Below are positions 1-64,000 of a stretch of 64,000 nt of DNA, one piece after another. The notes beneath the pieces were generated by a model, which was given only the letters and a program-made list of their open reading frames with translations, was not told the origin of the DNA and made no database searches. Both the position numbers and the translations under genes were made by a program. Numbering within the stretch: position 1 is the first letter of the stretch; each line of letters begins with the position of its first letter. Origin of the DNA: Methylophaga sp. (lineage in GTDB: Bacteria > Pseudomonadota > Gammaproteobacteria > Nitrosococcales > Methylophagaceae); NCBI GenBank assembly GCA_011053005.1, contig DRHW01000019.1:124001-188000 (forward strand). Direction: 5' to 3'.

Positions 1-1883
1 CCTTTTCTACTGTCAATGTTGCGAGTGATAACACGCAACTTGCTCAGCAACGCACGATATTTCAACAAGCTAAAAAAGCATTAGAAACTCAGCAGTTAGC
101 TCAGTTTACATCGCTACGAAATAAACTTAATGACTATCCTTTACAGCCCTATTTAGATTATCTGTATTTACTACATCGACTTAATTCAACCGATAACAGA
201 ACCATTATTCAATTCATACAAAAAAATTCAGGTACGTTTTATGGCGATAGATTACGTAATCGCTGGCTTTCTCAACTAGCAAAGAATAAACAATGGTCGC
301 TATTTTTGAATCATTTACCCGCGTCGACTTCAACATCTCAGCAATGTTTACGTTTAGATGCGCTGATTGCAACAGGTCAAACTCAACAAGCTTTAGCGGA
401 AACAAAGGCGCTGTGGTTAGTCGGTCATTCACAAGATAATAACTGTGATTCTGCTTTTAAATATTGGCAAGCTCGCGGCTTATTGACGAATGATCTTCGT
501 TGGCAGCGGATCCAACTTGCGCTGCATGAAAATCAATTTAATTTGGCTAAGTATTTAGCTAAATCACTCGACAGTCATCATTTAGCTCACACTTGGATCC
601 CACTTTGGGAACAAAGTTATAACGATCCACGTCGCTTATTACAAGGACTTTCGACCAGCTATCTGAAGAAAGACCAGCCTGTGAGCCGCGACATTATTAA
701 ACATGCGATTCAACGCTTATCACGTAAATCTACCGATCAAGCTTATGCTTATTGGCAAGCGATTCAGCCTAAATACAAATTTAGTCAACAAGATCAAAAT
801 AGTATTCGAAGCACTATTGCCAATCGCTCAGCACTAAATCGCGAACAACGCGCATTGGAATTCTTTGGTAATCTTCCTAATGAAGAATGGCGAGTTCGCG
901 CCGCACTTTGGCAACAAGACTGGTTCGCCGTGCAAAAAGCTGTATTCAGCTTAGACAAAGAAGAACAGTTATCGACTCGCTGGCAATATTGGTTAGGTAG
1001 AAGTCAGGCTGAACTAGGCAATAAACTCGCAGCGAAACAAACATTCGAAAATATTATTAATCAACGAGATTATTATTCCTTTTTGGCGTCGGACCAGTTG
1101 GGTAAGCCGTACCACATGAATCACCATCCCATTGTTTTAAAAAAAGCGGAACTTGAAGCATTTTCACAGCGTCCAGCCGTTGCTAGATTACGCGAGTTTT
1201 ACGTGATGGACATGCAGTTAGAGTCACATCGCCAAGCATATGAACTCAAACAATCGATGACCCCGAGAGAATTACAACTACTTGCAACGCTGACGCATCA
1301 GTGGCAATGGCATAATCAAACCATTGCTTTACTGGGTAAAGCGCAATATTGGGATGCCTTGGATTTGCGTTTCCCTGTTCTTTACGACGCTGCAATCATA
1401 CAAGCAGGTAAAACGAATGGTGTAGATCCTTCTTGGTTATTTGGTATAGCTCGTCAAGAAAGTGCTTTTAATCCGCATGCTCATTCCCCTGTTGGTGCAT
1501 CAGGATTAATGCAATTGATGCCAAAAACAGCCACACAAATCGCTAAGGATATTAATCAACCACTAAAATCTCAATCTGAACTTTTAAACCCAACTAGAAA
1601 TATTCAACTGGGCAGTGCATATTTGAGACAGGTCTATGATCAAAACCAACAAAACCCTGTACTAGCGACCGCATCCTATAATGCTGGGCCCTATCGTATT
1701 TCGCGCTGGTTACCCGATAAAGCGATGCCAGCTGATATTTGGATTGAAAATATTCCTTATAATGAAACCCGTGGTTACGCGACCAGTGTTTTGAGTTATG
1801 CGGCTATTTTTGATTACCAACGCAAACAACCCATCATTCCGTTATCGAAACGTATGCCAATGGTCAAACCAAAGACCCCCTAA
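1..1883 (+). CDS. slt: Soluble lytic murein transglycosylase (Slt70-type), 5' end outside window
   Basis: This periplasmic enzyme cleaves the MurNAc-GlcNAc bond of peptidoglycan and leaves 1,6-anhydro ends. The reading frame is open from position 3, so the gene starts before the window and only the N-terminus and signal peptide are missing. About 626 residues are visible, close to the whole of an E. coli Slt70 (645). The N-terminal two thirds is the alpha-helical superhelical U/L region. The C-terminal lysozyme-like domain carries GIARQESAFNP, with the catalytic Glu codon at 1458-1460, followed by GASGLMQLMP and the ATASYNAGP motif. The gene ends in TAA and cca follows after 7 bp, so the two are probably cotranscribed. 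An internal ATG at 306 is not the start, because the family fold continues upstream of it. Confidence 0.93.
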   Translation, partial: FSTVNVASDNTQLAQQRTIFQQAKKALETQQLAQFTSLRNKLNDYPLQPYLDYLYLLHRLNSTDNRTIIQFIQKNSGTFYGDRLRNRWLSQLAKNKQWSLFLNHLPASTSTSQQCLRLDALIATGQTQQALAETKALWLVGHSQDNNCDSAFKYWQARGLLTNDLRWQRIQLALHENQFNLAKYLAKSLDSHHLAHTWIPLWEQSYNDPRRLLQGLSTSYLKKDQPVSRDIIKHAIQRLSRKSTDQAYAYWQAIQPKYKFSQQDQNSIRSTIANRSALNREQRALEFFGNLPNEEWRVRAALWQQDWFAVQKAVFSLDKEEQLSTRWQYWLGRSQAELGNKLAAKQTFENIINQRDYYSFLASDQLGKPYHMNHHPIVLKKAELEAFSQRPAVARLREFYVMDMQLESHRQAYELKQSMTPRELQLLATLTHQWQWHNQTIALLGKAQYWDALDLRFPVLYDAAIIQAGKTNGVDPSWLFGIARQESAFNPHAHSPVGASGLMQLMPKTATQIAKDINQPLKSQSELLNPTRNIQLGSAYLRQVYDQNQQNPVLATASYNAGPYRISRWLPDKAMPADIWIENIPYNETRGYATSVLSYAAIFDYQRKQPIIPLSKRMPMVKPKTP

Positions 1884-1890
1884 AGTAACT

Positions 1891-3114
1891 ATGAAAACAT
1901 ATCTCGTTGGCGGCGCTGTCCGCGATAAATTACTTGGGTTAACAATTAAAGATCGCGACTGGGTGGTGGTAGGCAGTAGTCCACAAGAGATGATGGCCGA
2001 AGGATTTGAACCTGTGGGTAAAGATTTCCCAGTATTTCTTCACCCTAAAACTCATGAAGAATATGCATTAGCTCGCACCGAGCGTAAATCAGCACCCGGT
2101 TATAAAGGTTTTATCGTACATGCCGCGCCGAATGTCACATTAGAAGAAGATTTAGCAAGACGAGATCTCACCATTAATGCCATTGCACAAGCTGAAGATG
2201 GCACTTTAATTGACCCATATAATGGTCAACGCGATCTACAAAATAAAATATTACGCCATGTGTCACCTGCATTTGTTGAAGATCCAGTTCGCGTATTACG
2301 CATTGCCCGTTTTGCCGCACGCTTTGACTTTAAGATTGCTGACGAGACTTTAGTGTTAATTCACCAGATGGTCGCGGCAAAAGAACTTGATTCATTAGTA
2401 CCAGAACGGGTCTGGCAAGAGCTAGAAAAGGCACTCGCCACACCACAACCTTCATTATTTTTTATGGCATTACGCAAAGCAGGTGCTTTGGAAAGTTTGT
2501 TCCCCGAAGTTGATCGTTTATTTGGCGTGCCGCAAGTACCTAAATGGCATCCTGAAGTTGATACTGGTGTGCATGTGATGATGGTGATTGATCAAGCAGC
2601 AAAACTGACTGATGATATTACCGTTCGCTTTGCCGCCTTGTGTCATGACTTAGGCAAAGGCACGACACCTGCCGACATTTTGCCGCAGCATAATGGCCAC
2701 GAAGCGCGTAGCATTCAATTAACTCAAGACTTATGCCAACGTATTCGTGTACCTAAAGACATCGAAACTCTCGCAGTAAAAGTAGCGGAGTATCACACCC
2801 ATCTCCATTTATTATTCGAGCTGAAGCCAGCCACTATTTTAGAAGTTATCGAAGTGTTTGATGGCTTTCGCAGACCAGAGCGCTTTGAACAATATCTGCT
2901 GGCTAGCGAAGCAGATTTTCGCGGTAGACCGGGTTATGAGGATCTTCCTTTACCCGCTATTAACGTTTTCAAACAATGTCTTTTAGCCTGCCAAAAAGTG
3001 ACTGCACAGCCGTTCCTTAATGCAGGAAAACAAGGTCCAGCCATAAGTGAAGCTATTCGTAAACAACGTATTAGGCTAATAAAGCAAATTATGATCGAAG
3101 CAAAAACCAATTGA
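1891..3114 (+). CDS. cca: Multifunctional CCA-adding tRNA nucleotidyltransferase
   Basis: The enzyme adds or repairs the 3' CCA end of tRNAs in the cytoplasm using CTP and ATP. I place the start at ATG 1891, giving MKTYLVGGAVRDKLLG (407 aa, E. coli 412). The frame is open further upstream, but that stretch overlaps slt and has no family similarity. Visible signatures are the nucleotidyltransferase GGAVRD and the RDRDW-like KDRDWVVVG, then RRDLTINAIA and the RVLRIARFAARF motif. A C-terminal HD phosphohydrolase domain has LCHDLGKG around residue 252, which is typical of the bacterial bifunctional gammaproteobacterial form. It follows slt by 7 bp. A good promoter for mch starts just after its stop codon. 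Confidence 0.95.
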   Translation: MKTYLVGGAVRDKLLGLTIKDRDWVVVGSSPQEMMAEGFEPVGKDFPVFLHPKTHEEYALARTERKSAPGYKGFIVHAAPNVTLEEDLARRDLTINAIAQAEDGTLIDPYNGQRDLQNKILRHVSPAFVEDPVRVLRIARFAARFDFKIADETLVLIHQMVAAKELDSLVPERVWQELEKALATPQPSLFFMALRKAGALESLFPEVDRLFGVPQVPKWHPEVDTGVHVMMVIDQAAKLTDDITVRFAALCHDLGKGTTPADILPQHNGHEARSIQLTQDLCQRIRVPKDIETLAVKVAEYHTHLHLLFELKPATILEVIEVFDGFRRPERFEQYLLASEADFRGRPGYEDLPLPAINVFKQCLLACQKVTAQPFLNAGKQGPAISEAIRKQRIRLIKQIMIEAKTN

Positions 3115-3128
3115 AAAGTTTGTCTCGC

Positions 3129-3157
3129 ATTACAGTCCGGTACACATCACGTATAAT
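3129..3157 (+). promoter_or_regulatory. Candidate sigma-70 promoter of mch
   Basis: ATTACA (3129-3134) and a perfect TATAAT (3152-3157) are separated by 17 bp in the gap between cca and mch. Transcription would start about 3164, leaving a short leader with an AGGA ribosome-binding site at 3181-3184, eight bases before the mch ATG. This is pattern matching only. Confidence 0.5.
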
Positions 3158-3192
3158 CCATTATCATTATTCACTAATTTAGGATCATCATC

Positions 3193-4176
3193 ATGAGCGG
3201 CAATATATCTGCTAACTGGACCAGCGTTAATGCTGCCAGCCAACCTTTAGTTGAACGTTTAATTGCCGATGCACAAGCATTGCAACTTGAAGTCAGCACA
3301 CTGAGCAATGGCACGCGCATTGTTGATGCTGGCATTAATTGTGTAGGCGGCTTAGAAGCCGGCCGCTTAATTGGTGAAATCTGCATGGGTGGATTAGGTA
3401 CCGTTACTTTAGGTACAAACAGCGGTTTTGAAAACTGGCCATGGTCAGTTAATGTCCACGCTAAAACGCCCGTTTTAAGTTGTTTAGGTAGTCAATATGC
3501 AGGCTGGAGCTTGTCGCACAAAAGCGAAGCGGGCAAATTTTTCGCTCTGGGTTCAGGTCCAGGTCGTGCTTTAGCGGGCAAAGAAGAAGTCTTAAAAGAA
3601 TTTGGCTATAAAGATGAAGCCACATCAACGTGCATTGTTTTAGAAGTCGATTCTTTTCCACCAATTGAAGTCGCTGAAAAAGTCGCTAAAGATTGTGGCA
3701 TTAAACCAGAAGATTTAACGTTTATTCTCACGCCGACATCAAGCCTTGCTGGTGTCATGCAAATTGCCATTCGTGTACTTGAAGTAGCGATGCATAAAGC
3801 GCATACATTACATTTTCCTATGGACAAAATCATTGATGGTTTTGGTGTAACACCTGTTGCGCCACCGGGTGGCGACTTTATGACAGGCATGGGCCGTACT
3901 AATGATGCGATTCTTTACGGCGGCTTTGTTCACTTGTTTGTTAATGCAACTGATGATGAAGCACGTGACTTAGCTGAAAAAATGCCAAGTAATACATCTT
4001 CTGATTATGGCCGCCCATTTGGTGAAATCTTTAAAGCCTATGAATATGACTTTTTCAAGATTGATCCGATGTTGTTCAGCCCTGCAAAAGTAATTGTGAC
4101 TAATGCAAAAACAGGTAAGAGTTTCACTGCCGGCGAGTTAAATTCAGCATTATTAACAACATCGTTTGGTCTATAA
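3193..4176 (+). CDS. mch: Methenyltetrahydromethanopterin cyclohydrolase
   Basis: Mch hydrolyses 5,10-methenyl-H4MPT to formyl-H4MPT in the cytoplasmic H4MPT-linked formaldehyde oxidation route of methylotrophs. The 327-aa length and the sequence fit the family throughout: an NCVGGLEAGR segment near residue 50, GSGPGRALAGKEE, a TPTSSLAGVMQIA segment, and the VAPPGGDFMTGMGRTNDA region. An AGGA ribosome-binding site lies 8 bp before the ATG. It is the first gene of the C1 block and has its own candidate promoter. A terminator-like hairpin separates it from the next gene, so mch may be transcribed at a higher level than the ligase that follows. The order mch-ATP-grasp-CitG-like-fae matches the orf5/orf7/fae arrangement known in other methylotrophs. 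Confidence 0.96.
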   Translation: MSGNISANWTSVNAASQPLVERLIADAQALQLEVSTLSNGTRIVDAGINCVGGLEAGRLIGEICMGGLGTVTLGTNSGFENWPWSVNVHAKTPVLSCLGSQYAGWSLSHKSEAGKFFALGSGPGRALAGKEEVLKEFGYKDEATSTCIVLEVDSFPPIEVAEKVAKDCGIKPEDLTFILTPTSSLAGVMQIAIRVLEVAMHKAHTLHFPMDKIIDGFGVTPVAPPGGDFMTGMGRTNDAILYGGFVHLFVNATDDEARDLAEKMPSNTSSDYGRPFGEIFKAYEYDFFKIDPMLFSPAKVIVTNAKTGKSFTAGELNSALLTTSFGL

Positions 4177-4184
4177 GTAAATAT

Positions 4185-4217
4185 AAAACGGAGTAGCAAA
4201 TGTTGCTCCGTTTTTTT
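4185..4217 (+). terminator. Rho-independent terminator or attenuator after mch
   Basis: AAAACGGA (4185-4192) and GCAA (4196-4199) pair with TTGC (4203-4206) and TCCGTTTT (4207-4214) around an ATG loop, with a three-base bulge at 4193-4195. A run of T follows the hairpin to 4217. It starts 9 bp after the mch stop and ends 13 bp before the next gene, which has no visible promoter of its own, so partial termination is more likely than a full stop. Confidence 0.7.
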
Positions 4218-4230
4218 AGAAAGTCAGCAC

Positions 4231-5148
4231 ATGTCCTCACCTAAAATCGTCATCTTTAACGACACTCACGGCTGGCACAGCGATCAGTTAGTGAAAGCAC
4301 TACAAAACTTAGGCATAACAGCGGTGCTTGCTGATCTTGCTGATTGCATTATCGATCTCGATCATCCTACCGGCATTATTATTCCAGGCTTTGAAAATGA
4401 ATTGCCCGCTGCTGCTATGGTGCGTGGTATTGCGCCAGGAAGTCTCGAACAAATCACGCTAAGAATGGACGTTTTACACACTTTAGCTGAACTCAATGTA
4501 CCCGTTTTTAACCCTGCCATCGCCATCGAACATACGGTTGATAAAGCGCGCACTTCATTACGATTACATTTAGCAGGACTTAATACGCCTAAAACATGGG
4601 CTTGTGAAAATCCTATTTTAGCGCGAAAAGTAGCAGCCGAACAATTTGAAAAACAACAAACCTTAGTGATAAAACCATTATTTGGCTGCCAAGGTAAAGG
4701 TATCGAAAAAATTACCACTTTAGCTGAGTTCGATAAACTCCAAGTGGTTGGTGATGCCTTTTATATGCAGGAATATGTCTTGCCATCCACACCAGATAAA
4801 TGGCAAGACTGGCGGTTGATGGTGGTAGATGGGCAAGTCTGTGCCGCGATGTCTAGACAATCAGATCACTGGATAACTAACTTTGCTCAAGGCGCGAGCT
4901 GCTTTGCGGCAACAGTAACAGCTGAAATGGAACAACTCGCGATTGCAGCCACAAAAGCAGTTCATGCAGATTATGCTGGCGTAGATCTCATCAGAACAGT
5001 TGATGGCAGTTACACCGTATTAGAAGTCAACAGCGTGCCAGCATGGAAAGGTTTGTATCAAGCAACCCATATCGATGTCGCCGCACATCTTGCACGCGCT
5101 CTTTTTAAACGAATAAGCACGGCAATGCCGATAAGTTATGTGACATGA
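4231..5148 (+). CDS. RimK/MptN-type ATP-grasp ligase of the C1 cofactor cluster (Orf5 type)
   Basis: This 305-aa ATP-grasp ligase belongs to the RimK family. In archaea the related MptN adds an alpha-linked glutamate to tetrahydromethanopterin, and methylotroph clusters carry a homologue usually called Orf5 between mch and orf7. The sequence shows the ATP-binding glycine-rich loop LVIKPLFGCQGKGIEKI near residues 148-164 and the metal-binding C-terminal signature GVDLIRTVDGSYTVLEVNS. Its position after mch and its ATGA overlap with the CitG-like gene suggest one transcript. The exact acceptor (pterin carrier or methylofuran polyglutamate tail) cannot be read from sequence. The ATP-grasp assignment is secure and the glutamate ligase role is inferred from context. 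Confidence 0.85.
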   Translation: MSSPKIVIFNDTHGWHSDQLVKALQNLGITAVLADLADCIIDLDHPTGIIIPGFENELPAAAMVRGIAPGSLEQITLRMDVLHTLAELNVPVFNPAIAIEHTVDKARTSLRLHLAGLNTPKTWACENPILARKVAAEQFEKQQTLVIKPLFGCQGKGIEKITTLAEFDKLQVVGDAFYMQEYVLPSTPDKWQDWRLMVVDGQVCAAMSRQSDHWITNFAQGASCFAATVTAEMEQLAIAATKAVHADYAGVDLIRTVDGSYTVLEVNSVPAWKGLYQATHIDVAAHLARALFKRISTAMPISYVT

Positions 5149-6014
5149 CCCAATTATCTACCGAGACAATCACCAACTGTATTATTTGGGCATGTGAGCA
5201 AGAAGTCGCAGCGCCAAAACCAGGCAATGTAAACTGCTACAGCGATGGTCACAATATGGAAGTGCAAGACTTCATCAAAAGTGCCCGCGCTATCGCTCCT
5301 GTCATGGCAAAAAAAGAATTGGCTGTCGGCGAGCTGATATTACAAGGTATTCAAGCTACCCGCACTGTCGTAGATTGCAATACGAACCTTGGGATCGTCT
5401 TATTATTTGCGCCATTATGTCGCGCGATCCATCGATGCGCAGACTTTCAACAACTTCCTGATGAGCTAGAAAAAGTATTACTCAGCCTCACCGTCGATGA
5501 TGCAAAAGCCTGCTATGAAGCCATCCGTTTAGCAGATGCCGGCGGCCTTGGCAGTAGCGAACAGCAAGATATTCACGCAACTCCCACTATGAACTTATTG
5601 CAAGCGATGAAAATTGCTGAGCAACGTGACGCGATCGCTAAGCAATACGTCACTAATTACAATGACATCTTAAATATTGGACTACCAATATTGACATCTT
5701 CGATAAAATCTGGGGAAAGTGTTGAATGGGCCACCGCTTTCGCGTATCTTAAGCTCTTAGTAGCTGTTCCAGACACATTGATTCGTCGAAAACAATCTTT
5801 GGAACACGCCCTAGAAATAAGTGAAGTAGCAGAAAAGATACTAACCAAAGTAAATGAAAACAACATGTTAAGCTCTTTTGAAGCAGAAATAATTATTTGG
5901 GATAACGAATTAAAGAAGAAAGCAATTAATCCGGGAACCACCGCGGATTTAACCGCAGCGACATTATTAGTCTATGCATTCGGACAATCGCTTTCTTCCC
6001 TCCGCATTTCATAA
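5145..6014 (+). CDS. CitG-like protein of the H4MPT cluster (Orf7 type)
   Basis: The 289-aa protein resembles triphosphoribosyl-dephospho-CoA synthases (CitG/MdcB family): it has APKPGNVNCYSDGHNM near the N-terminus, NTNLGIVLLFAPL near residue 85, and DAGGLGSSEQQD. CitG makes a ribosylated CoA-derived prosthetic group for citrate lyase, but no citrate lyase or malonate decarboxylase genes occur here. Members of this branch sit between the ATP-grasp ligase and fae in many methylotrophs. An analogous ribosyl-transfer step in C1 carrier synthesis is plausible but unproven. The start ATG overlaps the stop of the preceding gene by 4 bp (ATGA), indicating translational coupling. Confidence 0.82.
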   Translation: MTQLSTETITNCIIWACEQEVAAPKPGNVNCYSDGHNMEVQDFIKSARAIAPVMAKKELAVGELILQGIQATRTVVDCNTNLGIVLLFAPLCRAIHRCADFQQLPDELEKVLLSLTVDDAKACYEAIRLADAGGLGSSEQQDIHATPTMNLLQAMKIAEQRDAIAKQYVTNYNDILNIGLPILTSSIKSGESVEWATAFAYLKLLVAVPDTLIRRKQSLEHALEISEVAEKILTKVNENNMLSSFEAEIIIWDNELKKKAINPGTTADLTAATLLVYAFGQSLSSLRIS

Positions 6015-6075
6015 CCTGATGAAAAATATTAAATCGAGTTATGAGCAGGTCATACGTTCCTTTAATACGTATAAG

Positions 6076-6097
6076 CTCAACTTAGTGATAAGTCGAG
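6076..6097. promoter_or_regulatory. Imperfect dyad in the fae upstream region
   Basis: CTC-A-ACTTA-GTGA-TAAGT-C-GAG forms a 9-position inverted repeat with one mismatch around a 4-base centre. It lies 49 bp before the fae ATG, and a TAAAAT hexamer follows at 6100-6105. No T run follows, so it is not a standard terminator for the preceding gene. An operator overlapping a promoter or a leader hairpin are both possible. Confidence 0.35.
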
Positions 6098-6145
6098 TGT
6101 AAAATGGGCCTTTTTAACAAATTTTTTCGAACAGGAATATATAAC

Positions 6146-6664
6146 ATGCCAGTTATCGATCGTGTATTAGTAGGTGAATCTTTAGTAATTGAAGATGGTG
6201 ATTTAGACAACGTAGCACATATTGACTTACTTATGGGCCCTCGTGGTTCAGCTGCAGAAGACGCTTTCTGCCGCACTATGACAGACCAAAAAGCAGGTGT
6301 TAACGGCTTACTAGCTGTAGTTGCACCTAACCTTATGGTTAAACCTGCGACAGTTATGTTCAACAAAGTAACTATCAAAAACATGAAACAAGCAGTTCAA
6401 ATGTTTGGCCCAGCTCAACGCGGTGTTGCGATGGCTGTTGCTGAATGTGTTGAAGACGGCACAATTCCTATGGCTGAAGCTGATGATTGTTTCATCTGTG
6501 TTGGTGTTTTCATTTCACCAACTGCAGACAACGATCAAAAAATTCAAGATTGGAACTACCGTGCAACTAAAGAATCAATCAAACGTGCTGTTGCTCGTGA
6601 ACCAAAAGCAGCTGACGTTGTAGCACAATATAAAACTAGCTCGCATCCTTTTGCTGCAAGCTAA
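6146..6664 (+). CDS. fae: Formaldehyde-activating enzyme
   Basis: Fae catalyses condensation of formaldehyde with tetrahydromethanopterin to methylene-H4MPT, the entry step of the cytoplasmic formaldehyde oxidation path. I start it at ATG 6146 ([14 protein letters not shown], 172 aa), preceded by an AGGA-type site, because this matches the usual length of about 170. An in-frame ATG at 6104 would add 14 unrelated residues. Key family features are [12 protein letters not shown] with the conserved His, [34 protein letters not shown] and the C-terminal HPFAAS. All seven arginine codons are CGT or CGC, a bias expected for one of the most abundant proteins of a methylotroph. A strong terminator follows directly, so fae ends its own transcript. 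Confidence 0.98.
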
Positions 6665-6689
6665 GTTTTAAAAAAATCGTTTAATCGAT

Positions 6690-6726
6690 ACGCCGTTTTC
6701 TCGCAAGAGTGAACGGCGTTTTTATT
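6690..6726 (+). terminator. Strong terminator after fae
   Basis: ACGCCGTT (6690-6697) pairs perfectly with AACGGCGT (6712-6719). The internal CTC-GCAA-GAG hairpin has a GNRA-type loop. TTTTATTTT follows. It sits between the convergent fae and HisA-like genes. Confidence 0.88.
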
Positions 6727-7434
6727 TTAAGGACATTTAAGCTTCAACTTTTCCACAGTTTGCTTAGTGATCTTGCCATCATGCAGTGCACTCGCCACTA
6801 AGACCTGTTCAATTCCTCGCGATGCTAAATCTATTAAATCCTGTTCAGACCTCACACCGCCAGCCGCAATAATCTCACTATTTAACGCCTTATTCTGTAA
6901 TGTTGATAACAATTCAAAGTCAGGGCCTGACTGACTTCCAATATGATCAATATTCATCGCAATAATCGTTTCTGCCCATAATATTGGTTGTTGTATAAGC
7001 GGTGGCTCACCTAAAAACTGGCCATGCTGAAAATCTAGTGACAAAATACTTTTTTGTCGTACTTCTGGTTCTGATAACCAAGCAATATCAGACAAGGTCT
7101 CACTACCAATCACAGGTTTAATATTCGAAAAATCGACAAAATATTGCCAATTTTCTAGTGAATGAATACCCGCATCTAACAAAAAAGTAATCTGTGGAAA
7201 CTGTTCACCCAAGCTTTTATACAAGGCTGTATTTTGTTGTTGCTCTAAAATAGCATCTAGATCTGCAATATAAATTGTTGAAAAAGCGTGCCAAGCTAAT
7301 AAATCAGCAATCACCGATAGCGGCTCACAATGAGCGCTTAAAACTGACTGTAATACGGGATATTGTGTGCGTATTCCACCGCGTGCATGTACAACCTTTC
7401 CCCCCAGCACATCGATGACAGGTATAATTTCCAC
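6727..7434 (-). CDS. HisA/HisF-like (beta/alpha)8 protein of the C1 cofactor cluster
   Basis: This 235-aa protein has the phosphate-binding TIM-barrel fold of HisA. PVIDVLGGKVVHA opens with the strand-1 Asp, ILSLDFQHG carries a second central Asp, and AAGGVRSEQDL plus VASALHDG look like the phosphate-binding loops. It is shorter and more divergent than housekeeping HisA and is not beside other his genes. A HisA-like subfamily of this kind co-occurs with H4MPT and methanofuran genes in methylotrophs and archaea; its substrate is not established. The start is GTG at 7434 with a GAGGA-type site 6 bases upstream. It is divergent from the next ATP-grasp gene with only 23 bp between start codons. 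Confidence 0.75.
   Translation of the reverse strand: MEIIPVIDVLGGKVVHARGGIRTQYPVLQSVLSAHCEPLSVIADLLAWHAFSTIYIADLDAILEQQQNTALYKSLGEQFPQITFLLDAGIHSLENWQYFVDFSNIKPVIGSETLSDIAWLSEPEVRQKSILSLDFQHGQFLGEPPLIQQPILWAETIIAMNIDHIGSQSGPDFELLSTLQNKALNSEIIAAGGVRSEQDLIDLASRGIEQVLVASALHDGKITKQTVEKLKLKCP
7423..7428 (+). promoter_or_regulatory. Perfect TATAAT hexamer before the mfnD-like gene
   Basis: TATAAT lies 29 bp before the mfnD-like start, inside the first codons of the divergent HisA-like gene. No convincing -35 box is found 16-18 bp upstream (the sequence there is C-rich). It may be the -10 of the 7458-12678 operon, but support is weak. Confidence 0.3.
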
Positions 7435-7457
7435 CTTAATTCCTCAGACTTTATGTA

Positions 7458-8480
7458 ATGAAAGTATTTGTTTACGAACATATCACCAGTGGTACACTCA
7501 TCAACGAGTCATTGCCTGCAAGTCTTGCCCGTGAAGGCAATGAAATGCTTGCCGCTGTCGTACATGATATGGCGCTATTAACGAATATTGAGTTGAGCAT
7601 TTTACGTGATTTTCGCCTCGGACAATTGTTAGATATTGTTGCTCATCCTCATCACCAATGCTTGATTATTGATAATGATATTTCATTTCACCAGCATTTC
7701 ACCCAATCAATAAAACAAGCTGATGCCGTATTGATTATCGCGCCGGAAACTGACGGATTATTACAAAATCTGCAACAATCAGTATTAAATCAAGGTAAAC
7801 AATTATTGGGTTGCCAACCTATTGCAACTCAGATCTGCACCGATAAAATCGCCTGCTACCAGCAATTAGCATCCAATAATGTACTAACACCACACACGAT
7901 TGCGGGCAGTGATTGGTTGCTCAATACGTTTGATTCATCTTCAGGTTTTGTTGTTAAACCGCGTGATGGTGCAGGATGCCTCGACACTTTATTTTTTGCC
8001 GATAATTCAGGGGTGACGGCTTATTTAAGATCGAGTTATATCAATGTCGAGCAGACTATTGTTCAGCCCTATATTGAAGGTAAACCACTCAGTCTCTCAC
8101 TATTATGTGATGATAAAACGAGTCGTGTACTTGCGATTAATCAACAGCATATCCAGCTTGATGATGGCCAACTTAGTTTCCATGGTTGCAGTGTTAATGG
8201 GGTCGAAGAAGCACAATTTAGCATGACTCAGGCAACTGCAATTGCTCAGCACACACATAGTGCGATTTCCGGTTTGTGGGGATTTATCGGCATTGATCTG
8301 ATCGTCACTGACAATCAGGCTTATGTCGTTGATATTAATCCGCGACTCACCACTTCCTACGTAGCTTTGCATCAATCATTATCACTGAATCCTGCTCAAT
8401 TATTACTGACGATGATGGAACAAGGTTTAGCGGCGTTACCCTCTTTCAGCCAACGACATGCCATCGAGATCATAATATGA
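7458..8480 (+). CDS. mfnD: ATP-grasp ligase, MfnD (tyramine-glutamate ligase)-like
   Basis: This is a 340-aa ATP-grasp enzyme with an N-terminal pre-grasp domain beginning MKVFVYEHITSG, an ATP-binding segment FVVKPRDGAGCLDTLF near residue 165, and the metal-binding signature IGIDLIVTDNQAYVVDINPR near residue 275. In methanogens MfnD joins glutamate to tyramine during methanofuran synthesis, and homologues in methylotrophs occur beside the other mfn-like genes. The neighbouring mfnF-, mfnE- and mfnA-like genes support that reading. It is divergent from the HisA-like gene, has no obvious ribosome-binding site, and overlaps the next start by 4 bp (ATGA). The acceptor could be tyramine, tyrosine or another aminated aromatic. 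Confidence 0.78.
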   Translation: MKVFVYEHITSGTLINESLPASLAREGNEMLAAVVHDMALLTNIELSILRDFRLGQLLDIVAHPHHQCLIIDNDISFHQHFTQSIKQADAVLIIAPETDGLLQNLQQSVLNQGKQLLGCQPIATQICTDKIACYQQLASNNVLTPHTIAGSDWLLNTFDSSSGFVVKPRDGAGCLDTLFFADNSGVTAYLRSSYINVEQTIVQPYIEGKPLSLSLLCDDKTSRVLAINQQHIQLDDGQLSFHGCSVNGVEEAQFSMTQATAIAQHTHSAISGLWGFIGIDLIVTDNQAYVVDINPRLTTSYVALHQSLSLNPAQLLLTMMEQGLAALPSFSQRHAIEIII

Positions 8481-9523
8481 CACAAACACCTTCTTATATC
8501 AGTGGTTGGGACATCGGCGGTGCTCATATAAAAGTGGCGCGTTGTGATCAAAATGGCAACTTACACGACGTTATTCAAGTTGCATGTCCTTTATGGCAAG
8601 GCATAGACCAGCTCGCCACAGCCATTGAGTCCGTATTTGCCCAACTTAATAATCAACAAGATATTGCCGCAATTACGATGACCGGAGAATTAGTTGATAT
8701 TTTCCCCAATCGTGAAGTAGGTGTAGCGGGGATTTTAGCGTGTGTTGCTCAATATATAGATAATGACAAGATCATGGTTTATGGTGCAGAAGCAGGCTGG
8801 TTAAGCCCAAAACAAGCGACAAAACAATGGCAAAATGTCGCATCGCGTAACTGGCAAGCAAGTGCGAGTTTGGTCGCCCAAGTAATTCCTGAAGGCTTAT
8901 TTGTCGATATTGGCAGTACGACTTGCGACATTATTCCACTTGCTCATGGCTTAGCCATTCCGCATGGCGTTGATGATTTTCAACGACAAACAAGTCGTGA
9001 ATTACTTTATACCGGCGCAATAAGAACGCCGTTAATCGCACTAAGTCAACATGCGCCATTTAATGGCAGACTGGTCAGCCTTGCTGCCGAAGTATTTGCG
9101 ACGACAGCTGATTGCTGGTGTTTATTAGACTTACTTGATCCGGCGTCAATTCAAGATAACAGCGCCGATGGTCAACCTTGGCAAGCTGATTTTTGCGCGA
9201 GTCGCATTGCGAGATTACTCGGCACTGATGCAAATCAGGCAAATATGGCGCAATGGCAACAACTTGCTCAATGGTTTGCCGAGCAACAAAGTCATTTAAT
9301 TAGCAATGCAATGTTACAGGTATTATCTGCACACTCGAACTTAGCCGCTGATGCGCCCATTATTGGCGCGGGTGTGGGTCGATTTATCATCGAAGCCTGT
9401 GCACAGCGTCTTAACCGTCCTTATCTCGATTTCAACGAAATACTCTTATACAAACATTCAGCGAGTGCTGATCATGCACCGGCTGTGGCGGTTGCCCTTT
9501 TAGCCCAACAACAGTTACCGTAA
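8477..9523 (+). CDS. mfnF: MfnF-like protein, hydantoinase/acetate-kinase fold, H4MPT-linked C1 pathway
   Basis: The 348-aa protein has the ASKHA-type nucleotide-binding fold: GWDIGGAHIKVARC at the N-terminus and GLFVDIGSTTCDIIPL in the middle, with APIIGAGVGRFI near the C-terminus. This family was long annotated as a probable H4MPT-linked C1 transfer pathway protein. In methanogens MfnF condenses the furan-methyl diphosphate with gamma-glutamyltyramine to build methanofuran. The start overlaps the upstream ligase stop (ATGA), and pabB follows after 9 bp. Function is inferred from family plus context; the fold and family are clear. Confidence 0.82.
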   Translation: MTQTPSYISGWDIGGAHIKVARCDQNGNLHDVIQVACPLWQGIDQLATAIESVFAQLNNQQDIAAITMTGELVDIFPNREVGVAGILACVAQYIDNDKIMVYGAEAGWLSPKQATKQWQNVASRNWQASASLVAQVIPEGLFVDIGSTTCDIIPLAHGLAIPHGVDDFQRQTSRELLYTGAIRTPLIALSQHAPFNGRLVSLAAEVFATTADCWCLLDLLDPASIQDNSADGQPWQADFCASRIARLLGTDANQANMAQWQQLAQWFAEQQSHLISNAMLQVLSAHSNLAADAPIIGAGVGRFIIEACAQRLNRPYLDFNEILLYKHSASADHAPAVAVALLAQQQLP

Positions 9524-9532
9524 AATACACGT

Positions 9533-10930
9533 ATGAATGATATAACCCTCCCGCTTCTTTGTACTGAACTGCCTTATCTCGCAGACAGCGCGCTTTATTT
9601 TGAAGCGATCCGCACAATGCCTTGGCCTGTATTTTTAGATAGCAGCCACTCCGTAAGTTCGAATGACAGCCGTTATGATATTCAAACTGCAGCACCTTTT
9701 ATAACGCTAGTCACGACAGGTGAAAACACGCTAATAAAACATCATAATAAAGATGCCGTATTGTCGAGTGACGATCCTTTTGTCCTTTTACAAAATATCT
9801 TGGGTGAATTTAAACCTCATCAATATGCCGACTTACCTTTTTGTGGCGGTGCATTAGGTTATTTTGCTTATGATTTGGGTCGTCGCATTGAAGATCTTCC
9901 GTTGCAAACACTAGATGCTGAACATATGCCCGAAATGGTAATTGGTATTTACGATTGGGCTATTGTGACGGATCATCAATTACAGCGTTGCTGGCTGGCA
10001 AGTTACCGGTTGAATGCTGAAACACAAGTGCAATGGGATGATCTTGTCAGCAAATTGACCTCAATAACACCGCCCAAAAATCCAGATACCTTTCATGTTA
10101 GTGGCGAATTACGTTGTAATTTAAATCAACAAGACTACCAACTCGCTTTTAACAAGATTCAAGATTATATTCATGAAGGTGATTGTTATCAGGTCAATCT
10201 CGCTAAACGATTTGAAATTAATGCCGAAGGTGATCCTTGGTTTGCCTATCAATTATTACGAAAACAAAACCCCGCGCCGTTTTCTAGTTATTTTGCAACA
10301 CCTTATGCAACTGTACTCAGTTCTTCACCAGAAAGACTATTAAAAGTAAGTCAACAGCAGGTTGAAACCAAGCCAATCAAAGGCACGCGTCCACGTGATT
10401 TGAACAACCCTGCTCGAGATAAACTCCTCTCCGACGAATTACAAACAAGTCTCAAAGATCGTGCTGAAAATCTCATGATCGTTGATTTATTACGCAATGA
10501 CTTGGGCAAAGTCTGCATACCAGGTTCGATTAAAGTACCAAAACCTTTTGCCCTAGAATCTTTTGCAACGGTTCATCATTTGGTTAGTACAATTACCGGC
10601 ACGTTGGCAGATCAACACAATGCTGTTTCATTATTACGAGCTTGCTTTCCCGGTGGTTCAATCACTGGCGCACCTAAGTTACGTGCGATGGAAATCATAG
10701 AAGAACTTGAACCTCATCGTCGTGGTTTATATTGCGGTAGCATTGCCTACATTGGTTTTGATGGAAAAATGGATAGCAACATCACTATTCGCACCTTAAT
10801 ATACAGCGATAATCGTCTACGTTTTTGGGCGGGTGGCGGTATTGTCGCCGACTCGACTGCTGATGCTGAATACCAAGAAGTGCATGACAAAGCCGCCGCG
10901 ATATTACGGCTACTTGAACAACTCAAGTGA
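9533..10930 (+). CDS. pabB: Aminodeoxychorismate synthase component I
   Basis: PabB converts chorismate and ammonia to 4-amino-4-deoxychorismate, the precursor of p-aminobenzoate, which is needed for folate and also as the aryl part of tetrahydromethanopterin. The 465-aa protein has the chorismate-binding C-terminal domain with YQVNLAKRF, SSSPERLLKV, DLLRNDLGK and GGSITGAPK. Its PIKGTRPR motif, with Lys rather than the Ala of anthranilate synthase, marks it as PabB and not TrpE. It is embedded in the mfn-like operon, 9 bp after mfnF and overlapping mfnE by 4 bp (GTGA). This implies that pABA supply is coupled to C1 carrier synthesis. The amidotransferase and lyase partners are not nearby. Confidence 0.93.
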   Translation: MNDITLPLLCTELPYLADSALYFEAIRTMPWPVFLDSSHSVSSNDSRYDIQTAAPFITLVTTGENTLIKHHNKDAVLSSDDPFVLLQNILGEFKPHQYADLPFCGGALGYFAYDLGRRIEDLPLQTLDAEHMPEMVIGIYDWAIVTDHQLQRCWLASYRLNAETQVQWDDLVSKLTSITPPKNPDTFHVSGELRCNLNQQDYQLAFNKIQDYIHEGDCYQVNLAKRFEINAEGDPWFAYQLLRKQNPAPFSSYFATPYATVLSSSPERLLKVSQQQVETKPIKGTRPRDLNNPARDKLLSDELQTSLKDRAENLMIVDLLRNDLGKVCIPGSIKVPKPFALESFATVHHLVSTITGTLADQHNAVSLLRACFPGGSITGAPKLRAMEIIEELEPHRRGLYCGSIAYIGFDGKMDSNITIRTLIYSDNRLRFWAGGGIVADSTADAEYQEVHDKAAAILRLLEQLK

Positions 10931-11514
10931 TCGTCGTTAAGCTCGGTGGTAGTCTCTATAACACCGCAGAATTAAAGCTTTGGCTACAAACACTCGCGGA
11001 CATCTCGCTGACAACCCCCATAGTCATTGTCCCCGGTGGCGGCCCGTTCGCCGACCAAGTGCGTGAAGCTCAAATCTTTCACCATTTCAACGATGCAACA
11101 GCCCATCACATGGCGCTGATAGCGATGAAACAGTTTGGATTGCTAATGACGGGTCTTGAAGCTCAATGCCAGCCATTTGATGCATACAAGCCCGAACAGG
11201 CACTATCAGTTTGGCTACCTGATGATACCTTGCTTTCAGAAGCAGAACTTAGCCAAAGCTGGGACTTGACCTCTGATAGTCTTGCCTTATGGTTGGCATC
11301 GAAACTGAACGCCGAACAGTTATTTTTGGTGAAACATGTTCAGATGAATAGTACTTCAATCAAACAGCTGGCGAACAACCAAGTTATTGATCGTTGTTTT
11401 GCTGATTTATTCAGGGCGTATCCGCTTCCAACTCAAATCATTCATTATCAATCCCATGCTGATTTTGCCAATAGCATTGCCAATCCCCACAATCAAACAA
11501 GCCTGAGCCTGTAA
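10927..11514 (+). CDS. mfnE: MfnE-like amino-acid-kinase-fold kinase
   Basis: This small (195 aa) amino-acid-kinase-family protein shows the phosphate-binding MIVVKLGGSLYN, VIVPGGGPFADQVR, and the nucleotide-binding WDLTSDSLALWLASKL segment. In methanogens MfnE phosphorylates aminomethylfuran-methyl phosphate to the diphosphate that MfnF uses. Its position two genes after mfnF and directly before the mfnA-like gene supports the same role. It starts with GTG overlapping the pabB stop (GTGA). The C-terminal part is weakly conserved, and the protein is short for the superfamily, as expected of this branch. Confidence 0.8.
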   Translation: MIVVKLGGSLYNTAELKLWLQTLADISLTTPIVIVPGGGPFADQVREAQIFHHFNDATAHHMALIAMKQFGLLMTGLEAQCQPFDAYKPEQALSVWLPDDTLLSEAELSQSWDLTSDSLALWLASKLNAEQLFLVKHVQMNSTSIKQLANNQVIDRCFADLFRAYPLPTQIIHYQSHADFANSIANPHNQTSLSL

Positions 11515-11520
11515 AGCGCC

Positions 11521-12678
11521 ATGACTACATTTTCTGACATCATCGACCTGTTGCAGCATCAACTCCGTGATTTAGCCGAGGATGATTCGTCTGCAAAGCT
11601 TATCCAACAATTGATAACAGAAGGTCAATTACACCATAAAAGCACGTGGGCTGGACATATGACGCCCGCCGTCGATTCTCCCGCCTTGTTAGGTCAAGCG
11701 TTAGCGGGAATACACAACGGTAATTTATTATCGCCTGAACTCTATCCACAGTTAGTCGCTATTGAACGACAATTATTAGATTGGTTTTGTCAGCTGTTCC
11801 AGCAACCGTTTGCACACTTCACTCACGGTAGTAGTTATGGCAATCTTGATGCCTTATGGCAAGCAAGAGAACAGGCTAAAAACTCCTCCAATATTGTGTA
11901 TGGCTCACAAGCAGCTCATTATTCTATTAGTAAAGCCTGTCGTGTTTTAGGTTTAAATTTTCAGCCAATTCCAACCAACAACTTAGGTCAAATAGACGTA
12001 AATGCATTACGTACTGCCTGCCAACATATTGCGCCGATAGCGATTGTAGCCACAGCAGGAACGACGTCTTGTGGCGCAATTGATCCAATTCAACAATGTC
12101 TAGCTATCGCCAAAGAATTTAATAGCTGGTGTCATATTGATGCTGCATGGGGAGGGGCATTAATGTTGTCATCTACTCATCAACATCATCTTGCCGGTAT
12201 TGAGCAAGCTGATTCGGTGTGTATTGATCCCCATAAAGCATTAGGCCAGCCCAAACCTTGTAGCCTGTTACTCTATAAACAGCCTTTAGCCAGCAGTTCA
12301 GATCTTGATGTCGATTATTTAACACAAGCACCGAAGCAAACTATCGGCGGCTCTTATGGCGGTGAATTATTCTTGCCGCTTTGGTGTAGTTTAATCATCA
12401 ATGGCAAACAATCATTCTCAGATCAAATTGACCAGCGACTTATGCAAGCTGAACGCTTTGCATGCGCACTAAAACGACATACCAACTGGTGGTTATCACC
12501 TTCTGCTACGGGAATAGTCTGTTTTAAACCTCCTACACATATTAATCTCACTGACTTAATAAATCTTGGATTATTATCTACGGCAAAAGTAAATGGCCAA
12601 ACGGTTTACCGCGTGGTATTTGCCAATGCTACCAGCCAAGCTGAACCATTACTTGCTGCGCTTAAAATATATTTTTAA
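11521..12678 (+). CDS. mfnA: PLP-dependent group II decarboxylase, MfnA-like (tyrosine/aspartate decarboxylase)
   Basis: This 385-aa pyridoxal-phosphate enzyme is of the glutamate/tyrosine decarboxylase fold. The cofactor lysine lies in SVCIDPHKALGQPKP (K239). Also seen are ATAGTTSCGAIDPI, HIDAAWGGALM with the PLP-contact Asp, and FTHGSSYGNLDALW. In methanogens MfnA makes tyramine for methanofuran, and homologues can also decarboxylate aspartate to beta-alanine. Here it ends an operon of mfnD-, mfnF- and mfnE-like genes, which favours a role in furan-carrier synthesis. It starts 6 bp after the kinase gene. The convergent damX-like gene ends 8 bp downstream without a visible terminator between them. 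Confidence 0.78.
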   Translation: MTTFSDIIDLLQHQLRDLAEDDSSAKLIQQLITEGQLHHKSTWAGHMTPAVDSPALLGQALAGIHNGNLLSPELYPQLVAIERQLLDWFCQLFQQPFAHFTHGSSYGNLDALWQAREQAKNSSNIVYGSQAAHYSISKACRVLGLNFQPIPTNNLGQIDVNALRTACQHIAPIAIVATAGTTSCGAIDPIQQCLAIAKEFNSWCHIDAAWGGALMLSSTHQHHLAGIEQADSVCIDPHKALGQPKPCSLLLYKQPLASSSDLDVDYLTQAPKQTIGGSYGGELFLPLWCSLIINGKQSFSDQIDQRLMQAERFACALKRHTNWWLSPSATGIVCFKPPTHINLTDLINLGLLSTAKVNGQTVYRVVFANATSQAEPLLAALKIYF

Positions 12679-12686
12679 GCAGTGTT

Positions 12687-14258
12687 TTAATTAGATTTTT
12701 TGTTGATCTGTTGCTGCACACTATCAAAGCGACGCAACCATGAAGGCAAGGTATTAATCGGCGCTGGCCAAGCACTACTTGCATCCAATGCCGCTTGTTT
12801 ATTGTCATAAACGCCATAAATTAACGCATACCAAACCCGACCATTGCGCATGCTTTCAAATTCAGCAACGTCACCTACCAAAGCATATTTATCTATAAAC
12901 TCGACCACTTCCTGCTTCTCCCAAGACCCCATAAGTTGAAAGGTATAATCGCTTGAGCTTTGTTTTAAAATCCAATTTTTTTGATGTACCGTTGCTGGTA
13001 GTGCTTTGTTTAATACTGGCTTAGGAGTTTTTACCGAATTCGGTTCAGGCAATATGACAGGTTCTGGATCTGATAACGGTTTTGAAATAATTGTCTTATT
13101 TTCTACTGGAGCTATAGCTTGATCTTGTGTTGAAGGCGTTGGCGTTGGCGTTGGCGTTGGCAAAATTATTTCATTGTCGACTGAGGTAATGGGCTGTTCA
13201 TTTGGCTTGGCAACATCTGCCGTCAACTCAGAAACTAAAGACTTAAGCTCATCTCGCTCGGCTTGTGCAGAAGATGTTATTTTATCTTCACCAATAACCA
13301 CTTTCGCCAATGCTTCATCTTCATTGCTAAAAGGTTTTTCAATGGTTAAATCATCTACATCTTTTGGCGAGAGGAGACTATTAATCGAGTCTTGAAACAC
13401 CAATAGCAGAATAAGCAGAATAACTAATAAGCCTAAACCGGACCAGCGAAGTAAAGGCATAAGTCGTGCTGTATTGATTTTTATGGGACTACTCAGGCTT
13501 GTTTTCATGCCTAATAAATGTTGATGCGCCCACTGATTAATTAACGCTGGAATACCTGCCGACTGGCGATAACATTGCTTTAAATCTTTTGGGCCAAAAA
13601 CGAGATCACCATGATAACCAACAGCTTGTAATCGATAGTCTAAATATAAAGAAACTTCTTGTTCTGATAATGCAGGTAGATCAATTTGTTGTGATCGTCC
13701 AGAAATATTAGCTAGGGCGGGCAACTCTTGTTTGCAGGTAAAGACGGCCTGCAATAAAAAGCCATTATCTGTCTGCCATGATAAACAATCAATTAATACG
13801 GTTAGTGACTCTTCGGAAAGTAAATCAACATCATCCATCAGTAACAGCGGTTTAATGTTTAACTGACGAAGGCCGCCTAATCTTTCTTTGAGAAGAACAA
13901 GATGATCATTGCTAAATTGAACATCATTATCATCAACACCAAAAGCAGTTAAACACTGCATGACAATGTCCATCGGGGTTACAGCGTCTTGGCTATTAAT
14001 ACGACAAATTCTTAGATCATCGGTCTTATTACGTTCTAATTGAGTGACAAGTACGCTTTTTCCTAAGCCTTGTCCTGCGACTAACAAGCCCACTTTGTCA
14101 GTGGCACGAATCAAATGCAATAACAAATTAAAACGCTGTTCTATTTGCTCGCTTTTGAAAAATATTGTGGGTTCAACGGCTTTATTAAAAGGTGCCGATT
14201 GCAATGCTAAACGTGCAATATAATTAGGTTCGACTAAAGAAGAAGCAAATTCACTCAT
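12687..14258 (-). CDS. damX: DamX-like protein: AAA ATPase, transmembrane segment, SPOR domain
   Basis: The 523-aa protein combines an N-terminal ExeA-type AAA ATPase, one membrane helix and a periplasmic SPOR domain that binds denuded septal peptidoglycan. Visible are a Walker A motif VAGQGLGKSVLV near residue 62, a Walker B motif LLLMDDVDLL near 138, a hydrophobic helix near 270-290, a proline-rich linker with a TP repeat near 372-382, and a C-terminal SPOR-like region from about 430. It follows aroK and aroB, the usual gammaproteobacterial order. I choose the ATG at 14258, 3 bp after the aroB stop, over the TTG at 14261. Its role in cell division is inferred from DamX. Confidence 0.85.
   Translation of the reverse strand: MSEFASSLVEPNYIARLALQSAPFNKAVEPTIFFKSEQIEQRFNLLLHLIRATDKVGLLVAGQGLGKSVLVTQLERNKTDDLRICRINSQDAVTPMDIVMQCLTAFGVDDNDVQFSNDHLVLLKERLGGLRQLNIKPLLLMDDVDLLSEESLTVLIDCLSWQTDNGFLLQAVFTCKQELPALANISGRSQQIDLPALSEQEVSLYLDYRLQAVGYHGDLVFGPKDLKQCYRQSAGIPALINQWAHQHLLGMKTSLSSPIKINTARLMPLLRWSGLGLLVILLILLLVFQDSINSLLSPKDVDDLTIEKPFSNEDEALAKVVIGEDKITSSAQAERDELKSLVSELTADVAKPNEQPITSVDNEIILPTPTPTPTPSTQDQAIAPVENKTIISKPLSDPEPVILPEPNSVKTPKPVLNKALPATVHQKNWILKQSSSDYTFQLMGSWEKQEVVEFIDKYALVGDVAEFESMRNGRVWYALIYGVYDNKQAALDASSAWPAPINTLPSWLRRFDSVQQQINKKSN
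13135..13161. repeat. GGCGTT hexamer repeat in the damX-like linker
   Basis: Four full copies of GGCGTT plus GGC run head to tail. On the coding strand they specify alternating Pro and Thr in the linker before the SPOR domain. A six-base unit keeps the frame, so length changes by slippage would only shorten or lengthen the linker. Confidence 0.9.
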
Positions 14259-14261
14259 CAA

Positions 14262-15341
14262 CTATCGCTCGAAAGACTCCAGCGTTTCAGCCAACTTGCT
14301 CGCAGAATAATCGTCACTAATGATTGCCTGACCAATACCACGCATTAATACCAGCCTAATTCGACCATCTTGCACTTTTTTATCCACCGACATCAGCGTC
14401 ATGAATTGTTCAGAAGTCATGCCTTCAGGTGCAAGTACTGGTAAATTTGCGGCGGTAAATAATGCTTTAATTCGAGCAAAATCAGCCTCTGGCATCCAGC
14501 CCATTCGCTGTGATAAATCAGCTGCCATCAACATGCCTACAGCAATTGCTTCACCGTGCAACCAATTGCCATAACCCATGCCGGTTTCAATTGCGTGACC
14601 AAATGTATGGCCCAGATTTAATAATGCACGCACACCTTGTTCTAATTCATCACTGGCAACGACATCAGCTTTATCTTGGCAAGAGCGTTCAATGGCTTCG
14701 GCTAGCAATGCTTGGTCGCGAGCCATTAATCCGGCCATGTTTTGTTCTAGCCAGTCAAAAAAATCAGGATCATTAATCAAACCATATTTGATGACTTCTG
14801 ATAATCCTGATGATAATTGACGATCTTCTAGCGTCGTTAATGTTAGCGTATCGGCGATAACACATTGCGGCTGATAAAAAGCGCCGATCATATTTTTACC
14901 TAAAGCATGATTCACTGCGGTTTTGCCACCGACAGATGAATCTACCTGAGATAATAATGTTGTTGGGATCTGAATAAATGACACACCGCGTTGATAACAC
15001 GCGGCAGCGAATCCTGTCATATCACCAATCACACCGCCACCTAGCGCGATCAGCGTTACTTGACGTGAAAATTTCTCTTCGAGTAATTTGGTAAACACGT
15101 CATTCAATACTTCTAAGGTTTTATATTGTTCGCCATCTGGCAAGATGACTGATTCACAACGATAATTATTTAATGTTGTCAGTACAGACTGTAAATATAA
15201 GGGCGCAACAGTAGTATTGGTGACAATCAGCACATCTTTTCCCTTGATGTGTTTTGTCAGTAATGCTGCTTGTGATAATAAATCGCCACCAATGTAAATA
15301 GGATAACTACGATCTTCTAGGGAAACCTGGAGTGTTTTCAT
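14262..15341 (-). CDS. aroB: 3-dehydroquinate synthase
   Basis: AroB converts DAHP to 3-dehydroquinate, the second step of the shikimate pathway, using NAD and a divalent metal. The 359-aa length equals the usual form. Motifs include the NAD-binding [21 protein letters not shown] region (near residue 100), [21 protein letters not shown], and the metal-site segment [12 protein letters not shown]. The ATG start is followed by [18 protein letters not shown]. It lies 8 bp downstream of aroK and 3 bp before damX, so it is cotranscribed with both. Confidence 0.97.
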
Positions 15342-15349
15342 ACCGAACC

Positions 15350-15871
15350 TTACTTAACGAGTGCTTCTAACTGTTCAATTACCTGTGTCACGGCATGCTG
15401 AATAGATTGTTCACCTGTTCGCAATTCAACATCAGCCACACTACTGTAAAGCGGATCCCGTAATGCTAATAAATCTTCTATCTGTTTTTTAGGATCAGTC
15501 GTTTGCAGTAGCGGTCTTTTTTTATCTTTAGCTGTACGTCGAAATAGCTGATCAGCCGTTGCAGACAGGTAAACGACATTACCGCGTGAACGTAAAGCAC
15601 GACGATTTTCTTCAGCTAGGATAGCACCGCCTCCGGTAGCCAAGACGATATCGCTTAATCCGGTTAATTCTTCAATAATTTTTTGTTCACGTATCCGAAA
15701 GCCTGCCTCTCCTTCCATTTCAAATATCCATGAAATAGATACGCCAGTGCGTTTTTCAATTTCTTTATCGCTATCAAAAAAATCTCGCCCTAAAGCTCTG
15801 GCTAATTGTCTACCAACGGTTGACTTGCCCGCCCCCATTGGTCCTATTAGAAATATATTACCTCTTACCAC
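15350..15871 (-). CDS. aroK: Shikimate kinase I
   Basis: AroK phosphorylates shikimate in aromatic amino acid and chorismate synthesis. The 173-aa protein has the P-loop [16 protein letters not shown], the shikimate-binding [11 protein letters not shown], and ATGGGAIL. It starts at GTG 15871 ([10 protein letters not shown]), and its length matches E. coli AroK exactly. The gene is separated from pilQ by 78 bp, the typical pilQ-aroK-aroB order. It provides chorismate that PabB, encoded 5 kb away, consumes. Confidence 0.96.
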
Positions 15872-15951
15872 GTGTTGCCCACTCTTATTTATTTTTTATG
15901 ATAAAAAAGCCGAACCTCCGTAATTCAACTTTTTAAAACTCAATTATTTAC

Positions 15952-18093
15952 TTAAAAACTGAGGCTATCTTTAATTATTTTGGGTGTTACAAAAATTAAT
16001 AATTCTTGTTTGTTATCGACATTTGTTGTCGTTTTAAACAAGAACCCTACATAAGGCAAGTCACCAAAAAATGGCACGCGAGATGAAGAATTGCTTTTTG
16101 TTTGCTCATAGACACCACCAAGAACAACCGTTTCACCATTTTCTACCAACACCTGTGTTTCAACTTTTTTAGTATCAATACTTGGCACTGTAAACCTTGG
16201 GTCAAAAACGGGTTGGTCTTTATTAACCTTTAAATCCATAATTATTTTATCGTCAGGAGTTATCTGCGGTGTTACCTCAAGACTCAATACTGCTTTTTTA
16301 AATGATACCGATGTCGCACCACTTGAGCTTGCTTCTTGATAAGGGATCTCTGTACCTTGCTCAATTATAGCTGTCGCTTGATTCGATGTAATAACACGTG
16401 GACTAGAAATAACCTCACCCTTGCCTTCCGCCTGCATCGCAGAAAGTTCTAACTCTAACAACGTACCAAACGGTAGCTTTGCTAGTGCCAAGGCAATTGA
16501 ACCAGCAGGATTTGCCACCGGTAGATTAACATTTAATCGGTCATCCCCTGTCAGCGTGTCACCATTTAAAATTTGTGTTGTACCATTTAATGAACCAGAA
16601 GTAGCGGCATTATTAATAATGCTATTGCCATTTGAGCCTGATGAAGAGGCACCAAATCTAACCCCTAATTCTTTTGTGAAGTCGTTATTAGCGATAACAA
16701 TTCGGGATTCAATTAGTACCTGACGCACTGGTATATCTAGCTTATCAATGAGTTTTCTAATTTGAACTAACTGCTCTGCCGTGTCTCGTAACAATAGTGA
16801 GTTGGTCCTTAAATCAACTGTCGCACTACCGCGCGAAGAAAGAAATCCGGTCACTCCCGCACCAGACTCTTCAGTCTTAGTCGATAAAAGAGTGGCTAAA
16901 TCGGTTGCTTTAGCAAAGTTAACTTCAACGATCTCTGAATATAACGGTTCTAATTCAACTAATTGTTTTTGTGCATCCAATTCTTGTTTTTCACGAGCGG
17001 CGATTTCTGAAGCAGGAGCAATTAACATTACATTGCCGTTTTTACGCATCGCCAAACCTTTGGTTTTTAGAATAATCTCTAAGGCTTGATCCCAAGGCAC
17101 ATTTTTGAGCCTTAGCGTCAAATTACCTTGCACTGTATCACTGGTCACTAAATTCAATTCAGTAAAATCAGCAAGCAATTGCAGCACAGCACGCACTTCA
17201 ATACTTTGGAAGTTCAGCGATAATTTGTCGCCTGTATAACCAAACTCATTTTTACCTTCTGCTTGAGCATTCTCGACAACCGGTTTCACTTCGATAACGA
17301 GTAAATTGTCTGTTTGATAAGCAATATGTTCAAACTTGCCTGCTGTTGACAAGGTAAGGCGCGTGTTCGCTCCCTCTTGAATACTATCTATCACGTTAAC
17401 CGGCGTGGCAAAATCAGCCACATCCAAGCGACGTTGTAATTTTTCTGGTAATGTTACGCCAACCAAATCGACTACCACCGTATCACGTTCTTGCTGAACA
17501 TTGACCGCAGCGCCTTGACTATTAAGCGTAATCATTAACTTAGCTTGGCCTTGTCCACCACGTCGAAAATCAATATCTGTGACTTGATATTTGCCTTGGC
17601 TTTTCTTAGCAGCTGCTTTCGACGGAATACCACCATCAATTGTAATTAGAATAGTATTACCAGCTTGCTCAATGTTATATGGCACCTTTTGATTCAAATT
17701 GATAACGATTCTCGTGCGCTCGCCAGCTTCAACAGTCGAAATGCTTTTAGTCGCACCGACATTGATTTGTTCTGTTTTTTTATTTAAGCGATTTTTTACG
17801 CCAGCAAAATCTAGTACAACACGAGCAGGATCGTCGATTGAAAAAGCCTTAGGTCTAGCAACAGGTTCAGAGAAAGTAAGTACTAATCGCGTTTTATCGC
17901 CAGGCAATGAAGAATAGTCTACAGATTGTAAATCGGCAGCTGCGGCAACAACACTGACCATAGTCATCATACTGATAATGCCAAAAGTCAACGTCGCTTT
18001 TAGATAATTAATCATCATTTTCTCGTTTTTCACTTGATTGTTCCCTGTTGTAGACTGCCGCTTAAACATGGTCATTTCGCGATTGCTTATCAT
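15952..18093 (-). CDS. pilQ: Type IV pilus secretin PilQ
   Basis: PilQ forms the outer-membrane ring through which the type IV pilus passes. The protein (713 aa from ATG 18093) has two N-terminal AMIN domains (roughly residues 55-260), an N0/STN segment starting near LNFQSIEVRAVLQLL, an N1 domain, and the C-terminal secretin core with VISSPRVITSNQATAIIEQG and VENGETVVLGGVYEQ. The signal peptide begins near the second or third in-frame Met: the hydrophobic stretch INYLKATLTFGIISMM lies 26 residues in, so the true start may be ATG 18018. An AAGG site precedes 18093. It is the last gene of pilMNOPQ. Confidence 0.95.
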   Translation of the reverse strand: MISNREMTMFKRQSTTGNNQVKNEKMMINYLKATLTFGIISMMTMVSVVAAAADLQSVDYSSLPGDKTRLVLTFSEPVARPKAFSIDDPARVVLDFAGVKNRLNKKTEQINVGATKSISTVEAGERTRIVINLNQKVPYNIEQAGNTILITIDGGIPSKAAAKKSQGKYQVTDIDFRRGGQGQAKLMITLNSQGAAVNVQQERDTVVVDLVGVTLPEKLQRRLDVADFATPVNVIDSIQEGANTRLTLSTAGKFEHIAYQTDNLLVIEVKPVVENAQAEGKNEFGYTGDKLSLNFQSIEVRAVLQLLADFTELNLVTSDTVQGNLTLRLKNVPWDQALEIILKTKGLAMRKNGNVMLIAPASEIAAREKQELDAQKQLVELEPLYSEIVEVNFAKATDLATLLSTKTEESGAGVTGFLSSRGSATVDLRTNSLLLRDTAEQLVQIRKLIDKLDIPVRQVLIESRIVIANNDFTKELGVRFGASSSGSNGNSIINNAATSGSLNGTTQILNGDTLTGDDRLNVNLPVANPAGSIALALAKLPFGTLLELELSAMQAEGKGEVISSPRVITSNQATAIIEQGTEIPYQEASSSGATSVSFKKAVLSLEVTPQITPDDKIIMDLKVNKDQPVFDPRFTVPSIDTKKVETQVLVENGETVVLGGVYEQTKSNSSSRVPFFGDLPYVGFLFKTTTNVDNKQELLIFVTPKIIKDSLSF

Positions 18094-18106
18094 AATTTAT
18101 CTACCT

Positions 18107-18643
18107 TTAATTCATGACCGAAAGCGAAGCATCATGCTCTAAATAACCACCATTATCATCCGGTATAATTTCTTTTAGTGTTAAATCCGTATCAGAAATA
18201 GACGACACTTTACCGTAATTTTGCCCAATATAATTACCAACTTGCACACGATGAATAATGCCATCAGGCGTCCGGACCAACCCCCAGATACCATCTGAGG
18301 CTTGCTCCAAGGTGCCGACTAATACCAACTCAGACAAAGAGTAATTCTCTAGTTCTTCTTTTAAGCGGTCTAGATCGGGATGTATACCGTTATCTATCAC
18401 TACCTTTATTTCTTGTTCGGCGTTAGGAATATCAATTACTGTTGGTACGAATGGATCCCTTAGATCAGCTGCCGCATAAACAAATTTCTCATAAGGTTTC
18501 ATCACGGGAATGGGCGGTATTTCAGGATGTGTTCTTAATTTTACTTCAGCAACAAAAGCCTGTAGATCTTGCTTATCATCCTGACATGCAGACAGTGTCA
18601 TCACAACAAAAACTGACAATATTAGTTTTGTTAATTTAACCAT
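18107..18643 (-). CDS. pilP: Type IV pilus inner-membrane lipoprotein PilP
   Basis: PilP links the PilN/PilO inner-membrane platform to the secretin. The 178-aa protein has a lipoprotein signal with the lipobox LSAC (Cys 20) after a hydrophobic stretch, a disordered linker with the LRDPF motif, and a C-terminal beta domain (LVGTLEQASDGIWGLVRTPDG and YIGQNYGKV). It lies between pilO (43 bp gap) and pilQ (13 bp gap). Confidence 0.93.
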   Translation of the reverse strand: MVKLTKLILSVFVVMTLSACQDDKQDLQAFVAEVKLRTHPEIPPIPVMKPYEKFVYAAADLRDPFVPTVIDIPNAEQEIKVVIDNGIHPDLDRLKEELENYSLSELVLVGTLEQASDGIWGLVRTPDGIIHRVQVGNYIGQNYGKVSSISDTDLTLKEIIPDDNGGYLEHDASLSVMN

Positions 18644-18686
18644 TACTGAATCCTATTTCTCTGATGCGGGTAGATGGCTACTAACA

Positions 18687-19277
18687 TTATTTACCTTCCT
18701 CATCTAAATAACGATAGGTTTTAGCAGTAATATCCATCGTCATTTTATCGGCATCTTTTCCCTGCGGTGCCATCGTCAAATCATGCAATATAACAATGCG
18801 AGGTAAAGCTGCCACATCACTGACAAAGCCTGCAAATTGATGATAAGTACCTGTCACCTTCATGTTTATTGGTAATTCCGCATAAAAATCAATAGGATAC
18901 TCGGCACTAGGTTTAAATAGTTCAAACTCTAAACCATTCATCAAGCCTGTCCGCGAAATATCGATCAATAAATCCGCAACTTCATTTTTGCGTGGCAACT
19001 GTTGAAGCATAGAAGAAAATGTCACTTTCATTTCAGCTAGCTGCGCTTTATAGGCGGCTAAATTCCACGCCTTTTCCTGTTTAATCTCAAACTCTTTTTT
19101 CAATGTCACTTCAGTCTGTTCTAATATGGCTAGCTCAACTTGCTTATCTTTCAGTATAAAGTAATAACCGCCGCCCCATACTAATGCGGCTAATATGATA
19201 ATCGCTACAATCTTTATCGGAAGCGGCCACTCACCGCTTTCATTAAAATCTAATTCATTTAAAGATGACAGTTCCAT
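18687..19277 (-). CDS. pilO: Type IV pilus inner-membrane protein PilO
   Basis: The 196-aa protein has a short cytoplasmic N-terminus, one membrane helix (IKIVAIIILAALVWGGGYYF, about residues 21-41), a periplasmic coiled coil, and a ferredoxin-like domain with the ELPRKNEV-like QLPRKNEVADLL segment and PINMKVTGTYHQFAGFVSD. It pairs with PilN to form the alignment complex. The start overlaps the pilN stop by one base. Confidence 0.94.
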   Translation of the reverse strand: MELSSLNELDFNESGEWPLPIKIVAIIILAALVWGGGYYFILKDKQVELAILEQTEVTLKKEFEIKQEKAWNLAAYKAQLAEMKVTFSSMLQQLPRKNEVADLLIDISRTGLMNGLEFELFKPSAEYPIDFYAELPINMKVTGTYHQFAGFVSDVAALPRIVILHDLTMAPQGKDADKMTMDITAKTYRYLDEEGK

Positions 19278-19840
19278 TAACTTTCTCCATCTTCTTTTTT
19301 CACTTTAGATTCCCCAATACTCAGGCTAAATTTTCTAATCGCATCATCATTGGTCGAAGTTCTTTGAATCACACTAAGCGTCGCCTCTGTTAGCTCAGGA
19401 TTATTATCAAGCTGTCGCATAAATACCGATACCCGAGCATTGGATTGTGCCACACCATCCAAAATCAAAGAATCACCTTGTCGAGTCAACTTTTCAAGAT
19501 AAATCCCTTCGGGCAATGTTTGTACAATGGCATCCAGCACTTTAACCACTTTTGGACGACTAATTTGCAATTCTTGAATAACGTTCATTCTGGCAAGTAA
19601 TTTCGTACGTTCGGTTTCCAACGTGTTTATTTCAGCAATTTTAATATCCATTAACGCAATTTCTTTGGTTAAAAAAGCATTTCGCTGATTTTGCTCGTCA
19701 ATTAAACCGTTTTCGAACATAAGCGCCACATAGAATATTGCAACAGCAACAATAAAACTTGCTACCACTATTGTTAAAAACTGCTTCTGGCGCTCTTGGC
19801 GGCGTTCTTCACGCCATGGTAGTAAATTAATCCGTGGCAT
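19277..19840 (-). CDS. pilN: Type IV pilus inner-membrane protein PilN
   Basis: PilN (187 aa) begins MPRINLLPWREERR, the conserved cytoplasmic peptide that docks onto PilM. A transmembrane helix follows (about residues 22-42), then a periplasmic coiled coil and a ferredoxin-like domain. Its start overlaps the pilM stop by one base and its stop overlaps the pilO start, indicating tight translational coupling. Confidence 0.95.
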   Translation of the reverse strand: MPRINLLPWREERRQERQKQFLTIVVASFIVAVAIFYVALMFENGLIDEQNQRNAFLTKEIALMDIKIAEINTLETERTKLLARMNVIQELQISRPKVVKVLDAIVQTLPEGIYLEKLTRQGDSLILDGVAQSNARVSVFMRQLDNNPELTEATLSVIQRTSTNDDAIRKFSLSIGESKVKKEDGES

Positions 19841-20898
19841 TAGTCAAAATTCCTCATGGCAAGCCCACATGCAATTAGCATCGATGGACTATCATTACTC
19901 AAAGCCTGAAGCGATACACGTTTGCCTATCGTCATATCGGAGAAAGGATTAGCTATCGATGTTGAGGTGCCTGTTTCTTCGGCGATCATCGTATCAACGC
20001 CTTGAATTGATGCACAGCCACCCGATAAAACGACATGATCAATTGATTGATATTGCGCTGATGCTGAGAAAAAAAACTGTAATGCTCGGGTGACAGTGGT
20101 TGCCATTGAGCGTTTAAATGGGTCTAACACTTTTTCAGCATAATCATCTGGCAAGCTGTTTTCTTTTTTAGCTCGCCCTGCTTCTTGGTAAGACAGACCA
20201 TAATGGCGTTCTATTTCTTCCGTTAAAATATTGCCACCGAACGTTTGCTCTCTGGTAAAAACAATTTTTCCATCAACCAATACATGCAACGTTGTAATAT
20301 TTGCGCCGATATCAACCACGGCGACAGTTAAACCTTGGCCGTTATTGGTCAATTGTTCTGAAACAAGAGAAAATGCAGTTTCCATCGTATAGGCTTCAAC
20401 ATCGACAATTCTCGGCGTTAGACCTGCTTTTTCAAGAACTTCCGTACGCGCATCAACATTTTCACTTCGAGAAGCAGCAAGCAAAACATCAACGACATCA
20501 ACATCAGTCAAAGATCGGCCTAAGACTTCAAAGTCCAATCGGACTTCTTCTAATGGATATGGAATAAGCGCTTCGGCTTCCATCATTATTTGGTCTTCTA
20601 ATTCGCGTTCTGAAAGCGATGCCGAGTATGAAATTATTTTGGTGATCGCAGCGTTAGCAGAAACAGCCACGGCCCCTTCTTTTGCTTTTGTTCCTGACCT
20701 TTTTACCGCACGCTTGATGGCGGCTGCGACCTCTTCTTTATTTTCAATTCTGCCTTCGATAACAGCATTAAAAGGTAAAGGTTCTGCCGCATAAGATTCA
20801 ACGGTATACTTGCCCGCTTTCTCGCTAAGTTCTAACACCTTAACCACTGATGAGCTAATATCTATCCCTAGCAGAGGTGCTTTAGTTCGTCCAAACAT
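19840..20898 (-). CDS. pilM: Type IV pilus assembly ATPase-like protein PilM
   Basis: PilM is a cytoplasmic actin/FtsA-like protein that binds ATP and the N-terminal peptide of PilN. The 352-aa sequence shows GIDISSSVVKVLELS, VAVVDIGANITTLHVL and VVLSGGCASIQGV, the phosphate- and nucleotide-contact motifs of the actin fold. It is the first gene of the minus-strand pil-aro-damX run and is preceded by a candidate promoter at 20963-20991. Confidence 0.96.
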   Translation of the reverse strand: MFGRTKAPLLGIDISSSVVKVLELSEKAGKYTVESYAAEPLPFNAVIEGRIENKEEVAAAIKRAVKRSGTKAKEGAVAVSANAAITKIISYSASLSERELEDQIMMEAEALIPYPLEEVRLDFEVLGRSLTDVDVVDVLLAASRSENVDARTEVLEKAGLTPRIVDVEAYTMETAFSLVSEQLTNNGQGLTVAVVDIGANITTLHVLVDGKIVFTREQTFGGNILTEEIERHYGLSYQEAGRAKKENSLPDDYAEKVLDPFKRSMATTVTRALQFFFSASAQYQSIDHVVLSGGCASIQGVDTMIAEETGTSTSIANPFSDMTIGKRVSLQALSNDSPSMLIACGLAMRNFD

Positions 20899-20962
20899 TT
20901 ACGGCCCCATTAATCGACTATCAGAAACAACTTACTTCGCCTACTTAATGTAGTTTCTCAAG

Positions 20963-20991
20963 ACTATAGTGCATGCTTTCTAAAAACACAA
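20963..20991 (-). promoter_or_regulatory. Candidate promoter of pilMNOPQ
   Basis: On the minus strand TTGTGT (plus 20986-20991) is followed after 17 bp by TATAGT (plus 20963-20968). Transcription would start about 60 bp before the pilM ATG. Confidence 0.45.
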
Positions 20992-21143
20992 CCGTTACTT
21001 AGCTCTTCAATCAGCCTATATCTTCCGCGACTTAGATGATTATCAATGAAAATCTTTTTCGATAGTCTCTACAAAAGTTGGCTAGCCATGAAGATACATC
21101 TTAATTCATTACTATTATAGTTATTTAGATCGCTTTAAAGATG

Positions 21144-21171
21144 TTGTGCAATAGTCCTCTTTATATATACT
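21144..21171 (+). promoter_or_regulatory. Candidate promoter of ponA
   Basis: TTGTGC (21144-21149) and TATACT (21166-21171) are 16 bp apart, giving a leader of about 36 bases before the ponA ATG. Confidence 0.4.
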
Positions 21172-21213
21172 ACCTGTCATCCTCCTCATTAGGTCTGTCA
21201 TCAGAATTCATTT

Positions 21214-23625
21214 ATGTTGTTTTTTATACGTCGTTTACTTGCTTTAATTATCGTATTTGCTGCGTTAACGATCATTGCCGTTTCAGGGATCTATTTATTT
21301 CTTGCTCCCAGCTTGCCCGATGCGGCAACGCTTAACGATACTAAGCTACAAGTCCCGCTAAGGATTTTTAGTGCTGAGGGCAACCTAATGGCTGAGTTCG
21401 GTGAAAAACGACGCGTTCCGCTTGAGCATGATGAACTTCCTGAACAGCTTATCCACGCTATTCTTGCTGCAGAAGATTCACGTTTTTTTGAACATCATGG
21501 TGTGGATTATAAAGGACTCCTTCGTGCGGTATACTCCTTAGCAACAACCGGCGTAAAAACGCAAGGTGGTAGCACGATTACCATGCAAGTAGCTCGAAAC
21601 TTCTTCTTAAGTAGAGAGAAAACCTATCTTCGTAAAGTAAATGAAATTATTCTTTCATTACAAATAGAGCAATCGCTCAGCAAAGATGAAATATTAACGC
21701 TTTATCTTAATAAAATTTACTTAGGAAATCGCGCTTATGGTGTAGGTGCAGCGGCAAATGTTTATTATGGAAAATCCATACAAGAACTGACCTTGCCACA
21801 ATTTGCCATGATTGCCGGCCTGCCTAAAGCACCTTCTGCATTTAATCCTATTGCCAACCCAAAACGAGCATTATTACGCCGTGATTATGTGTTGCGGCGT
21901 ATGTGGGAAGTAGGCTATATCACTCAACAAGAATATCAAACGGCGATTCAAGCACCTATCACAGCGAGTTATCACCGCAGAGATATAGAAGTCTACGCGC
22001 CCTATGTTGCTGAAATGATTCGAACTCAACTCATCAAAGAATATGGCGACGATGTTTATGATATTGGTCTAAATGTTTATACGACGATCAAAGCAAAGCA
22101 TCAACAAGCCGCCAATAAGGCGCTACAAACTGCATTATTAGATTATGATAAACGTCACGGGTATCGCGGTGTACTGCATCATGTCGCATTGGATGATGCC
22201 CCCAATCAAGAAACATTTGAACAAGCATTGGATGCCTACGATACGATTGGCCCGCTTAATCCTGCTATCGTGTCATCTCTCGACACCGATACTGCTGACG
22301 TTTATATAAAATCGCTAGGCATGGTTCAACTTAAATTCGCATCAATGAAGTGGGCAAGCAAACAACTTAGTACAAATAGCCGTGGTAAAACGCCCAAAAA
22401 AGTCAGCGATGTATTATCACTTGGCGATATTATCCATGTAACTCATGATAAAGATGACCAATGGTCACTGGCACAACTGCCGCAAGTGGAAGGGGCTTTG
22501 ATTGCCGTTTCGCCTCGAGATGGTGCTATAACGGCATTAAATGGGGGATTTGAATATTTTCAAAACAAATTCAATCGCGTCACTCAATCTAGCCGTCAAC
22601 CGGGCTCCGGCTTTAAACCGTTTATCTATTCCGCCGCATTGGATAAGGGCTTTACCGCTGCGAGCATTATTAATGATTCACCCGTCGTATTAGATGATGC
22701 GGGACTTGAGAATGCATGGCGACCACAAAATTACAGCCAAAAATTTTATGGGCCAACTCGATTAAGAGAGGGACTTATTCATTCTCGAAATCTAGTGTCT
22801 ATTCGACTACTTAGAGATATAACACCGGATTATGCCATTCAATACGCGGGGAAATTTGGCTTTAATATTGATCAAATGCCACATAATCTGTCTCTAGCAT
22901 TAGGAAGTGGTAGCGCTGCACCTTGGGATATGGCGCGCGCTTATTCTGCCATTGCAAATGGCGGATATCGCATTGAGCCTTATATCATTCAACGCATCGA
23001 AGATGCCGACGGCAATGTATTAATGCAAGCTCAGCCTGCGACAGTTTGTGATACATGCTCAATGACCGATGACGAGCAAACAACACAAGCTGTGAGCGAC
23101 GATAGTGATGATTCAACATCAACAAAGCCTGCTGAACGCATTATGACGCCACAAAACAACTACATTATGAACAGTATGATGCGAGATGTTGTCAGCTATG
23201 GAACAGGCCGTAAGGCGCTCACATTAGGTCGTCATGATCTTGCAGGTAAAACAGGAACGACCAATAATCAAGTGGATGCTTGGTTCAATGGTTTTCATCC
23301 AGATCTTGTTGCTATTAGTTGGGTCGGTTTCGATTCACCTAAAACGTTGGGCCATTATGAAACAGGTGGACGAGCTGCTTTACCGATGTGGGTAGATTTC
23401 ATGAGAGTTGCTTTAGATGGCGTGCCAGAATCGCCACTTAAAATGCCTGTTGGCATGGTCACTGTTAAGATTGATCCTTATACAGGACTATTAGCGAGCC
23501 CAGACGCACGAGATGCGATTTATGAGACTTTCCGTACAGAAAATGTTCCAACTCAAATGGCGAGACCGAATAATTATATGGGCACAAATTCGACGCAAGA
23601 CTCATCATCGTCAGATTTATTCTAG
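21214..23625 (+). CDS. mrcA: Penicillin-binding protein 1A (bifunctional peptidoglycan synthase)
   Basis: PBP1A polymerises glycan strands and crosslinks them in the periplasm while anchored to the inner membrane. The 803-aa protein has an N-terminal membrane helix (about 7-28), a GT51 domain with AAEDSRFFEHHGVD and GGSTITMQVARNFFLS, an OB-like insert, and a transpeptidase domain. That domain has the SxxK motif in RQPGSGFKPFIY, the SxN motif in SRNLVS and the KTG motif in AGKTGTTNNQVDAWF. It is divergent from pilM, the usual gammaproteobacterial arrangement (ponA/mrcA). No clear terminator follows; a small GAAAGT/ACTTTC inverted repeat at about 23664-23680 lacks a T run. Confidence 0.96.
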   Translation: MLFFIRRLLALIIVFAALTIIAVSGIYLFLAPSLPDAATLNDTKLQVPLRIFSAEGNLMAEFGEKRRVPLEHDELPEQLIHAILAAEDSRFFEHHGVDYKGLLRAVYSLATTGVKTQGGSTITMQVARNFFLSREKTYLRKVNEIILSLQIEQSLSKDEILTLYLNKIYLGNRAYGVGAAANVYYGKSIQELTLPQFAMIAGLPKAPSAFNPIANPKRALLRRDYVLRRMWEVGYITQQEYQTAIQAPITASYHRRDIEVYAPYVAEMIRTQLIKEYGDDVYDIGLNVYTTIKAKHQQAANKALQTALLDYDKRHGYRGVLHHVALDDAPNQETFEQALDAYDTIGPLNPAIVSSLDTDTADVYIKSLGMVQLKFASMKWASKQLSTNSRGKTPKKVSDVLSLGDIIHVTHDKDDQWSLAQLPQVEGALIAVSPRDGAITALNGGFEYFQNKFNRVTQSSRQPGSGFKPFIYSAALDKGFTAASIINDSPVVLDDAGLENAWRPQNYSQKFYGPTRLREGLIHSRNLVSIRLLRDITPDYAIQYAGKFGFNIDQMPHNLSLALGSGSAAPWDMARAYSAIANGGYRIEPYIIQRIEDADGNVLMQAQPATVCDTCSMTDDEQTTQAVSDDSDDSTSTKPAERIMTPQNNYIMNSMMRDVVSYGTGRKALTLGRHDLAGKTGTTNNQVDAWFNGFHPDLVAISWVGFDSPKTLGHYETGGRAALPMWVDFMRVALDGVPESPLKMPVGMVTVKIDPYTGLLASPDARDAIYETFRTENVPTQMARPNNYMGTNSTQDSSSSDLF

Positions 23626-23765
23626 CTAATAAGAAACGACAGCTAGCGGGTTCTGCGCTGGCTGAAAGTGCAGGACTTTCTAATCCGGTTGTGGTGTTTT
23701 AATTAATGATGCCCGTGAAAACGAAGTGGATACTAAATCAAGCTAAGCCATAAAATGCTTATTAG

Positions 23766-25250
23766 CTAATGAACTCGCTTGGCAAGCTCACCCTGTTTTA
23801 ATTCACCTGCAGGATAATCACCGTTTAACAACCTCAACTGCTCAAGTGGACTATTGCTGATTCGGGAATCTTTCGCCCATGCCTTGTAGTTATCAGCCTT
23901 GGTGACCGTAACCACATCCAATTTTACTGCTTTTGCTAGTGTCATTTCACTCGCTTTCAAGGCATGTAAACTTTTTGCAGTTGCAACAAAATCAGCGTCA
24001 AACTGGCCAAATAATTTATTATTTTTTACACCACCAAAAAATACAAAAGCTTTATCTCGCAGATAAATAACAGCGATACGAGCGAGTCTATCTTGAACCG
24101 CTAAAATACCGGTATAGCCTTCTAAACCATTCACATTGAATGCTTCGCCTGCTCTCAACTTATCTATTTTTAGACGTTGTTTAATAAAGTCGCTAGGCGA
24201 TATTTTTTTATTAAGATCAGTTGCTCGCATCTCAATAATAGCATCGCCATTCGGAGATAAAGATTGCAGACTATCTGGGTTGTTATTAATCTGCCAATCC
24301 GCTGGAAAATCAACAGAAAAGTTCATCGCTAAATGATAAAAATGACGACCAGAACGAATACCTTGAGCTTCACTATCACCAAAAACAAGATTATTAATCT
24401 GTTTCAAATAGTCCGTTCGGCCCACTTTCGCTTGCTGTGGACCAGCATATTTATCAGCAGCTGAGACAACTTCATGCAATCGTGTGTCATTATCGGGATG
24501 ACTAGCAAACAGGCCATGATAACCTTGCACCTCGCGCCCTTGTTTTTTTGCTTCGGCGGCTGAAAATATTTCTTGATCTTTAAGCACTCGAATCACATCA
24601 ATCATCGCTTTCGGCTCGTATCCTGCTAATGCGAGATATTCAGCACCTAAGCCGTCAGACTCCAACTCATGATCACGCCCGTAACCGCTGAGCAACGCAC
24701 CGCCTAATACATTAAACAAATCTTGAGAAGGTCCGCCACGTAACTCAGGGATTAAAATAGAGCCAATGGTATAACCTAAATTAGCGGCTTGTGAGGCGCT
24801 TTGCTGACGCACCCCATGTCGAGCCGTTACGTGACCAATTTCATGGCCTAATACGGCAGCTAATTCCGCTTCAGAATTCAAATAAGCCATTAAGCCACGG
24901 GTGATATAGATATAACCTCCGGGTAATGCAAACGCATTAATGACAGGAGAATCTAACACTGTGAAACGATAGAGTAATTCAGGGCGATGACTGACTGAAG
25001 CTAACTTATCACCTACTGACTGCACATAAGCCTGTATTGACTCATCGTCATATCGTCCATATTGTTCGATAATTTTGGGATGGTTAGCGCGGCCAATTGC
25101 AATCTCGCTATCAACACCCAGCAGCACAAAGTCTTGATTACCGGTAACAGGATTTTGAGCACAACCCGTGAGTGTTAAAAGCAACAAAGCCCCTGCTAAC
25201 CAGCAGAGGCTTTGTAATATACGACGAACTGTACAGTACTGTACAAACAC
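23766..25250 (-). CDS. M48-family zinc metalloprotease, lipoprotein
   Basis: The protein (494 aa) has a lipoprotein signal ending in the lipobox LTGC near residue 30, followed by QNPVTGNQDFVLLG. The M48 zinc site is HEIGH in AAVLGHEIGHVTARHG, with the third ligand probably in the GYGRDHELESDGLGAEYLALAGY segment. It is related to envelope proteases of the YfgC/BepA and LoiP type that handle misfolded outer-membrane proteins. The C-terminal half has an extra domain but no clear TPR set. It starts with GTG at 25250, after an AAGAG site, and a perfect 16-bp palindrome overlaps codons 2-7. Confidence 0.85.
   Translation of the reverse strand: MFVQYCTVRRILQSLCWLAGALLLLTLTGCAQNPVTGNQDFVLLGVDSEIAIGRANHPKIIEQYGRYDDESIQAYVQSVGDKLASVSHRPELLYRFTVLDSPVINAFALPGGYIYITRGLMAYLNSEAELAAVLGHEIGHVTARHGVRQQSASQAANLGYTIGSILIPELRGGPSQDLFNVLGGALLSGYGRDHELESDGLGAEYLALAGYEPKAMIDVIRVLKDQEIFSAAEAKKQGREVQGYHGLFASHPDNDTRLHEVVSAADKYAGPQQAKVGRTDYLKQINNLVFGDSEAQGIRSGRHFYHLAMNFSVDFPADWQINNNPDSLQSLSPNGDAIIEMRATDLNKKISPSDFIKQRLKIDKLRAGEAFNVNGLEGYTGILAVQDRLARIAVIYLRDKAFVFFGGVKNNKLFGQFDADFVATAKSLHALKASEMTLAKAVKLDVVTVTKADNYKAWAKDSRISNSPLEQLRLLNGDYPAGELKQGELAKRVH
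25230..25245. repeat. Perfect 16-bp palindrome at the start of the M48 protease gene
   Basis: TGTACAGTACTGTACA is its own reverse complement. It lies 5 bp inside the coding region, beginning right after the GTG start. It also reads as two ACTGTACA units 10 bp apart. Confidence 0.9.
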
Positions 25251-25297
25251 GTTATATCAACTCTTAAAATGCTAGGCCATAAACAAAGCCAAGCAAA

Positions 25298-25498
25298 TTA
25301 TTTTCCGTATTTTTGACGGAATTTGTCAACTCGACCCGCAGTATCAAGCATTTTTTGCTTACCGGTGTAAAACGGGTGACACTCTGAGCACACGTCTAAT
25401 GTCAATGCAGTGCTACGTGTTGAGCGAGTTTTAAACGAGTTACCACAGCTACAAGTAACGTCGATTTCATTATATTCTGGGTGGATATCAGCTTTCAT
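25298..25498 (-). CDS. rpmE: 50S ribosomal protein L31 (zinc-binding form)
   Basis: bL31 sits at the interface of the ribosomal subunits. The 66-aa sequence [16 protein letters not shown] is typical. It carries the four zinc-binding cysteines C16, C18, C37 and C40 (CSCGN and [12 protein letters not shown]), so it is the zinc-containing (C+) form. It has its own well-matched promoter about 70 bp upstream and lies 47 bp before the M48 protease gene, which could be read through from it. Confidence 0.98.
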
Positions 25499-25571
25499 AT
25501 CTGTTCTCGTTTTGTGTGTTATCTAAAAAGAAATCGTGAGCCATGAAAAAACAAGGCTTTAGAACCGCGTA

Positions 25572-25600
25572 ATTCTACCTGCCAAAATCTATGTCGGCAA
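25572..25600 (-). promoter_or_regulatory. Promoter of rpmE
   Basis: On the minus strand TTGCCG (plus 25595-25600) is followed, after exactly 17 bp, by TAGAAT (plus 25572-25577). The predicted start near 25565 gives a leader of about 67 bases before rpmE. The leader begins with a GC-rich ACGCGGTTC stretch, as seen at growth-rate-controlled promoters. Confidence 0.65.
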
Positions 25601-25767
25601 GTTTTATTTATTTAAGCATTGCTCAAAGTACAAGCAAAGAACAATGAAATCACAGGGTTGTTGATCAACAATCAATACCACTTTTTCACCGTATTAAAGC
25701 CTACACTTCAAATCTAATATTCGTATATATGACACAAACATCAGATGCGCCATACATTCAGGAACGT

Positions 25768-26337
25768 TTATTTTTCTGCGACTAACAGCGCTTGATTACG
25801 CCAACCTAGCTGATGATCGCCCAGTAATGATTCTTCTCGATAGACACGAACTTTCATTGTTGAAAACAAGCTAAGCAACTCATTATCTGTCAATAAAAAA
25901 TTCGTATTTTCAGGCCCTTTGTTTTCTATTTTTTGCTGGCAATATGTTTGATAAAACAATAAGCCACCCGGACGTAAAGCAGATAACAAGCTCTCACATA
26001 AGCGGCGATCAAGAAAGAAACTCACCACTAATACATCCAGACTATTGGGTTCTGGCGGCGATGCAATCACATCGCGTGTTTGACAATTAATAGCTAGATT
26101 ATTTTTAGCAGAAAAGTCTTGTAACTGCTGAATGACAACCGGCGATACATCCCAAGCCGACACATCCAAACCTGACTTTGCCAATAACACGGCATTGCCA
26201 CCTTGACCACACGCCAAATCTAATGCGATGCCTTGCTTCGGTAATAAATGCTGGTTTTGCGTTAAAACTAAAGAAGCGGTTGGACTATATTGTCTATTAT
26301 CATAAATTGCATCCCACTTTTCCTGGGCTTTACTCAT
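25768..26337 (-). CDS. Class I SAM-dependent methyltransferase
   Basis: A 189-aa methyltransferase with the SAM-binding glycine motif ALDLACGQGGNAVLLAKSG (motif I), an acidic loop in VSAWDVSPVV and a post-I LDVLVVSFFLDRRLC stretch. It resembles the TehB/UbiE-like small methyltransferases of unknown substrate. I start it at ATG 26337 (MSKAQEKWDAIY), two bases after the trkH stop. A TTG start at 26352 inside trkH is less likely. It is the last gene of the miaB-to-trkH run, and its substrate cannot be inferred. Confidence 0.8.
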   Translation of the reverse strand: MSKAQEKWDAIYDNRQYSPTASLVLTQNQHLLPKQGIALDLACGQGGNAVLLAKSGLDVSAWDVSPVVIQQLQDFSAKNNLAINCQTRDVIASPPEPNSLDVLVVSFFLDRRLCESLLSALRPGGLLFYQTYCQQKIENKGPENTNFLLTDNELLSLFSTMKVRVYREESLLGDHQLGWRNQALLVAEK

Positions 26338-26339
26338 GA

Positions 26340-27791
26340 TTAACGCCGCCAAAATGCAGGAGTTAAAACTACTAATAAAGTAAAAATCTCAAGCCGACCC
26401 AATAACATAGCAACACATAACACCCACTTTGCTGGTGCGTTAATACTACTAAAATTAGATCCTACCTCACCTAAACCTGGGCCAAGATTATTCAAACATG
26501 CAGTGACAGCAGAAAATGACGTCACAATATCCAGCCCTGTCGCCATTAAAAACAAATGCATAATGCTAAAACAAAATACATACATCGCAAAAAAGCCCCA
26601 AACAGCACCGACTACTCTTGGAGGTAAAGCTTTATTATTCACCTTAATCGCAAACACAGCATTAGGGTGAATCAAGCGTAAAACTTCACGGTAACCTTGT
26701 TTAAATAACAACATCACGCGGATGACTTTAATTCCTCCTGCTGTAGAGCCTGCACAGCCGCCAACGAAACTCACCATCAATAATAAAACAGGTAAAAATC
26801 CCGGCCAAACTGAGTAATCCGTTGTTGTGTATCCCGTTGTAGTTCCGATTGATACCGTCTGGAAAATACCATGATGAATTGCAGACCATGGATCAGAATA
26901 AGTATTCGTAAAGTATAAATAACCGGATGCAACTAATGAAATTATAAATAGAATCGAAATATAGGTTCGTAGCTCAGCATCAGCCCAATAATGCTTAATC
27001 GAGCGATGACGCCAGCCCAAAAAATGAAGAGCAAAATTTACACCCGCTAACAGCATAAATACCACCGTAATCATTTCTATCGTCGGACTATTGTAATAGC
27101 CAATACTGGCATCATGAGTTGAAAACCCACCAATCGCTACGGTTGAGAAGCTATGGGCAACAGCATCGAATCCACTCATACCAGCAAAATAATATGCCGT
27201 AGCACAAATAATCGTTAAGCTTAAATAGATATACCACAATGCTTTCGCTGTTTCGGTGATACGCGGCGTCAACTTAGAATCTTTCATTGGCCCTGGCATT
27301 TCCGCACGATAGAGCTGCATGCCACCGACACCTAATAATGGCAAGATCGCCACCGCTAACACCACGATACCCATACCTCCTATCCATTGCAGAAACTGTC
27401 GGTAGAATAATACTGCCTTGGGTAATGTATCTAAGCCGGTCAAAACAGTTGCACCTGTCGTGGTCAAACCAGACATTGATTCGAAAACGGCATCTGTAAA
27501 TGACATTTTAGGCACTTCAGTCAGAAAAAAGGGTAATGCCCCCGCTATTCCCAAAGCAATCCAGAACATAACAACAACAATAAAACCATCGCGTATTTTA
27601 AGTTCTTTTCGATGATGTCGTGCAGGAAACCAAAAAACGAGACCGGTGACAAGCAACAAAATAAAGGCATCGATAAAGGCTCGGATTGAACCATCTTGAT
27701 AATAAAAAGAAACCGCCATCGCCGGCAACATAGTGATACTAAATAAACTTAATAAAATACCTAAGATTCGCTGTATGGTTAATAACTGCAT
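26340..27791 (-). CDS. trkH: TrkH/TrkI-type potassium uptake channel subunit
   Basis: This 483-aa inner-membrane protein forms the K+ translocating part of the Trk system. The four pore-loop filter segments are visible: SMSGLTTTGATVL, HSFSTVAIGGFST, SIGTTTGYTTTDY and AVTACLNNLGPGLGEVG. TM helices alternate as expected, and the length matches TrkH. It lies 12 bp after lnt on the same strand. The nucleotide-binding partner TrkA is not in this window. High-affinity osmotic K+ uptake fits with the betaine transporter and OpgGH encoded nearby. Confidence 0.93.
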   Translation of the reverse strand: MQLLTIQRILGILLSLFSITMLPAMAVSFYYQDGSIRAFIDAFILLLVTGLVFWFPARHHRKELKIRDGFIVVVMFWIALGIAGALPFFLTEVPKMSFTDAVFESMSGLTTTGATVLTGLDTLPKAVLFYRQFLQWIGGMGIVVLAVAILPLLGVGGMQLYRAEMPGPMKDSKLTPRITETAKALWYIYLSLTIICATAYYFAGMSGFDAVAHSFSTVAIGGFSTHDASIGYYNSPTIEMITVVFMLLAGVNFALHFLGWRHRSIKHYWADAELRTYISILFIISLVASGYLYFTNTYSDPWSAIHHGIFQTVSIGTTTGYTTTDYSVWPGFLPVLLLMVSFVGGCAGSTAGGIKVIRVMLLFKQGYREVLRLIHPNAVFAIKVNNKALPPRVVGAVWGFFAMYVFCFSIMHLFLMATGLDIVTSFSAVTACLNNLGPGLGEVGSNFSSINAPAKWVLCVAMLLGRLEIFTLLVVLTPAFWRR

Positions 27792-27803
27792 CAGTCAATC
27801 TAC

Positions 27804-29303
27804 CTATTTTACTGCTCGTCGATAATATGCCCATGCGATCAGCATAAACAATGACAACAACCATAAAGGCCATTGACCCCACATTACATAAGGTGTTGCC
27901 CCCTGACGCGGCTGCACATTACCCGTCAACGTTGCCTCTTCAAACTGTTCTGTTTGTTGCTGTAAATTGCCTTTAAAGTCAATCAATGCCGAAACACCAT
28001 TGGTAGTGGCGCGTACCGTTGCTCTACCCGTTTCTAATGCGCGATTTTGTGAAATTTGTAGATGTTGATGTGGCGCAAATGAATCACCGTACCATGCATT
28101 ATTCGTCGCATTGACTAAAAAAGCCGCCTTGGGAACACTACGTAATACTTCCGTAGAAAAAGTATCTTCATAACAAATCGACAGACCAACTGCGTGACCT
28201 GCGGCATGCACTAACTGTTCAGAAATAGGACCAGGACGAAATGCCGACATCGGTAAATCAAAAAACTTAATTACACCGCGCAGCCATTCGAAGGGAACAT
28301 AATCACCAAACGGCACTAAATGGCTTTTATAATAAAATTCTTGCTGTAAACCCAAGGACATAATGCTGTTGTAATATTCGTCGGTCTTCTCATTCAATAC
28401 TGGCAAACCCAACAAAATATCGGTTTTATTGGCTATTGCTTCTTTTTCTAATGGATCAAGATAGAACTTTTTCACTTGATGATAAAACACCGTCACCGCA
28501 TTTTCAGGCCAAACAACCAAGTCACTATCCCAATGCTGTTCTGTTCTCGCCTTATATAACGCTAACGTTTTATATAACTGATCGGGATTCCATTTAATAT
28601 CTTGTGGAATATTACCTTGGACAATCGTGACTTTAATTTCTTTATCGACTGGTTGAGTCCATAAAACAGGCTTTAAGAAATAGCCGCCAGCCCAAATGAT
28701 CAACACAATAATTGATAAAGAAGCACGTCGAGCCTGCCAAGCTGCTGCCAATAATCCGGCAGAAATAGCCGTTAATAACGATACGCCTAACACACCAATA
28801 ATCGGCGTGTAACCACTTAAAGGTCCGTCAATTTGACCGGCACCAACTTCCAACCAAGGAAAACCGGTTAAAAACCAACCTTTAAAAAATTCAAATACTA
28901 GCCAAGCAACCGGTAGTAACAAGACAAAATCAACCGTCGACAAAATGCCCGGACTGATTTTTTTAATTGCCCAGCCGACAAATGCGAGATATGAAGCAAA
29001 AAAAGCCACAAATAGAGCGGTAAGCAACACACCCAAAGGCATACCTGAGCTACCAAAGTCATGAATCGCCACATAAACCCATGACACGCCGACACCGAAA
29101 AAGCCTAAGCCAAATAAAAATCCTCGACGAGCAGCCTGTTTAGCTGAAATGCCCTGCCAACATACAAATAGCAAGGTTAAACTGATAACGGCAACAGGAT
29201 AATAATGAAAGGGGGAAAAGGATAAAGGCAGTAACATGCCTGCCATCAAGGCAATCAGATCGCCTCGCCACGTTAAAAAAGCCTGCTTCATCACGTTTGT
29301 CAT
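27804..29303 (-). CDS. lnt: Apolipoprotein N-acyltransferase
   Basis: Lnt transfers an acyl chain to the N-terminal cysteine of lipoproteins at the inner membrane. The 499-aa protein has several N-terminal membrane helices and a nitrilase-like periplasmic domain. The catalytic triad is recognisable: Glu in LVVWPENAVTVF, Lys in VLNEKTDEYYN, and Cys in LSICYEDTF. The start overlaps the corC stop by one base (TAATG), part of the ybeZ-ybeY-corC-lnt unit. Confidence 0.96.
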   Translation of the reverse strand: MTNVMKQAFLTWRGDLIALMAGMLLPLSFSPFHYYPVAVISLTLLFVCWQGISAKQAARRGFLFGLGFFGVGVSWVYVAIHDFGSSGMPLGVLLTALFVAFFASYLAFVGWAIKKISPGILSTVDFVLLLPVAWLVFEFFKGWFLTGFPWLEVGAGQIDGPLSGYTPIIGVLGVSLLTAISAGLLAAAWQARRASLSIIVLIIWAGGYFLKPVLWTQPVDKEIKVTIVQGNIPQDIKWNPDQLYKTLALYKARTEQHWDSDLVVWPENAVTVFYHQVKKFYLDPLEKEAIANKTDILLGLPVLNEKTDEYYNSIMSLGLQQEFYYKSHLVPFGDYVPFEWLRGVIKFFDLPMSAFRPGPISEQLVHAAGHAVGLSICYEDTFSTEVLRSVPKAAFLVNATNNAWYGDSFAPHQHLQISQNRALETGRATVRATTNGVSALIDFKGNLQQQTEQFEEATLTGNVQPRQGATPYVMWGQWPLWLLSLFMLIAWAYYRRAVK

Positions 29304-30172
29304 TATTCGGGATCTGTATCCTGTTCGGCGGGAGGTAAAATGCTCATTTCAAGTAAGTGCACGCGACGATTGTCTGCGCGTAATACCGTAAATTCTAAAC
29401 TACCAATTGTTACTTTCTCATCTCGTGCGGGTAATCGACCAAATTGATTTACAACATGACCACCAATGGTATCAAAATCTTCATCACTCCATTCGACGCC
29501 GAAATGTTCATTAAAGTCTTCTACTTCGGTCAGTGCTTTCACCACATAAGTATTATCACTACGTTGTACGATAGGCGCATCGTCATCGATATCATGTTCA
29601 TCATCAATTTCACCGACGATTTGCTCAAGCACATTTTCGATGGTCACAATGCCCGCAACGCCACCATATTCATCGACCACAATCGCCATATGATTACGAC
29701 GAGCACGAAATTCACGTAACAAAACATTTAAGCGCTTACTCTCAGGAATAAATACCGCAGGTCGTAATAATTCACGTAAATCAAAATCAAATTTCCCTGC
29801 GGTGACAACAGCCGCCAGCAGATCTTTTGCTAACAAAATACCGATGACATCATCACGATCGTCATCAATAACTGGAAAACGAGAATGGGCCGTTTCAGCA
29901 ATCAGCTTGAGCATATCTTCTGCTGTAGCATCGCGTGAAACCATCACCACTTGTGACCGCGGAATCATAATGTCACGCGCTTTCATTTGCGAAACATTCA
30001 ACGCACCCTCGACGATGGACAATGCTTCCGCATCAAGAATATGCCGCTGTGACGCACTGCGTAGCAAATCGATCAATTGTTCCTGATCTTCTGGTTCCCA
30101 AAAGAATTTACTGAGTCGTTTTAACCACGACTGTGACTTGGTAAAAGACTCGCTCGATCGTCCTTCACTCAT
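29303..30172 (-). CDS. corC: CorC/HlyC-type CBS-domain protein
   Basis: The 289-aa cytoplasmic protein carries two CBS domains (about residues 68-185, with the [13 protein letters not shown] and [20 protein letters not shown] motifs) and a C-terminal CorC_HlyC transporter-associated domain (about 205-285). It lacks the DUF21 membrane part, so it is the soluble CorC type linked to magnesium/cobalt handling. It overlaps ybeY by 4 bp. Confidence 0.93.
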
Positions 30173-30636
30173 GCTGGATCTCCTTGCTCTAGATAAGGAT
30201 TATCTATCGCTAATGTTTGCAAAATTTCTATCTCAAAAGCTTCCATTTCTTCAGCTTCATCATTTTCAATGTGATCATAGCCTAATAAGTGCAAACAACC
30301 ATGCACGACTAAATGAGCCCAATGATGTTCATTTTGTTTGGCTTGTTCCAATGCTTCTTTATCAACGACTGGCACACAAATAACCAAGTCGCCTAACAAA
30401 ATAGGCTCCATAGGAATCGGTGATTCAAAAGGAAAAGACAACACATTGGTTGGGCCAGATTTCCCACGATAAGTGCTGTTTAACTCAGCGCTTTCTTCAA
30501 CTTCAACGAGTCGAATACTTAATTCGCAGTCTTCTGTTACATCTTCTTGCAAGGCTGCTTCTGCCCATTGTTGAAAAAGTGCAAGATCTGGCACTTGTCC
30601 TTCATAGGCGATCTGCAGATCAACCGTTACCGTCAC
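30169..30636 (-). CDS. ybeY: Endoribonuclease YbeY (rRNA maturation)
   Basis: YbeY is a metal-dependent single-strand endoribonuclease needed for 16S rRNA 3' processing and 70S quality control. The 155-aa sequence has the signature [15 protein letters not shown] that binds zinc, and NVLSFPFE. It starts with GTG at 30636 overlapping the ybeZ stop (GTGA) and ends in an ATGA overlap with corC. Confidence 0.96.
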
Positions 30637-31610
30637 AACTGAGCTCGTTCCGCTTTTTCGTAAGCAAGAATCACTTTCTGTACTAAAGCATGACGCACCA
30701 CGTCTTTTGCTTGGAAGAAAGTAAAACCAATGCCTTCAACATCTTTCAACACTTCAATCGCGTGACGAAGACCTGATTTTTGTGAACTCGGTAAATCGAT
30801 TTGTGTGATATCGCCGGTAATCATCGCCGTCGAGTTATAACCTAAACGCGTTAAAAACATTTTCATTTGTTCAGCAGTGGTATTTTGCGCCTCATCCAAA
30901 ATAACGAATGATTCATTCAAGGTACGGCCACGCATATAGGCAAGTGGCGCAACTTCAATCACATTACGCTCAATCAGCTTGGCAACACGTTCAAAACCCA
31001 ACATTTCATACAAAGCGTCATATAAAGGGCGTAAATACGGATCGACTTTTTGGCTTAAATCACCCGGTAAAAAACCGAGTTTTTCACCGGCTTCAACAGC
31101 AGGACGAACCAATAAAATACGACGTACAAAATCACGCTCTAATGCTTCAACCGCACAGGCAACCGCCAAATAGGTTTTACCTGTTCCCGCAGGACCGACA
31201 CCAAAATTGATGTCATATGTCATTGCTTTGCGTAAATATTCTTGTTGATTATCGCCACGCGCTTTAATTAAACCGCGTTTCGTTTTAATGACAATTTCAT
31301 CTTGTTCGACATGAACAATCGTATCGGCACCGCCAGTTTGGCGAATAGCAAGATGAACTTGTTCAGGGACTAATATTGTTTGCGCTGTTTCAGCATAAAG
31401 TTCGTGAATAACTTCTTGCACGCTCGGTAAGATTTCAGCTTTACCGATGACTTGAAACTGACCGCCACGATTATTAATTTCAACACCAAAACCGCGTTCC
31501 ATCATCCGTAAATGTTCATCAAGATGACCGCACAGATTGGCTAAACGTGGGTTGTCAGAAGGTATTAATTCAAAACTTATACTATCCAATGAAGGAGCTG
31601 GAGTGGTCAC
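30633..31610 (-). CDS. ybeZ: PhoH-family ATPase YbeZ
   Basis: This 325-aa P-loop ATPase pairs with YbeY. Walker A is [15 protein letters not shown] near residue 139, and Walker B is [13 protein letters not shown] near 233. RVPAV-like [19 protein letters not shown] is the PhoH family hallmark. It starts with GTG at 31610 after an AGGA site and lies 20 bp after miaB. Confidence 0.95.
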
Positions 31611-31630
31611 TAATAAAGTATCCTAAAGGG

Positions 31631-32971
31631 TTAGCTGATAACGCTATCAGCAAGTAATTCGCCGCGTAATGAGTTGCTGTAAGCTTCGGTAATAACCACA
31701 TCAACAAACTTGCCGATCAATGATTGATCACCCGCAAAGACAACGGTACGGTTATTTTCGGTACGACCTTTTATTTCGCCAACAACACGTTCAGCAACTT
31801 GGTCAACCAAAATACGCTGTGTTGATCCCACCATTGCTTGGCTGTGGCCTGCTTCAAGTTCTAATAATCGCTCTTGAACGATTTTCAAACGTTCTTTTTT
31901 TACATCATCAGGCACAGAATCTAAAAATGCTGCTGCAGGCGTACCGGGACGTTGGCTATAAATAAAGCTAAACGAATGATCAAAACCAATATCATTGATC
32001 AAATTCATTGTGCCTTGAAAATCAGCATCCGATTCATCAGGAAAACCAATAATAAAATCGCTCGACATACTAATATTTGGACGCACTTCACGCAGACGAC
32101 GAATTTTCGCTTTGTATTCTAAAACGGTATGACCACGTTTCATCATCGCCAAAATGCGATCAGCACCAGACTGCACAGGCAGATGCAAGTGATTCACCAA
32201 TTCAGGTACTTCAGCAAAAGCATCAATCAAACTATCAGAGAATTCAACAGGATGTGACGTTGTAAAACGAATACGATCAATACCTTCAATCGCTGCCACA
32301 TAATGAATCAACAATGCTAAATCGGCTGGTTCATCACCTTCAACTTCGCCACGATAAGCATTTACATTTTGACCAAGAAGATTGACTTCACGCACACCTT
32401 GCGCTGCTAAGCCGCGGATTTCTCGCAACACTTTATCAACAGGACGGCTGACTTCTTCGCCACGCGTGTAAGGCACTACGCAGAACGTGCAGTATTTGCT
32501 GCAACCTTCCATGATCGATACAAACGCCGTCGGGCCATCTGCTTTTGCCGCAGGCAAATTATCGAATTTTTCAATTTCAGGGAATGAAATATCAATGCGA
32601 GGTTTATGACTTTGTCTGACATCGGTCAACATTTCAGGCAAGCGATGTAAGGTCTGAGGGCCAAAGATAAGATCAACATAAGGCGCACGGCGACGAATCG
32701 CATCACCCTCTTGGCTAGCTACACAACCACCAACACCGATGACTAATCCAGGTTTGGTATCCTTCCACTTTTTCCAGCGACCCAACTGATGGAACACTTT
32801 TTCTTGTGCTTTTTCACGAATAGAACAGGTGTTAAGGAGTAACACATCTGCTTCTTCCGCGATTTCCGTCAGTTCTAACTGATGTGATGCTGCGAGGACA
32901 TCTGCCATTTTTGCTGAATCATATTCATTCATCTGGCAGCCAAAGGTTCTAATAAAAAGTTTACCGGTCAT
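31631..32971 (-). CDS. miaB: tRNA-2-methylthio-N6-isopentenyladenosine-37 synthase
   Basis: MiaB is a radical-SAM methylthiotransferase that modifies A37 of tRNAs reading U-starting codons. The 446-aa sequence has the N-terminal UPF0004 domain with three conserved cysteines ([29 protein letters not shown]). The radical-SAM cluster motif is in [17 protein letters not shown], and a TRAM domain is at the C-terminus. It heads the operon miaB-ybeZ-ybeY-corC-lnt-trkH-methyltransferase. Confidence 0.97.
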
Positions 32972-33098
32972 TCAATACTAATCATCAATATAAAGATCGC
33001 ACAGAATACTATTTTTACTACTTTAATTCAAAAATAAGTGATTGTTTTTATTAAAAACAGTATATTAATTTTGTAATTCATATTTAAGGATAAATTGA

Positions 33099-33773
33099 AT
33101 GGCAATCAAGGACTGGCCTGCCGACGAGCGACCTAGAGAAAAACTACTTAAACACGGCGCATCGATCTTATCTGATGCTGAACTGTTAGCGATATTCCTA
33201 AGAACGGGCGTAACCGGGCTTTCTGCTGTTGAACTAGCGCGACATTTGCTGACAAGTTTCGGTAGTTTGCGTGCGTTATTAGAAGCCGACCAAAAACAAT
33301 TTTGCCAACAACACGGCTTAGGCCCCGCTAAATATACCCAACTACAAGCCGTATTAGAAATGAGTCGCCGCCACATGGAATCGACCTTATCTCGCGGCGA
33401 CGCACTCACCGATGCGGCAACGACTAAACAGTATTTGCAACAGCGCCTGCGCGCTTATCCCTACGAAGTTTTTGCCTGCTTATTTCTCGATAATAAACAC
33501 CGAATGATTGCCTTTGATGAACTGTTTCGCGGCACGATTGATGGCGCGTCAGTTTATCCCCGTGAAGTAGTTAAACAAGCACTCGCTCATAATGCCGCCG
33601 CGGTAATTTTTGCTCACAATCACCCCTCAGGCATTGCCGAACCCAGCCAAGCGGATTACAACATTACCCAACGCCTAAAATCAGCATTAGATATGGTTGA
33701 TATTCGAGTGTTGGATCATATTGTGGTCGGTGATGGCGAAGTGGTTTCTTTTGCTGAGATGGGACATTTATGA
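33099..33773 (+). CDS. radC: RadC-family protein (JAB metalloprotease-like)
   Basis: The 224-aa protein has the MPN/JAB zinc motif [21 protein letters not shown] and an N-terminal UPF0758 helix-hairpin region [12 protein letters not shown]. The biochemical role of RadC is unresolved; chromosomal copies are common. An AAGGA site lies 8 bp before the ATG. It is divergent from miaB. The FRG gene follows after 110 bp. Confidence 0.93.
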
Positions 33774-33883
33774 AATATTACGGTTTGAAAATTAAATAAT
33801 TAAGACTTTTTCAGCCCTAATATGTATAAATTTTTAGGGAAATAGTATTCCTTTTAACAACAAGAGATATCTCGGAGTAACTC

Positions 33884-34633
33884 ATGAAAAAATGGTCACA
33901 ATTTCTTCATCAGATTCAGCAACATCTAGATAAATTAGCTGAATCGGGATGCGATATGCCCTTTTTCAGAGGCCATAATGATCATAGCTGGAAACTACTT
34001 TGCGGATTAGGTCGTCAAGCAGCACAAGACTTCAAGAAGCAGAATCTCGAATCAATCCTCTACTACGATTTCATGTCTCTTGGTGGTGGCTTACTAAGCA
34101 AGCAAGCCGATTCATGGGACATTTTGTTTGCAATGCAGCATCACGGTTTGCCTACGAGGCTTCTGGACTGGACTACAACTTTCTCGGCGGCCCTATACTT
34201 TGCACTTCGGCCATCTCTTTTGGATAATCCACAATCCCTCTCCATAAAACCTTGTATTTGGATCCTCGATCCATTCAAACTTAATCAACTAGAATATGGG
34301 AAACAGGTAATAATAAATCCCTATATAAATCTCGAGAGAACGTACCACGAATACTTTATTGATAGCTCGAAAAGTCTTGATTCAAAAGTCGTTGCCATAC
34401 TTCCACCGCAACACACATCTCGTCAATCATCACAACGCAGCGTTTTTACCTTACATTCAAATATTATCAAGCCACTTGACGAGATTTCTACTATTGCACT
34501 TAAAAAGTTTGAAATACCTATTGATTCCATCAATGAAGCAATGTCATTCCTCACCTTAGCAGGCGTCAATGAGTTCACCATATTCCCCGATCTAGATGGA
34601 CTTGCGCGTTACCTAAAGAAAGAACATGTGTAA
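33884..34633 (+). CDS. FRG-domain protein
   Basis: A 249-aa standalone protein with the FRG domain signature: MPFFRGHNDHSWKL near residue 26, and AMQHHGLPTRLLDWTTTFSAALYFAL near residues 84-108. No signal peptide or membrane helix is seen. The domain occurs in proteins of unknown activity, often in accessory or defence-associated loci. The C-terminal third is not recognised. A GGAG ribosome-binding site sits 8 bp before ATG 33884. Three of eight Arg codons are AGA or AGG, too few to argue transfer. It lies between radC and a large inverted-repeat element with no partner gene, so a stand-alone function or a lost partner are both possible. Confidence 0.75.
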   Translation: MKKWSQFLHQIQQHLDKLAESGCDMPFFRGHNDHSWKLLCGLGRQAAQDFKKQNLESILYYDFMSLGGGLLSKQADSWDILFAMQHHGLPTRLLDWTTTFSAALYFALRPSLLDNPQSLSIKPCIWILDPFKLNQLEYGKQVIINPYINLERTYHEYFIDSSKSLDSKVVAILPPQHTSRQSSQRSVFTLHSNIIKPLDEISTIALKKFEIPIDSINEAMSFLTLAGVNEFTIFPDLDGLARYLKKEHV

Positions 34634-34719
34634 TAGCTATAAACACCTCAGAAACTACGGCCTCCGTATATACGTTAATAAAAATAAATGAAAATTAGAG
34701 TATTTCCTTTTAATCCCAT

Positions 34720-34835
34720 ATTATCGCCGCCAAAAACTAAGCTATTTGGTGGGATGAAGTGGACGAGTGTCTGAGCGTAGCGAGTTATCGTCCACGCCCA
34801 CTAAATAACTTAGTTTTTGGATATAAGGCGATAAG
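34720..34835. repeat. Hairpin A of the intergenic element
   Basis: The left arm (ATTATCGCC at 34720-34728, AAAAACTAAG at 34732-34741, TGGG, then GTGGACGA at 34759-34766) pairs with the right arm (TCGTCCAC at 34788-34795, CCCA, then CTTAGTTTTT at 34809-34818, GGCGATAA at 34828-34835). The 21-base loop contains TGAGCGTAGCGAGTT (34772-34786). Confidence 0.85.
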
Positions 34836-34838
34836 GGT

Positions 34839-34883
34839 GGCCTTTTCTTTGGTTCTGTTTCTTTTGGCCACGCAAAAGAAATG
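34839..34883 (+). repeat. Left copy of the long inverted-repeat arm
   Basis: A 45-bp pyrimidine-rich module starts GGCCTTTTCTTTGG and ends with the small palindrome TTCTTTTG-GCCACG-CAAAAGAA and ATG. A close inverted copy lies at 34988-35025, about 104 bp away. Similar modules with a GGCCA core are scattered in intergenic regions of many gammaproteobacteria, by recollection. Confidence 0.85.
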
Positions 34884-34987
34884 AACGCCTAGCGGCAGCG
34901 TTAGACCTTTAATCAAAAAAACAATTTATGATTACAACAAACCTAAGTCATTTGTAGGTAAGTACCCAGAAATTAAATCCTAATGTT

Positions 34988-35025
34988 CATTTTTTGCGTG
35001 GCCAAAAAACGAACCAAAAAAGGCC
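34988..35025 (-). repeat. Right (inverted) copy of the long arm
   Basis: Read on the minus strand this 38-bp segment matches the left copy from GGCCTTTT through GGCCACGCAAAA to ATG, with a few short deletions in the T runs. Confidence 0.85.
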
Positions 35026-35064
35026 AATCCCATGCTCGCCCTAACGGGTTCCCTGCGCTCCTCA

Positions 35065-35129
35065 GAACTGAATGAAATACTACGCAACTCGCTACGCTCA
35101 AACACCGTAGTATTTTGATCATTCAATTC
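35065..35129. repeat. Hairpin B of the intergenic element
   Basis: GAACTGAATGAAATACTACG (35065-35084) pairs with CGTAGTATTT (35106-35115) and CATTCAATTC (35120-35129) with a four-base bulge. The 21-base loop contains AACTCGCTACGCTCA (35086-35100), the exact reverse complement of 15 bases in the loop of hairpin A. Confidence 0.85.
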
Positions 35130-35187
35130 TTCCGGTGCTCAGCTTCGCATTAAGGGCATCCATTAGGTTTCAAAACAAATCTAGCAA

Positions 35188-37176
35188 TTACGACACGGCA
35201 TTCCAAGGTAATTGCCCCGGCGCAATATCCATAAACCTAAAATACTGCTCCAACTGATCAATCAAATCACGAATCACTTCTTCACGGCTACAACCATACA
35301 AGTCATAACCCAATGCGCCGCTACGAGAATACACATCGGCTTGCCAATGAATCGTTTCTTTTGAGCTCTCATTATGCACATCTGGAACAACATGCTCCGT
35401 TGCTAGTACCTGATAATAAAAATCAACAACGTCATCACGCTCAAGTTGAAAAATAACGCCATTTTCTTCCGTCGTGATATTCGCTTTCCATCCATGAATG
35501 GCCAACTCTTTTTTCACATCTTCCATCGCAGGTATTACGATCTCTTCTATGAAGTTATTGATCTTTGGTTGTTCTGGAAATTTGAATAAATTATTTAGCC
35601 GTTTACGCCAACTTCCTTGCTGATTGAATCCGCGTGTCGACGTGCCAATAACATCTAACGTTGCATCACGATGACCTTCAATCACTAATGCTCGCCACAG
35701 CCCGGCTACCGCCAGTAGCATGATGATGGCAAAGGGAAGCGCCGCTAAAATACTCATGGTTTGTAACGCACTTAAACCACCCGCTAATAACAGTGTGGCA
35801 GCAATAATACCTTCTAATGACGCCCAAAAAACACGTTGCCAAATAGGCGTTTCGTGTACACCACCCGATGCGATGGAATCGACGACTAATGATCCAGAAT
35901 CTGATGAGGTAACAAAGAAAGTGATAATTAAAAATACCGTCACAACAGATAAAAAAGTTGATGCGGGCAATAGATCATAAAATTCAAATAAAGCAACAGC
36001 ATGATTAGCTTGAACTTCCGTAATAAGCACTTGTTGACCTTCAGCCATAATCAAATGCAATGCCGTGTCGCCAAAGACTGCAAACCATAAGAATGTAAAC
36101 AAGGTAGGTACAGCAAGTACACCAAATACAAACTGACGAATGGTACGGCCACGGCTAATTTTGGCAATAAACAAACCGACGAAAGGTGACCACGAAATGG
36201 TCCAAGCAAAGATGAATAATGTCCAATTACCGATCCAATCGCTATGGGTATAAGCTTGTAAATTAAAAGTACGTGAAACAATACTGCCCAGATAAGCACC
36301 GGTGTTTTGTACAAAGGCATCAAGAATATGAATGCTTGGACCAACAAAAAACACCATGATCATTAAAAATACGGCCAACACCATATTCAAGATCGATAAA
36401 TTTTTAATCCCTTTATCCATACCAGAAACAACGGAAGCAATAGCGGCGAGCGTAATCGAGCCAATCGCGATAACTTGTACGGTGGTATTAATTGGTATGT
36501 CATTCCATAGATAATGAAGACCTGCATTAATCTGGGTGACCGATAAACCTAATGTCGTTGCCAAACCAAACAAAGTACCCAAAATCGCAAATACATCAAC
36601 GACATGACCTATCGGACCGTAAATTCTATCGCCGATAAGTGGATACAAAGCAGAACGCACCGATAACGGTAATCCATGACGAAAGGCAAAATAGGCCAAC
36701 ACTAACCCCATTACCCCGTAGATCCCCCAAATATGCAGTCCCCAATGAAAGTAGGCGATTTGCATCGCTTCACGTGCAGCATTGATTGTTTCTGCGGTTG
36801 CATTAGGCGGCTGTGAAAAATGCAGTACGGGTTCGGAAACACCGAAAAATAACAAGGCGATACCATAGCCTGCAGAAAACAGCATCGCAAACCACACGGG
36901 AAAGCTATATTCCGGTTCACCATGATCAGAACCTAGTCGTATATTGCCCCAACGACTAAAACCCACATAGGTAATGAAGATCAGAAAAATCGCGGTGGCC
37001 AACATGTAAAACCAACCAAACGTATCGGTGACCCAAGCGAGAGCATTTTTAAATACTTCATCTGCTAACTCAGGATTACTTAGCGTACCAAGAATCAATA
37101 AGAATGAAATAATCACTGCAGGTGCAAAAACGGGTAATAAAATCGTGCTCGACAAGGCGCGTTGTGGTTTGGTCAT
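35188..37176 (-). CDS. betT: BCCT-family choline/betaine transporter (BetT type)
   Basis: This 662-aa sodium- or proton-coupled transporter takes up choline or glycine betaine for osmoprotection. It has twelve membrane helices, the family signature FAWTISWSPFVGLFIAKISRG, and the substrate-box tryptophans in HWGLHIWGIYG. A long C-terminal cytoplasmic tail (about residues 510-662) of the BetT type suggests osmotic regulation. A strong AGGAG-type site lies just upstream. No bet oxidation genes are nearby, so betaine itself may be the main substrate. Confidence 0.88.
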   Translation of the reverse strand: MTKPQRALSSTILLPVFAPAVIISFLLILGTLSNPELADEVFKNALAWVTDTFGWFYMLATAIFLIFITYVGFSRWGNIRLGSDHGEPEYSFPVWFAMLFSAGYGIALLFFGVSEPVLHFSQPPNATAETINAAREAMQIAYFHWGLHIWGIYGVMGLVLAYFAFRHGLPLSVRSALYPLIGDRIYGPIGHVVDVFAILGTLFGLATTLGLSVTQINAGLHYLWNDIPINTTVQVIAIGSITLAAIASVVSGMDKGIKNLSILNMVLAVFLMIMVFFVGPSIHILDAFVQNTGAYLGSIVSRTFNLQAYTHSDWIGNWTLFIFAWTISWSPFVGLFIAKISRGRTIRQFVFGVLAVPTLFTFLWFAVFGDTALHLIMAEGQQVLITEVQANHAVALFEFYDLLPASTFLSVVTVFLIITFFVTSSDSGSLVVDSIASGGVHETPIWQRVFWASLEGIIAATLLLAGGLSALQTMSILAALPFAIIMLLAVAGLWRALVIEGHRDATLDVIGTSTRGFNQQGSWRKRLNNLFKFPEQPKINNFIEEIVIPAMEDVKKELAIHGWKANITTEENGVIFQLERDDVVDFYYQVLATEHVVPDVHNESSKETIHWQADVYSRSGALGYDLYGCSREEVIRDLIDQLEQYFRFMDIAPGQLPWNAVS

Positions 37177-37500
37177 AAGGTCTCCTCTCCTTTAACTTAG
37201 CCTGACAAACTCCAGCTCTAATAGCAACCAACGGCCATTAATGGTGACTAGTTTATCAACGGTTAATAATCAGCCAACGGATGACTGATAAGCATTGAAT
37301 AATTAGCAATAATTAGGTTTACGCTTGCGCTTGATGTAGCCGTTCTGGTCTTTTGCTTTCTTGTGATCGCGTACTCGCTTAGTATAAACTTAGCCAATGT
37401 TGGTTTTAAAATAACAGCCATACATTGCTTATTTTTGCGGTCAAAACACGTTATTTTCACTCCACCACCACTTAAACTTTACAGACCGAGGTTATTTATC
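37177..37500. other. Divergent region between betT and opgG
   Basis: This 324-bp gap contains the opgG promoter candidate at 37361-37388 and a GAGG ribosome-binding site at 37488-37491. Nothing else structured was found. Confidence 0.6.
37361..37388 (+). promoter_or_regulatory. Candidate promoter of opgGH
   Basis: TTGTGA (37361-37366) and TATAAA (37383-37388) are 16 bp apart. The predicted transcript starts near 37395 and leaves a leader of about 105 bases before the TTG start of opgG. Confidence 0.5.
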
Positions 37501-39084
37501 TTGCGTACATTCGCTTTTAATTCTTCTTTACACCCATCTTCACGCTTAAAAAACAGGTTTTTCGCAATCGCACTGACCCTACTTTTCTCTTCTGCTAACA
37601 CCTTTGCTGAATCAGCTTCATCCAGCGATACCGCCTCACAGGGAAAATCGTTCAACCAAAATACCGTTCGTGAATTAGCTCAAGCGTTAGCAAAAAAACC
37701 ATATGAAGCATTACCACAAGCGCCAAAAGGATTAACAAGTCTTGATTACTCAACGTATCGGAAAATAAATTATCGTCAAGATGCGGCCATTTGGGGACAT
37801 TCACCCGCTAAATTTTCAGTCCAATTATTTGCACCGGGATCTTTATTTAAAGAGCTAGTCGATATCAACGTCATAGAGAGTGGCAAATCCTATCCGGTCG
37901 ATGTCTCAGAATCCTCATTTCATACGCCCGATCCTGAAATTGCAAAGCTAATCGCCGAAGTCGGTAAGTACGCAGGAATGCGATTGCATTACCCGATCAA
38001 TCAGCCTGATTACAATGATGAATTTGTGGTCTTTCAAGGTGCGAGTTATTTTCGTGCCGTTTCCAAAGGACAAGTTTACGGTTTATCTTCACGCGGTCTC
38101 GCCATTAATGTCGCTAAACCGCAAGGTGAAGAATATCCAGTATTCAAACGCTTTTGGATAGAACGCCCATCAAGACATCAAAAAGCCATTGTGGTACATG
38201 CATTGCTTGATAGCGAAAGTATTACCGGTGCTTATCGATTTGGTATTTACCCCGGTTCGCCAACGCGTATCGATGTCGCCGCTGTTTTATATCCACGTGT
38301 TGACCTCGAACATGTCGGTTTAGCACCGCTCACCTCAATGTTTATGCATGGTCCTTTAGATCCGCCAGATAAACGTGATTACCGCCCAGCTGTTCATGAT
38401 TCTGAAGCGCTAGCCATTATTCAAGGTAATGGTGAGCAAATATGGCGACCTCTGGCCAACCCACATTCATTGCAAGTCAGTGGCTTTACTGATGAAAATC
38501 CAAAAGGATTCGGTTTAATTCAGCGTCATCGTAACTTTGATTATTATCAAGATCTTGAAGCCAAATATCATGCTCGTCCATCTGCATGGGTTGAGCCGCT
38601 TAATGATTGGGGTAAAGGTCAGGTAGAGCTTGTCGAAATTCCATCAGGTTCTGAGGCTAACGATAATATCGTCGCCTATTGGCAACCAGAGGGCGGCCTT
38701 AAAAAAGACCAGCCTTATTCGTTTTCTTATCAATTAACGTGGCCTGATGACCTTAAATCTGATGACGAACAATCACGTATTGTTCGTAGTGCAGGCGGTC
38801 AAAAAATATTTGATGAGCATAACAACAGCGAAGTCATTATCGACTATAGCAATCTTAGCGCCGAACAAATCAAAGATATTAACGTTAATGCAAGCATCAA
38901 TAAAGGCAAGATCATTGAAGCCCATCTTGAAGCTAACCCAGGCACAAAAGGCGCACGAGTATTTGTTACTTTTGATCCTGAAAGCGCCGACGTAGCTGAA
39001 CTACGCATTCAATTAACGCGTGATGAAAAGCCCGTTGCCGCTACTTGGCTTTACCGTTGGGTAAGCGAAGACTGGGCACAATAG
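37501..39084 (+). CDS. opgG: Periplasmic glucan biosynthesis protein OpgG
   Basis: OpgG is a periplasmic protein that makes or shapes osmoregulated periplasmic glucans with OpgH. I start it at TTG 37501, which gives a good signal peptide (RLKNRFFAIALTLLFSSANTFA) and a length of 527 aa (E. coli 511). A GAGG site lies 9 bp upstream. An in-frame GTG at 37363 overlaps the candidate promoter and is unlikely. The mature part shows DYSTYRKINYRQDAAIW, SSFHTPDPEIAKLI, and FGIYPGSPTRIDVAAVL. opgH follows after 24 bp. Confidence 0.93.
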   Translation: MRTFAFNSSLHPSSRLKNRFFAIALTLLFSSANTFAESASSSDTASQGKSFNQNTVRELAQALAKKPYEALPQAPKGLTSLDYSTYRKINYRQDAAIWGHSPAKFSVQLFAPGSLFKELVDINVIESGKSYPVDVSESSFHTPDPEIAKLIAEVGKYAGMRLHYPINQPDYNDEFVVFQGASYFRAVSKGQVYGLSSRGLAINVAKPQGEEYPVFKRFWIERPSRHQKAIVVHALLDSESITGAYRFGIYPGSPTRIDVAAVLYPRVDLEHVGLAPLTSMFMHGPLDPPDKRDYRPAVHDSEALAIIQGNGEQIWRPLANPHSLQVSGFTDENPKGFGLIQRHRNFDYYQDLEAKYHARPSAWVEPLNDWGKGQVELVEIPSGSEANDNIVAYWQPEGGLKKDQPYSFSYQLTWPDDLKSDDEQSRIVRSAGGQKIFDEHNNSEVIIDYSNLSAEQIKDINVNASINKGKIIEAHLEANPGTKGARVFVTFDPESADVAELRIQLTRDEKPVAATWLYRWVSEDWAQ

Positions 39085-39108
39085 TCGCTCTAAATTTAAA
39101 GACAAAAT

Positions 39109-41226
39109 ATGACAGAAAATAAAGTTTTTCCTAACGATAAGGCCTTGCCAAAAGAATCGCCGTTATCGATGCCACGCCACAAAGTAAATGAACCTCGTAT
39201 TCCACTACGTAAAAAACAAAGTAGATGGCTCTTTTCGATTCATATTTTACTATCACGTTTATTGATAATTGCCATTACCTTAGGCTTATCAATCTACGGC
39301 GTAACAGAAATGTACGGGGTATTGAGTACCAATACAGTCACTAATCTACAGTGGGTTTTCTTGGTGCTGTTCAGCATTAATTTCTTCTGGATTTCCTTTG
39401 CCTTTTCTCAAGCTATACTCGGCTTTTTGATGTGTTTAAAACCACGGTTTCTCAAGCATAAAGAAACAGATGTCGGCTTTACCACCGCGATTTTATTGCC
39501 TATTTATAATGAAGAACCTTATCGCATCAAAGCAGCACTTGAAGCGATGCGAGATGATTTGCTAGACAAAGCGCCCGGCAAATATGCCTTTTTTATTCTG
39601 AGTGATACTAACCGTGCTGATGCCTGGGTAAGAGAAGAAGAAGCTTTTTTTGAACTGACCAATGATGCTAAAACTGATTGCCCGATTTATTATCGACGTC
39701 GTCAGAATAATGAAGAACGCAAAGCCGGCAATATTGCTGATTGGGTGCAACGCTGGGGTGGTGCTTATGAGGCCATGATTGTGCTTGATGCTGACAGCGT
39801 TATGAGTGCTGATTGTTTTATTACCTTGTCTCGTAGATTGGCTGCCGCACCTGGTGTAGGTTTAATCCAAACATTACCAACGATCGTTCGTGCTGAAACC
39901 TTATATGGTCGTTTACAACAATTTGCTAATCATTGTTTCGGACCGATCTATGCCGAAGGTTTATCCGCTTGGCATGGCGTATCTTCAAATTTTTGGGGAC
40001 ATAACGCCATTATTCGTACGAAGGCTTTTGCAGAATCATCTTGCCTGCCGATTTTAGCCGGTAAACCACCTTTTGGTGGCAATGTACTAAGTCATGACTT
40101 TATTGAAGCCGCTTTACTTCGTCGTGCTGGTTGGGGGGTGCGTTTTGATACCGATATTGATGCCTCTTTTGAAGAAGCACCACCGTCATTAATCGATGTG
40201 TTAATTCGCGATCGCAGATGGTGCCAAGGCAATCTACAACATACGCCGTTTATGTTTGCCCGAGGCTTTGTATTTCCGACCCGTTTACATATTTTTTCCG
40301 GATTGATGTCGTATTTGAGTGCGGTCTTTTGGTTGTCTTTAATTGTTGTCGGTCTAGCCATTGCGATTCAGGCCTATGTGGTACGCCCTGAATACTTTTC
40401 TGATCTCTCTCTATTCCCTATCTGGCCAGTATTTGATGCCGAACGTGCATTGAGCTTATTTTATGTTTCGATGGCTTTGATCGCTGCGCCTAAAGTATTT
40501 GGCTGGTTTGCTGCGATGATTAATATTCCTCGCTGTCTTCGTTTCGGTGGTCCCATTCTGTTGACGTTAAGTACGTTATTAGAAGCGGTGATGTCAGCGT
40601 TATATGCACCGATTTTGATGGTGTCACAGTTTGGCGTCGTGCTGGCTATATTACGCGGGAAAGACAGCGGCTGGATGCCACAATCACGTGATGATGGTGC
40701 GTTAAAATGGGCCGTTGTAGCCAGAACTCATTATGGTCATACTTTATTCGGCTTTATTGTCGCAGGCATTGCAATATTGCTGAGCAAAGAATTATTTTTC
40801 TGGTTACTGCCTGTTACCGCTGGGCTGATGTTATCGATTCCATTATCGTGGCTCAGTGGCGGTATTCGAAGAATGCGTCTCGTGCGAATGTTGGGCTTAT
40901 TACGTGCGCCACAAGAAAAACGTGCAGTACCGATTTTGGCTGAGTTAGAACAGAATATGCAAAGTTTGCCTGAACGCAGCGAAACATCACCCTTATTCAG
41001 ACTGCTTGCGAATCCAACATTATATAAATGGCATTTGGCTCAACTAGTTCCATCACCAATAACACCCAATGCCGCGGTGGTATTCCACGCACCGACCGTT
41101 ACCGCACAATGGAAAGTGAACAATGCACACAGTATGGAGCATTTGGAAGGCATGTTAGAAGGTAACGAAACGATGGCGTTATTAAACTGCCCAAGCTGCA
41201 TCGAACAATTAAAAAGTCTTACCTAG
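39109..41226 (+). CDS. opgH: Glucans biosynthesis glucosyltransferase OpgH
   Basis: OpgH is an inner-membrane GT2-family enzyme that polymerises glucose from UDP-glucose for osmoregulated periplasmic glucans. The 705-aa protein (E. coli 847, which has longer ends) shows TAILLPIYNEEPYRI, the DxD in VLDADSVMSAD, SHDFIEAALLRRAGW, and the RDRRWCQGNLQH motif. There are membrane helices before and after the catalytic domain. A 13-bp perfect hairpin after the stop ends the opgGH transcript. Confidence 0.94.
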   Translation: MTENKVFPNDKALPKESPLSMPRHKVNEPRIPLRKKQSRWLFSIHILLSRLLIIAITLGLSIYGVTEMYGVLSTNTVTNLQWVFLVLFSINFFWISFAFSQAILGFLMCLKPRFLKHKETDVGFTTAILLPIYNEEPYRIKAALEAMRDDLLDKAPGKYAFFILSDTNRADAWVREEEAFFELTNDAKTDCPIYYRRRQNNEERKAGNIADWVQRWGGAYEAMIVLDADSVMSADCFITLSRRLAAAPGVGLIQTLPTIVRAETLYGRLQQFANHCFGPIYAEGLSAWHGVSSNFWGHNAIIRTKAFAESSCLPILAGKPPFGGNVLSHDFIEAALLRRAGWGVRFDTDIDASFEEAPPSLIDVLIRDRRWCQGNLQHTPFMFARGFVFPTRLHIFSGLMSYLSAVFWLSLIVVGLAIAIQAYVVRPEYFSDLSLFPIWPVFDAERALSLFYVSMALIAAPKVFGWFAAMINIPRCLRFGGPILLTLSTLLEAVMSALYAPILMVSQFGVVLAILRGKDSGWMPQSRDDGALKWAVVARTHYGHTLFGFIVAGIAILLSKELFFWLLPVTAGLMLSIPLSWLSGGIRRMRLVRMLGLLRAPQEKRAVPILAELEQNMQSLPERSETSPLFRLLANPTLYKWHLAQLVPSPITPNAAVVFHAPTVTAQWKVNNAHSMEHLEGMLEGNETMALLNCPSCIEQLKSLT

Positions 41227-41237
41227 TTATTCATTTT

Positions 41238-41280
41238 AAGAAGATTATGGCTTCCCATCGAATCCATAATCTTCTTATTT
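41238..41280 (+). terminator. Terminator after opgH
   Basis: AAGAAGATTATGG (41238-41250) pairs perfectly with CCATAATCTTCTT (41264-41276) around a 13-base loop. ATTT follows. It lies between the convergent opgH and cytochrome b561 genes. Confidence 0.8.
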
Positions 41281-41354
41281 ATCAGACTAAAGCTTGAGGC
41301 GATGAGATGTTTTCAGACTTCGGCTTGCTGTCAGTGAACAGTTATAAATAGTCA

Positions 41355-42092
41355 TTATTCTGTATCAATAGGTTTTTCAGCAAACACTTTTTTACCACTA
41401 AACATTGCTGAAACCAAACCATTTCTCTCACGTAATTCACTGACAATAACGCCCAATAAATGTAAGAAAATGGCTGCTAACAAGACATAAAATACATAAT
41501 AATGGGTTACTGCAAATGGTTTTCGCATATCACGCATTTCTTTATAAGCAATCTCATCCACACCATCTTTTGAATAAGGCTTAATAAATTCAGATGCGGT
41601 TGCACCAATCGCAATAGATTCTTTAATTGTGTTACCAAATGGCGGCATATAAACGTCTGTGCCAGCCAACACAAGTCCCGTAATCGCTTGTATCGACATA
41701 ATCAAAAACAAAAAACCGACCATCAATCGGGCAATCGGCGTGTGACCTAAAAAGCCTACTGGTTTACCATTTTTTGCCCCATGTCTCATCGCCGCCCATT
41801 GAGCACGATGCTCTGCATTAAACGGTATGATTGATTTCCAACGTGAATACCGATTACCAATAAACCCCCAGATAATGCGCCATGTTAAATTAATCGCAAA
41901 CACATAACCAAAATAAACATGTACGGTTTTTAATAGGATTTTGCCATCATTAGTCACGCCTAGTGCTTTGCTATTCAAAATCGCCACGCCAATCGCAATT
42001 AACGATAACACGCAGATCACATTCAACCAGTGAAAGATGCGTACGGTTCTATCCCAAACCGGATAGGTCGAAAGTTGAGTTTGTTGCGTCAT
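41355..42092 (-). CDS. Cytochrome b561-family membrane protein
   Basis: This 245-aa protein has four or five membrane helices and the conserved His residues of di-heme cytochrome b561 (VRIFHWLNVI, LLKTVHVYFGY, PFAVTHYYVFY and FLHLLGVI). It belongs to the NiFe-hydrogenase cytochrome b-like branch and may pass electrons between the quinone pool and a periplasmic partner. No hydrogenase or dehydrogenase gene is nearby, so the partner is unknown. A strong AAGGAG site precedes the ATG. Confidence 0.88.
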   Translation of the reverse strand: MTQQTQLSTYPVWDRTVRIFHWLNVICVLSLIAIGVAILNSKALGVTNDGKILLKTVHVYFGYVFAINLTWRIIWGFIGNRYSRWKSIIPFNAEHRAQWAAMRHGAKNGKPVGFLGHTPIARLMVGFLFLIMSIQAITGLVLAGTDVYMPPFGNTIKESIAIGATASEFIKPYSKDGVDEIAYKEMRDMRKPFAVTHYYVFYVLLAAIFLHLLGVIVSELRERNGLVSAMFSGKKVFAEKPIDTE

Positions 42093-42158
42093 ATTTCTTA
42101 CTCCTTAAAGATGTATAGACACCCGTTATAAAGCATCTAACTTAAACTAAGCTTAATC

Positions 42159-42992
42159 TTATACCGCTATCGGTGCCGAAATATGTGCTTGCGGTTGATA
42201 ATCAACAATCTCAAAATCATCAAACTGATAATCAAAAATGGATGCAGGTTTACGTTTAATCAACAGTTTTGGTAATTGACTCGGCGTACGCGTCACTTGC
42301 TCGGCGACTTGCTCAAAATGATTAGTATAAATATGTGCATCGCCAATGCTAATGATGATTTCACCGACAGCCAAATCACATTGTTGGGCTAACATATGCG
42401 TTAAAAAAGCGAGTGATGCCGTGTTGTAAGGATTACCCAAAAACAAATCATTGGATCTAATGTACAAAGAAGCGCTGAGCTTGCCGTCAGCGACATAAAA
42501 TTGATACAACAAATGGCAAGGTGGCAAAGCCATTAAGCCAGCAGCTGCGTTTTCCCAAGGCTTTTTGCTTTCATCAGGCAATAAAGCAACATTCCAACCA
42601 CTGATAATATGACGGCGACTATTCGGGTTATTTTTTAAACCCTCAACAAGCGCAGTGACTTGATCAAAAACCTGTCCATCTTCCCCTTTCCAGTTACGCC
42701 ATTGCGCACCATAAACGGGTCCTAATTCCCCTTCAGGTGTTGCCCAATCATTCCAGATTGATACGCCATTATCTTGAAGATATTTGATGTTGGTATCGCC
42801 ACTTAAAAACCACAGCAATTCGTGCAAAATACTTTTGATATGGAGTTTTTTGGTGGTGAGTAGCGGAAAACCTTCAGCTAGGTCGTAACGGACTTGTCGT
42901 CCAAATACTGAGCGTGTGCCCGTTCCGGTACGGTCGCCTTTATCAGCGCCATTTGCCATCACATCTTGTAGCAATGCTAAATACTGTTTCAT
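42159..42992 (-). CDS. thyA: Thymidylate synthase
   Basis: ThyA makes dTMP from dUMP with methylene-tetrahydrofolate. The 277-aa protein (E. coli 264) shows [22 protein letters not shown], the active-site Cys in [30 protein letters not shown], and the C-terminal end SAPIAV. An AAAGG site precedes the ATG. Extra residues fall near [10 protein letters not shown]. It shows that tetrahydrofolate metabolism runs alongside the H4MPT route. Confidence 0.97.
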
Positions 42993-43039
42993 GTTAAACC
43001 TTTGAAATTAAAACGGTGAATAGCCGCTACTTTAATACA

Positions 43040-43966
43040 TCAAGGCGATAATGAGTATTTTTGCATTCGATACAATAAGGTATCACGGCTTATCCCTAGT
43101 AACCTTGCTGCTCGTGAACGATTACCTGCGGCCAGTTCCAAAGCCTGCTCAATCAAGTCTAACTCTACGCGTGCTAAATCAATTCCAGTTGGCGGCAACG
43201 TAAATACATGATGACTAGCGGTGACTTCTGGCAACATTTCTGGCGGCAAATCTTCTTCCACCAGCACTTTTCCCGGATAGAGTAACGCCATGCGTTGGCA
43301 GAAGTTTTTTAACTCGCGAACATTACCGGGCCAAGCATACGTCAGCAGACAATGTTCAATGGTTTTTGAATAACGCACGACCGCATTATCACCAGAAAAT
43401 TCGCGGGTATAATGGCGTAATAACAAGGTAATATCATCACGACACTCTCTTAATACTGGCATTTCAATCGGCACCACTTGCAGGCGATAAAATAGATCTG
43501 CTCTAAAGCGACCTGCGGTCACTTCTTGTTGTAAATTTGCGCTTGTCGCCGCCACAATCCGTACATCAGCAAGGTGCAATTTATGGCTTCCTTGCAACTG
43601 ACACTCGCCTGCTTCCAAAAACCGCAAAACTTTCGCTTGAACCGATAAAGGTAACGCATCGACTTCATCAAAAAATATGGTGCTACCTTCTGCGGCCAAT
43701 AAACGACCACGATGCTCTATTTCGCCCAGTGCATTAGCACGACCAAATAAATCTATTTCTATACCATCGCTCGGTAACGCTGCACAATTAATAACAACTA
43801 ATGGTTTATCTCGTCGTCGGCTTTCAGAATGCAAGGCTTGGGCAAGCAGCTCTTTACCAGTGCCCGTTTCACCATAAATTAAAACGCTGGCTTCACTGGC
43901 CGCAATCATCGGGATAGTGCGTAGTAAATGGGTAATTTGTGGCGATTGACCTAAGATTTTTTTCAT
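43040..43966 (-). CDS. AAA+ bacterial enhancer-binding-like regulator without GAFTGA loop
   Basis: This compact 308-aa protein is made only of an AAA+ domain and a C-terminal Fis-type DNA-binding helix-turn-helix (NRSRAARLLGISRDTLLYRM). Walker A is YGETGTGKELLA, Walker B is STIFFDEVDALP, and the arginine finger region is FRADLFYRL. Compared with sigma-54 activators, the segment after DLFG reads RANALGEIEHRGR: the GAFTGA loop that contacts sigma-54 is lost and three residues are missing. There is no N-terminal sensor domain. It lies 14 bp after the His-tailed membrane protein gene. It may act as a repressor, with sigma-70, or as a partner of another activator. Confidence 0.85.
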   Translation of the reverse strand: MKKILGQSPQITHLLRTIPMIAASEASVLIYGETGTGKELLAQALHSESRRRDKPLVVINCAALPSDGIEIDLFGRANALGEIEHRGRLLAAEGSTIFFDEVDALPLSVQAKVLRFLEAGECQLQGSHKLHLADVRIVAATSANLQQEVTAGRFRADLFYRLQVVPIEMPVLRECRDDITLLLRHYTREFSGDNAVVRYSKTIEHCLLTYAWPGNVRELKNFCQRMALLYPGKVLVEEDLPPEMLPEVTASHHVFTLPPTGIDLARVELDLIEQALELAAGNRSRAARLLGISRDTLLYRMQKYSLSP

Positions 43967-43980
43967 ATCTATGTCCGCCC

Positions 43981-44718
43981 TTACATTGAATGATGTTGAT
44001 GGCTACTGTGATCGGTTTGTTCGCCGTTGTCAGCACCATGATCCATAGTCATTGGCCAAAATGTCGTTGCCAATGCCATCGCGATAATCAATACGCCTGC
44101 CACTTGCCTTAAATGTTTGACTCTTGCCATCGCCGATAATATGCCAGTGAATAAACCGGCTCCCATTACCGCAGGCAAAGTACCTGCACCAAACGCTAAC
44201 ATCACTAACGATGCTTTGACAGGGTCGCCCGCTGTTGCAGCAACCGCTAATGCTGAATACACCAAACCACAGGGTAACCAGCCCCAAATAACGCCTAAAA
44301 ACAAGGCTTGCGAACGTGTCCTTACGGGTAATAATTTTTGTCCTATCGGTTGTAACCAACGCCAAATAGGTGCACCCATTCTTTCCATTCGAGCAAACTT
44401 AGGAAACCAACCCGCCAAATATAAGCCCATCGCAATCATCACCACCAACGAGAGGTATTGCAATACTTGATGGCCATTAATATTAACTAACGGTGAACTT
44501 AATAAGCCAACAATCGCCCCTGCCGAGCCATAACTAAATAATCGACCCAGATTATAGTTAAGGACATAAGGAAACATTTTAGACTGATTTTCACGTATTT
44601 CCTTAGGCAAACTTAAGGTCAAGGCACCAATCACCGAACCACACATGGCAATACAATGTACCGTGCTAAATAAGCCTAATAAAAAAGCAGCAATATATGA
44701 GCTGGTTATCGCTTCCAT
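43981..44718 (-). CDS. UreH/TauE-like (sulfite-exporter TauE/SafE family) membrane protein with His-rich tail
   Basis: The 245-aa inner-membrane protein has about six helices, a HCIAMCG motif in the first helix and a WLPCGLVY motif later. These conserved cysteines are typical of the DsbD-like/UreH-type heavy-metal family often found beside copper or cytochrome oxidase genes. The C-terminal tail DHSSHQHHSM is His- and Met-rich, like copper-binding tails. I start at ATG 44718 with an AAGG site upstream. It is divergent from the OprC-like receptor. A role in copper transport is inferred. Confidence 0.78.
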   Translation of the reverse strand: MEAITSSYIAAFLLGLFSTVHCIAMCGSVIGALTLSLPKEIRENQSKMFPYVLNYNLGRLFSYGSAGAIVGLLSSPLVNINGHQVLQYLSLVVMIAMGLYLAGWFPKFARMERMGAPIWRWLQPIGQKLLPVRTRSQALFLGVIWGWLPCGLVYSALAVAATAGDPVKASLVMLAFGAGTLPAVMGAGLFTGILSAMARVKHLRQVAGVLIIAMALATTFWPMTMDHGADNGEQTDHSSHQHHSM

Positions 44719-44873
44719 CAATTAAAACCTTCATCAAATAATAAAACTAGAGCAGATTAACATGTCATAAATAAACAATATTGCGTTATTTCACACAGTG
44801 ATTCTTGATAAAACACATTTGTTAAGTTTAAGTGGTCAGTAAAATAGTAGGGTTATTTTATGGAACTAAAATC

Positions 44874-47063
44874 ATGTCATATTTTAAATTATTACCCCTG
44901 CCTTTCCTAATGCTCAGCGCAATGAGTCCCGTTGCTTATGCAGAGCATGTTGATGATAGCTTAACGTTAGACAAAGTAATGGTATCTGGTCAGTCCTTAG
45001 ACTCGTTCTTGAAGCCAAATGCACAACTTGATAAAAACGATATTAATGCTAAACAATCTTCGGTGAGTGATACAGCTCAATTACTTAAAGGCATGCCTGG
45101 CGTTTCGCTTTATGGTGCTGGCGGAGTTTCTAGCTTACCCGTCGTGCATGGTTTTGCAGATGATCGTCTTAGAATTAAAGTAGATGGCATGGATCTTATT
45201 TCTGCCTGCGCCAATCACATGAATCCTCCGTTGTCTTATATTAATCCAACCAATGTCCAGAGCGTTAAGTTATACAGTGGTATTTCTCCTGTTAGCATGG
45301 GTGGCGATAGTATTGGCGGAACGATTGCTGTTGAATCTAACTCACCTGAGTTTGCTCAATCGCCAGACGAAGTACTGACTAAAGGCGAACTCGGTACATA
45401 CTATCGTTCTAATGGGGACACACGCGGTGCCAATGTTTCAGCAACATTAGCGACTGAAAACCTCAGCATTAATTACAACGGTTCAACGGCAAAAGCCAAT
45501 AATTATTCGGCTGGTGGCCATTTTAAACAAGCTGGACCTGCCGCCAGCGATCGCGGTTTTCTTGATAGTGATGAAGTGGGTTCAAGCAGTTATGAATCCA
45601 ACAATCAATCTTTAGGTATCGCTTTACATAAAGATAATCACTTATTGCAACTTAAACTGGCGCATCAAAATATTCCTTATCAAGGTTGGCCTAACCAACG
45701 GATGGACATGGTTGAAAACAAAAGTAATCAAATTAACCTAATGTACAAAGGAGGGTTTAATTGGGGCTCCGTTGAAACCTCACTGTATAACGAAAAAACC
45801 AACCATAAAATGCAGTTTGGCGATGATAAACAGTTTTTATATGGTACAGCTCCCGGCATGCCAATGGAAACAGAAGGCCACAACACGGGATTGAGCTTAA
45901 AAACTGAAATTATTCTATCTGAACGCGATTTACTTCGTGTTGGTACAGATTTACAACGTTATAAACTGGATGATTTTTGGGAAGCATCGGGCACAGGCAT
46001 GATGATGGCACCCAATACCTTCTTGAATATCAATAATGGTCAACGTGATCGTTATGGTGTGTTTGCAGAATGGGAAGCTAACTGGACTTCACGCTGGATG
46101 ACGCTGGCAGGCTTGCGTTATGAAAACGTCAAAATGGATACTGATAATGTTCAAGGTTATAGCAGTATGTATAGCGCTGATGCGAATGCCTTCAATGCTG
46201 CTAACCATAAAAAATCAGATGACAACATTGATCTAACCTTGCTTGCTAAATTCACACCGACCGATAGGCAGTCTTACGAATTTGGTTATGCTCAAAAAAC
46301 ACGTTCACCTAACCTTTATGAACGATATAGCTGGTCAACCATGGCGATGGCAATGAACATGGTTAACCTTGTTGGCGATGGTAATGGCTATGTCGGTAAT
46401 CTGGCGCTTAACCCTGAAATTGCTCACACCGTCAGTGCAACGGCAGATTGGCATGATGCGGAACAAAAAGAGTGGGGGATGGCGGTTACGCCTTATCTTA
46501 GCTATGTTGACGACTATATTGATGCGGGAAGAATAAAGAACCCTACTGTAACCAATGACTTTGTATATTTGCGCTACGAAAACGTTTCAGCAAGACTGTA
46601 TGGACTTGATGTTTCAGGCTATAAAACATTATCAGAATCAAGTGATTACGGTCAATTTATCGCTAAAGCAAATCTGAACTACGTACGTGGTGAAAATCGC
46701 GATACGGGTGACAACCTTTATAACATAATGCCTCTTAACGCCCGATTCGCTGTTGAACACAACATCAATAATTGGCATAACACGGTCGAGTGGGAAGTTG
46801 TTTCGGCCAAAGATAAAGTCAATGATGAACGTAATGAAATGTCCACTTCAGGTTATGGACTTATTAATTTAAGAACCCGTTATGAATGGAAACAAGCTCG
46901 GTTTGATGTTGGCGTAGAAAACCTATTTGATCGCTTATATTCGGCACCGCTTTCAGGTGCTTATGTAGGACAAGGCGCAACAATGGGTTCAAGTGTGCCA
47001 TGGGGAACAACCGTGCCAGGTGTTGGACGTTCTGTTTATGCTGGGGTGACATTGAAATTCTAA
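44874..47063 (+). CDS. TonB-dependent outer-membrane receptor, OprC/NosA-like (copper)
   Basis: This 729-aa receptor has a signal peptide (MSYFKLLPLPFLMLSAMSP), a plug domain with DTAQLLKGMPGVSLYGAGG, and a 22-strand-type barrel ending in AGVTLKF. The plug contains SACANHMNPPLSYI, a C-x-x-x-M motif (C112, M116), and the barrel contains NHKMQF, an H-x-M motif (H311, M313). These match the reported CxxxM-HxM copper site of Pseudomonas OprC. I use ATG 44874; a GTG at 44832 would spoil the signal peptide. It is divergent from the His-tailed membrane protein gene. Copper import is the best reading, not proven. Confidence 0.85.
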   Translation: MSYFKLLPLPFLMLSAMSPVAYAEHVDDSLTLDKVMVSGQSLDSFLKPNAQLDKNDINAKQSSVSDTAQLLKGMPGVSLYGAGGVSSLPVVHGFADDRLRIKVDGMDLISACANHMNPPLSYINPTNVQSVKLYSGISPVSMGGDSIGGTIAVESNSPEFAQSPDEVLTKGELGTYYRSNGDTRGANVSATLATENLSINYNGSTAKANNYSAGGHFKQAGPAASDRGFLDSDEVGSSSYESNNQSLGIALHKDNHLLQLKLAHQNIPYQGWPNQRMDMVENKSNQINLMYKGGFNWGSVETSLYNEKTNHKMQFGDDKQFLYGTAPGMPMETEGHNTGLSLKTEIILSERDLLRVGTDLQRYKLDDFWEASGTGMMMAPNTFLNINNGQRDRYGVFAEWEANWTSRWMTLAGLRYENVKMDTDNVQGYSSMYSADANAFNAANHKKSDDNIDLTLLAKFTPTDRQSYEFGYAQKTRSPNLYERYSWSTMAMAMNMVNLVGDGNGYVGNLALNPEIAHTVSATADWHDAEQKEWGMAVTPYLSYVDDYIDAGRIKNPTVTNDFVYLRYENVSARLYGLDVSGYKTLSESSDYGQFIAKANLNYVRGENRDTGDNLYNIMPLNARFAVEHNINNWHNTVEWEVVSAKDKVNDERNEMSTSGYGLINLRTRYEWKQARFDVGVENLFDRLYSAPLSGAYVGQGATMGSSVPWGTTVPGVGRSVYAGVTLKF

Positions 47064-47065
47064 AA

Positions 47066-47106
47066 AATAAACGCCTCAATGTGCTTTACATATTGAGGCG
47101 TTTATT
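47066..47106. terminator. Bidirectional terminator between the receptor and ppx
   Basis: AATAAACGCCTCAAT (47066-47080) pairs perfectly over 15 bp with ATTGAGGCGTTTATT (47092-47106). T-rich sequence occurs on both sides, so it can end the plus-strand receptor gene and the minus-strand ppx transcript. Confidence 0.88.
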
Positions 47107-47145
47107 CAATTTGTATTCTGAAAGCTGACTAAGTCTTACAAACCT

Positions 47146-48669
47146 TTAGCTTTCATCCAACAAACTTTCACGGATCTTCAATTTAAGTCCCATATTTTTA
47201 ATATATTCCGCTTCACGAAGGAGATCTGATTCGGTCAAAGGATGTTCACTTAACCATCCCGCAGGCAAACTTAGTCGTAAACCTTTTTCTGTAACCGTTA
47301 AAGCAACAATGGTATCCGTTTGTTCAGAACGACCACGATTAAATACCATTGCCAATCGTAATAATACGGTCAATCTTTCGGTCGCTTGCTGCACTTCATC
47401 GGGCAGTTTTCTAAGCTCTTTTTTCGGAAATGAACGACGTTGACCACGTACCATCACTGCTAACGCGTGTTGTTCTTCCCGTGAGAATCCCGGTAAATCA
47501 GAGTTTTCGACCAGATAAGCAGAGTGTTTATGAAACTGGTCATGAGAAATAGCCAAACCTACTTCATGTAATTTTGCTGCCCACTGCAAATGTTGCAAGT
47601 GCTCATCGTTATCAACCAACCAATCTTTAGCCACTTGTTCAAAAAATTGGGTCGCCATCACACTGACTCGTTCGGCATGTTCTTCATCCACTTGATAGCG
47701 TCTCGCTAATGATACAACGGTACGATCACGTTCATCATCATGCTGAATACGGCCTAACAAGTCATACAATAACCCTTCTCGCAATGCGCCATCGGATACG
47801 ATCATTCGTTCTATATTAAGGCGTTCAAAAGCCGCTTTTAAAACACAGACGCCGCCCGCTAATACATTGGTACGCTCGCTACTTAAACCTTCTATTTGCA
47901 AGGCATCAATATGACCCGCTTCCACCATTGCATCAATCAGTTTATCAATCGATTCAGGCGTTATGACGCCATCATCAGCCCAACCATTTTCTTTAACGAT
48001 ACTGGCAACGCAACGAATAGTACCGGATGCACCTACCGCTTCTGTCCATCCCATTTTTCGATAAGGTTGTTGAATCGCTCGTATTCGAGATCCGGCAGCA
48101 ATTAACGCAATTTGAATTCGTGTTCTGGTGATCGTGCCATCAGCAAAAAAGCGTTGCGAGAAACTGACACAACCCATTTCTAAACTTTCGCGCCTTAAGC
48201 CATTAAACCCTTCACCGATAATAAACTCGGTACTGCCACCACCAATATCAATGACCAATCGGCGCGCCTGATCAAACGCCAAGGCACGAGCAACCCCCAT
48301 ATAAACCAGTCTTGCCTCTTCTTCACCAGCAATGATGGCAATAGAATGTCCTAAGGCACGTCGTGCTTTGGCTAAAAAAGGTCGACTATTTTCAGCGATG
48401 CGTAAAGTATTGGTGCCCACGACTCGCACACTACTTGCAGGTAGGTCTTTAATACGTTCGCCAAATCGTTCTAAGCAGGCAATGGCGCGGGCTTGTGCTT
48501 CTTCTGACAACTCGTTGTGTTTGTCTAAGCCTGCTCGCAATTGCACCATTTCACGAAGCTTATCGACTACTTGAAAATGACCATCACGCAATCGAGCAAT
48601 AATCATATGGAAGCTGTTGGAGCCTAGATCAACGGCCGCCAAAATATCATTTTCAGTCTGTTGTTCCAT
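47146..48669 (-). CDS. ppx: Exopolyphosphatase/GppA phosphatase
   Basis: Ppx releases phosphate from polyphosphate ends and is related to GppA. The 507-aa protein has the sugar-kinase-fold motifs AAVDLGSNSFHMIIARL and VIDIGGGSTEFIIGEG, and a C-terminal HD-like domain (AKLHEVGLAISHDQFHKHSAY). I use ATG 48669 (MEQQTENDIL); a GTG 9 bp upstream is possible. It follows phoU on the same strand after about 110 bp and ends the phosphate cluster. Confidence 0.93.
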   Translation of the reverse strand: MEQQTENDILAAVDLGSNSFHMIIARLRDGHFQVVDKLREMVQLRAGLDKHNELSEEAQARAIACLERFGERIKDLPASSVRVVGTNTLRIAENSRPFLAKARRALGHSIAIIAGEEEARLVYMGVARALAFDQARRLVIDIGGGSTEFIIGEGFNGLRRESLEMGCVSFSQRFFADGTITRTRIQIALIAAGSRIRAIQQPYRKMGWTEAVGASGTIRCVASIVKENGWADDGVITPESIDKLIDAMVEAGHIDALQIEGLSSERTNVLAGGVCVLKAAFERLNIERMIVSDGALREGLLYDLLGRIQHDDERDRTVVSLARRYQVDEEHAERVSVMATQFFEQVAKDWLVDNDEHLQHLQWAAKLHEVGLAISHDQFHKHSAYLVENSDLPGFSREEQHALAVMVRGQRRSFPKKELRKLPDEVQQATERLTVLLRLAMVFNRGRSEQTDTIVALTVTEKGLRLSLPAGWLSEHPLTESDLLREAEYIKNMGLKLKIRESLLDES

Positions 48670-48782
48670 TTTAGTCACTTATATTCAGAGTTTGCGGTCA
48701 TTTTGCATGACTTCGCCTTACCTGACCAGCTTTCAGATAATGATTATGGGTCTCAAGATCTAACATTGACGTTCAGTCGAAA

Positions 48783-49496
48783 TTAACGGGGACGATTCAA
48801 CATCTTTTCCATTTTTTCAATGCTCAGATGACGCACATCTTTGCCTTCAACCAAATAAATAATGTGTTTACAAACATTATGAGCATGATCAGCAATTCGT
48901 TCTAATGATCGCGCAGACCAAATCATATCAATCACTCGAGTAATCGCTCGCGGATCTTCCATCATGTAAGTAATCAACTGACGCACAATACTTTCGTATT
49001 CAGCATCAATATATTGATTTTCACTGGCCACTTTTAATGCTTGATCAACATCAAACCGTGCAAAGGCATCTAATGCATCACGTAACATTGTACAAACATG
49101 ATTACCTAACGATTGTAATTCGCGGTAATTTTTCTTCGGACGGTCTTTTTCCGATAAATTTAACGCCATTTTGGCGATACTGGTGGCTTCGTCGCCGATA
49201 CGTTCAAGATCGGTAATCGTTTTTAAGATACCCGTTACTAATCGTAAATCACCCGCAGTAGGCTGACGCAGCGCGATAATTTGAATACATTCTTCATCAA
49301 TACTCATTTCTAAAGAATTTACTTCTTTATCAGTATCAATCGCCAAACGCGCTAATTCAGTATTACCCGTCATTAACGCTTCTAATGCGTTGCTCACTTG
49401 TTGTTCTAACAATCCGCCCATTGCTAATACGCGAGAGCGAACGTCTTGTAGTTCTTTTTCAAACTGCTGTGAAATATGTTGTGAACTGGTCACCAT
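48783..49496 (-). CDS. phoU: Phosphate signalling protein PhoU
   Basis: PhoU mediates between the Pst transporter and the PhoR kinase. The 237-aa protein folds as two three-helix bundles, with the metal-binding DKEVNSLEMSIDEE and LERIGDEATSIAKM in the first and SLERIADHAHNVCKHI in the second. The start is ATG 49496 (MVTSSQHISQQF) with an AGGAG site 7 bp upstream; an upstream in-frame start would add 13 unrelated residues. It follows pstB after 57 bp. Confidence 0.96.
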   Translation of the reverse strand: MVTSSQHISQQFEKELQDVRSRVLAMGGLLEQQVSNALEALMTGNTELARLAIDTDKEVNSLEMSIDEECIQIIALRQPTAGDLRLVTGILKTITDLERIGDEATSIAKMALNLSEKDRPKKNYRELQSLGNHVCTMLRDALDAFARFDVDQALKVASENQYIDAEYESIVRQLITYMMEDPRAITRVIDMIWSARSLERIADHAHNVCKHIIYLVEGKDVRHLSIEKMEKMLNRPR

Positions 49497-49553
49497 GACT
49501 AAACTCCTAATTCGTGTTGTGCTATTGAAACTCAATGATAGAAGCGTTTTTTA

Positions 49554-50399
49554 TTAACCGTAACGGCCGGTAATATAGTCTTCTGTTTGTTTTTTAGTCG
49601 GGTTAGTAAACAGCTCATCCGTTGCACCAAACTCAATTAATTTACCCATGTACATAAACGCGGTGTAATCAGAAACACGCGCCGCTTGTTGCATGTTATG
49701 AGTAACAATCACGATGGTGTATTTGTCTTTTAATTCGTAAATCAACTCTTCAATTTTTAATGTCGATAAGGGATCAAGTGCTGAGGCAGGCTCATCAAGC
49801 AGTAACACTTCTGGTTCAATCGCAATGGCGCGGGCAATCACTAAACGTTGTTGCTGACCGCCAGATAATCCCATTGCAGACTCATTTAAACGATCTTTAA
49901 CTTCGTCCCATAACGCCGCGCCTTTTAACGATGATTCAACGACTTTATCTAAAGTCGCACGGTCGTTGACACCTTGAATACGTAAGCCATACGCCACGTT
50001 TTCATAAATCGATTTAGGAAAGGGATTCGGTTTTTGAAACACCATGCCAACTTGGCGACGTAAATCAGCCACATTCACCGATTGAGCGTTAATATCATTA
50101 CCTTCTAAACGCATATCACCTTCAATACGAACCGTATCAATTAAATCGTTCATCCGATTAAAGCAACGTAATAAGGTTGATTTACCACAACCACTCGGGC
50201 CAATAAAAGCGGTGACTCTGTTTTTGGCTATCTTAATATCAATACCATGCAAGGCTTGTTTTTCGCCGTAAAACAAATTGAAATCTTTCACTTCTAGGCA
50301 AATAGTTTCGTTTGCCATATTAAGCTTGGGTCCACGCTGCAAAGATTCAATATCAATTTTGCGTGCTGCCGGCGCTTGTTCTGGATTCACTGCTTCCAT
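49554..50399 (-). CDS. pstB: Phosphate ABC transporter ATP-binding protein PstB
   Basis: PstB hydrolyses ATP to drive phosphate import. The 281-aa protein has Walker [15 protein letters not shown], the ABC signature [14 protein letters not shown], Walker [13 protein letters not shown], and the [17 protein letters not shown]-loop. I start at ATG 50399, one base after the pstA stop (50401-50403). An upstream TTG or GTG in pstA is unneeded. Its N-terminal 30 residues are a short extension before the core. Confidence 0.97.
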
Positions 50400-50400
50400 C

Positions 50401-52071
50401 TTAATTCTCACTTGCTTTAGAGGTTTCACGTAAACGGTTTCGAATCGAAATCGCCGACATGTTTAATATAATAATGATCATGACTAACAAAAATGCGGTT
50501 GCGTAAACCAATGGTCTTGCCGCTTCAACATTCGGACTTTGGAAACCGACATCGTAGATATGAAAACCGAGATGCATGAATTGGCGATCTAAATGCAGAT
50601 AGGGCGCAATATTATCGACGGCTAAAGTAGGTGCTAATTTAACCACACCCACCATCATTAAGGGCGCTACTTCACCCGCAGCACGTGCTACCGCTAAAAT
50701 TAAACCCGTCATCATGGCAGGCGCAGTCATCGGCAATACAGTTCGCCATAATGTTTCGGCTTTTGTTGCACCTAAAGCGAGACTTCCCTCACGAATAGCA
50801 CGCGGAATACGTGATAACCCTTCTTCTGTCGCTACGATAACAACTGGAACCGTCAATAGCGCTAAGGTTAATGAAGCCCACAACATACCGGGGGCACCAA
50901 AGGTCGGTGATGGCAATTTTGCTTGGAAGAAAATTTCATCAATATTCCCACCCAAGAAATAAACAAAAAAGCCCAAACCAAACACACCATAAACAATTGA
51001 TGGCACACCAGCGAGATTATTCACCGCAATACGAATCAAGCGAATCATAGGCCCTTGCGTGGCATATTCTCGCAAATAAACAGCAGCGATAACGCCAAAT
51101 GGCGTCACTAATATCGCCATGATCATCACCATCATTACCGTACCAAATATCGCAGGGAAAATCCCCCCTTCGGTATTGGCTTCTCGCGGTTCACCTGACA
51201 CAAACTTCCACACCGCTTCAAAATAAAAAGCTAATTTTTGGCCGACATTCATCGCATTTGGACGATAAACATCCACCACTTTAGCTAATGGAAGCTCCAC
51301 TTCACGACCGTCTGAGATCTTAACCATGATTTGATCACGATTTAATTCGGCATACAAATCAGCTAATTGTTTTTGCAAGCCCTGATATTGGACGTTCCAC
51401 TGCTTACGTTCTTCTTCAATTTGTTGATAGGCCAGCGAGCCTTCTGCCACGCCATCTAATTCATCTTGCCGTTTTTGTAAGCGTAATTCTTCTAAACCGT
51501 GGTTTATTTTACCAATCTCATTTTTTTCAATCTCTTTGATTTTGGCAACCAAACTATTGCTACGTTTTAAGCGTACTTGTAATTGATTCCAGACCTTATC
51601 GCCTGTTGCAATGACTTTACCTTGTTGTTTAACGGCAGTGAGATAACCATAAAAATTGCCCCACTCTCTGCGCTCAATGGCAATGAGGTCTTTTGGATAA
51701 CTGGTTTCTCCTACCCACAATTGATTTATCCATAAAAAATCTAGACCAAAATAATCGCGATTACCCACCTTCAATAAATGACGTTCACCTGTCTTTTGTC
51801 CTTCTGGTAAGTGAACACCCACTTTTTGCAATCGAGCGGCAGTGACAACTTCTGTTTCCACCGCTTCAGCAATTAAAGTCATCGGCTTTTTATCGGGATC
51901 ATGATAAGTAATCGACATAATGTCTGCAGGCCAGAAATGCCCCAAACCTCGCACCGCGATGAGCAATAACAATCCCACCACCATCACTAAGCTAACACTA
52001 ACCGCGCCGGCATTAAGCCATACCCAAGGGCTACCGCTTTTATACCAAGAAGAAAATGATTTATTTGACAT
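50401..52071 (-). CDS. pstA: Phosphate ABC transporter permease PstA, long form
   Basis: PstA is an inner-membrane permease. The 556-aa protein is nearly twice the E. coli form (296) because of a large soluble insert, about residues 65-330, after the first helix; that insert has a charged coiled-coil part near 190-275 (roughly 51330-51510). The C-terminal permease core has [20 protein letters not shown] and the EAA loop [21 protein letters not shown]. Such long PstA and PstC forms occur in Pseudomonas and other gammaproteobacteria. I start at ATG 52071 ([11 protein letters not shown]) after a GGTGG site. Confidence 0.93.
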
Positions 52072-52087
52072 GTTTTTCCACCTAGCC

Positions 52088-54364
52088 TTAAAGACTGCTG
52101 TATTTAGTACGTAAACGCTGACGCACAATCTCAGCCACGGTATTGAAGACAAATGTCGCCATAAACAACACTAAAGCGGCGAGGAACAACACACGATAAT
52201 GTGAGCTTGCTACTTCTGCTTCTGGCATTTCAACGGCGATATTGGCAGATAATGCACGGAAACCTTCAAAGATATTAAAGTCCATAATCGGCGTATTACC
52301 GGTTGCCATTAACACGATCATCGTTTCACCGACCGCACGACCCAAACCAATCATCACCGCAGAAAAAATACCAGGACTTGCCGTCAACAACACAACCCGT
52401 ATCAAGGTTTGCCAAGGTGTTGCACCTAAGGCTAATGAACCGACGGTTAAATGTTTAGGCACCGAAAAAATGGCATCTTCAGTAATCGAAAAGATAGTGG
52501 GGATAACCGCAAAGCCCATTACCAAACCCACAACCAATGAATTACGTTGATCAAAATCTATCCCGATATCGTTCAGCCATTGCGGCATATTGCCATCAAA
52601 TAACCAGAGTTCAAGTGCCGGACTTGCCATCATCGATACGATACCGACTAAGATCACAATCGGCACTAAAATAGCCGCTTCCCAACCATCAGGAATACTT
52701 TCTCGGAAACGTCGTGGTAATTTAGTCCAGGACCATGCAGTAAGTACCGTCATTACCGGCAACAAAATCAATATCGAAAATACCCCAGGAAGGTTACCCT
52801 CAATAATAGGCGCCAACCATAATCCAGCAAGAAACCCTAAGATAACGGTCGGTAAAGCTTCCATAATTTCAATGGTGGGCTTCACAAATGTCCGCATGGT
52901 CGGTGACATAAAATAAGCGGTAAAAATAGCCCCCATAATCGCGAGTGGCACCGCAACCAGCATCGCATAAAATGCCGCTTTAATCGTGCCAAAGGTCAAT
53001 GGGCTTAAGCTAAACTTAGGCTCAAAATCATTACTTGCCGATGAAGATTGCCAAATATATTCAGGCTTATCACGGCTTTCGTACCAAACCTTTTCCCATA
53101 GTGAATGCCATGATATTTCAGGATGTTCATTATCAATATGCGTTAGTTTAGTTTGGCCATCAGCATTCATGCTAATCACACCATTTGCACGAGGTGAGAT
53201 CGCCATCACTGCATTTTTTTCTGTGCCTAACGGCTCTACCAGCAAAGTGCGGTGTGCAGTCGTATGATAGATAGCGAGCTGGCCCGCTTCATCTAAAGCC
53301 AGAAATCCTTTGCGAGCATATTCCGGTGAAATAGCGATAATTGCTGATTGTTGATCATTAAAACTACGTACATTATGCAACGTGTAGTTATTACTAGTAT
53401 CACGCACGGGAAACCATTGATCAATTTGGCCATCACTGCGCCCCACTAAAATTGAAATTCCGCCCGTCAAAAATTCCAACGTTGTAATATTAACGCCTGC
53501 AGGCACGCCTTTGATTTTTTGGATCAACCGTGGCGCATCAACCTTGCTGATATCAAAATAACTAATAAAACCCGCACTATCAGCTAAATATAATTCACGC
53601 TGATCAATATCCATCTGTAAATGGGTAATACTCTCTTTCTGATCAAGCTTAATCGTCGCTGTTTTTTCTGTCGTTGTTGAGGCGTCTTCATCCATAAAAT
53701 TTTCTTCACGGATAACGCTTTTTAGTACAATCCGGTTATCTGGCGTTAAGCCGATGAGCGTTGTTTGCTCAGCATTACTTTGCACGCTTAATAAACGTAA
53801 TGGCTTACCTTTAGCATCCAATGTGAGTGTGTTTTTACCCAATGGATAAAGAATTGCTGGCGTGATTTTACGCGTTGTACCAGTCGGGTAACTGATTTTG
53901 TAATCTTGTCGAAAAACTAAGGCTTTACCATTTTCAAAGCCATAAGCAAACACACCGGTTGTCGCCGCACCTTTGCTGAAACTAGTGATCTTAGTCTGTT
54001 TAGGCAATGGTAATTTGACATCCAATAAAGCTTGGCCATTATTTGCATCAAAAAACTCGACTTTACCTTGCATATCGAGCGTTAAAGCGACGTCGTTATA
54101 TTCATTCAAGGTTAAATGAGTGCTATTGCTTATTTTAGTGTCGTACTGCGCTTTAGTCTCAATATCAGCCCCAGAAAATAAAGGCATAACGACATACAGT
54201 AGATAAAAGAAAATAAGCACAATCGCAAAAATAACGGACATACCGCCAATCGTCACACCATATCGAGCAAGGCGATCTTTAAACTCGCGCCATGCACGAC
54301 GGCGTATAGCTACAGGGGAATTCGGTGCGGGTAACACACTTTTCTGTAATGAATGTTCAACCAT
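52088..54364 (-). CDS. pstC: Phosphate ABC transporter permease PstC, long form
   Basis: PstC is the second permease. The 758-aa protein has one N-terminal helix (about 38-60), then a periplasmic domain of roughly 400 residues with repeated beta-strand motifs of a WD-like or propeller type, and a C-terminal permease core with PLAIMGAIFTAYFMSP and the EAA loop [19 protein letters not shown]. It ends 16 bp before pstA. A terminator-like hairpin sits upstream between it and pstS. Confidence 0.93.
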   Translation of the reverse strand: MVEHSLQKSVLPAPNSPVAIRRRAWREFKDRLARYGVTIGGMSVIFAIVLIFFYLLYVVMPLFSGADIETKAQYDTKISNSTHLTLNEYNDVALTLDMQGKVEFFDANNGQALLDVKLPLPKQTKITSFSKGAATTGVFAYGFENGKALVFRQDYKISYPTGTTRKITPAILYPLGKNTLTLDAKGKPLRLLSVQSNAEQTTLIGLTPDNRIVLKSVIREENFMDEDASTTTEKTATIKLDQKESITHLQMDIDQRELYLADSAGFISYFDISKVDAPRLIQKIKGVPAGVNITTLEFLTGGISILVGRSDGQIDQWFPVRDTSNNYTLHNVRSFNDQQSAIIAISPEYARKGFLALDEAGQLAIYHTTAHRTLLVEPLGTEKNAVMAISPRANGVISMNADGQTKLTHIDNEHPEISWHSLWEKVWYESRDKPEYIWQSSSASNDFEPKFSLSPLTFGTIKAAFYAMLVAVPLAIMGAIFTAYFMSPTMRTFVKPTIEIMEALPTVILGFLAGLWLAPIIEGNLPGVFSILILLPVMTVLTAWSWTKLPRRFRESIPDGWEAAILVPIVILVGIVSMMASPALELWLFDGNMPQWLNDIGIDFDQRNSLVVGLVMGFAVIPTIFSITEDAIFSVPKHLTVGSLALGATPWQTLIRVVLLTASPGIFSAVMIGLGRAVGETMIVLMATGNTPIMDFNIFEGFRALSANIAVEMPEAEVASSHYRVLFLAALVLFMATFVFNTVAEIVRQRLRTKYSSL

Positions 54365-54495
54365 ATAATTCAGATACCATTGTCAAATTGAGGTGTATTA
54401 CCTCATTCACATATTCGACTTATCACCAAACATGCCTGCCATAACACAATAAAAAACAGACTGTGTTCAATCAATTTTTCATTATATTAGATAAT

Positions 54496-54532
54496 AAAAT
54501 GCCTCGTACAAAACCTTTGTGCGAGGCATTTT
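54496..54532 (-). terminator. Hairpin between pstS and pstC
   Basis: AAAATGCCTCG (54496-54506) pairs with CGAGGCATTTT (54522-54532), continued by ACAAA/TTTGT across a T-G pair. A T-rich tail follows on the minus strand. It probably reduces read-through into pstCAB so that the binding protein is made in excess. Confidence 0.75.
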
Positions 54533-54552
54533 AAGTTATTTTTTACAAAAAC

Positions 54553-55509
54553 TTACTTCAGTTTAGCAAGCTCTTTTTCTACTACAGAAGCTGGTAATGG
54601 AATGTAGCCATCTTTGATAACGACTTTTTGGCCTACTTTAGCAAGAATCATTTTAATAAATTCACGATCAATCGGCGCTAATGGCTTATTAGGCGCTTTG
54701 TTAATGTAAACATATAAGTAACGCGACAATGGATAAGTACCATTAGCAGCATTTGCTTCGTTCGCAGCAATAAACGGTTTACCCGCTTCTTTAGCTAAAG
54801 CCACCGCTTTAACGCCAGATGTTTTGTACCCAATGCCTGAATAACCAATACCATTCAATGACTTAGTAACACCCTGAACGACTGATGCTGAACCAGGTTG
54901 TTCATTTACGCTATTTTTGAAATCACCCTTACATAAAGCATGTTCTTTAAAATAACCGTAAGTACCTGATACAGAGTTACGACCGTAAATTTGAATATTA
55001 CCTAAATCAACACCGACTTGTTTCCAATCATTAATATCTTCGGGCGCGCCACATTTGCGTGTTGCAGAGAAAATAGCATCAACTTGAGGAAGCGTTAAAC
55101 CTTCGATTTGGTTATCTTTATGTACATAAACCGCTAAAGCATCAATGGCAACACGAATCGGTGTCGCTTTATAACCGTATTTAGCTTCAAACGCAGCATC
55201 TTCTTTATCTTTCATTTTGCGGCTCATTGGACCGAAGTTTGATGTACCTTCTGTCAACGCAGGTGGTGCAGTAGATGACCCCGCCGCTTGAATTTGAATG
55301 CTGACGTTTGGATATTCACGTTTGAACTCTTCAGCCCAAAGTGTCATCAAGTTAGCCAAAGTATCAGAGCCTACGCTTGATAAGCTACCTGAAATACCGC
55401 TTACTTTTTCATAATCCGCTAATGCTGAATCGACTTCGCCTGCAAAAGTCGTTGCAGAAAAAGCCAACGTTACCGCAGCACCTAAAATTGCTAATTTCTT
55501 CTTGAACAT
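54553..55509 (-). CDS. pstS: Phosphate-binding protein PstS
   Basis: PstS is the periplasmic high-affinity phosphate receptor. The 318-aa protein has a signal peptide ([23 protein letters not shown]) and the phosphate-contact regions [37 protein letters not shown] and [16 protein letters not shown]. Unlike E. coli it belongs to the longer PstS-with-Cys type (CGAPEDI, HALCKGD). A PhoB box lies 89 bp upstream. Confidence 0.95.
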
Positions 55510-55575
55510 GGTTGTCCAACTCCCAAATAAAAATAAGTAGTAATCAAGTTACTGGATCAAGTATCGCGCTTGAAC

Positions 55576-55615
55576 ATGACAAGGATATTAAATAATTATG
55601 ACAGTTATGTGACAG
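55576..55615 (-). promoter_or_regulatory. PhoB box of pstS
   Basis: On the minus strand CTGTCACATAACTGTCAT (plus 55598-55615) is a nearly ideal Pho box of two 7-bp repeats 11 bp apart. A third TTGTCAT (plus 55576-55582) lies exactly 22 bp further, in phase. The site sits in the gap between phoR and pstS. Confidence 0.85.
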
Positions 55616-55630
55616 TGACTTAAAAACCTG

Positions 55631-56920
55631 TCAGACCAATGGTTTATCGATTATTTTTGCTATAGGAAATCGACAGGTAAAACAGCTACCCATTCCTAAT
55701 TCGCTGGTCACATTCAACACGGCATCATGGCGTTGTAAAACATGTTTCACAATCGCTAACCCAAGCCCTGTACCACCTGTCCCAGAAGCGCGTCCGCTAT
55801 CAACCCGATAAAAACGTTCGGTTAATCGGTCAAGATGATGTTCGGCAATACCTTCGCCTTCGTCTCTAACCACAATATAGCCGTAATGCTCATCAACCTG
55901 CCAACTCACCTCAATTTTACAAGCCGGAGGGGTATATTTAACGGCATTAAAAACCAAATTAGATACCGCGCTGCGCAATTCATCCGGATCCGCCATCAAC
56001 CATTGTTCACTCATCCCATCCAGTTGGATATCGTGATTATCAAACTGTCTTAAACATTTTGCATCGTCAACAATAGCGGGAAGAAACGAGCTGACGTTAA
56101 TCGGTACTGAATGTAATTTTTTTTCACCTGTTTCTAACTGTGATAACGACAATAGATCTTTAATCATGATGTGCATGCGATCCGTTTGCTGACGCATAAT
56201 TGGCAATACACTCGCCCAGTCTTCCGTTGACGTCTGTTCGGTAAAGGTTTCTAAATAACCACGCAATACCGTTAATGGTGTTCGTAATTCATGAGAAACA
56301 TTGGCTACAAAGTCACGACGCATTCTTTGTAGTTTAATGGTTTGTGTCAGATCGCGGGCAATCAGCATTCGACCATTGCCCATATAACGGACAATTTTCA
56401 TCTCAAGTGTTATCGCAGAATTAAGTGGAGAAACCACAGTCACTACATCGCCCTCCTCCACCGGTTCAATGAGCAATTTCTGAAAGGCAGGATCGCGAAT
56501 CAGATTATTGACCCGTACCTTACTGTCTCTTGGCCAACGTACGCCTAACAATTGTGCTGCTGAAGTATTGGCCCACGCTACTTGATCGTAATCACCTAAA
56601 ACGATAATGCCATCAGGCAATGCTGCGGTCGCTGATTGAAAGCGTTTTAGATAGCCCGCAAGCTTCTTTTTTCGCGAGCTATTTTGTTGGCGAACTTGTT
56701 CAATCTCACGACACACATCGTCAATAACACCATCGGCGGAGGGAGAACGCTTTTTTTTCGGTTTTTGTAACCAATGCCAAAGTTGATACCAAGTATTTTG
56801 TAGCCACAAAGCATAAGCAAAAGAGGCGACAAACATAAAGGTCATCATCTGTCCAAACAACAGTCCAACAAAGCCAGATAGACTGACAATAGTCAGCAGA
56901 CGCCAATAATCCCATTGCAT
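55631..56920 (-). CDS. phoR: Phosphate regulon sensor histidine kinase PhoR
   Basis: PhoR senses phosphate status through Pst/PhoU and phosphorylates PhoB. The 429-aa protein has two N-terminal membrane helices (about 8-45), a charged linker, a PAS domain (about 95-190), and the kinase core with the H-box FVANVSHELRTPLTVLRGYLE, the N-box LRSAVSNLVFNAVKYTP and the G boxes VVRDEGEGI and GTGGTGLGLAIV. It lies 10 bp downstream of phoB. Confidence 0.96.
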   Translation of the reverse strand: MQWDYWRLLTIVSLSGFVGLLFGQMMTFMFVASFAYALWLQNTWYQLWHWLQKPKKKRSPSADGVIDDVCREIEQVRQQNSSRKKKLAGYLKRFQSATAALPDGIIVLGDYDQVAWANTSAAQLLGVRWPRDSKVRVNNLIRDPAFQKLLIEPVEEGDVVTVVSPLNSAITLEMKIVRYMGNGRMLIARDLTQTIKLQRMRRDFVANVSHELRTPLTVLRGYLETFTEQTSTEDWASVLPIMRQQTDRMHIMIKDLLSLSQLETGEKKLHSVPINVSSFLPAIVDDAKCLRQFDNHDIQLDGMSEQWLMADPDELRSAVSNLVFNAVKYTPPACKIEVSWQVDEHYGYIVVRDEGEGIAEHHLDRLTERFYRVDSGRASGTGGTGLGLAIVKHVLQRHDAVLNVTSELGMGSCFTCRFPIAKIIDKPLV

Positions 56921-56930
56921 TTAGTGAGTC

Positions 56931-57626
56931 CTACATTTCAGCAGAAAAGCGATAACCTACGCCACGTACCGTTTGTACGAAATTGTCATAACCTGATGGT
57001 TCGAGGGCTTTACGCAAACGACGAATATGGACATCCACCGTACGTTCTTCGATATAAACAGTATCGCCCCACACATAATCGAGTAATTGCCCGCGGCTAT
57101 AAGCACGGTCAGTATTTTTCATAAAGAAATGTAATAAACGAAATTCGGTTGGCCCCAAATCAATACGTTCACCATCAACAGTAACGCGATGACTCTTGGT
57201 ATCAAGTACCAATTTATCGCATTCAATCGTTTGTTTACCATCGGATTCTGTAGGATTACAACGGCGTAATACGGCTTTAATACGAGCGCCTAATTCGGGC
57301 GGAGAGAACGGTTTATTGACATAGTCATCGGCGCCGACGCTTAAGCCTTTGACCAAATCTTCACTTTCACCTTTGGCCGTCAGCATAATCACCGGAATAT
57401 TGGCTAAAAACTCATTGGCACGTAAACGACGAATAAATTCAATGCCATCAATGCCGGGCAACATCCAATCTAATAAAATTAAATCGGGTTGCTGTATTTT
57501 TAAGCAGTCCAATCCCTGCTCACCATCACCTGCAGCGATGCAGGTATAGCCCATTTGTTTAAGTGAAAAACACAGCATATCGCGAATTGCGACGTCATCT
57601 TCTACCACTAAAATTGTAGTTGTCAT
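56931..57626 (-). CDS. phoB: Phosphate regulon response regulator PhoB
   Basis: PhoB activates phosphate-starvation genes. The 231-aa protein has a receiver domain with LILLDWMLPGIDGIEFI (phospho-acceptor Asp) and VIMLTAKGE, and a C-terminal winged helix with GPTEFRLLHFFM and RTVDVHIRRLRKAL. A Pho box precedes the gene, so it is probably autoregulated. Divergence is absent: recQ lies just upstream on the same strand. Confidence 0.97.
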   Translation of the reverse strand: MTTTILVVEDDVAIRDMLCFSLKQMGYTCIAAGDGEQGLDCLKIQQPDLILLDWMLPGIDGIEFIRRLRANEFLANIPVIMLTAKGESEDLVKGLSVGADDYVNKPFSPPELGARIKAVLRRCNPTESDGKQTIECDKLVLDTKSHRVTVDGERIDLGPTEFRLLHFFMKNTDRAYSRGQLLDYVWGDTVYIEERTVDVHIRRLRKALEPSGYDNFVQTVRGVGYRFSAEM

Positions 57627-57675
57627 TATTTCCGCTCCTGACCTTTTCTTGATCCATCAATCATAACCACTAAAT

Positions 57676-57693
57676 GTTACAGTTTTATAACAG
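57676..57693 (-). promoter_or_regulatory. PhoB box of phoB
   Basis: On the minus strand CTGTTATAAAACTGTAAC shows two 7-bp half-sites 11 bp apart, about 50 bp before the phoB ATG and just after the recQ stop. Confidence 0.7.
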
Positions 57694-57697
57694 TCAA

Positions 57698-59812
57698 TTA
57701 AATCGCCGCCTGCACGCACTTTAATACACCATAATCATACTCACCAGCCAATTCGTCATAAACGGGTTTTAAGCGACCTTTTTGTTGATCTTCTTGCGAT
57801 TCGAGCACAAAAACGATTTCATCAAACTCAGATTTTGATAAACCTGTCACATCATGTACATCTAACAAACCCACTTCAATCGCATCGGCTAAATGGGTAT
57901 AAATGGTGCTCGCTTTAACATCACGTTGCTGGGCGATTTTTTCAATATCGATACCTTGCTGGTAAAGCACTAAGGTTTCATTAACCGTAGCGCTGAGTCG
58001 ATTATTTAATAATTCAGATAAAGGATATTGGCTGATTTCGGCAAGAAAGACCTTGCCGTAACGCGCCAATTTTTGACCACCGACACCGGAAATACGATTC
58101 ATATCCTGCTCGGTTAAAGGTCTTTGTTTCACCATTTCTTGCAAGGTTGCATCATGGAAAATCACATAAGGCGGCACACCAGCTTCTTCTGCCAATGAAG
58201 TTCGTAATGCACGCAAGGCATCCCATAACGGCTGATCTTGCGGTCGCACCGCTGTTTTTTGTTTTTTGTCTGGTGTTATTTTTTCTTGTTTGATCTGTTT
58301 TCTTAATTCTAATCTTTGTTCACCACGTAAAATGCCGCGACACTTTTCTGTTAAGCACAATGCACCGTGACGTTCGACATCAATATCAATATAGCCCAGT
58401 GCAATTAATTGTCTAAACAGACTCCGCCATTCGGTGATGACAGTATCTTTTCCAATGCCAAATGTACTTATTTTGTCGTGACCATTACGCTGAATTCGTT
58501 CATCTGTTTTGCCATGCAAAATATCGACAATGTAATTCACTCCAAAACGTTGTTCCGTTCGATAAATACACGACAGCGCTTTTTGTGCTGATTCCGTGCC
58601 ATCCCACTTTGCTGGCGGTTGCAAGCAGTTATCACAATTACCGCACGGCTCAGGGCTGGTTTCATCAAAATAAGTCAGTAATGATTGTCTGCGGCAGGTA
58701 ATAAGCTCACATAAACCCAACATCGACTCGAGCTTATGATGCTCCATCTGCTTATGCGCTTCATCGGCCTTAGAATCTTGCATAAACTGTCGCAAAGTGA
58801 TGACATCTTGTAGGCCATAAGCCATCCACGCATTAGCTGGCGCGCCATCACGACCTGCCCGACCTGTTTCTTGATAATAAGCTTCGATACTTTTCGGCAA
58901 ATTTAAATGAGCAACAAACCGCACATCGGGTTTATCAATGCCCATTCCAAAAGCAATGGTGGCAACAATAATCACCGCCTCATCACGTAAAAATCGTTGC
59001 TGGTTACGTTGCCGTACTTCTTGCGGCAATCCGGCGTGATATGGCAACGCATCGCGCCCTTGCTCGGCTAACCAACTTGCTGTTTCTTCTACTTTTTTAC
59101 GTGACAAACAATAAACAATACCGGCATCTTGAGGATGATTATCATCAATAAATTGCCATAATCGTTGCTTGGCATTATTACCTTCAGAAATCGCATAATG
59201 AATATTCGGCCTGTCAAAACTATTAACAAACACCCGCGCATCTTCTAATTGCAGCTGCTTGATAATTTCATCACGGGTACGTTTGTCAGCAGTGGCTGTC
59301 AGGGCAATTCTTGGGATCGTCGGATAACGTTGATGCAGTAATTTAAGCTGTTGATAATCAGGCCGAAAATCATGGCCCCACTGCGACACACAATGCGCTT
59401 CATCAATTGCAAATAGTGATAACTGACACCGATCTAACAACGACAACATGGCGCTATTTTGCATGCGTTCTGGCGCTAAATAAAGTAAGTCCAGTTCACC
59501 GTTGAGCAATTGTTGTTGAACAGAATAAGCCTCATTTTGACTCAAACTGGAATTAAGAAAAGCCGCTTTAATGCCAAGCTGACGTAAGGCATCGACTTGA
59601 TCCTGCATGAGGGCAATCAGCGGTGAAATAACTATCGCCGTACCTTGTCGCACTAACGCAGGAATTTGATAACACAGTGATTTACCACCGCCTGTCGGCA
59701 TTAAAACGAGTGCGTCATTACCCTCTAATAATGTCTGAATAATGTCGTGCTGCGCATGCCGAAAGTCATCATAACCAAAGATAGATTTAAGAATATGTTG
59801 GGCACGTTTCAT
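57698..59812 (-). CDS. recQ: ATP-dependent DNA helicase RecQ
   Basis: RecQ unwinds DNA in repair and recombination. The 704-aa protein has Walker [16 protein letters not shown], the DEAH motif [20 protein letters not shown], the helicase motif [12 protein letters not shown], an RQC zinc cluster with CELITCRRQ and CGNCDNC, an HRDC domain, and a C-terminal helix-turn-helix extension (about residues 615-690: [20 protein letters not shown]). It is longer than E. coli RecQ (609) because of that extension. It lies 9 bp after pit. Confidence 0.96.
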
Positions 59813-59821
59813 ATTCTAAAC

Positions 59822-61471
59822 CTAAGACATTAATCCTTTAATCATATAAAACACCGAAGCCGCTAATACTGCTGAAGCGGGTACCGTAATAACCCAAGCT
59901 GTCACAATTTTTTTAATCGCATCACGTTTAACATATAAGGTTTTTTGGTCTTTTTTTATCTCTTTTTTAACCAGTTTAATCGCATCTTTTTCTGCATCAA
60001 CCGCCTCATAAAGCTCAGTAATACGGCGATAATCTTCCGTTGACTTAATGGCTTTTTTACGCAAATCTTTCAGCTCATGCTTTAAGGCATCGCGACGTTT
60101 TTTGTCTTCTTCAAGCTCATTCTTATCGTGCTGAATTTCTGCTTCAATACTGGTACTTGAGTCCAACCATTCTCTTAAAAAACCCACCCCAAATACACCA
60201 CCAATCGCAATATGAGTAGAGCTCACAGGCAAGCCTAACTGACTTGCAATAATGACGGTAACCGCTGCCGCCATAGCAACGGAAAAGGCACGCATTTGAT
60301 CTAATTCGGTAATTTCACTGCCCACGGTCTTGATTAATCTAGGGCCATATAACGCTAAACCAATCGCAATACCAAAAGCACCGACGCCCATCACCCAAAA
60401 AGGAATACCTGCAGTCGTTCTAATTCCACCTGACATCACCGCATCATTAATAGCCGCTAGTGGGCCGATTGCATTAGCAACATCGTTGGCACCATGAGCA
60501 AAACTCAGTAATGCTGCCGCAAAAATCAGCGGAATCGTGAACAACAAGTTGACACTAGCCCGATCATTTTTTAAATGACCTAACTTAGCTTTAATTGAAC
60601 GTTTAACCACGCCATAAACAATCACTGCCGTTATCGCACCCAATAACCCCGCTATCGCAAAGCTAGGTTTATCGGTGACTTCAATGGTGAAAAACATAAT
60701 ATTATTAATTAAAGTCAGGATATCTGACCAGATTGTTTTCAAACCTTTGAGGACTAAATAGGTCACAAACGCCCACGCCATAAACGCCACGTAATAAGGT
60801 ACCCATATATAAGAGGCGCTAATTTTATCTTCACGGAAAACGATTGTTTTTTTAATCGACATTAAAAATGCGGCTGCAATCACACCGCCTATTAGAGGCG
60901 AAATAACCCATGATGAGGCAATTTTAATCATGGTCGACCAATTAACAATTCCAAAGCCTGCCGCAGCGACACCGGCGCCCATTACACCACCAACAATAGC
61001 GTGGGTTGTCGATACAGGTGCTTTTGCCATTGTCGCGATATTTAGCCATAAAGCCGCAGCCAGTAATGCTGCCATCATCGCCCATAAAAAGCTCTCGGTA
61101 TCACCACCAAAACCATTAATATCAATAATGCCGTTCTTGATCGTCGAAACAACATCACCGCCAGCAATAAAGGCGCCACCCGCCTCGAAGATGACGGCAA
61201 TAATGATTGCACCGCTCATGGTTAAGGCTTTAGAGCCAACCGCTGGCCCTACATTATTTGCCACATCATTCGCACCAATATTCATCGCCATATAACCGCC
61301 AAAAACGGCGGCAATCGCTAAGAATAGATGGTTGGGCACACCGCCACTGGTGGCGAAGCTATACGCTAAAATACCCACTAAAAAGAATAAGGCGAAGCCT
61401 ATACGTGCCAGCTCGTTATGGCTTTTTTTCATAGCCTGCTTTTCGAGGTGATGTATCGTCTTTATTTCCAC
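59822..61471 (-). CDS. pit: Low-affinity inorganic phosphate transporter (Pit family)
   Basis: Pit is a proton- or metal-phosphate symporter in the inner membrane. The 549-aa protein has the two signature repeats, MNIGANDVANNVGPAVGSKA near the N-terminus and HGANDVANAIGPLAAI in the second half, and the paired SSTTHA-like VSTTHAIVGG and VSSTHIAIGG. A charged coiled-coil insert (about 59925-60170) precedes the last helix. I start at GTG 61471 (VEIKTIHHLEKQ), after an AAGG site; the 34 residues upstream look non-coding. No Pho box was found. Confidence 0.9.
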   Translation of the reverse strand: MEIKTIHHLEKQAMKKSHNELARIGFALFFLVGILAYSFATSGGVPNHLFLAIAAVFGGYMAMNIGANDVANNVGPAVGSKALTMSGAIIIAVIFEAGGAFIAGGDVVSTIKNGIIDINGFGGDTESFLWAMMAALLAAALWLNIATMAKAPVSTTHAIVGGVMGAGVAAAGFGIVNWSTMIKIASSWVISPLIGGVIAAAFLMSIKKTIVFREDKISASYIWVPYYVAFMAWAFVTYLVLKGLKTIWSDILTLINNIMFFTIEVTDKPSFAIAGLLGAITAVIVYGVVKRSIKAKLGHLKNDRASVNLLFTIPLIFAAALLSFAHGANDVANAIGPLAAINDAVMSGGIRTTAGIPFWVMGVGAFGIAIGLALYGPRLIKTVGSEITELDQMRAFSVAMAAAVTVIIASQLGLPVSSTHIAIGGVFGVGFLREWLDSSTSIEAEIQHDKNELEEDKKRRDALKHELKDLRKKAIKSTEDYRRITELYEAVDAEKDAIKLVKKEIKKDQKTLYVKRDAIKKIVTAWVITVPASAVLAASVFYMIKGLMS

Positions 61472-61613
61472 AATGCGTGAACCTTCATATAGAAAAGATT
61501 GCGGAATTATTACAATATTATTAATGATTGACACGATTAATTCGTTTTTTGAGCTGTCAGTTGTAACTATCACTTGTTAATATTGTCTGCTTATACATAC
61601 CTCTGAGCGGCTA

Positions 61614-63461
61614 ATGTTACCCATGAAAAAATATTTCATTTTATTCTTATTATTGCTAAGCATAAGCGTTCAAGCGCGACCCGGAATTTTGGATAGCCTT
61701 GGCTTAGGAAATGAATTCGAAACCCCACCTGATGTGGATGATGTTTTTATTTTTTCTGCTGACGTTCAAGATCCACATGCTTTATTAGCACGCTGGCAAA
61801 TTGCCGACGGTAATTATCTTTACCGCGACAAAATTAAGTTTGAATTAATTGACAACGACAATGTACAACTGGCTGAGTATTCATTGCCTGCTGGCGAAAA
61901 TAAAATGGACGAGATCTTCGGCTTAAGCGAAGTTTATCATCACGACACCGATGTCGTTTTACCGCTTAAACGCAGTGAACCAAGTCAAAAAATCACCCTT
62001 AAAGCGCATTATCAAGGCTGTTCAGAAGTCTTCAATATTTGTTATCCGCCGACAACAAAAACAGTCTCACTCACCTTAGCTGCTATTTCCGCTGATAATG
62101 TACAAACATCTGCCATTAACCCTGATCCGAGTTACAAGCTAGCCGACACCACAGGCTTTGCAGAACAAGATCGCATCGCTCGAAGTCTTGCTCAGGACAG
62201 TCTAATCAAAATTCTGTTGAGTTTTTTTGGACTAGGTTTGCTACTCGCCTTCACACCGTGTGTCTTTCCGATGATCCCTATTTTATCGAGCATCATTGTC
62301 GGTAGCGGCGAACGCATCACAACCTATCGAGCATTCATTCTTTCTTTAAGTTACATATTAGCCATGTCAGTCACCTATACCGCGGCCGGTATCATGACAG
62401 GGTTACTGGGTGAAAATCTGCAAGCGATGTTCCAGAACCCTTGGATTATTGGTAGTTTTAGTGGCTTATTTGTTATTTTATCACTCTCAATGTTTGGCTT
62501 ATTTGAACTGCAATTACCTCATCGATTACAACACCAGCTACATCAAATTAGTCATAAACAACAAGGTGGCAGCATTACTGGTGCCGCATTGATGGGCTTA
62601 TTATCCGGATTAATTGTAGGGCCCTGTTTAGCGCCGCCATTAGCAGGTGCACTCATTTTTATTGGTCAACATGGCGATCCAGTTTTAGGCGGCGCCGCAT
62701 TATTTATGCTGAGCATGGGCATGGGATTGCCCCTTTTAATTATCGGCACATCCGCAGGTTCATTACTCCCTAAGGCTGGCAACTGGATGAATCTCATCAA
62801 AACTATCTTTGGTGTGTTGATGCTGGGGCTTGCCATCTGGATGTTAGAGCGCATTATTCCAGGTTGGATAAGCTTATTGTTATGGGGCGGTTTTTTGATT
62901 GTATCAGCCGTTTATTTGGGCGCTTTAAACTCACTTGCAATAGATGCCAACGGTTGGCAAAAATTGAGAAAAGGCTTCGGGCTTATTTTATTAATCTATG
63001 GCAGTTTATTAGTCATCGGCGGCGCCAGTGGCGGTCAGAATATTTGGCAACCTTTATCCTCTATTACGAAAACAGAGCAAAATGGTCAACAACTAAGTCA
63101 TGGTCTAGCTTTCACCCAAGTCCAGAGTTTAAGCGAGCTTGAGCAACTACTCGCTCGATCTCAACAGCCTGCTATGCTCGATTTTTATGCGGATTGGTGT
63201 GTAGAGTGTAAGAAGATGGAGGCCACCACCTTTCAAGATGCTAATGTTATCGCCGCACTGAATGGCACAACATTAATTCAACTAGATATGACTGACTATA
63301 CCGACGACCACAAAGCACTTTTAAAACACTTTGGTTTATTTGGCCCCCCGACCTTATTATTTTTTGATGCTAATGGCGAAGAATATTCGCAATATCGTTT
63401 AATTGGCGGCATCAGCGCTTCAGCATTACTTGATCATCTAAAGAAATTACCGCCGACTTAG
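61614..63461 (+). CDS. dsbD: Thiol:disulfide interchange protein DsbD
   Basis: DsbD passes electrons from cytoplasmic thioredoxin to periplasmic reductants. The 615-aa protein has a signal peptide, an N-terminal periplasmic domain with paired cysteines in GCSEVFNICYPP, a membrane domain with LLAFTPCVFPMIPIL and LIVGPCLAPPLAG, and a C-terminal thioredoxin domain with DFYADWCVECKKME (CxxC). ATG 61614 or 61623 may be the start. It is divergent from pit. Confidence 0.94.
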   Translation: MLPMKKYFILFLLLLSISVQARPGILDSLGLGNEFETPPDVDDVFIFSADVQDPHALLARWQIADGNYLYRDKIKFELIDNDNVQLAEYSLPAGENKMDEIFGLSEVYHHDTDVVLPLKRSEPSQKITLKAHYQGCSEVFNICYPPTTKTVSLTLAAISADNVQTSAINPDPSYKLADTTGFAEQDRIARSLAQDSLIKILLSFFGLGLLLAFTPCVFPMIPILSSIIVGSGERITTYRAFILSLSYILAMSVTYTAAGIMTGLLGENLQAMFQNPWIIGSFSGLFVILSLSMFGLFELQLPHRLQHQLHQISHKQQGGSITGAALMGLLSGLIVGPCLAPPLAGALIFIGQHGDPVLGGAALFMLSMGMGLPLLIIGTSAGSLLPKAGNWMNLIKTIFGVLMLGLAIWMLERIIPGWISLLLWGGFLIVSAVYLGALNSLAIDANGWQKLRKGFGLILLIYGSLLVIGGASGGQNIWQPLSSITKTEQNGQQLSHGLAFTQVQSLSELEQLLARSQQPAMLDFYADWCVECKKMEATTFQDANVIAALNGTTLIQLDMTDYTDDHKALLKHFGLFGPPTLLFFDANGEEYSQYRLIGGISASALLDHLKKLPPT

Positions 63462-63593
63462 CCATAATCAAAAAAATCACACATTTCGCCGAACTTAGCG
63501 ACATAAAGCCCATTTTTCAGTTAAAAAACTGGACAATAATTAACCCTTGGTGCAAAATTCGCCTAATTAATCGACCTTGGCAGAATTCTCACA

Positions 63594-64000
63594 ATGGCAA
63601 AAATTCTCGTGTTGCACGGCCCCAATCTCAATCTTCTAGGGACGCGCGAGCCTGAACATTATGGTGCCGAGACACTATTAGATATTACACAACGCTTAAC
63701 ATCGCAAGCCTCTGTCGCGGGTCACCAACTCGAAAATTTCCAATCTAACGCCGAACATGAATTGATTGATAAAATTCATGCTGCCCGCACTGACAATACC
63801 GATTTTATTATTATCAATCCCGCCGCATTTACTCATACTAGCATCGCTCTCCGCGATGCATTATCGGCCATTGAAGTGCCTTTTATTGAAGTGCACTTAT
63901 CCAATGTGCATACACGGGAAACATTCCGCCATCACTCTTATTTTTCAGACATTGCCGTGGGCGTGATCTGCGGTTTAGGAGCCCAAGGTTATGAACTCGC
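63594..64000 (+). CDS. aroQ: 3-dehydroquinate dehydratase type II, 3' end outside window
   Basis: AroQ dehydrates 3-dehydroquinate in the shikimate pathway, after AroB. The first 135 residues are visible: [20 protein letters not shown] with the active-site Tyr of [42 protein letters not shown] and [20 protein letters not shown]. The reading frame is still open at the window edge, so about 10 residues or more are missing. The 132-bp gap after dsbD shows no clear promoter or terminator. Confidence 0.95.

Follow-up and report, generated by a model that had tools for sequence, protein, structure and literature searches.

A Methylophagaceae version of the bacterial H4MPT/methylofuran island with two predicted operons, a putative codon-embedded promoter and a candidate tyrosine decarboxylase

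The block at positions 3193-12678 of the window (the whole stretch of Methylophaga sp. DNA that was analysed, 64,000 nucleotides) probably represents the conserved bacterial H4MPT/methylofuran island in the form typical of Methylophagaceae, organised as two operons, with a promoter embedded in the coding sequence of orf17 and a terminal decarboxylase gene pointing to a tyramine-type methylofuran. All ten genes of the block are intact open reading frames that match named families in family profile searches, and together they link the H4MPT-dependent oxidation of formaldehyde to the assembly of methylofuran, as a sequence-only reading of the same DNA had proposed with essentially correct gene names.

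Gene content and conservation of the block

The following features were distinguished, bit scores being those of the family models named.

3129..3157, plus strand: promoter-like site of the first operon (ATTACA-17-TATAAT)
3193..4176, plus strand: mch, methenyl-H4MPT cyclohydrolase (TIGR03120, 412 bits, above cut-off)
4231..5148, plus strand: myfB (orf5), RimK/MptN-like ATP-grasp protein, methylofuran polyglutamate ligase (TIGR00768, 162 bits, above cut-off)
5145..6014, plus strand: orf7, CitG-like protein (PF01874, 237 bits), overlapping myfB by 4 bp
6104..6664, plus strand: fae, formaldehyde-activating enzyme (TIGR03126, 214.7 bits, above cut-off)
6690..6726, plus strand: terminator-like hairpin with T tail, 3' of fae (fold of the 62-bp gap, -21.2 kcal/mol)
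6727..7434, minus strand: orf17, HisA/HisF-related TIM barrel (TIGR00734, 109 bits, below cut-off)
7423..7428, plus strand: TATAAT, proposed -10 box of the mfnD operon, within orf17 codons 3-4
7458..8480, plus strand: mfnD-like gene (orf1), ATP-grasp protein, tyramine/tyrosine-glutamate ligase (NF040722, 112 bits, below cut-off)
8477..9523, plus strand: mfnF (orf9), coupling the furan and phenol halves (TIGR03123, 322 bits, above cut-off)
9533..10930, plus strand: pabB, aminodeoxychorismate synthase component I (TIGR00553, 368 bits, above cut-off)
10927..11514, plus strand: mfnE (orf21), furan phosphate kinase of the AA_kinase type (NF040622, E 2.6e-22, below cut-off; position conserved)
11521..12678, plus strand: group II PLP decarboxylase, proposed tyrosine decarboxylase (PF00282, 143 bits, cut-off 27)

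Most of the genes had been described as overlapping or a few bases apart; five of the nine junctions overlap or measure at most 9 bp (-4, -4, 9, -4 and 6), and the other four measure 54, 89, 62 and 23 bp. The order at the 3' end is mfnF-pabB-mfnE-decarboxylase, and pabB is not the last gene as had been stated. Because it scores well below the NF040722 cut-off of 400 bits, although this is its best family, the ATP-grasp protein encoded after orf17 is referred to only as MfnD-like or Orf1. MfnF belongs to the family named one_C_unchar_1/MfnF and reached 168 bits with the archaeal MfnF model, below that model's cut-off; likewise, MyfB matched NF040720 (MptN) with an E value of 1.7e-60, below the cut-off. 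The pabB of the block is the only one found in the genome, as a search with PF00425 gave two places, the other of which encodes TrpE (578 bits, above cut-off).

Further pathway genes (myfA, mptG, mtdB, mfnB, orf20, a DHPS-like gene, a flavoprotein gene and fhcABCD) are located at three sites elsewhere in the genome, and the partner set of mptG, mtdB, myfA, mfnB and fhcABCD supports assignment of the block to the island. Genes mptG, mfnB, fhcD and the MfnD-related myfA were named by family models; mtdB, which no NCBIfam model matched, and fhcA, fhcB and fhcC were named by eye from position and sequence. It is the separate myfA (orfY; 79 kb on contig C19 of genome G000, 30 bits; positions 7110-8255 of locus L066), and not a gene of the block, that corresponds to MyfA: its product is an ATP-grasp protein weakly similar to MfnD and it adjoins mptG-mtdB. 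No MfnC aminotransferase was seen among eight groups of unassigned open reading frames shared by at least three loci, drawn from 253 such frames in 39 loci; two of these groups contain a PTPS domain according to a profile search, and the others were named by reading the sequences (diguanylate-cyclase type, two ribonucleotide-reductase, molybdopterin-dinucleotide-binding-like, regulator and methyltransferase).

Membership of the island is evident from mch, orf5, orf7, fae, orf17 and mfnF in conserved order. These six genes are shared with the 'archaeal-like' cluster known from Methylorubrum extorquens and further proteobacteria (PMC8141765), as are orf21/mfnE, orf22/mfnB, pabB, orfY/myfA, orf1/mfnD and fhc; Kalyuzhnaya 2005 is also cited for that cluster. 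In contrast to it, the set is split over four places in this genome and an additional PLP decarboxylase gene ends the second operon; moreover, mfnD is present here but not recognisable in Methylobacterium (PMC5020050). The island mch-orf5-orf7-fae1-fae1-2-orf17 of Methylosinus trichosporium OB3b starts in the same way, but in this strain the genes are distributed over five islands, and no orfY, dmrA or pabB was found (PMC3615186). Homologs of MfnB, MfnD, MfnE and MfnF of the archaeal methanofuran pathway (MfnA-F) are encoded by the Methylophaga genome; in contrast to that pathway, the tail is made by MyfA/MyfB, and archaeal MfnA is not the best match of the decarboxylase.

Comparison with Methylophaga genomes, which had been suggested as a check, showed that the gene order recurs: the block was found in 40 of 52 loci from named genomes, all 40 in Methylophagaceae and including 23 loci of relatives with the same order. 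All ten genes are present in 29 of the 40, the other 11 being cut by contig or fetch ends; partial open reading frames at contig edges were dropped, and alignments A3 (34 of 36 available sequences) and A4 (35 of 37) leave out the near-duplicates L099 and L102. Most of the block, minus the decarboxylase gene, recurs outside the genus as the known island: among 40 mfnF loci (one per genome from 43 positive genomes, with G316, G331 and G380 left out), pabB occurred in 37, mfnD in 35, mfnE in 34 and orf17 in 30, always on the opposite strand (30/30). The block had also been described as inserted between cca and damX. A recent insertion or transfer was rejected, since the base composition of the block resembles that of its flanks, a plasmid search (near mode) gave no match to it, and it occupies the same site in nearly all relatives whose contigs reach the flanks (a damX match was absent in L093, L113 and L114, and a cca match upstream of mch in L114).

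The terminal PLP decarboxylase

The decarboxylase is a member of PF00282, with a PLP-lysine region in which D207, H238 and K239 are invariant in 35 sequences. It had earlier been labelled MfnA-like, but archaeal MfnA is not its closest match: with the archaeal-type model TIGR03812 (cut-off 299 bits) it scored 109.5 bits, below its scores with the histidine decarboxylase, PanP and diaminobutyrate decarboxylase models. Its best sequence matches in the PDB are chains 8zpi and 4rit, and its fold neighbours include DfoJ lysine decarboxylase, GAD and the R. gnavus tryptophan decarboxylase, archaeal MfnA having a Z score of 36 versus 41 for the top rows of the structure list.

The subfamily was found in 25 of 25 genomes of the genus, with G013 contributing just a 51-residue terminal piece at the edge of a contig, and in all 40 family loci the gene lies next to mfnE. 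Only one of the 43 other mfnF-positive genomes contains it, whereas 14 have generic relatives (best E 1.7e-38) and 28 have none; a decarboxylase gene lies within 6 kb of mfnF in one of the 40 loci outside the genus, and this locus is from the same family. Closure of the operon by this gene is a new feature seen in Methylophagaceae only. The most plausible reading of the protein is a tyrosine decarboxylase that was recruited separately, proposed to be an mfnA by role and not by orthology, and it predicts tyramine-methylofuran in a lineage outside those assayed in PMC8141765.

In the proposed pathway, tyrosine would be converted to tyramine by this lineage-specific last gene product, from which it follows that the organism should make tyramine-type methylofuran. 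Tyramine would then be converted to Glu-tyramine by MfnD and coupled by MfnF to the furan diphosphate, the furan half arising from MfnB, an aminotransferase and MfnE. The second glutamate would be added by MyfA, encoded elsewhere, and the polyglutamate tail by MyfB, roles that are known from other species (PMC8141765). That study leaves two gaps, namely where strains lacking an MfnA homolog obtain their tyramine and what the role of Orf17 is; for the former, the locus provides a candidate, a decarboxylase from a different PF00282 subgroup that is constant within one family and linked to the operon. As three tyramine producers lack any MfnA homolog (PMC8141765), presence or absence of one gene predicts the product weakly.

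The enzyme might instead act on aspartate, diaminobutyrate, histidine or lysine and share the operon by chance, in which case Methylophaga would make a tyrosine-type methylofuran like that of Methylomicrobium album. The model and PDB matches named above, as well as DfoJ and GAD among the fold neighbours, speak in favour of such a substrate; against it stand the tryptophan decarboxylase, which is also among the nearest folds, the constant proximity to mfnE and the presence of panD, and we regard this alternative as rather improbable. A panD gene is located on a 122-kb contig (a second one on a 4.6-kb contig of uncertain origin), so the decarboxylase is not needed for β-alanine, and a PanP or aspartate decarboxylase function is unlikely to be the reason for the last gene. 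A second decarboxylase end on contig C23 (L068) was set aside as probably foreign because this 7-kb contig also carries diverged damX, aroB, aroK and pilQ; the draft genome seems to include some foreign contigs.

Two predicted operons and a proposed -10 box within orf17

The block had been proposed to be a single coupled unit; its sequence looks more like two plus-strand operons, each with its own promoter, separated by a hairpin and one divergent gene. The HisA-like gene reported earlier is indeed present, but it lies on the minus strand, convergent with fae and divergent from mfnD, the two start codons of orf17 and mfnD being 23 bp apart. Operon 1 (mch-myfB-orf7-fae) would provide two H4MPT enzymes, the methylofuran polyglutamate ligase and, in Orf7, probably a protein for the H4MPT side chain. 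Operon 2 (mfnD-mfnF-pabB-mfnE-decarboxylase) would build the core of methylofuran and supply p-aminobenzoate for both H4MPT and folate, and orf17 would be transcribed opposite to both. The junctions suggested earlier for RT-PCR (8477, 9533, 10927 and 11521) all lie within operon 2 and none between the two halves.

Position 3129, given previously as the start of the block, carries no gene but the promoter-like site listed above, which belongs to a class without excess in the scanned region (20 observed, 22.5 expected). Upstream of mch, 29 regions were readable, with a perfect TATAAT in 19, TATACT in 5 more and neither in 5. At the other end of operon 1, terminator-like hairpins 3' of fae were found in 25 of 34 family loci versus 20 of 170 dinucleotide shuffles and 1 of 37 mfnF-pabB control junctions; below -15 kcal/mol the counts were 25/34, 1/170 and 0/37, respectively. 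The hairpin of the window was seen in the fold calculation and not listed by a simple terminator scanner.

The promoter of operon 2 seems to be written in the first codons of orf17. Codons 3-4 of orf17 read ATT-ATA in 36 of 36 loci, which are mutually related and hence not independent observations, versus 43 of 843 Ile-Ile pairs nearby, and the plus strand of 3000-12900 contains only two TATAAT motifs, at the heads of the two operons. Synonymous constraint over the first 15 codons of orf17 averages 0.96 bits versus 0.21 in the rest of the gene, the highest value of ten genes with data; at single codons, maxima above that of Ile4 (1.94 bits) occur in orf7 (2.73), fae (2.52) and mfnF (2.0). If functional, this -10 box would exemplify a promoter that limits synonymous codon choice. 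Outside the family the motif is not kept, being found in 2 loci, one of which is from the same family, of 27 counted (from 30, three without the motif having been dropped).

Alternatively, a single transcript might run from mch through fae, antisense through orf17, to the decarboxylase gene, the invariant ATT-ATA reflecting translation of orf17. AT-rich codons are common near gene starts, and other starts are also mildly constrained (mch 0.64, mfnD 0.49, aroB 0.44). The promoter scan found no -35 consensus at 16-18 bp before the box at 7423, the orf17 and mfnD starts lie just 10-32 bp apart across the genus, and 9 of the 34 loci have no hairpin 3' of fae. However, Ile7 of orf17 lies almost as near to the start and varies (ATT 28, ATC 7, ATA 1) while the codons of Ile3 and Ile4 never do, and this, together with the strong hairpins and the confinement of TATAAT to the two operon heads, makes the single transcript unlikely.

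Orf17, a HisA-related protein of methylofuran synthesis

Several members of the block had been said to have no proven reaction; most have roles in print (PMC8141765), and the statement applies to the reaction of Orf17 and the substrate of the decarboxylase. Orf17 is necessary for methylofuran, as an M. extorquens deletion mutant lacked it and was complemented, although no reaction was assigned (PMC8141765). Orf17 tracks MfnF, being present in 39 of 43 mfnF-positive genomes versus none of 20 mfnF-negative ones, the latter being the first listed and not a random draw; this survey excluded three weak matches (E about 1e-4) as well as three genomes belonging to the genus of the window.

It is not HisA itself, as it scored 70 bits with TIGR00007 (cut-off 229) and the genome encodes a separate HisA. 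The structure model (pLDDT 94.8) has PriA/HisA as its nearest folds, with Z about 25 and rmsd 2.2-2.4 over 222-224 residues for the best matches listed. The HisA/PriA fold and the two catalytic aspartates of HisA, present as D8 and D134, are common to Orf17 and these phosphoribosyl isomerases; in contrast, the GGGIR phosphate motif is replaced by LDAGI, the GTxA-type motif by GSET with E112, and the HisA Thr by Met160. Residues D8, D134, R22, Y25, D58, D87 and E112 are identical in 52 of 52 sequences.

Tentatively, Orf17 may be a hitherto undescribed isomerase of the HisA type that acts in the synthesis of the methylofuran core. It would retain the acid-base pair D8/D134 and one of the phosphate clamps, the other having been given up for the invariant D87 and E112, and its first codons would double in Methylophagaceae as promoter of a divergent core operon that recruited a tyrosine decarboxylase from a subgroup other than archaeal MfnA. 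Under this residue-level hypothesis, which addresses the second gap, the residues would match a substrate phosphorylated at one end and bearing an amine or polar group at the opposite end, e.g. a precursor of aminomethylfuran phosphate. It is very improbable that Orf17 has no catalytic part in methylofuran synthesis and is a vestigial or structural paralogue of HisA: two drafts of one family (G057 and G203, 93% and 90% complete) keep mfnF and mfnB with no Orf17 match above HisA background, and G057 (L161) has no orf17 between fae and mfnD, but the invariance of the seven residues and the phenotype of the M. extorquens deletion argue against this reading.

A C1-carrier island of known kind between cca and damX

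The sequence-only reading had placed a C1-carrier block between cca and damX. It was correctly spotted, and the block proved to be an island of known kind with ten intact genes:

ends at 3114: cca
3193-12678: mch, myfB/orf5, orf7, fae, orf17 (minus), mfnD-like, mfnF/orf9, pabB, mfnE/orf21, group II PLP decarboxylase
12687-14261, minus: damX

Successive gene junctions measure 54, -4, 89, 62 (convergent), 23 (divergent), -4, 9, -4 and 6 bp. Curated NCBIfam cut-offs were passed by mch, myfB (RimK family), fae, mfnF (TIGR03123) and pabB; the models MfnD, MfnE, MfnF, MptN, CitG, hisAF_rel and MfnA were matched below their own cut-offs. The novel features are a family-specific decarboxylase and, likely, a codon-embedded promoter. 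In the available text of the cited papers, Orf5 (MyfB) and OrfY (MyfA) have a part in polyglutamate tail assembly (PMC8141765), orf1 is equated with mfnD (PMC5020050), and Methylosinus also has a mch-orf5-orf7-fae-orf17 island (PMC3615186).

Of 369 genomes searched class-wide, 49 matched MfnF, 3 of them weakly and 3 belonging to the window's genus; with these set aside, 43 MfnF-positive genomes remained for comparison, and the loci of 40 were fetched. At these 40 loci, several of them partial, the usual layout is mptG-mtdB-myfA-mch-myfB-orf7-fae-<orf17-mfnD-mfnF-pabB-mfnE, some loci adding fhc upstream or mfnB-orf20-DHPS-like-flavoprotein downstream, and one (L193) having mfnF alone. The genes pabB (37/40), mfnD (35/40), mfnE (34/40) and orf17 (30/40, always on the opposite strand) recur there, and therefore the block is a shared island. 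One gene was added in the window's lineage: the decarboxylase lies less than 6 kb from mfnF at 1 of the 40 loci, in a genome of the same family. In the window's own genome, mptG-mtdB-myfA, mfnB-orf20 and fhc sit away from the block.

In six outside islands (L188, 6456-7685; L163; L181; L190; L195; L197), a gene between fae and orf17 encodes a protein, about 410 aa long, that ends in a 6-pyruvoyl-tetrahydropterin synthase (PTPS) domain (domain tested in L188). A separate PTPS-type protein of 170 aa occurs in four genomes (domain tested in L197). These proteins possibly serve pterin synthesis for H4MPT.

A scan of named genomes found the block at 40 of 52 loci, these 40 being from Methylophagaceae, and the other 12 held a distant decarboxylase only. 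The ten-gene set is complete in 29 of the 40, and mfnE adjoins the decarboxylase in all 40. The 23 relatives fetched earlier show the same order as far as each stretch extends and contribute no extra evidence, since each is a contig already among the 40. In the flank check of block loci, the upstream cca match was absent in L114 and the damX match in L093, L113 and L114. In two genomes, mch and myfB are separated by an insert of 5-6 kb:

L043:12073-17721: DUF2357-PDDEXK_7 gene, NTPase-like gene, C5 DNA methyltransferase
L045:1403-5950: DUF2357-PDDEXK_7 gene, NTPase-like gene (MrcB_N domain), PIN-domain gene

The L043 NTPase-like gene has no Pfam match and resembles its L045 counterpart by eye; the junction looks like a defence-gene hotspot within a C1 operon. 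L114 has an additional 175-aa ORF there (2088-2615).

The family-specific decarboxylase

The decarboxylase was found in 25 of 25 genus genomes, once as a contig-edge fragment, and its subfamily in 1 of the 43 other MfnF-positive genomes, again of the same family. It scores 135-141 bits with histidine decarboxylase, PanP and diaminobutyrate decarboxylase models and 109.5 with archaeal MfnA, and among PDB sequence matches 8zpi, 4rit and the R. gnavus tryptophan decarboxylase 4obu rank above MfnA (3f9t). The nearest folds to its structure model (pLDDT 87.1) are 4rj0/4riz (Z 41), with DfoJ, 4obv and GAD near the top and MfnA at Z 36. Because sequence and fold matches rank other decarboxylases above MfnA, the substrate assignment rests on context. 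The gene is the last of the methylofuran-core operon, which includes mfnD, whose archaeal counterpart acts on tyramine, and panD is present in the window's genome; from these points tyrosine is predicted as the probable substrate.

In the available text of PMC8141765, the methylofuran core is tyrosine or tyramine depending on the strain, MfnA homologs occur in 3 of 6 tyramine producers, one adjoining mxa, and Methylophaga is absent among the strains named. In the literature searched, no paper matched Methylophaga together with methylofuran; together with methanofuran, 8 listings did. In another family (L207; G270:C1, about 74-76 kb), a folP-like gene comes after a generic PF00282 decarboxylase, both beyond the end of the C1 island.

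Orf17 and a putative promoter within its codons

Fifteen Orf17 residues are identical in 52 sequences (D8, V15, R22, Y25, Y55, A57, D58, D87, E112, S132, D134, G166, G192, G193, D199). HisA uses two aspartates as acid and base, and alignment with the genome's own HisA shows both catalytic-type aspartates retained in Orf17, which differs in having LDAGI for GGGIR, GSET for GT(K)A and Met160 for the HisA Thr. The nearest folds to the Orf17 model (pLDDT 94.8) are PriA/HisA, with TM by query length of 0.69-0.82 in the first 24 matches listed and Z about 25 for the top ones. At E <1e-40, Orf17 matched in 39 of 43 MfnF-positive genomes, including one with an in-frame TGA (G125), versus 0 of 20 MfnF-negative genomes (best match E 1.4e-13); the figures for MfnB are 41/43 and 1/20. 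We infer an isomerase-like enzyme acting on a singly phosphorylated precursor. The available text of PMC8141765 describes orf17 as required for methylofuran, dispensable for methenyl-dH4MPT and unassigned in reaction.

The match was missing in G057, G160, G203 and G229; completeness of G229 is 64%, and its locus L183 holds a contig-edge fragment. In the drafts G057 and G203, which belong to a single family, mfnF and mfnB are retained but no Orf17 rises above HisA background, and G057 (L161) has no orf17 between fae and mfnD; these two offer a natural test of the need for Orf17.

On the plus strand, TATAAT occurs in 3000-12900 only at these positions:

3152, plus: ahead of mch
7423, plus: inside orf17 (codons 3-4), ending 30 bases upstream of the mfnD start

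Among loci that share ancestry, the orf17 Ile3-Ile4 codons are ATT-ATA in 36 of 36, against 43 of 843 Ile-Ile pairs in other block and flank genes, and the box at mfnD is present in 2 of 27 outside the genus, where it is not conserved. Mean codon constraint in orf17 is 0.96 bits over the first 15 codons versus 0.21 over the rest, and 0.17-0.64 at the starts of other genes (12 genes run; scorable start positions 0 in fae and mfnA, 1 in orf7). Constraint among 58 conserved orf17 positions is strongest at Ile4, Val6, Gly11 and Val14, Ile7 being variable; single maxima are higher in orf7 (2.73), fae (2.52) and mfnF (2.0) than at Ile4 (1.94).

In the window, a hairpin with a T-rich tail lies 3' of fae, and the gap folds at -21.2 kcal/mol. 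Applied to 34 post-fae gaps, the same search found such a hairpin in 25, against 20 among 170 dinucleotide shuffles and 1 among 37 mfnF|pabB junctions; below -15 kcal/mol the counts are 25/34, 1/170 and 0/37. The sequence thus suggests two operons, mch-myfB-orf7-fae and mfnD to the decarboxylase, the second likely served by a putative promoter embedded in orf17 codons. Against this promoter stand the kinship of the loci, the higher single-codon maxima in other genes, the rarity of the box outside the genus and the absence of a -35 hexamer for the 7423 box in the promoter scan. An activator-dependent promoter would fit.

The source genome

The 64-kb window's contig (198,925 bp) belongs to a 2.89-Mb draft. 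By decarboxylase identity, the nearest named records are two MAGs, one of Methylophaga and the other labelled Pseudomonadota, at 79% each. Two short contigs, one with a second, diverged pilQ-aroK-aroB-damX-decarboxylase end (C23, L068) and one with a second panD (C38, L069), suggest that some sequence from a related organism is mixed in. Elsewhere in the window lie two adjoining features:

43043-43966, minus: sigma-54 activator-like protein, 308 aa, with model matches that start from the AAA region
43984-44721: 246-aa ORF without an NCBIfam match at E 1e-10
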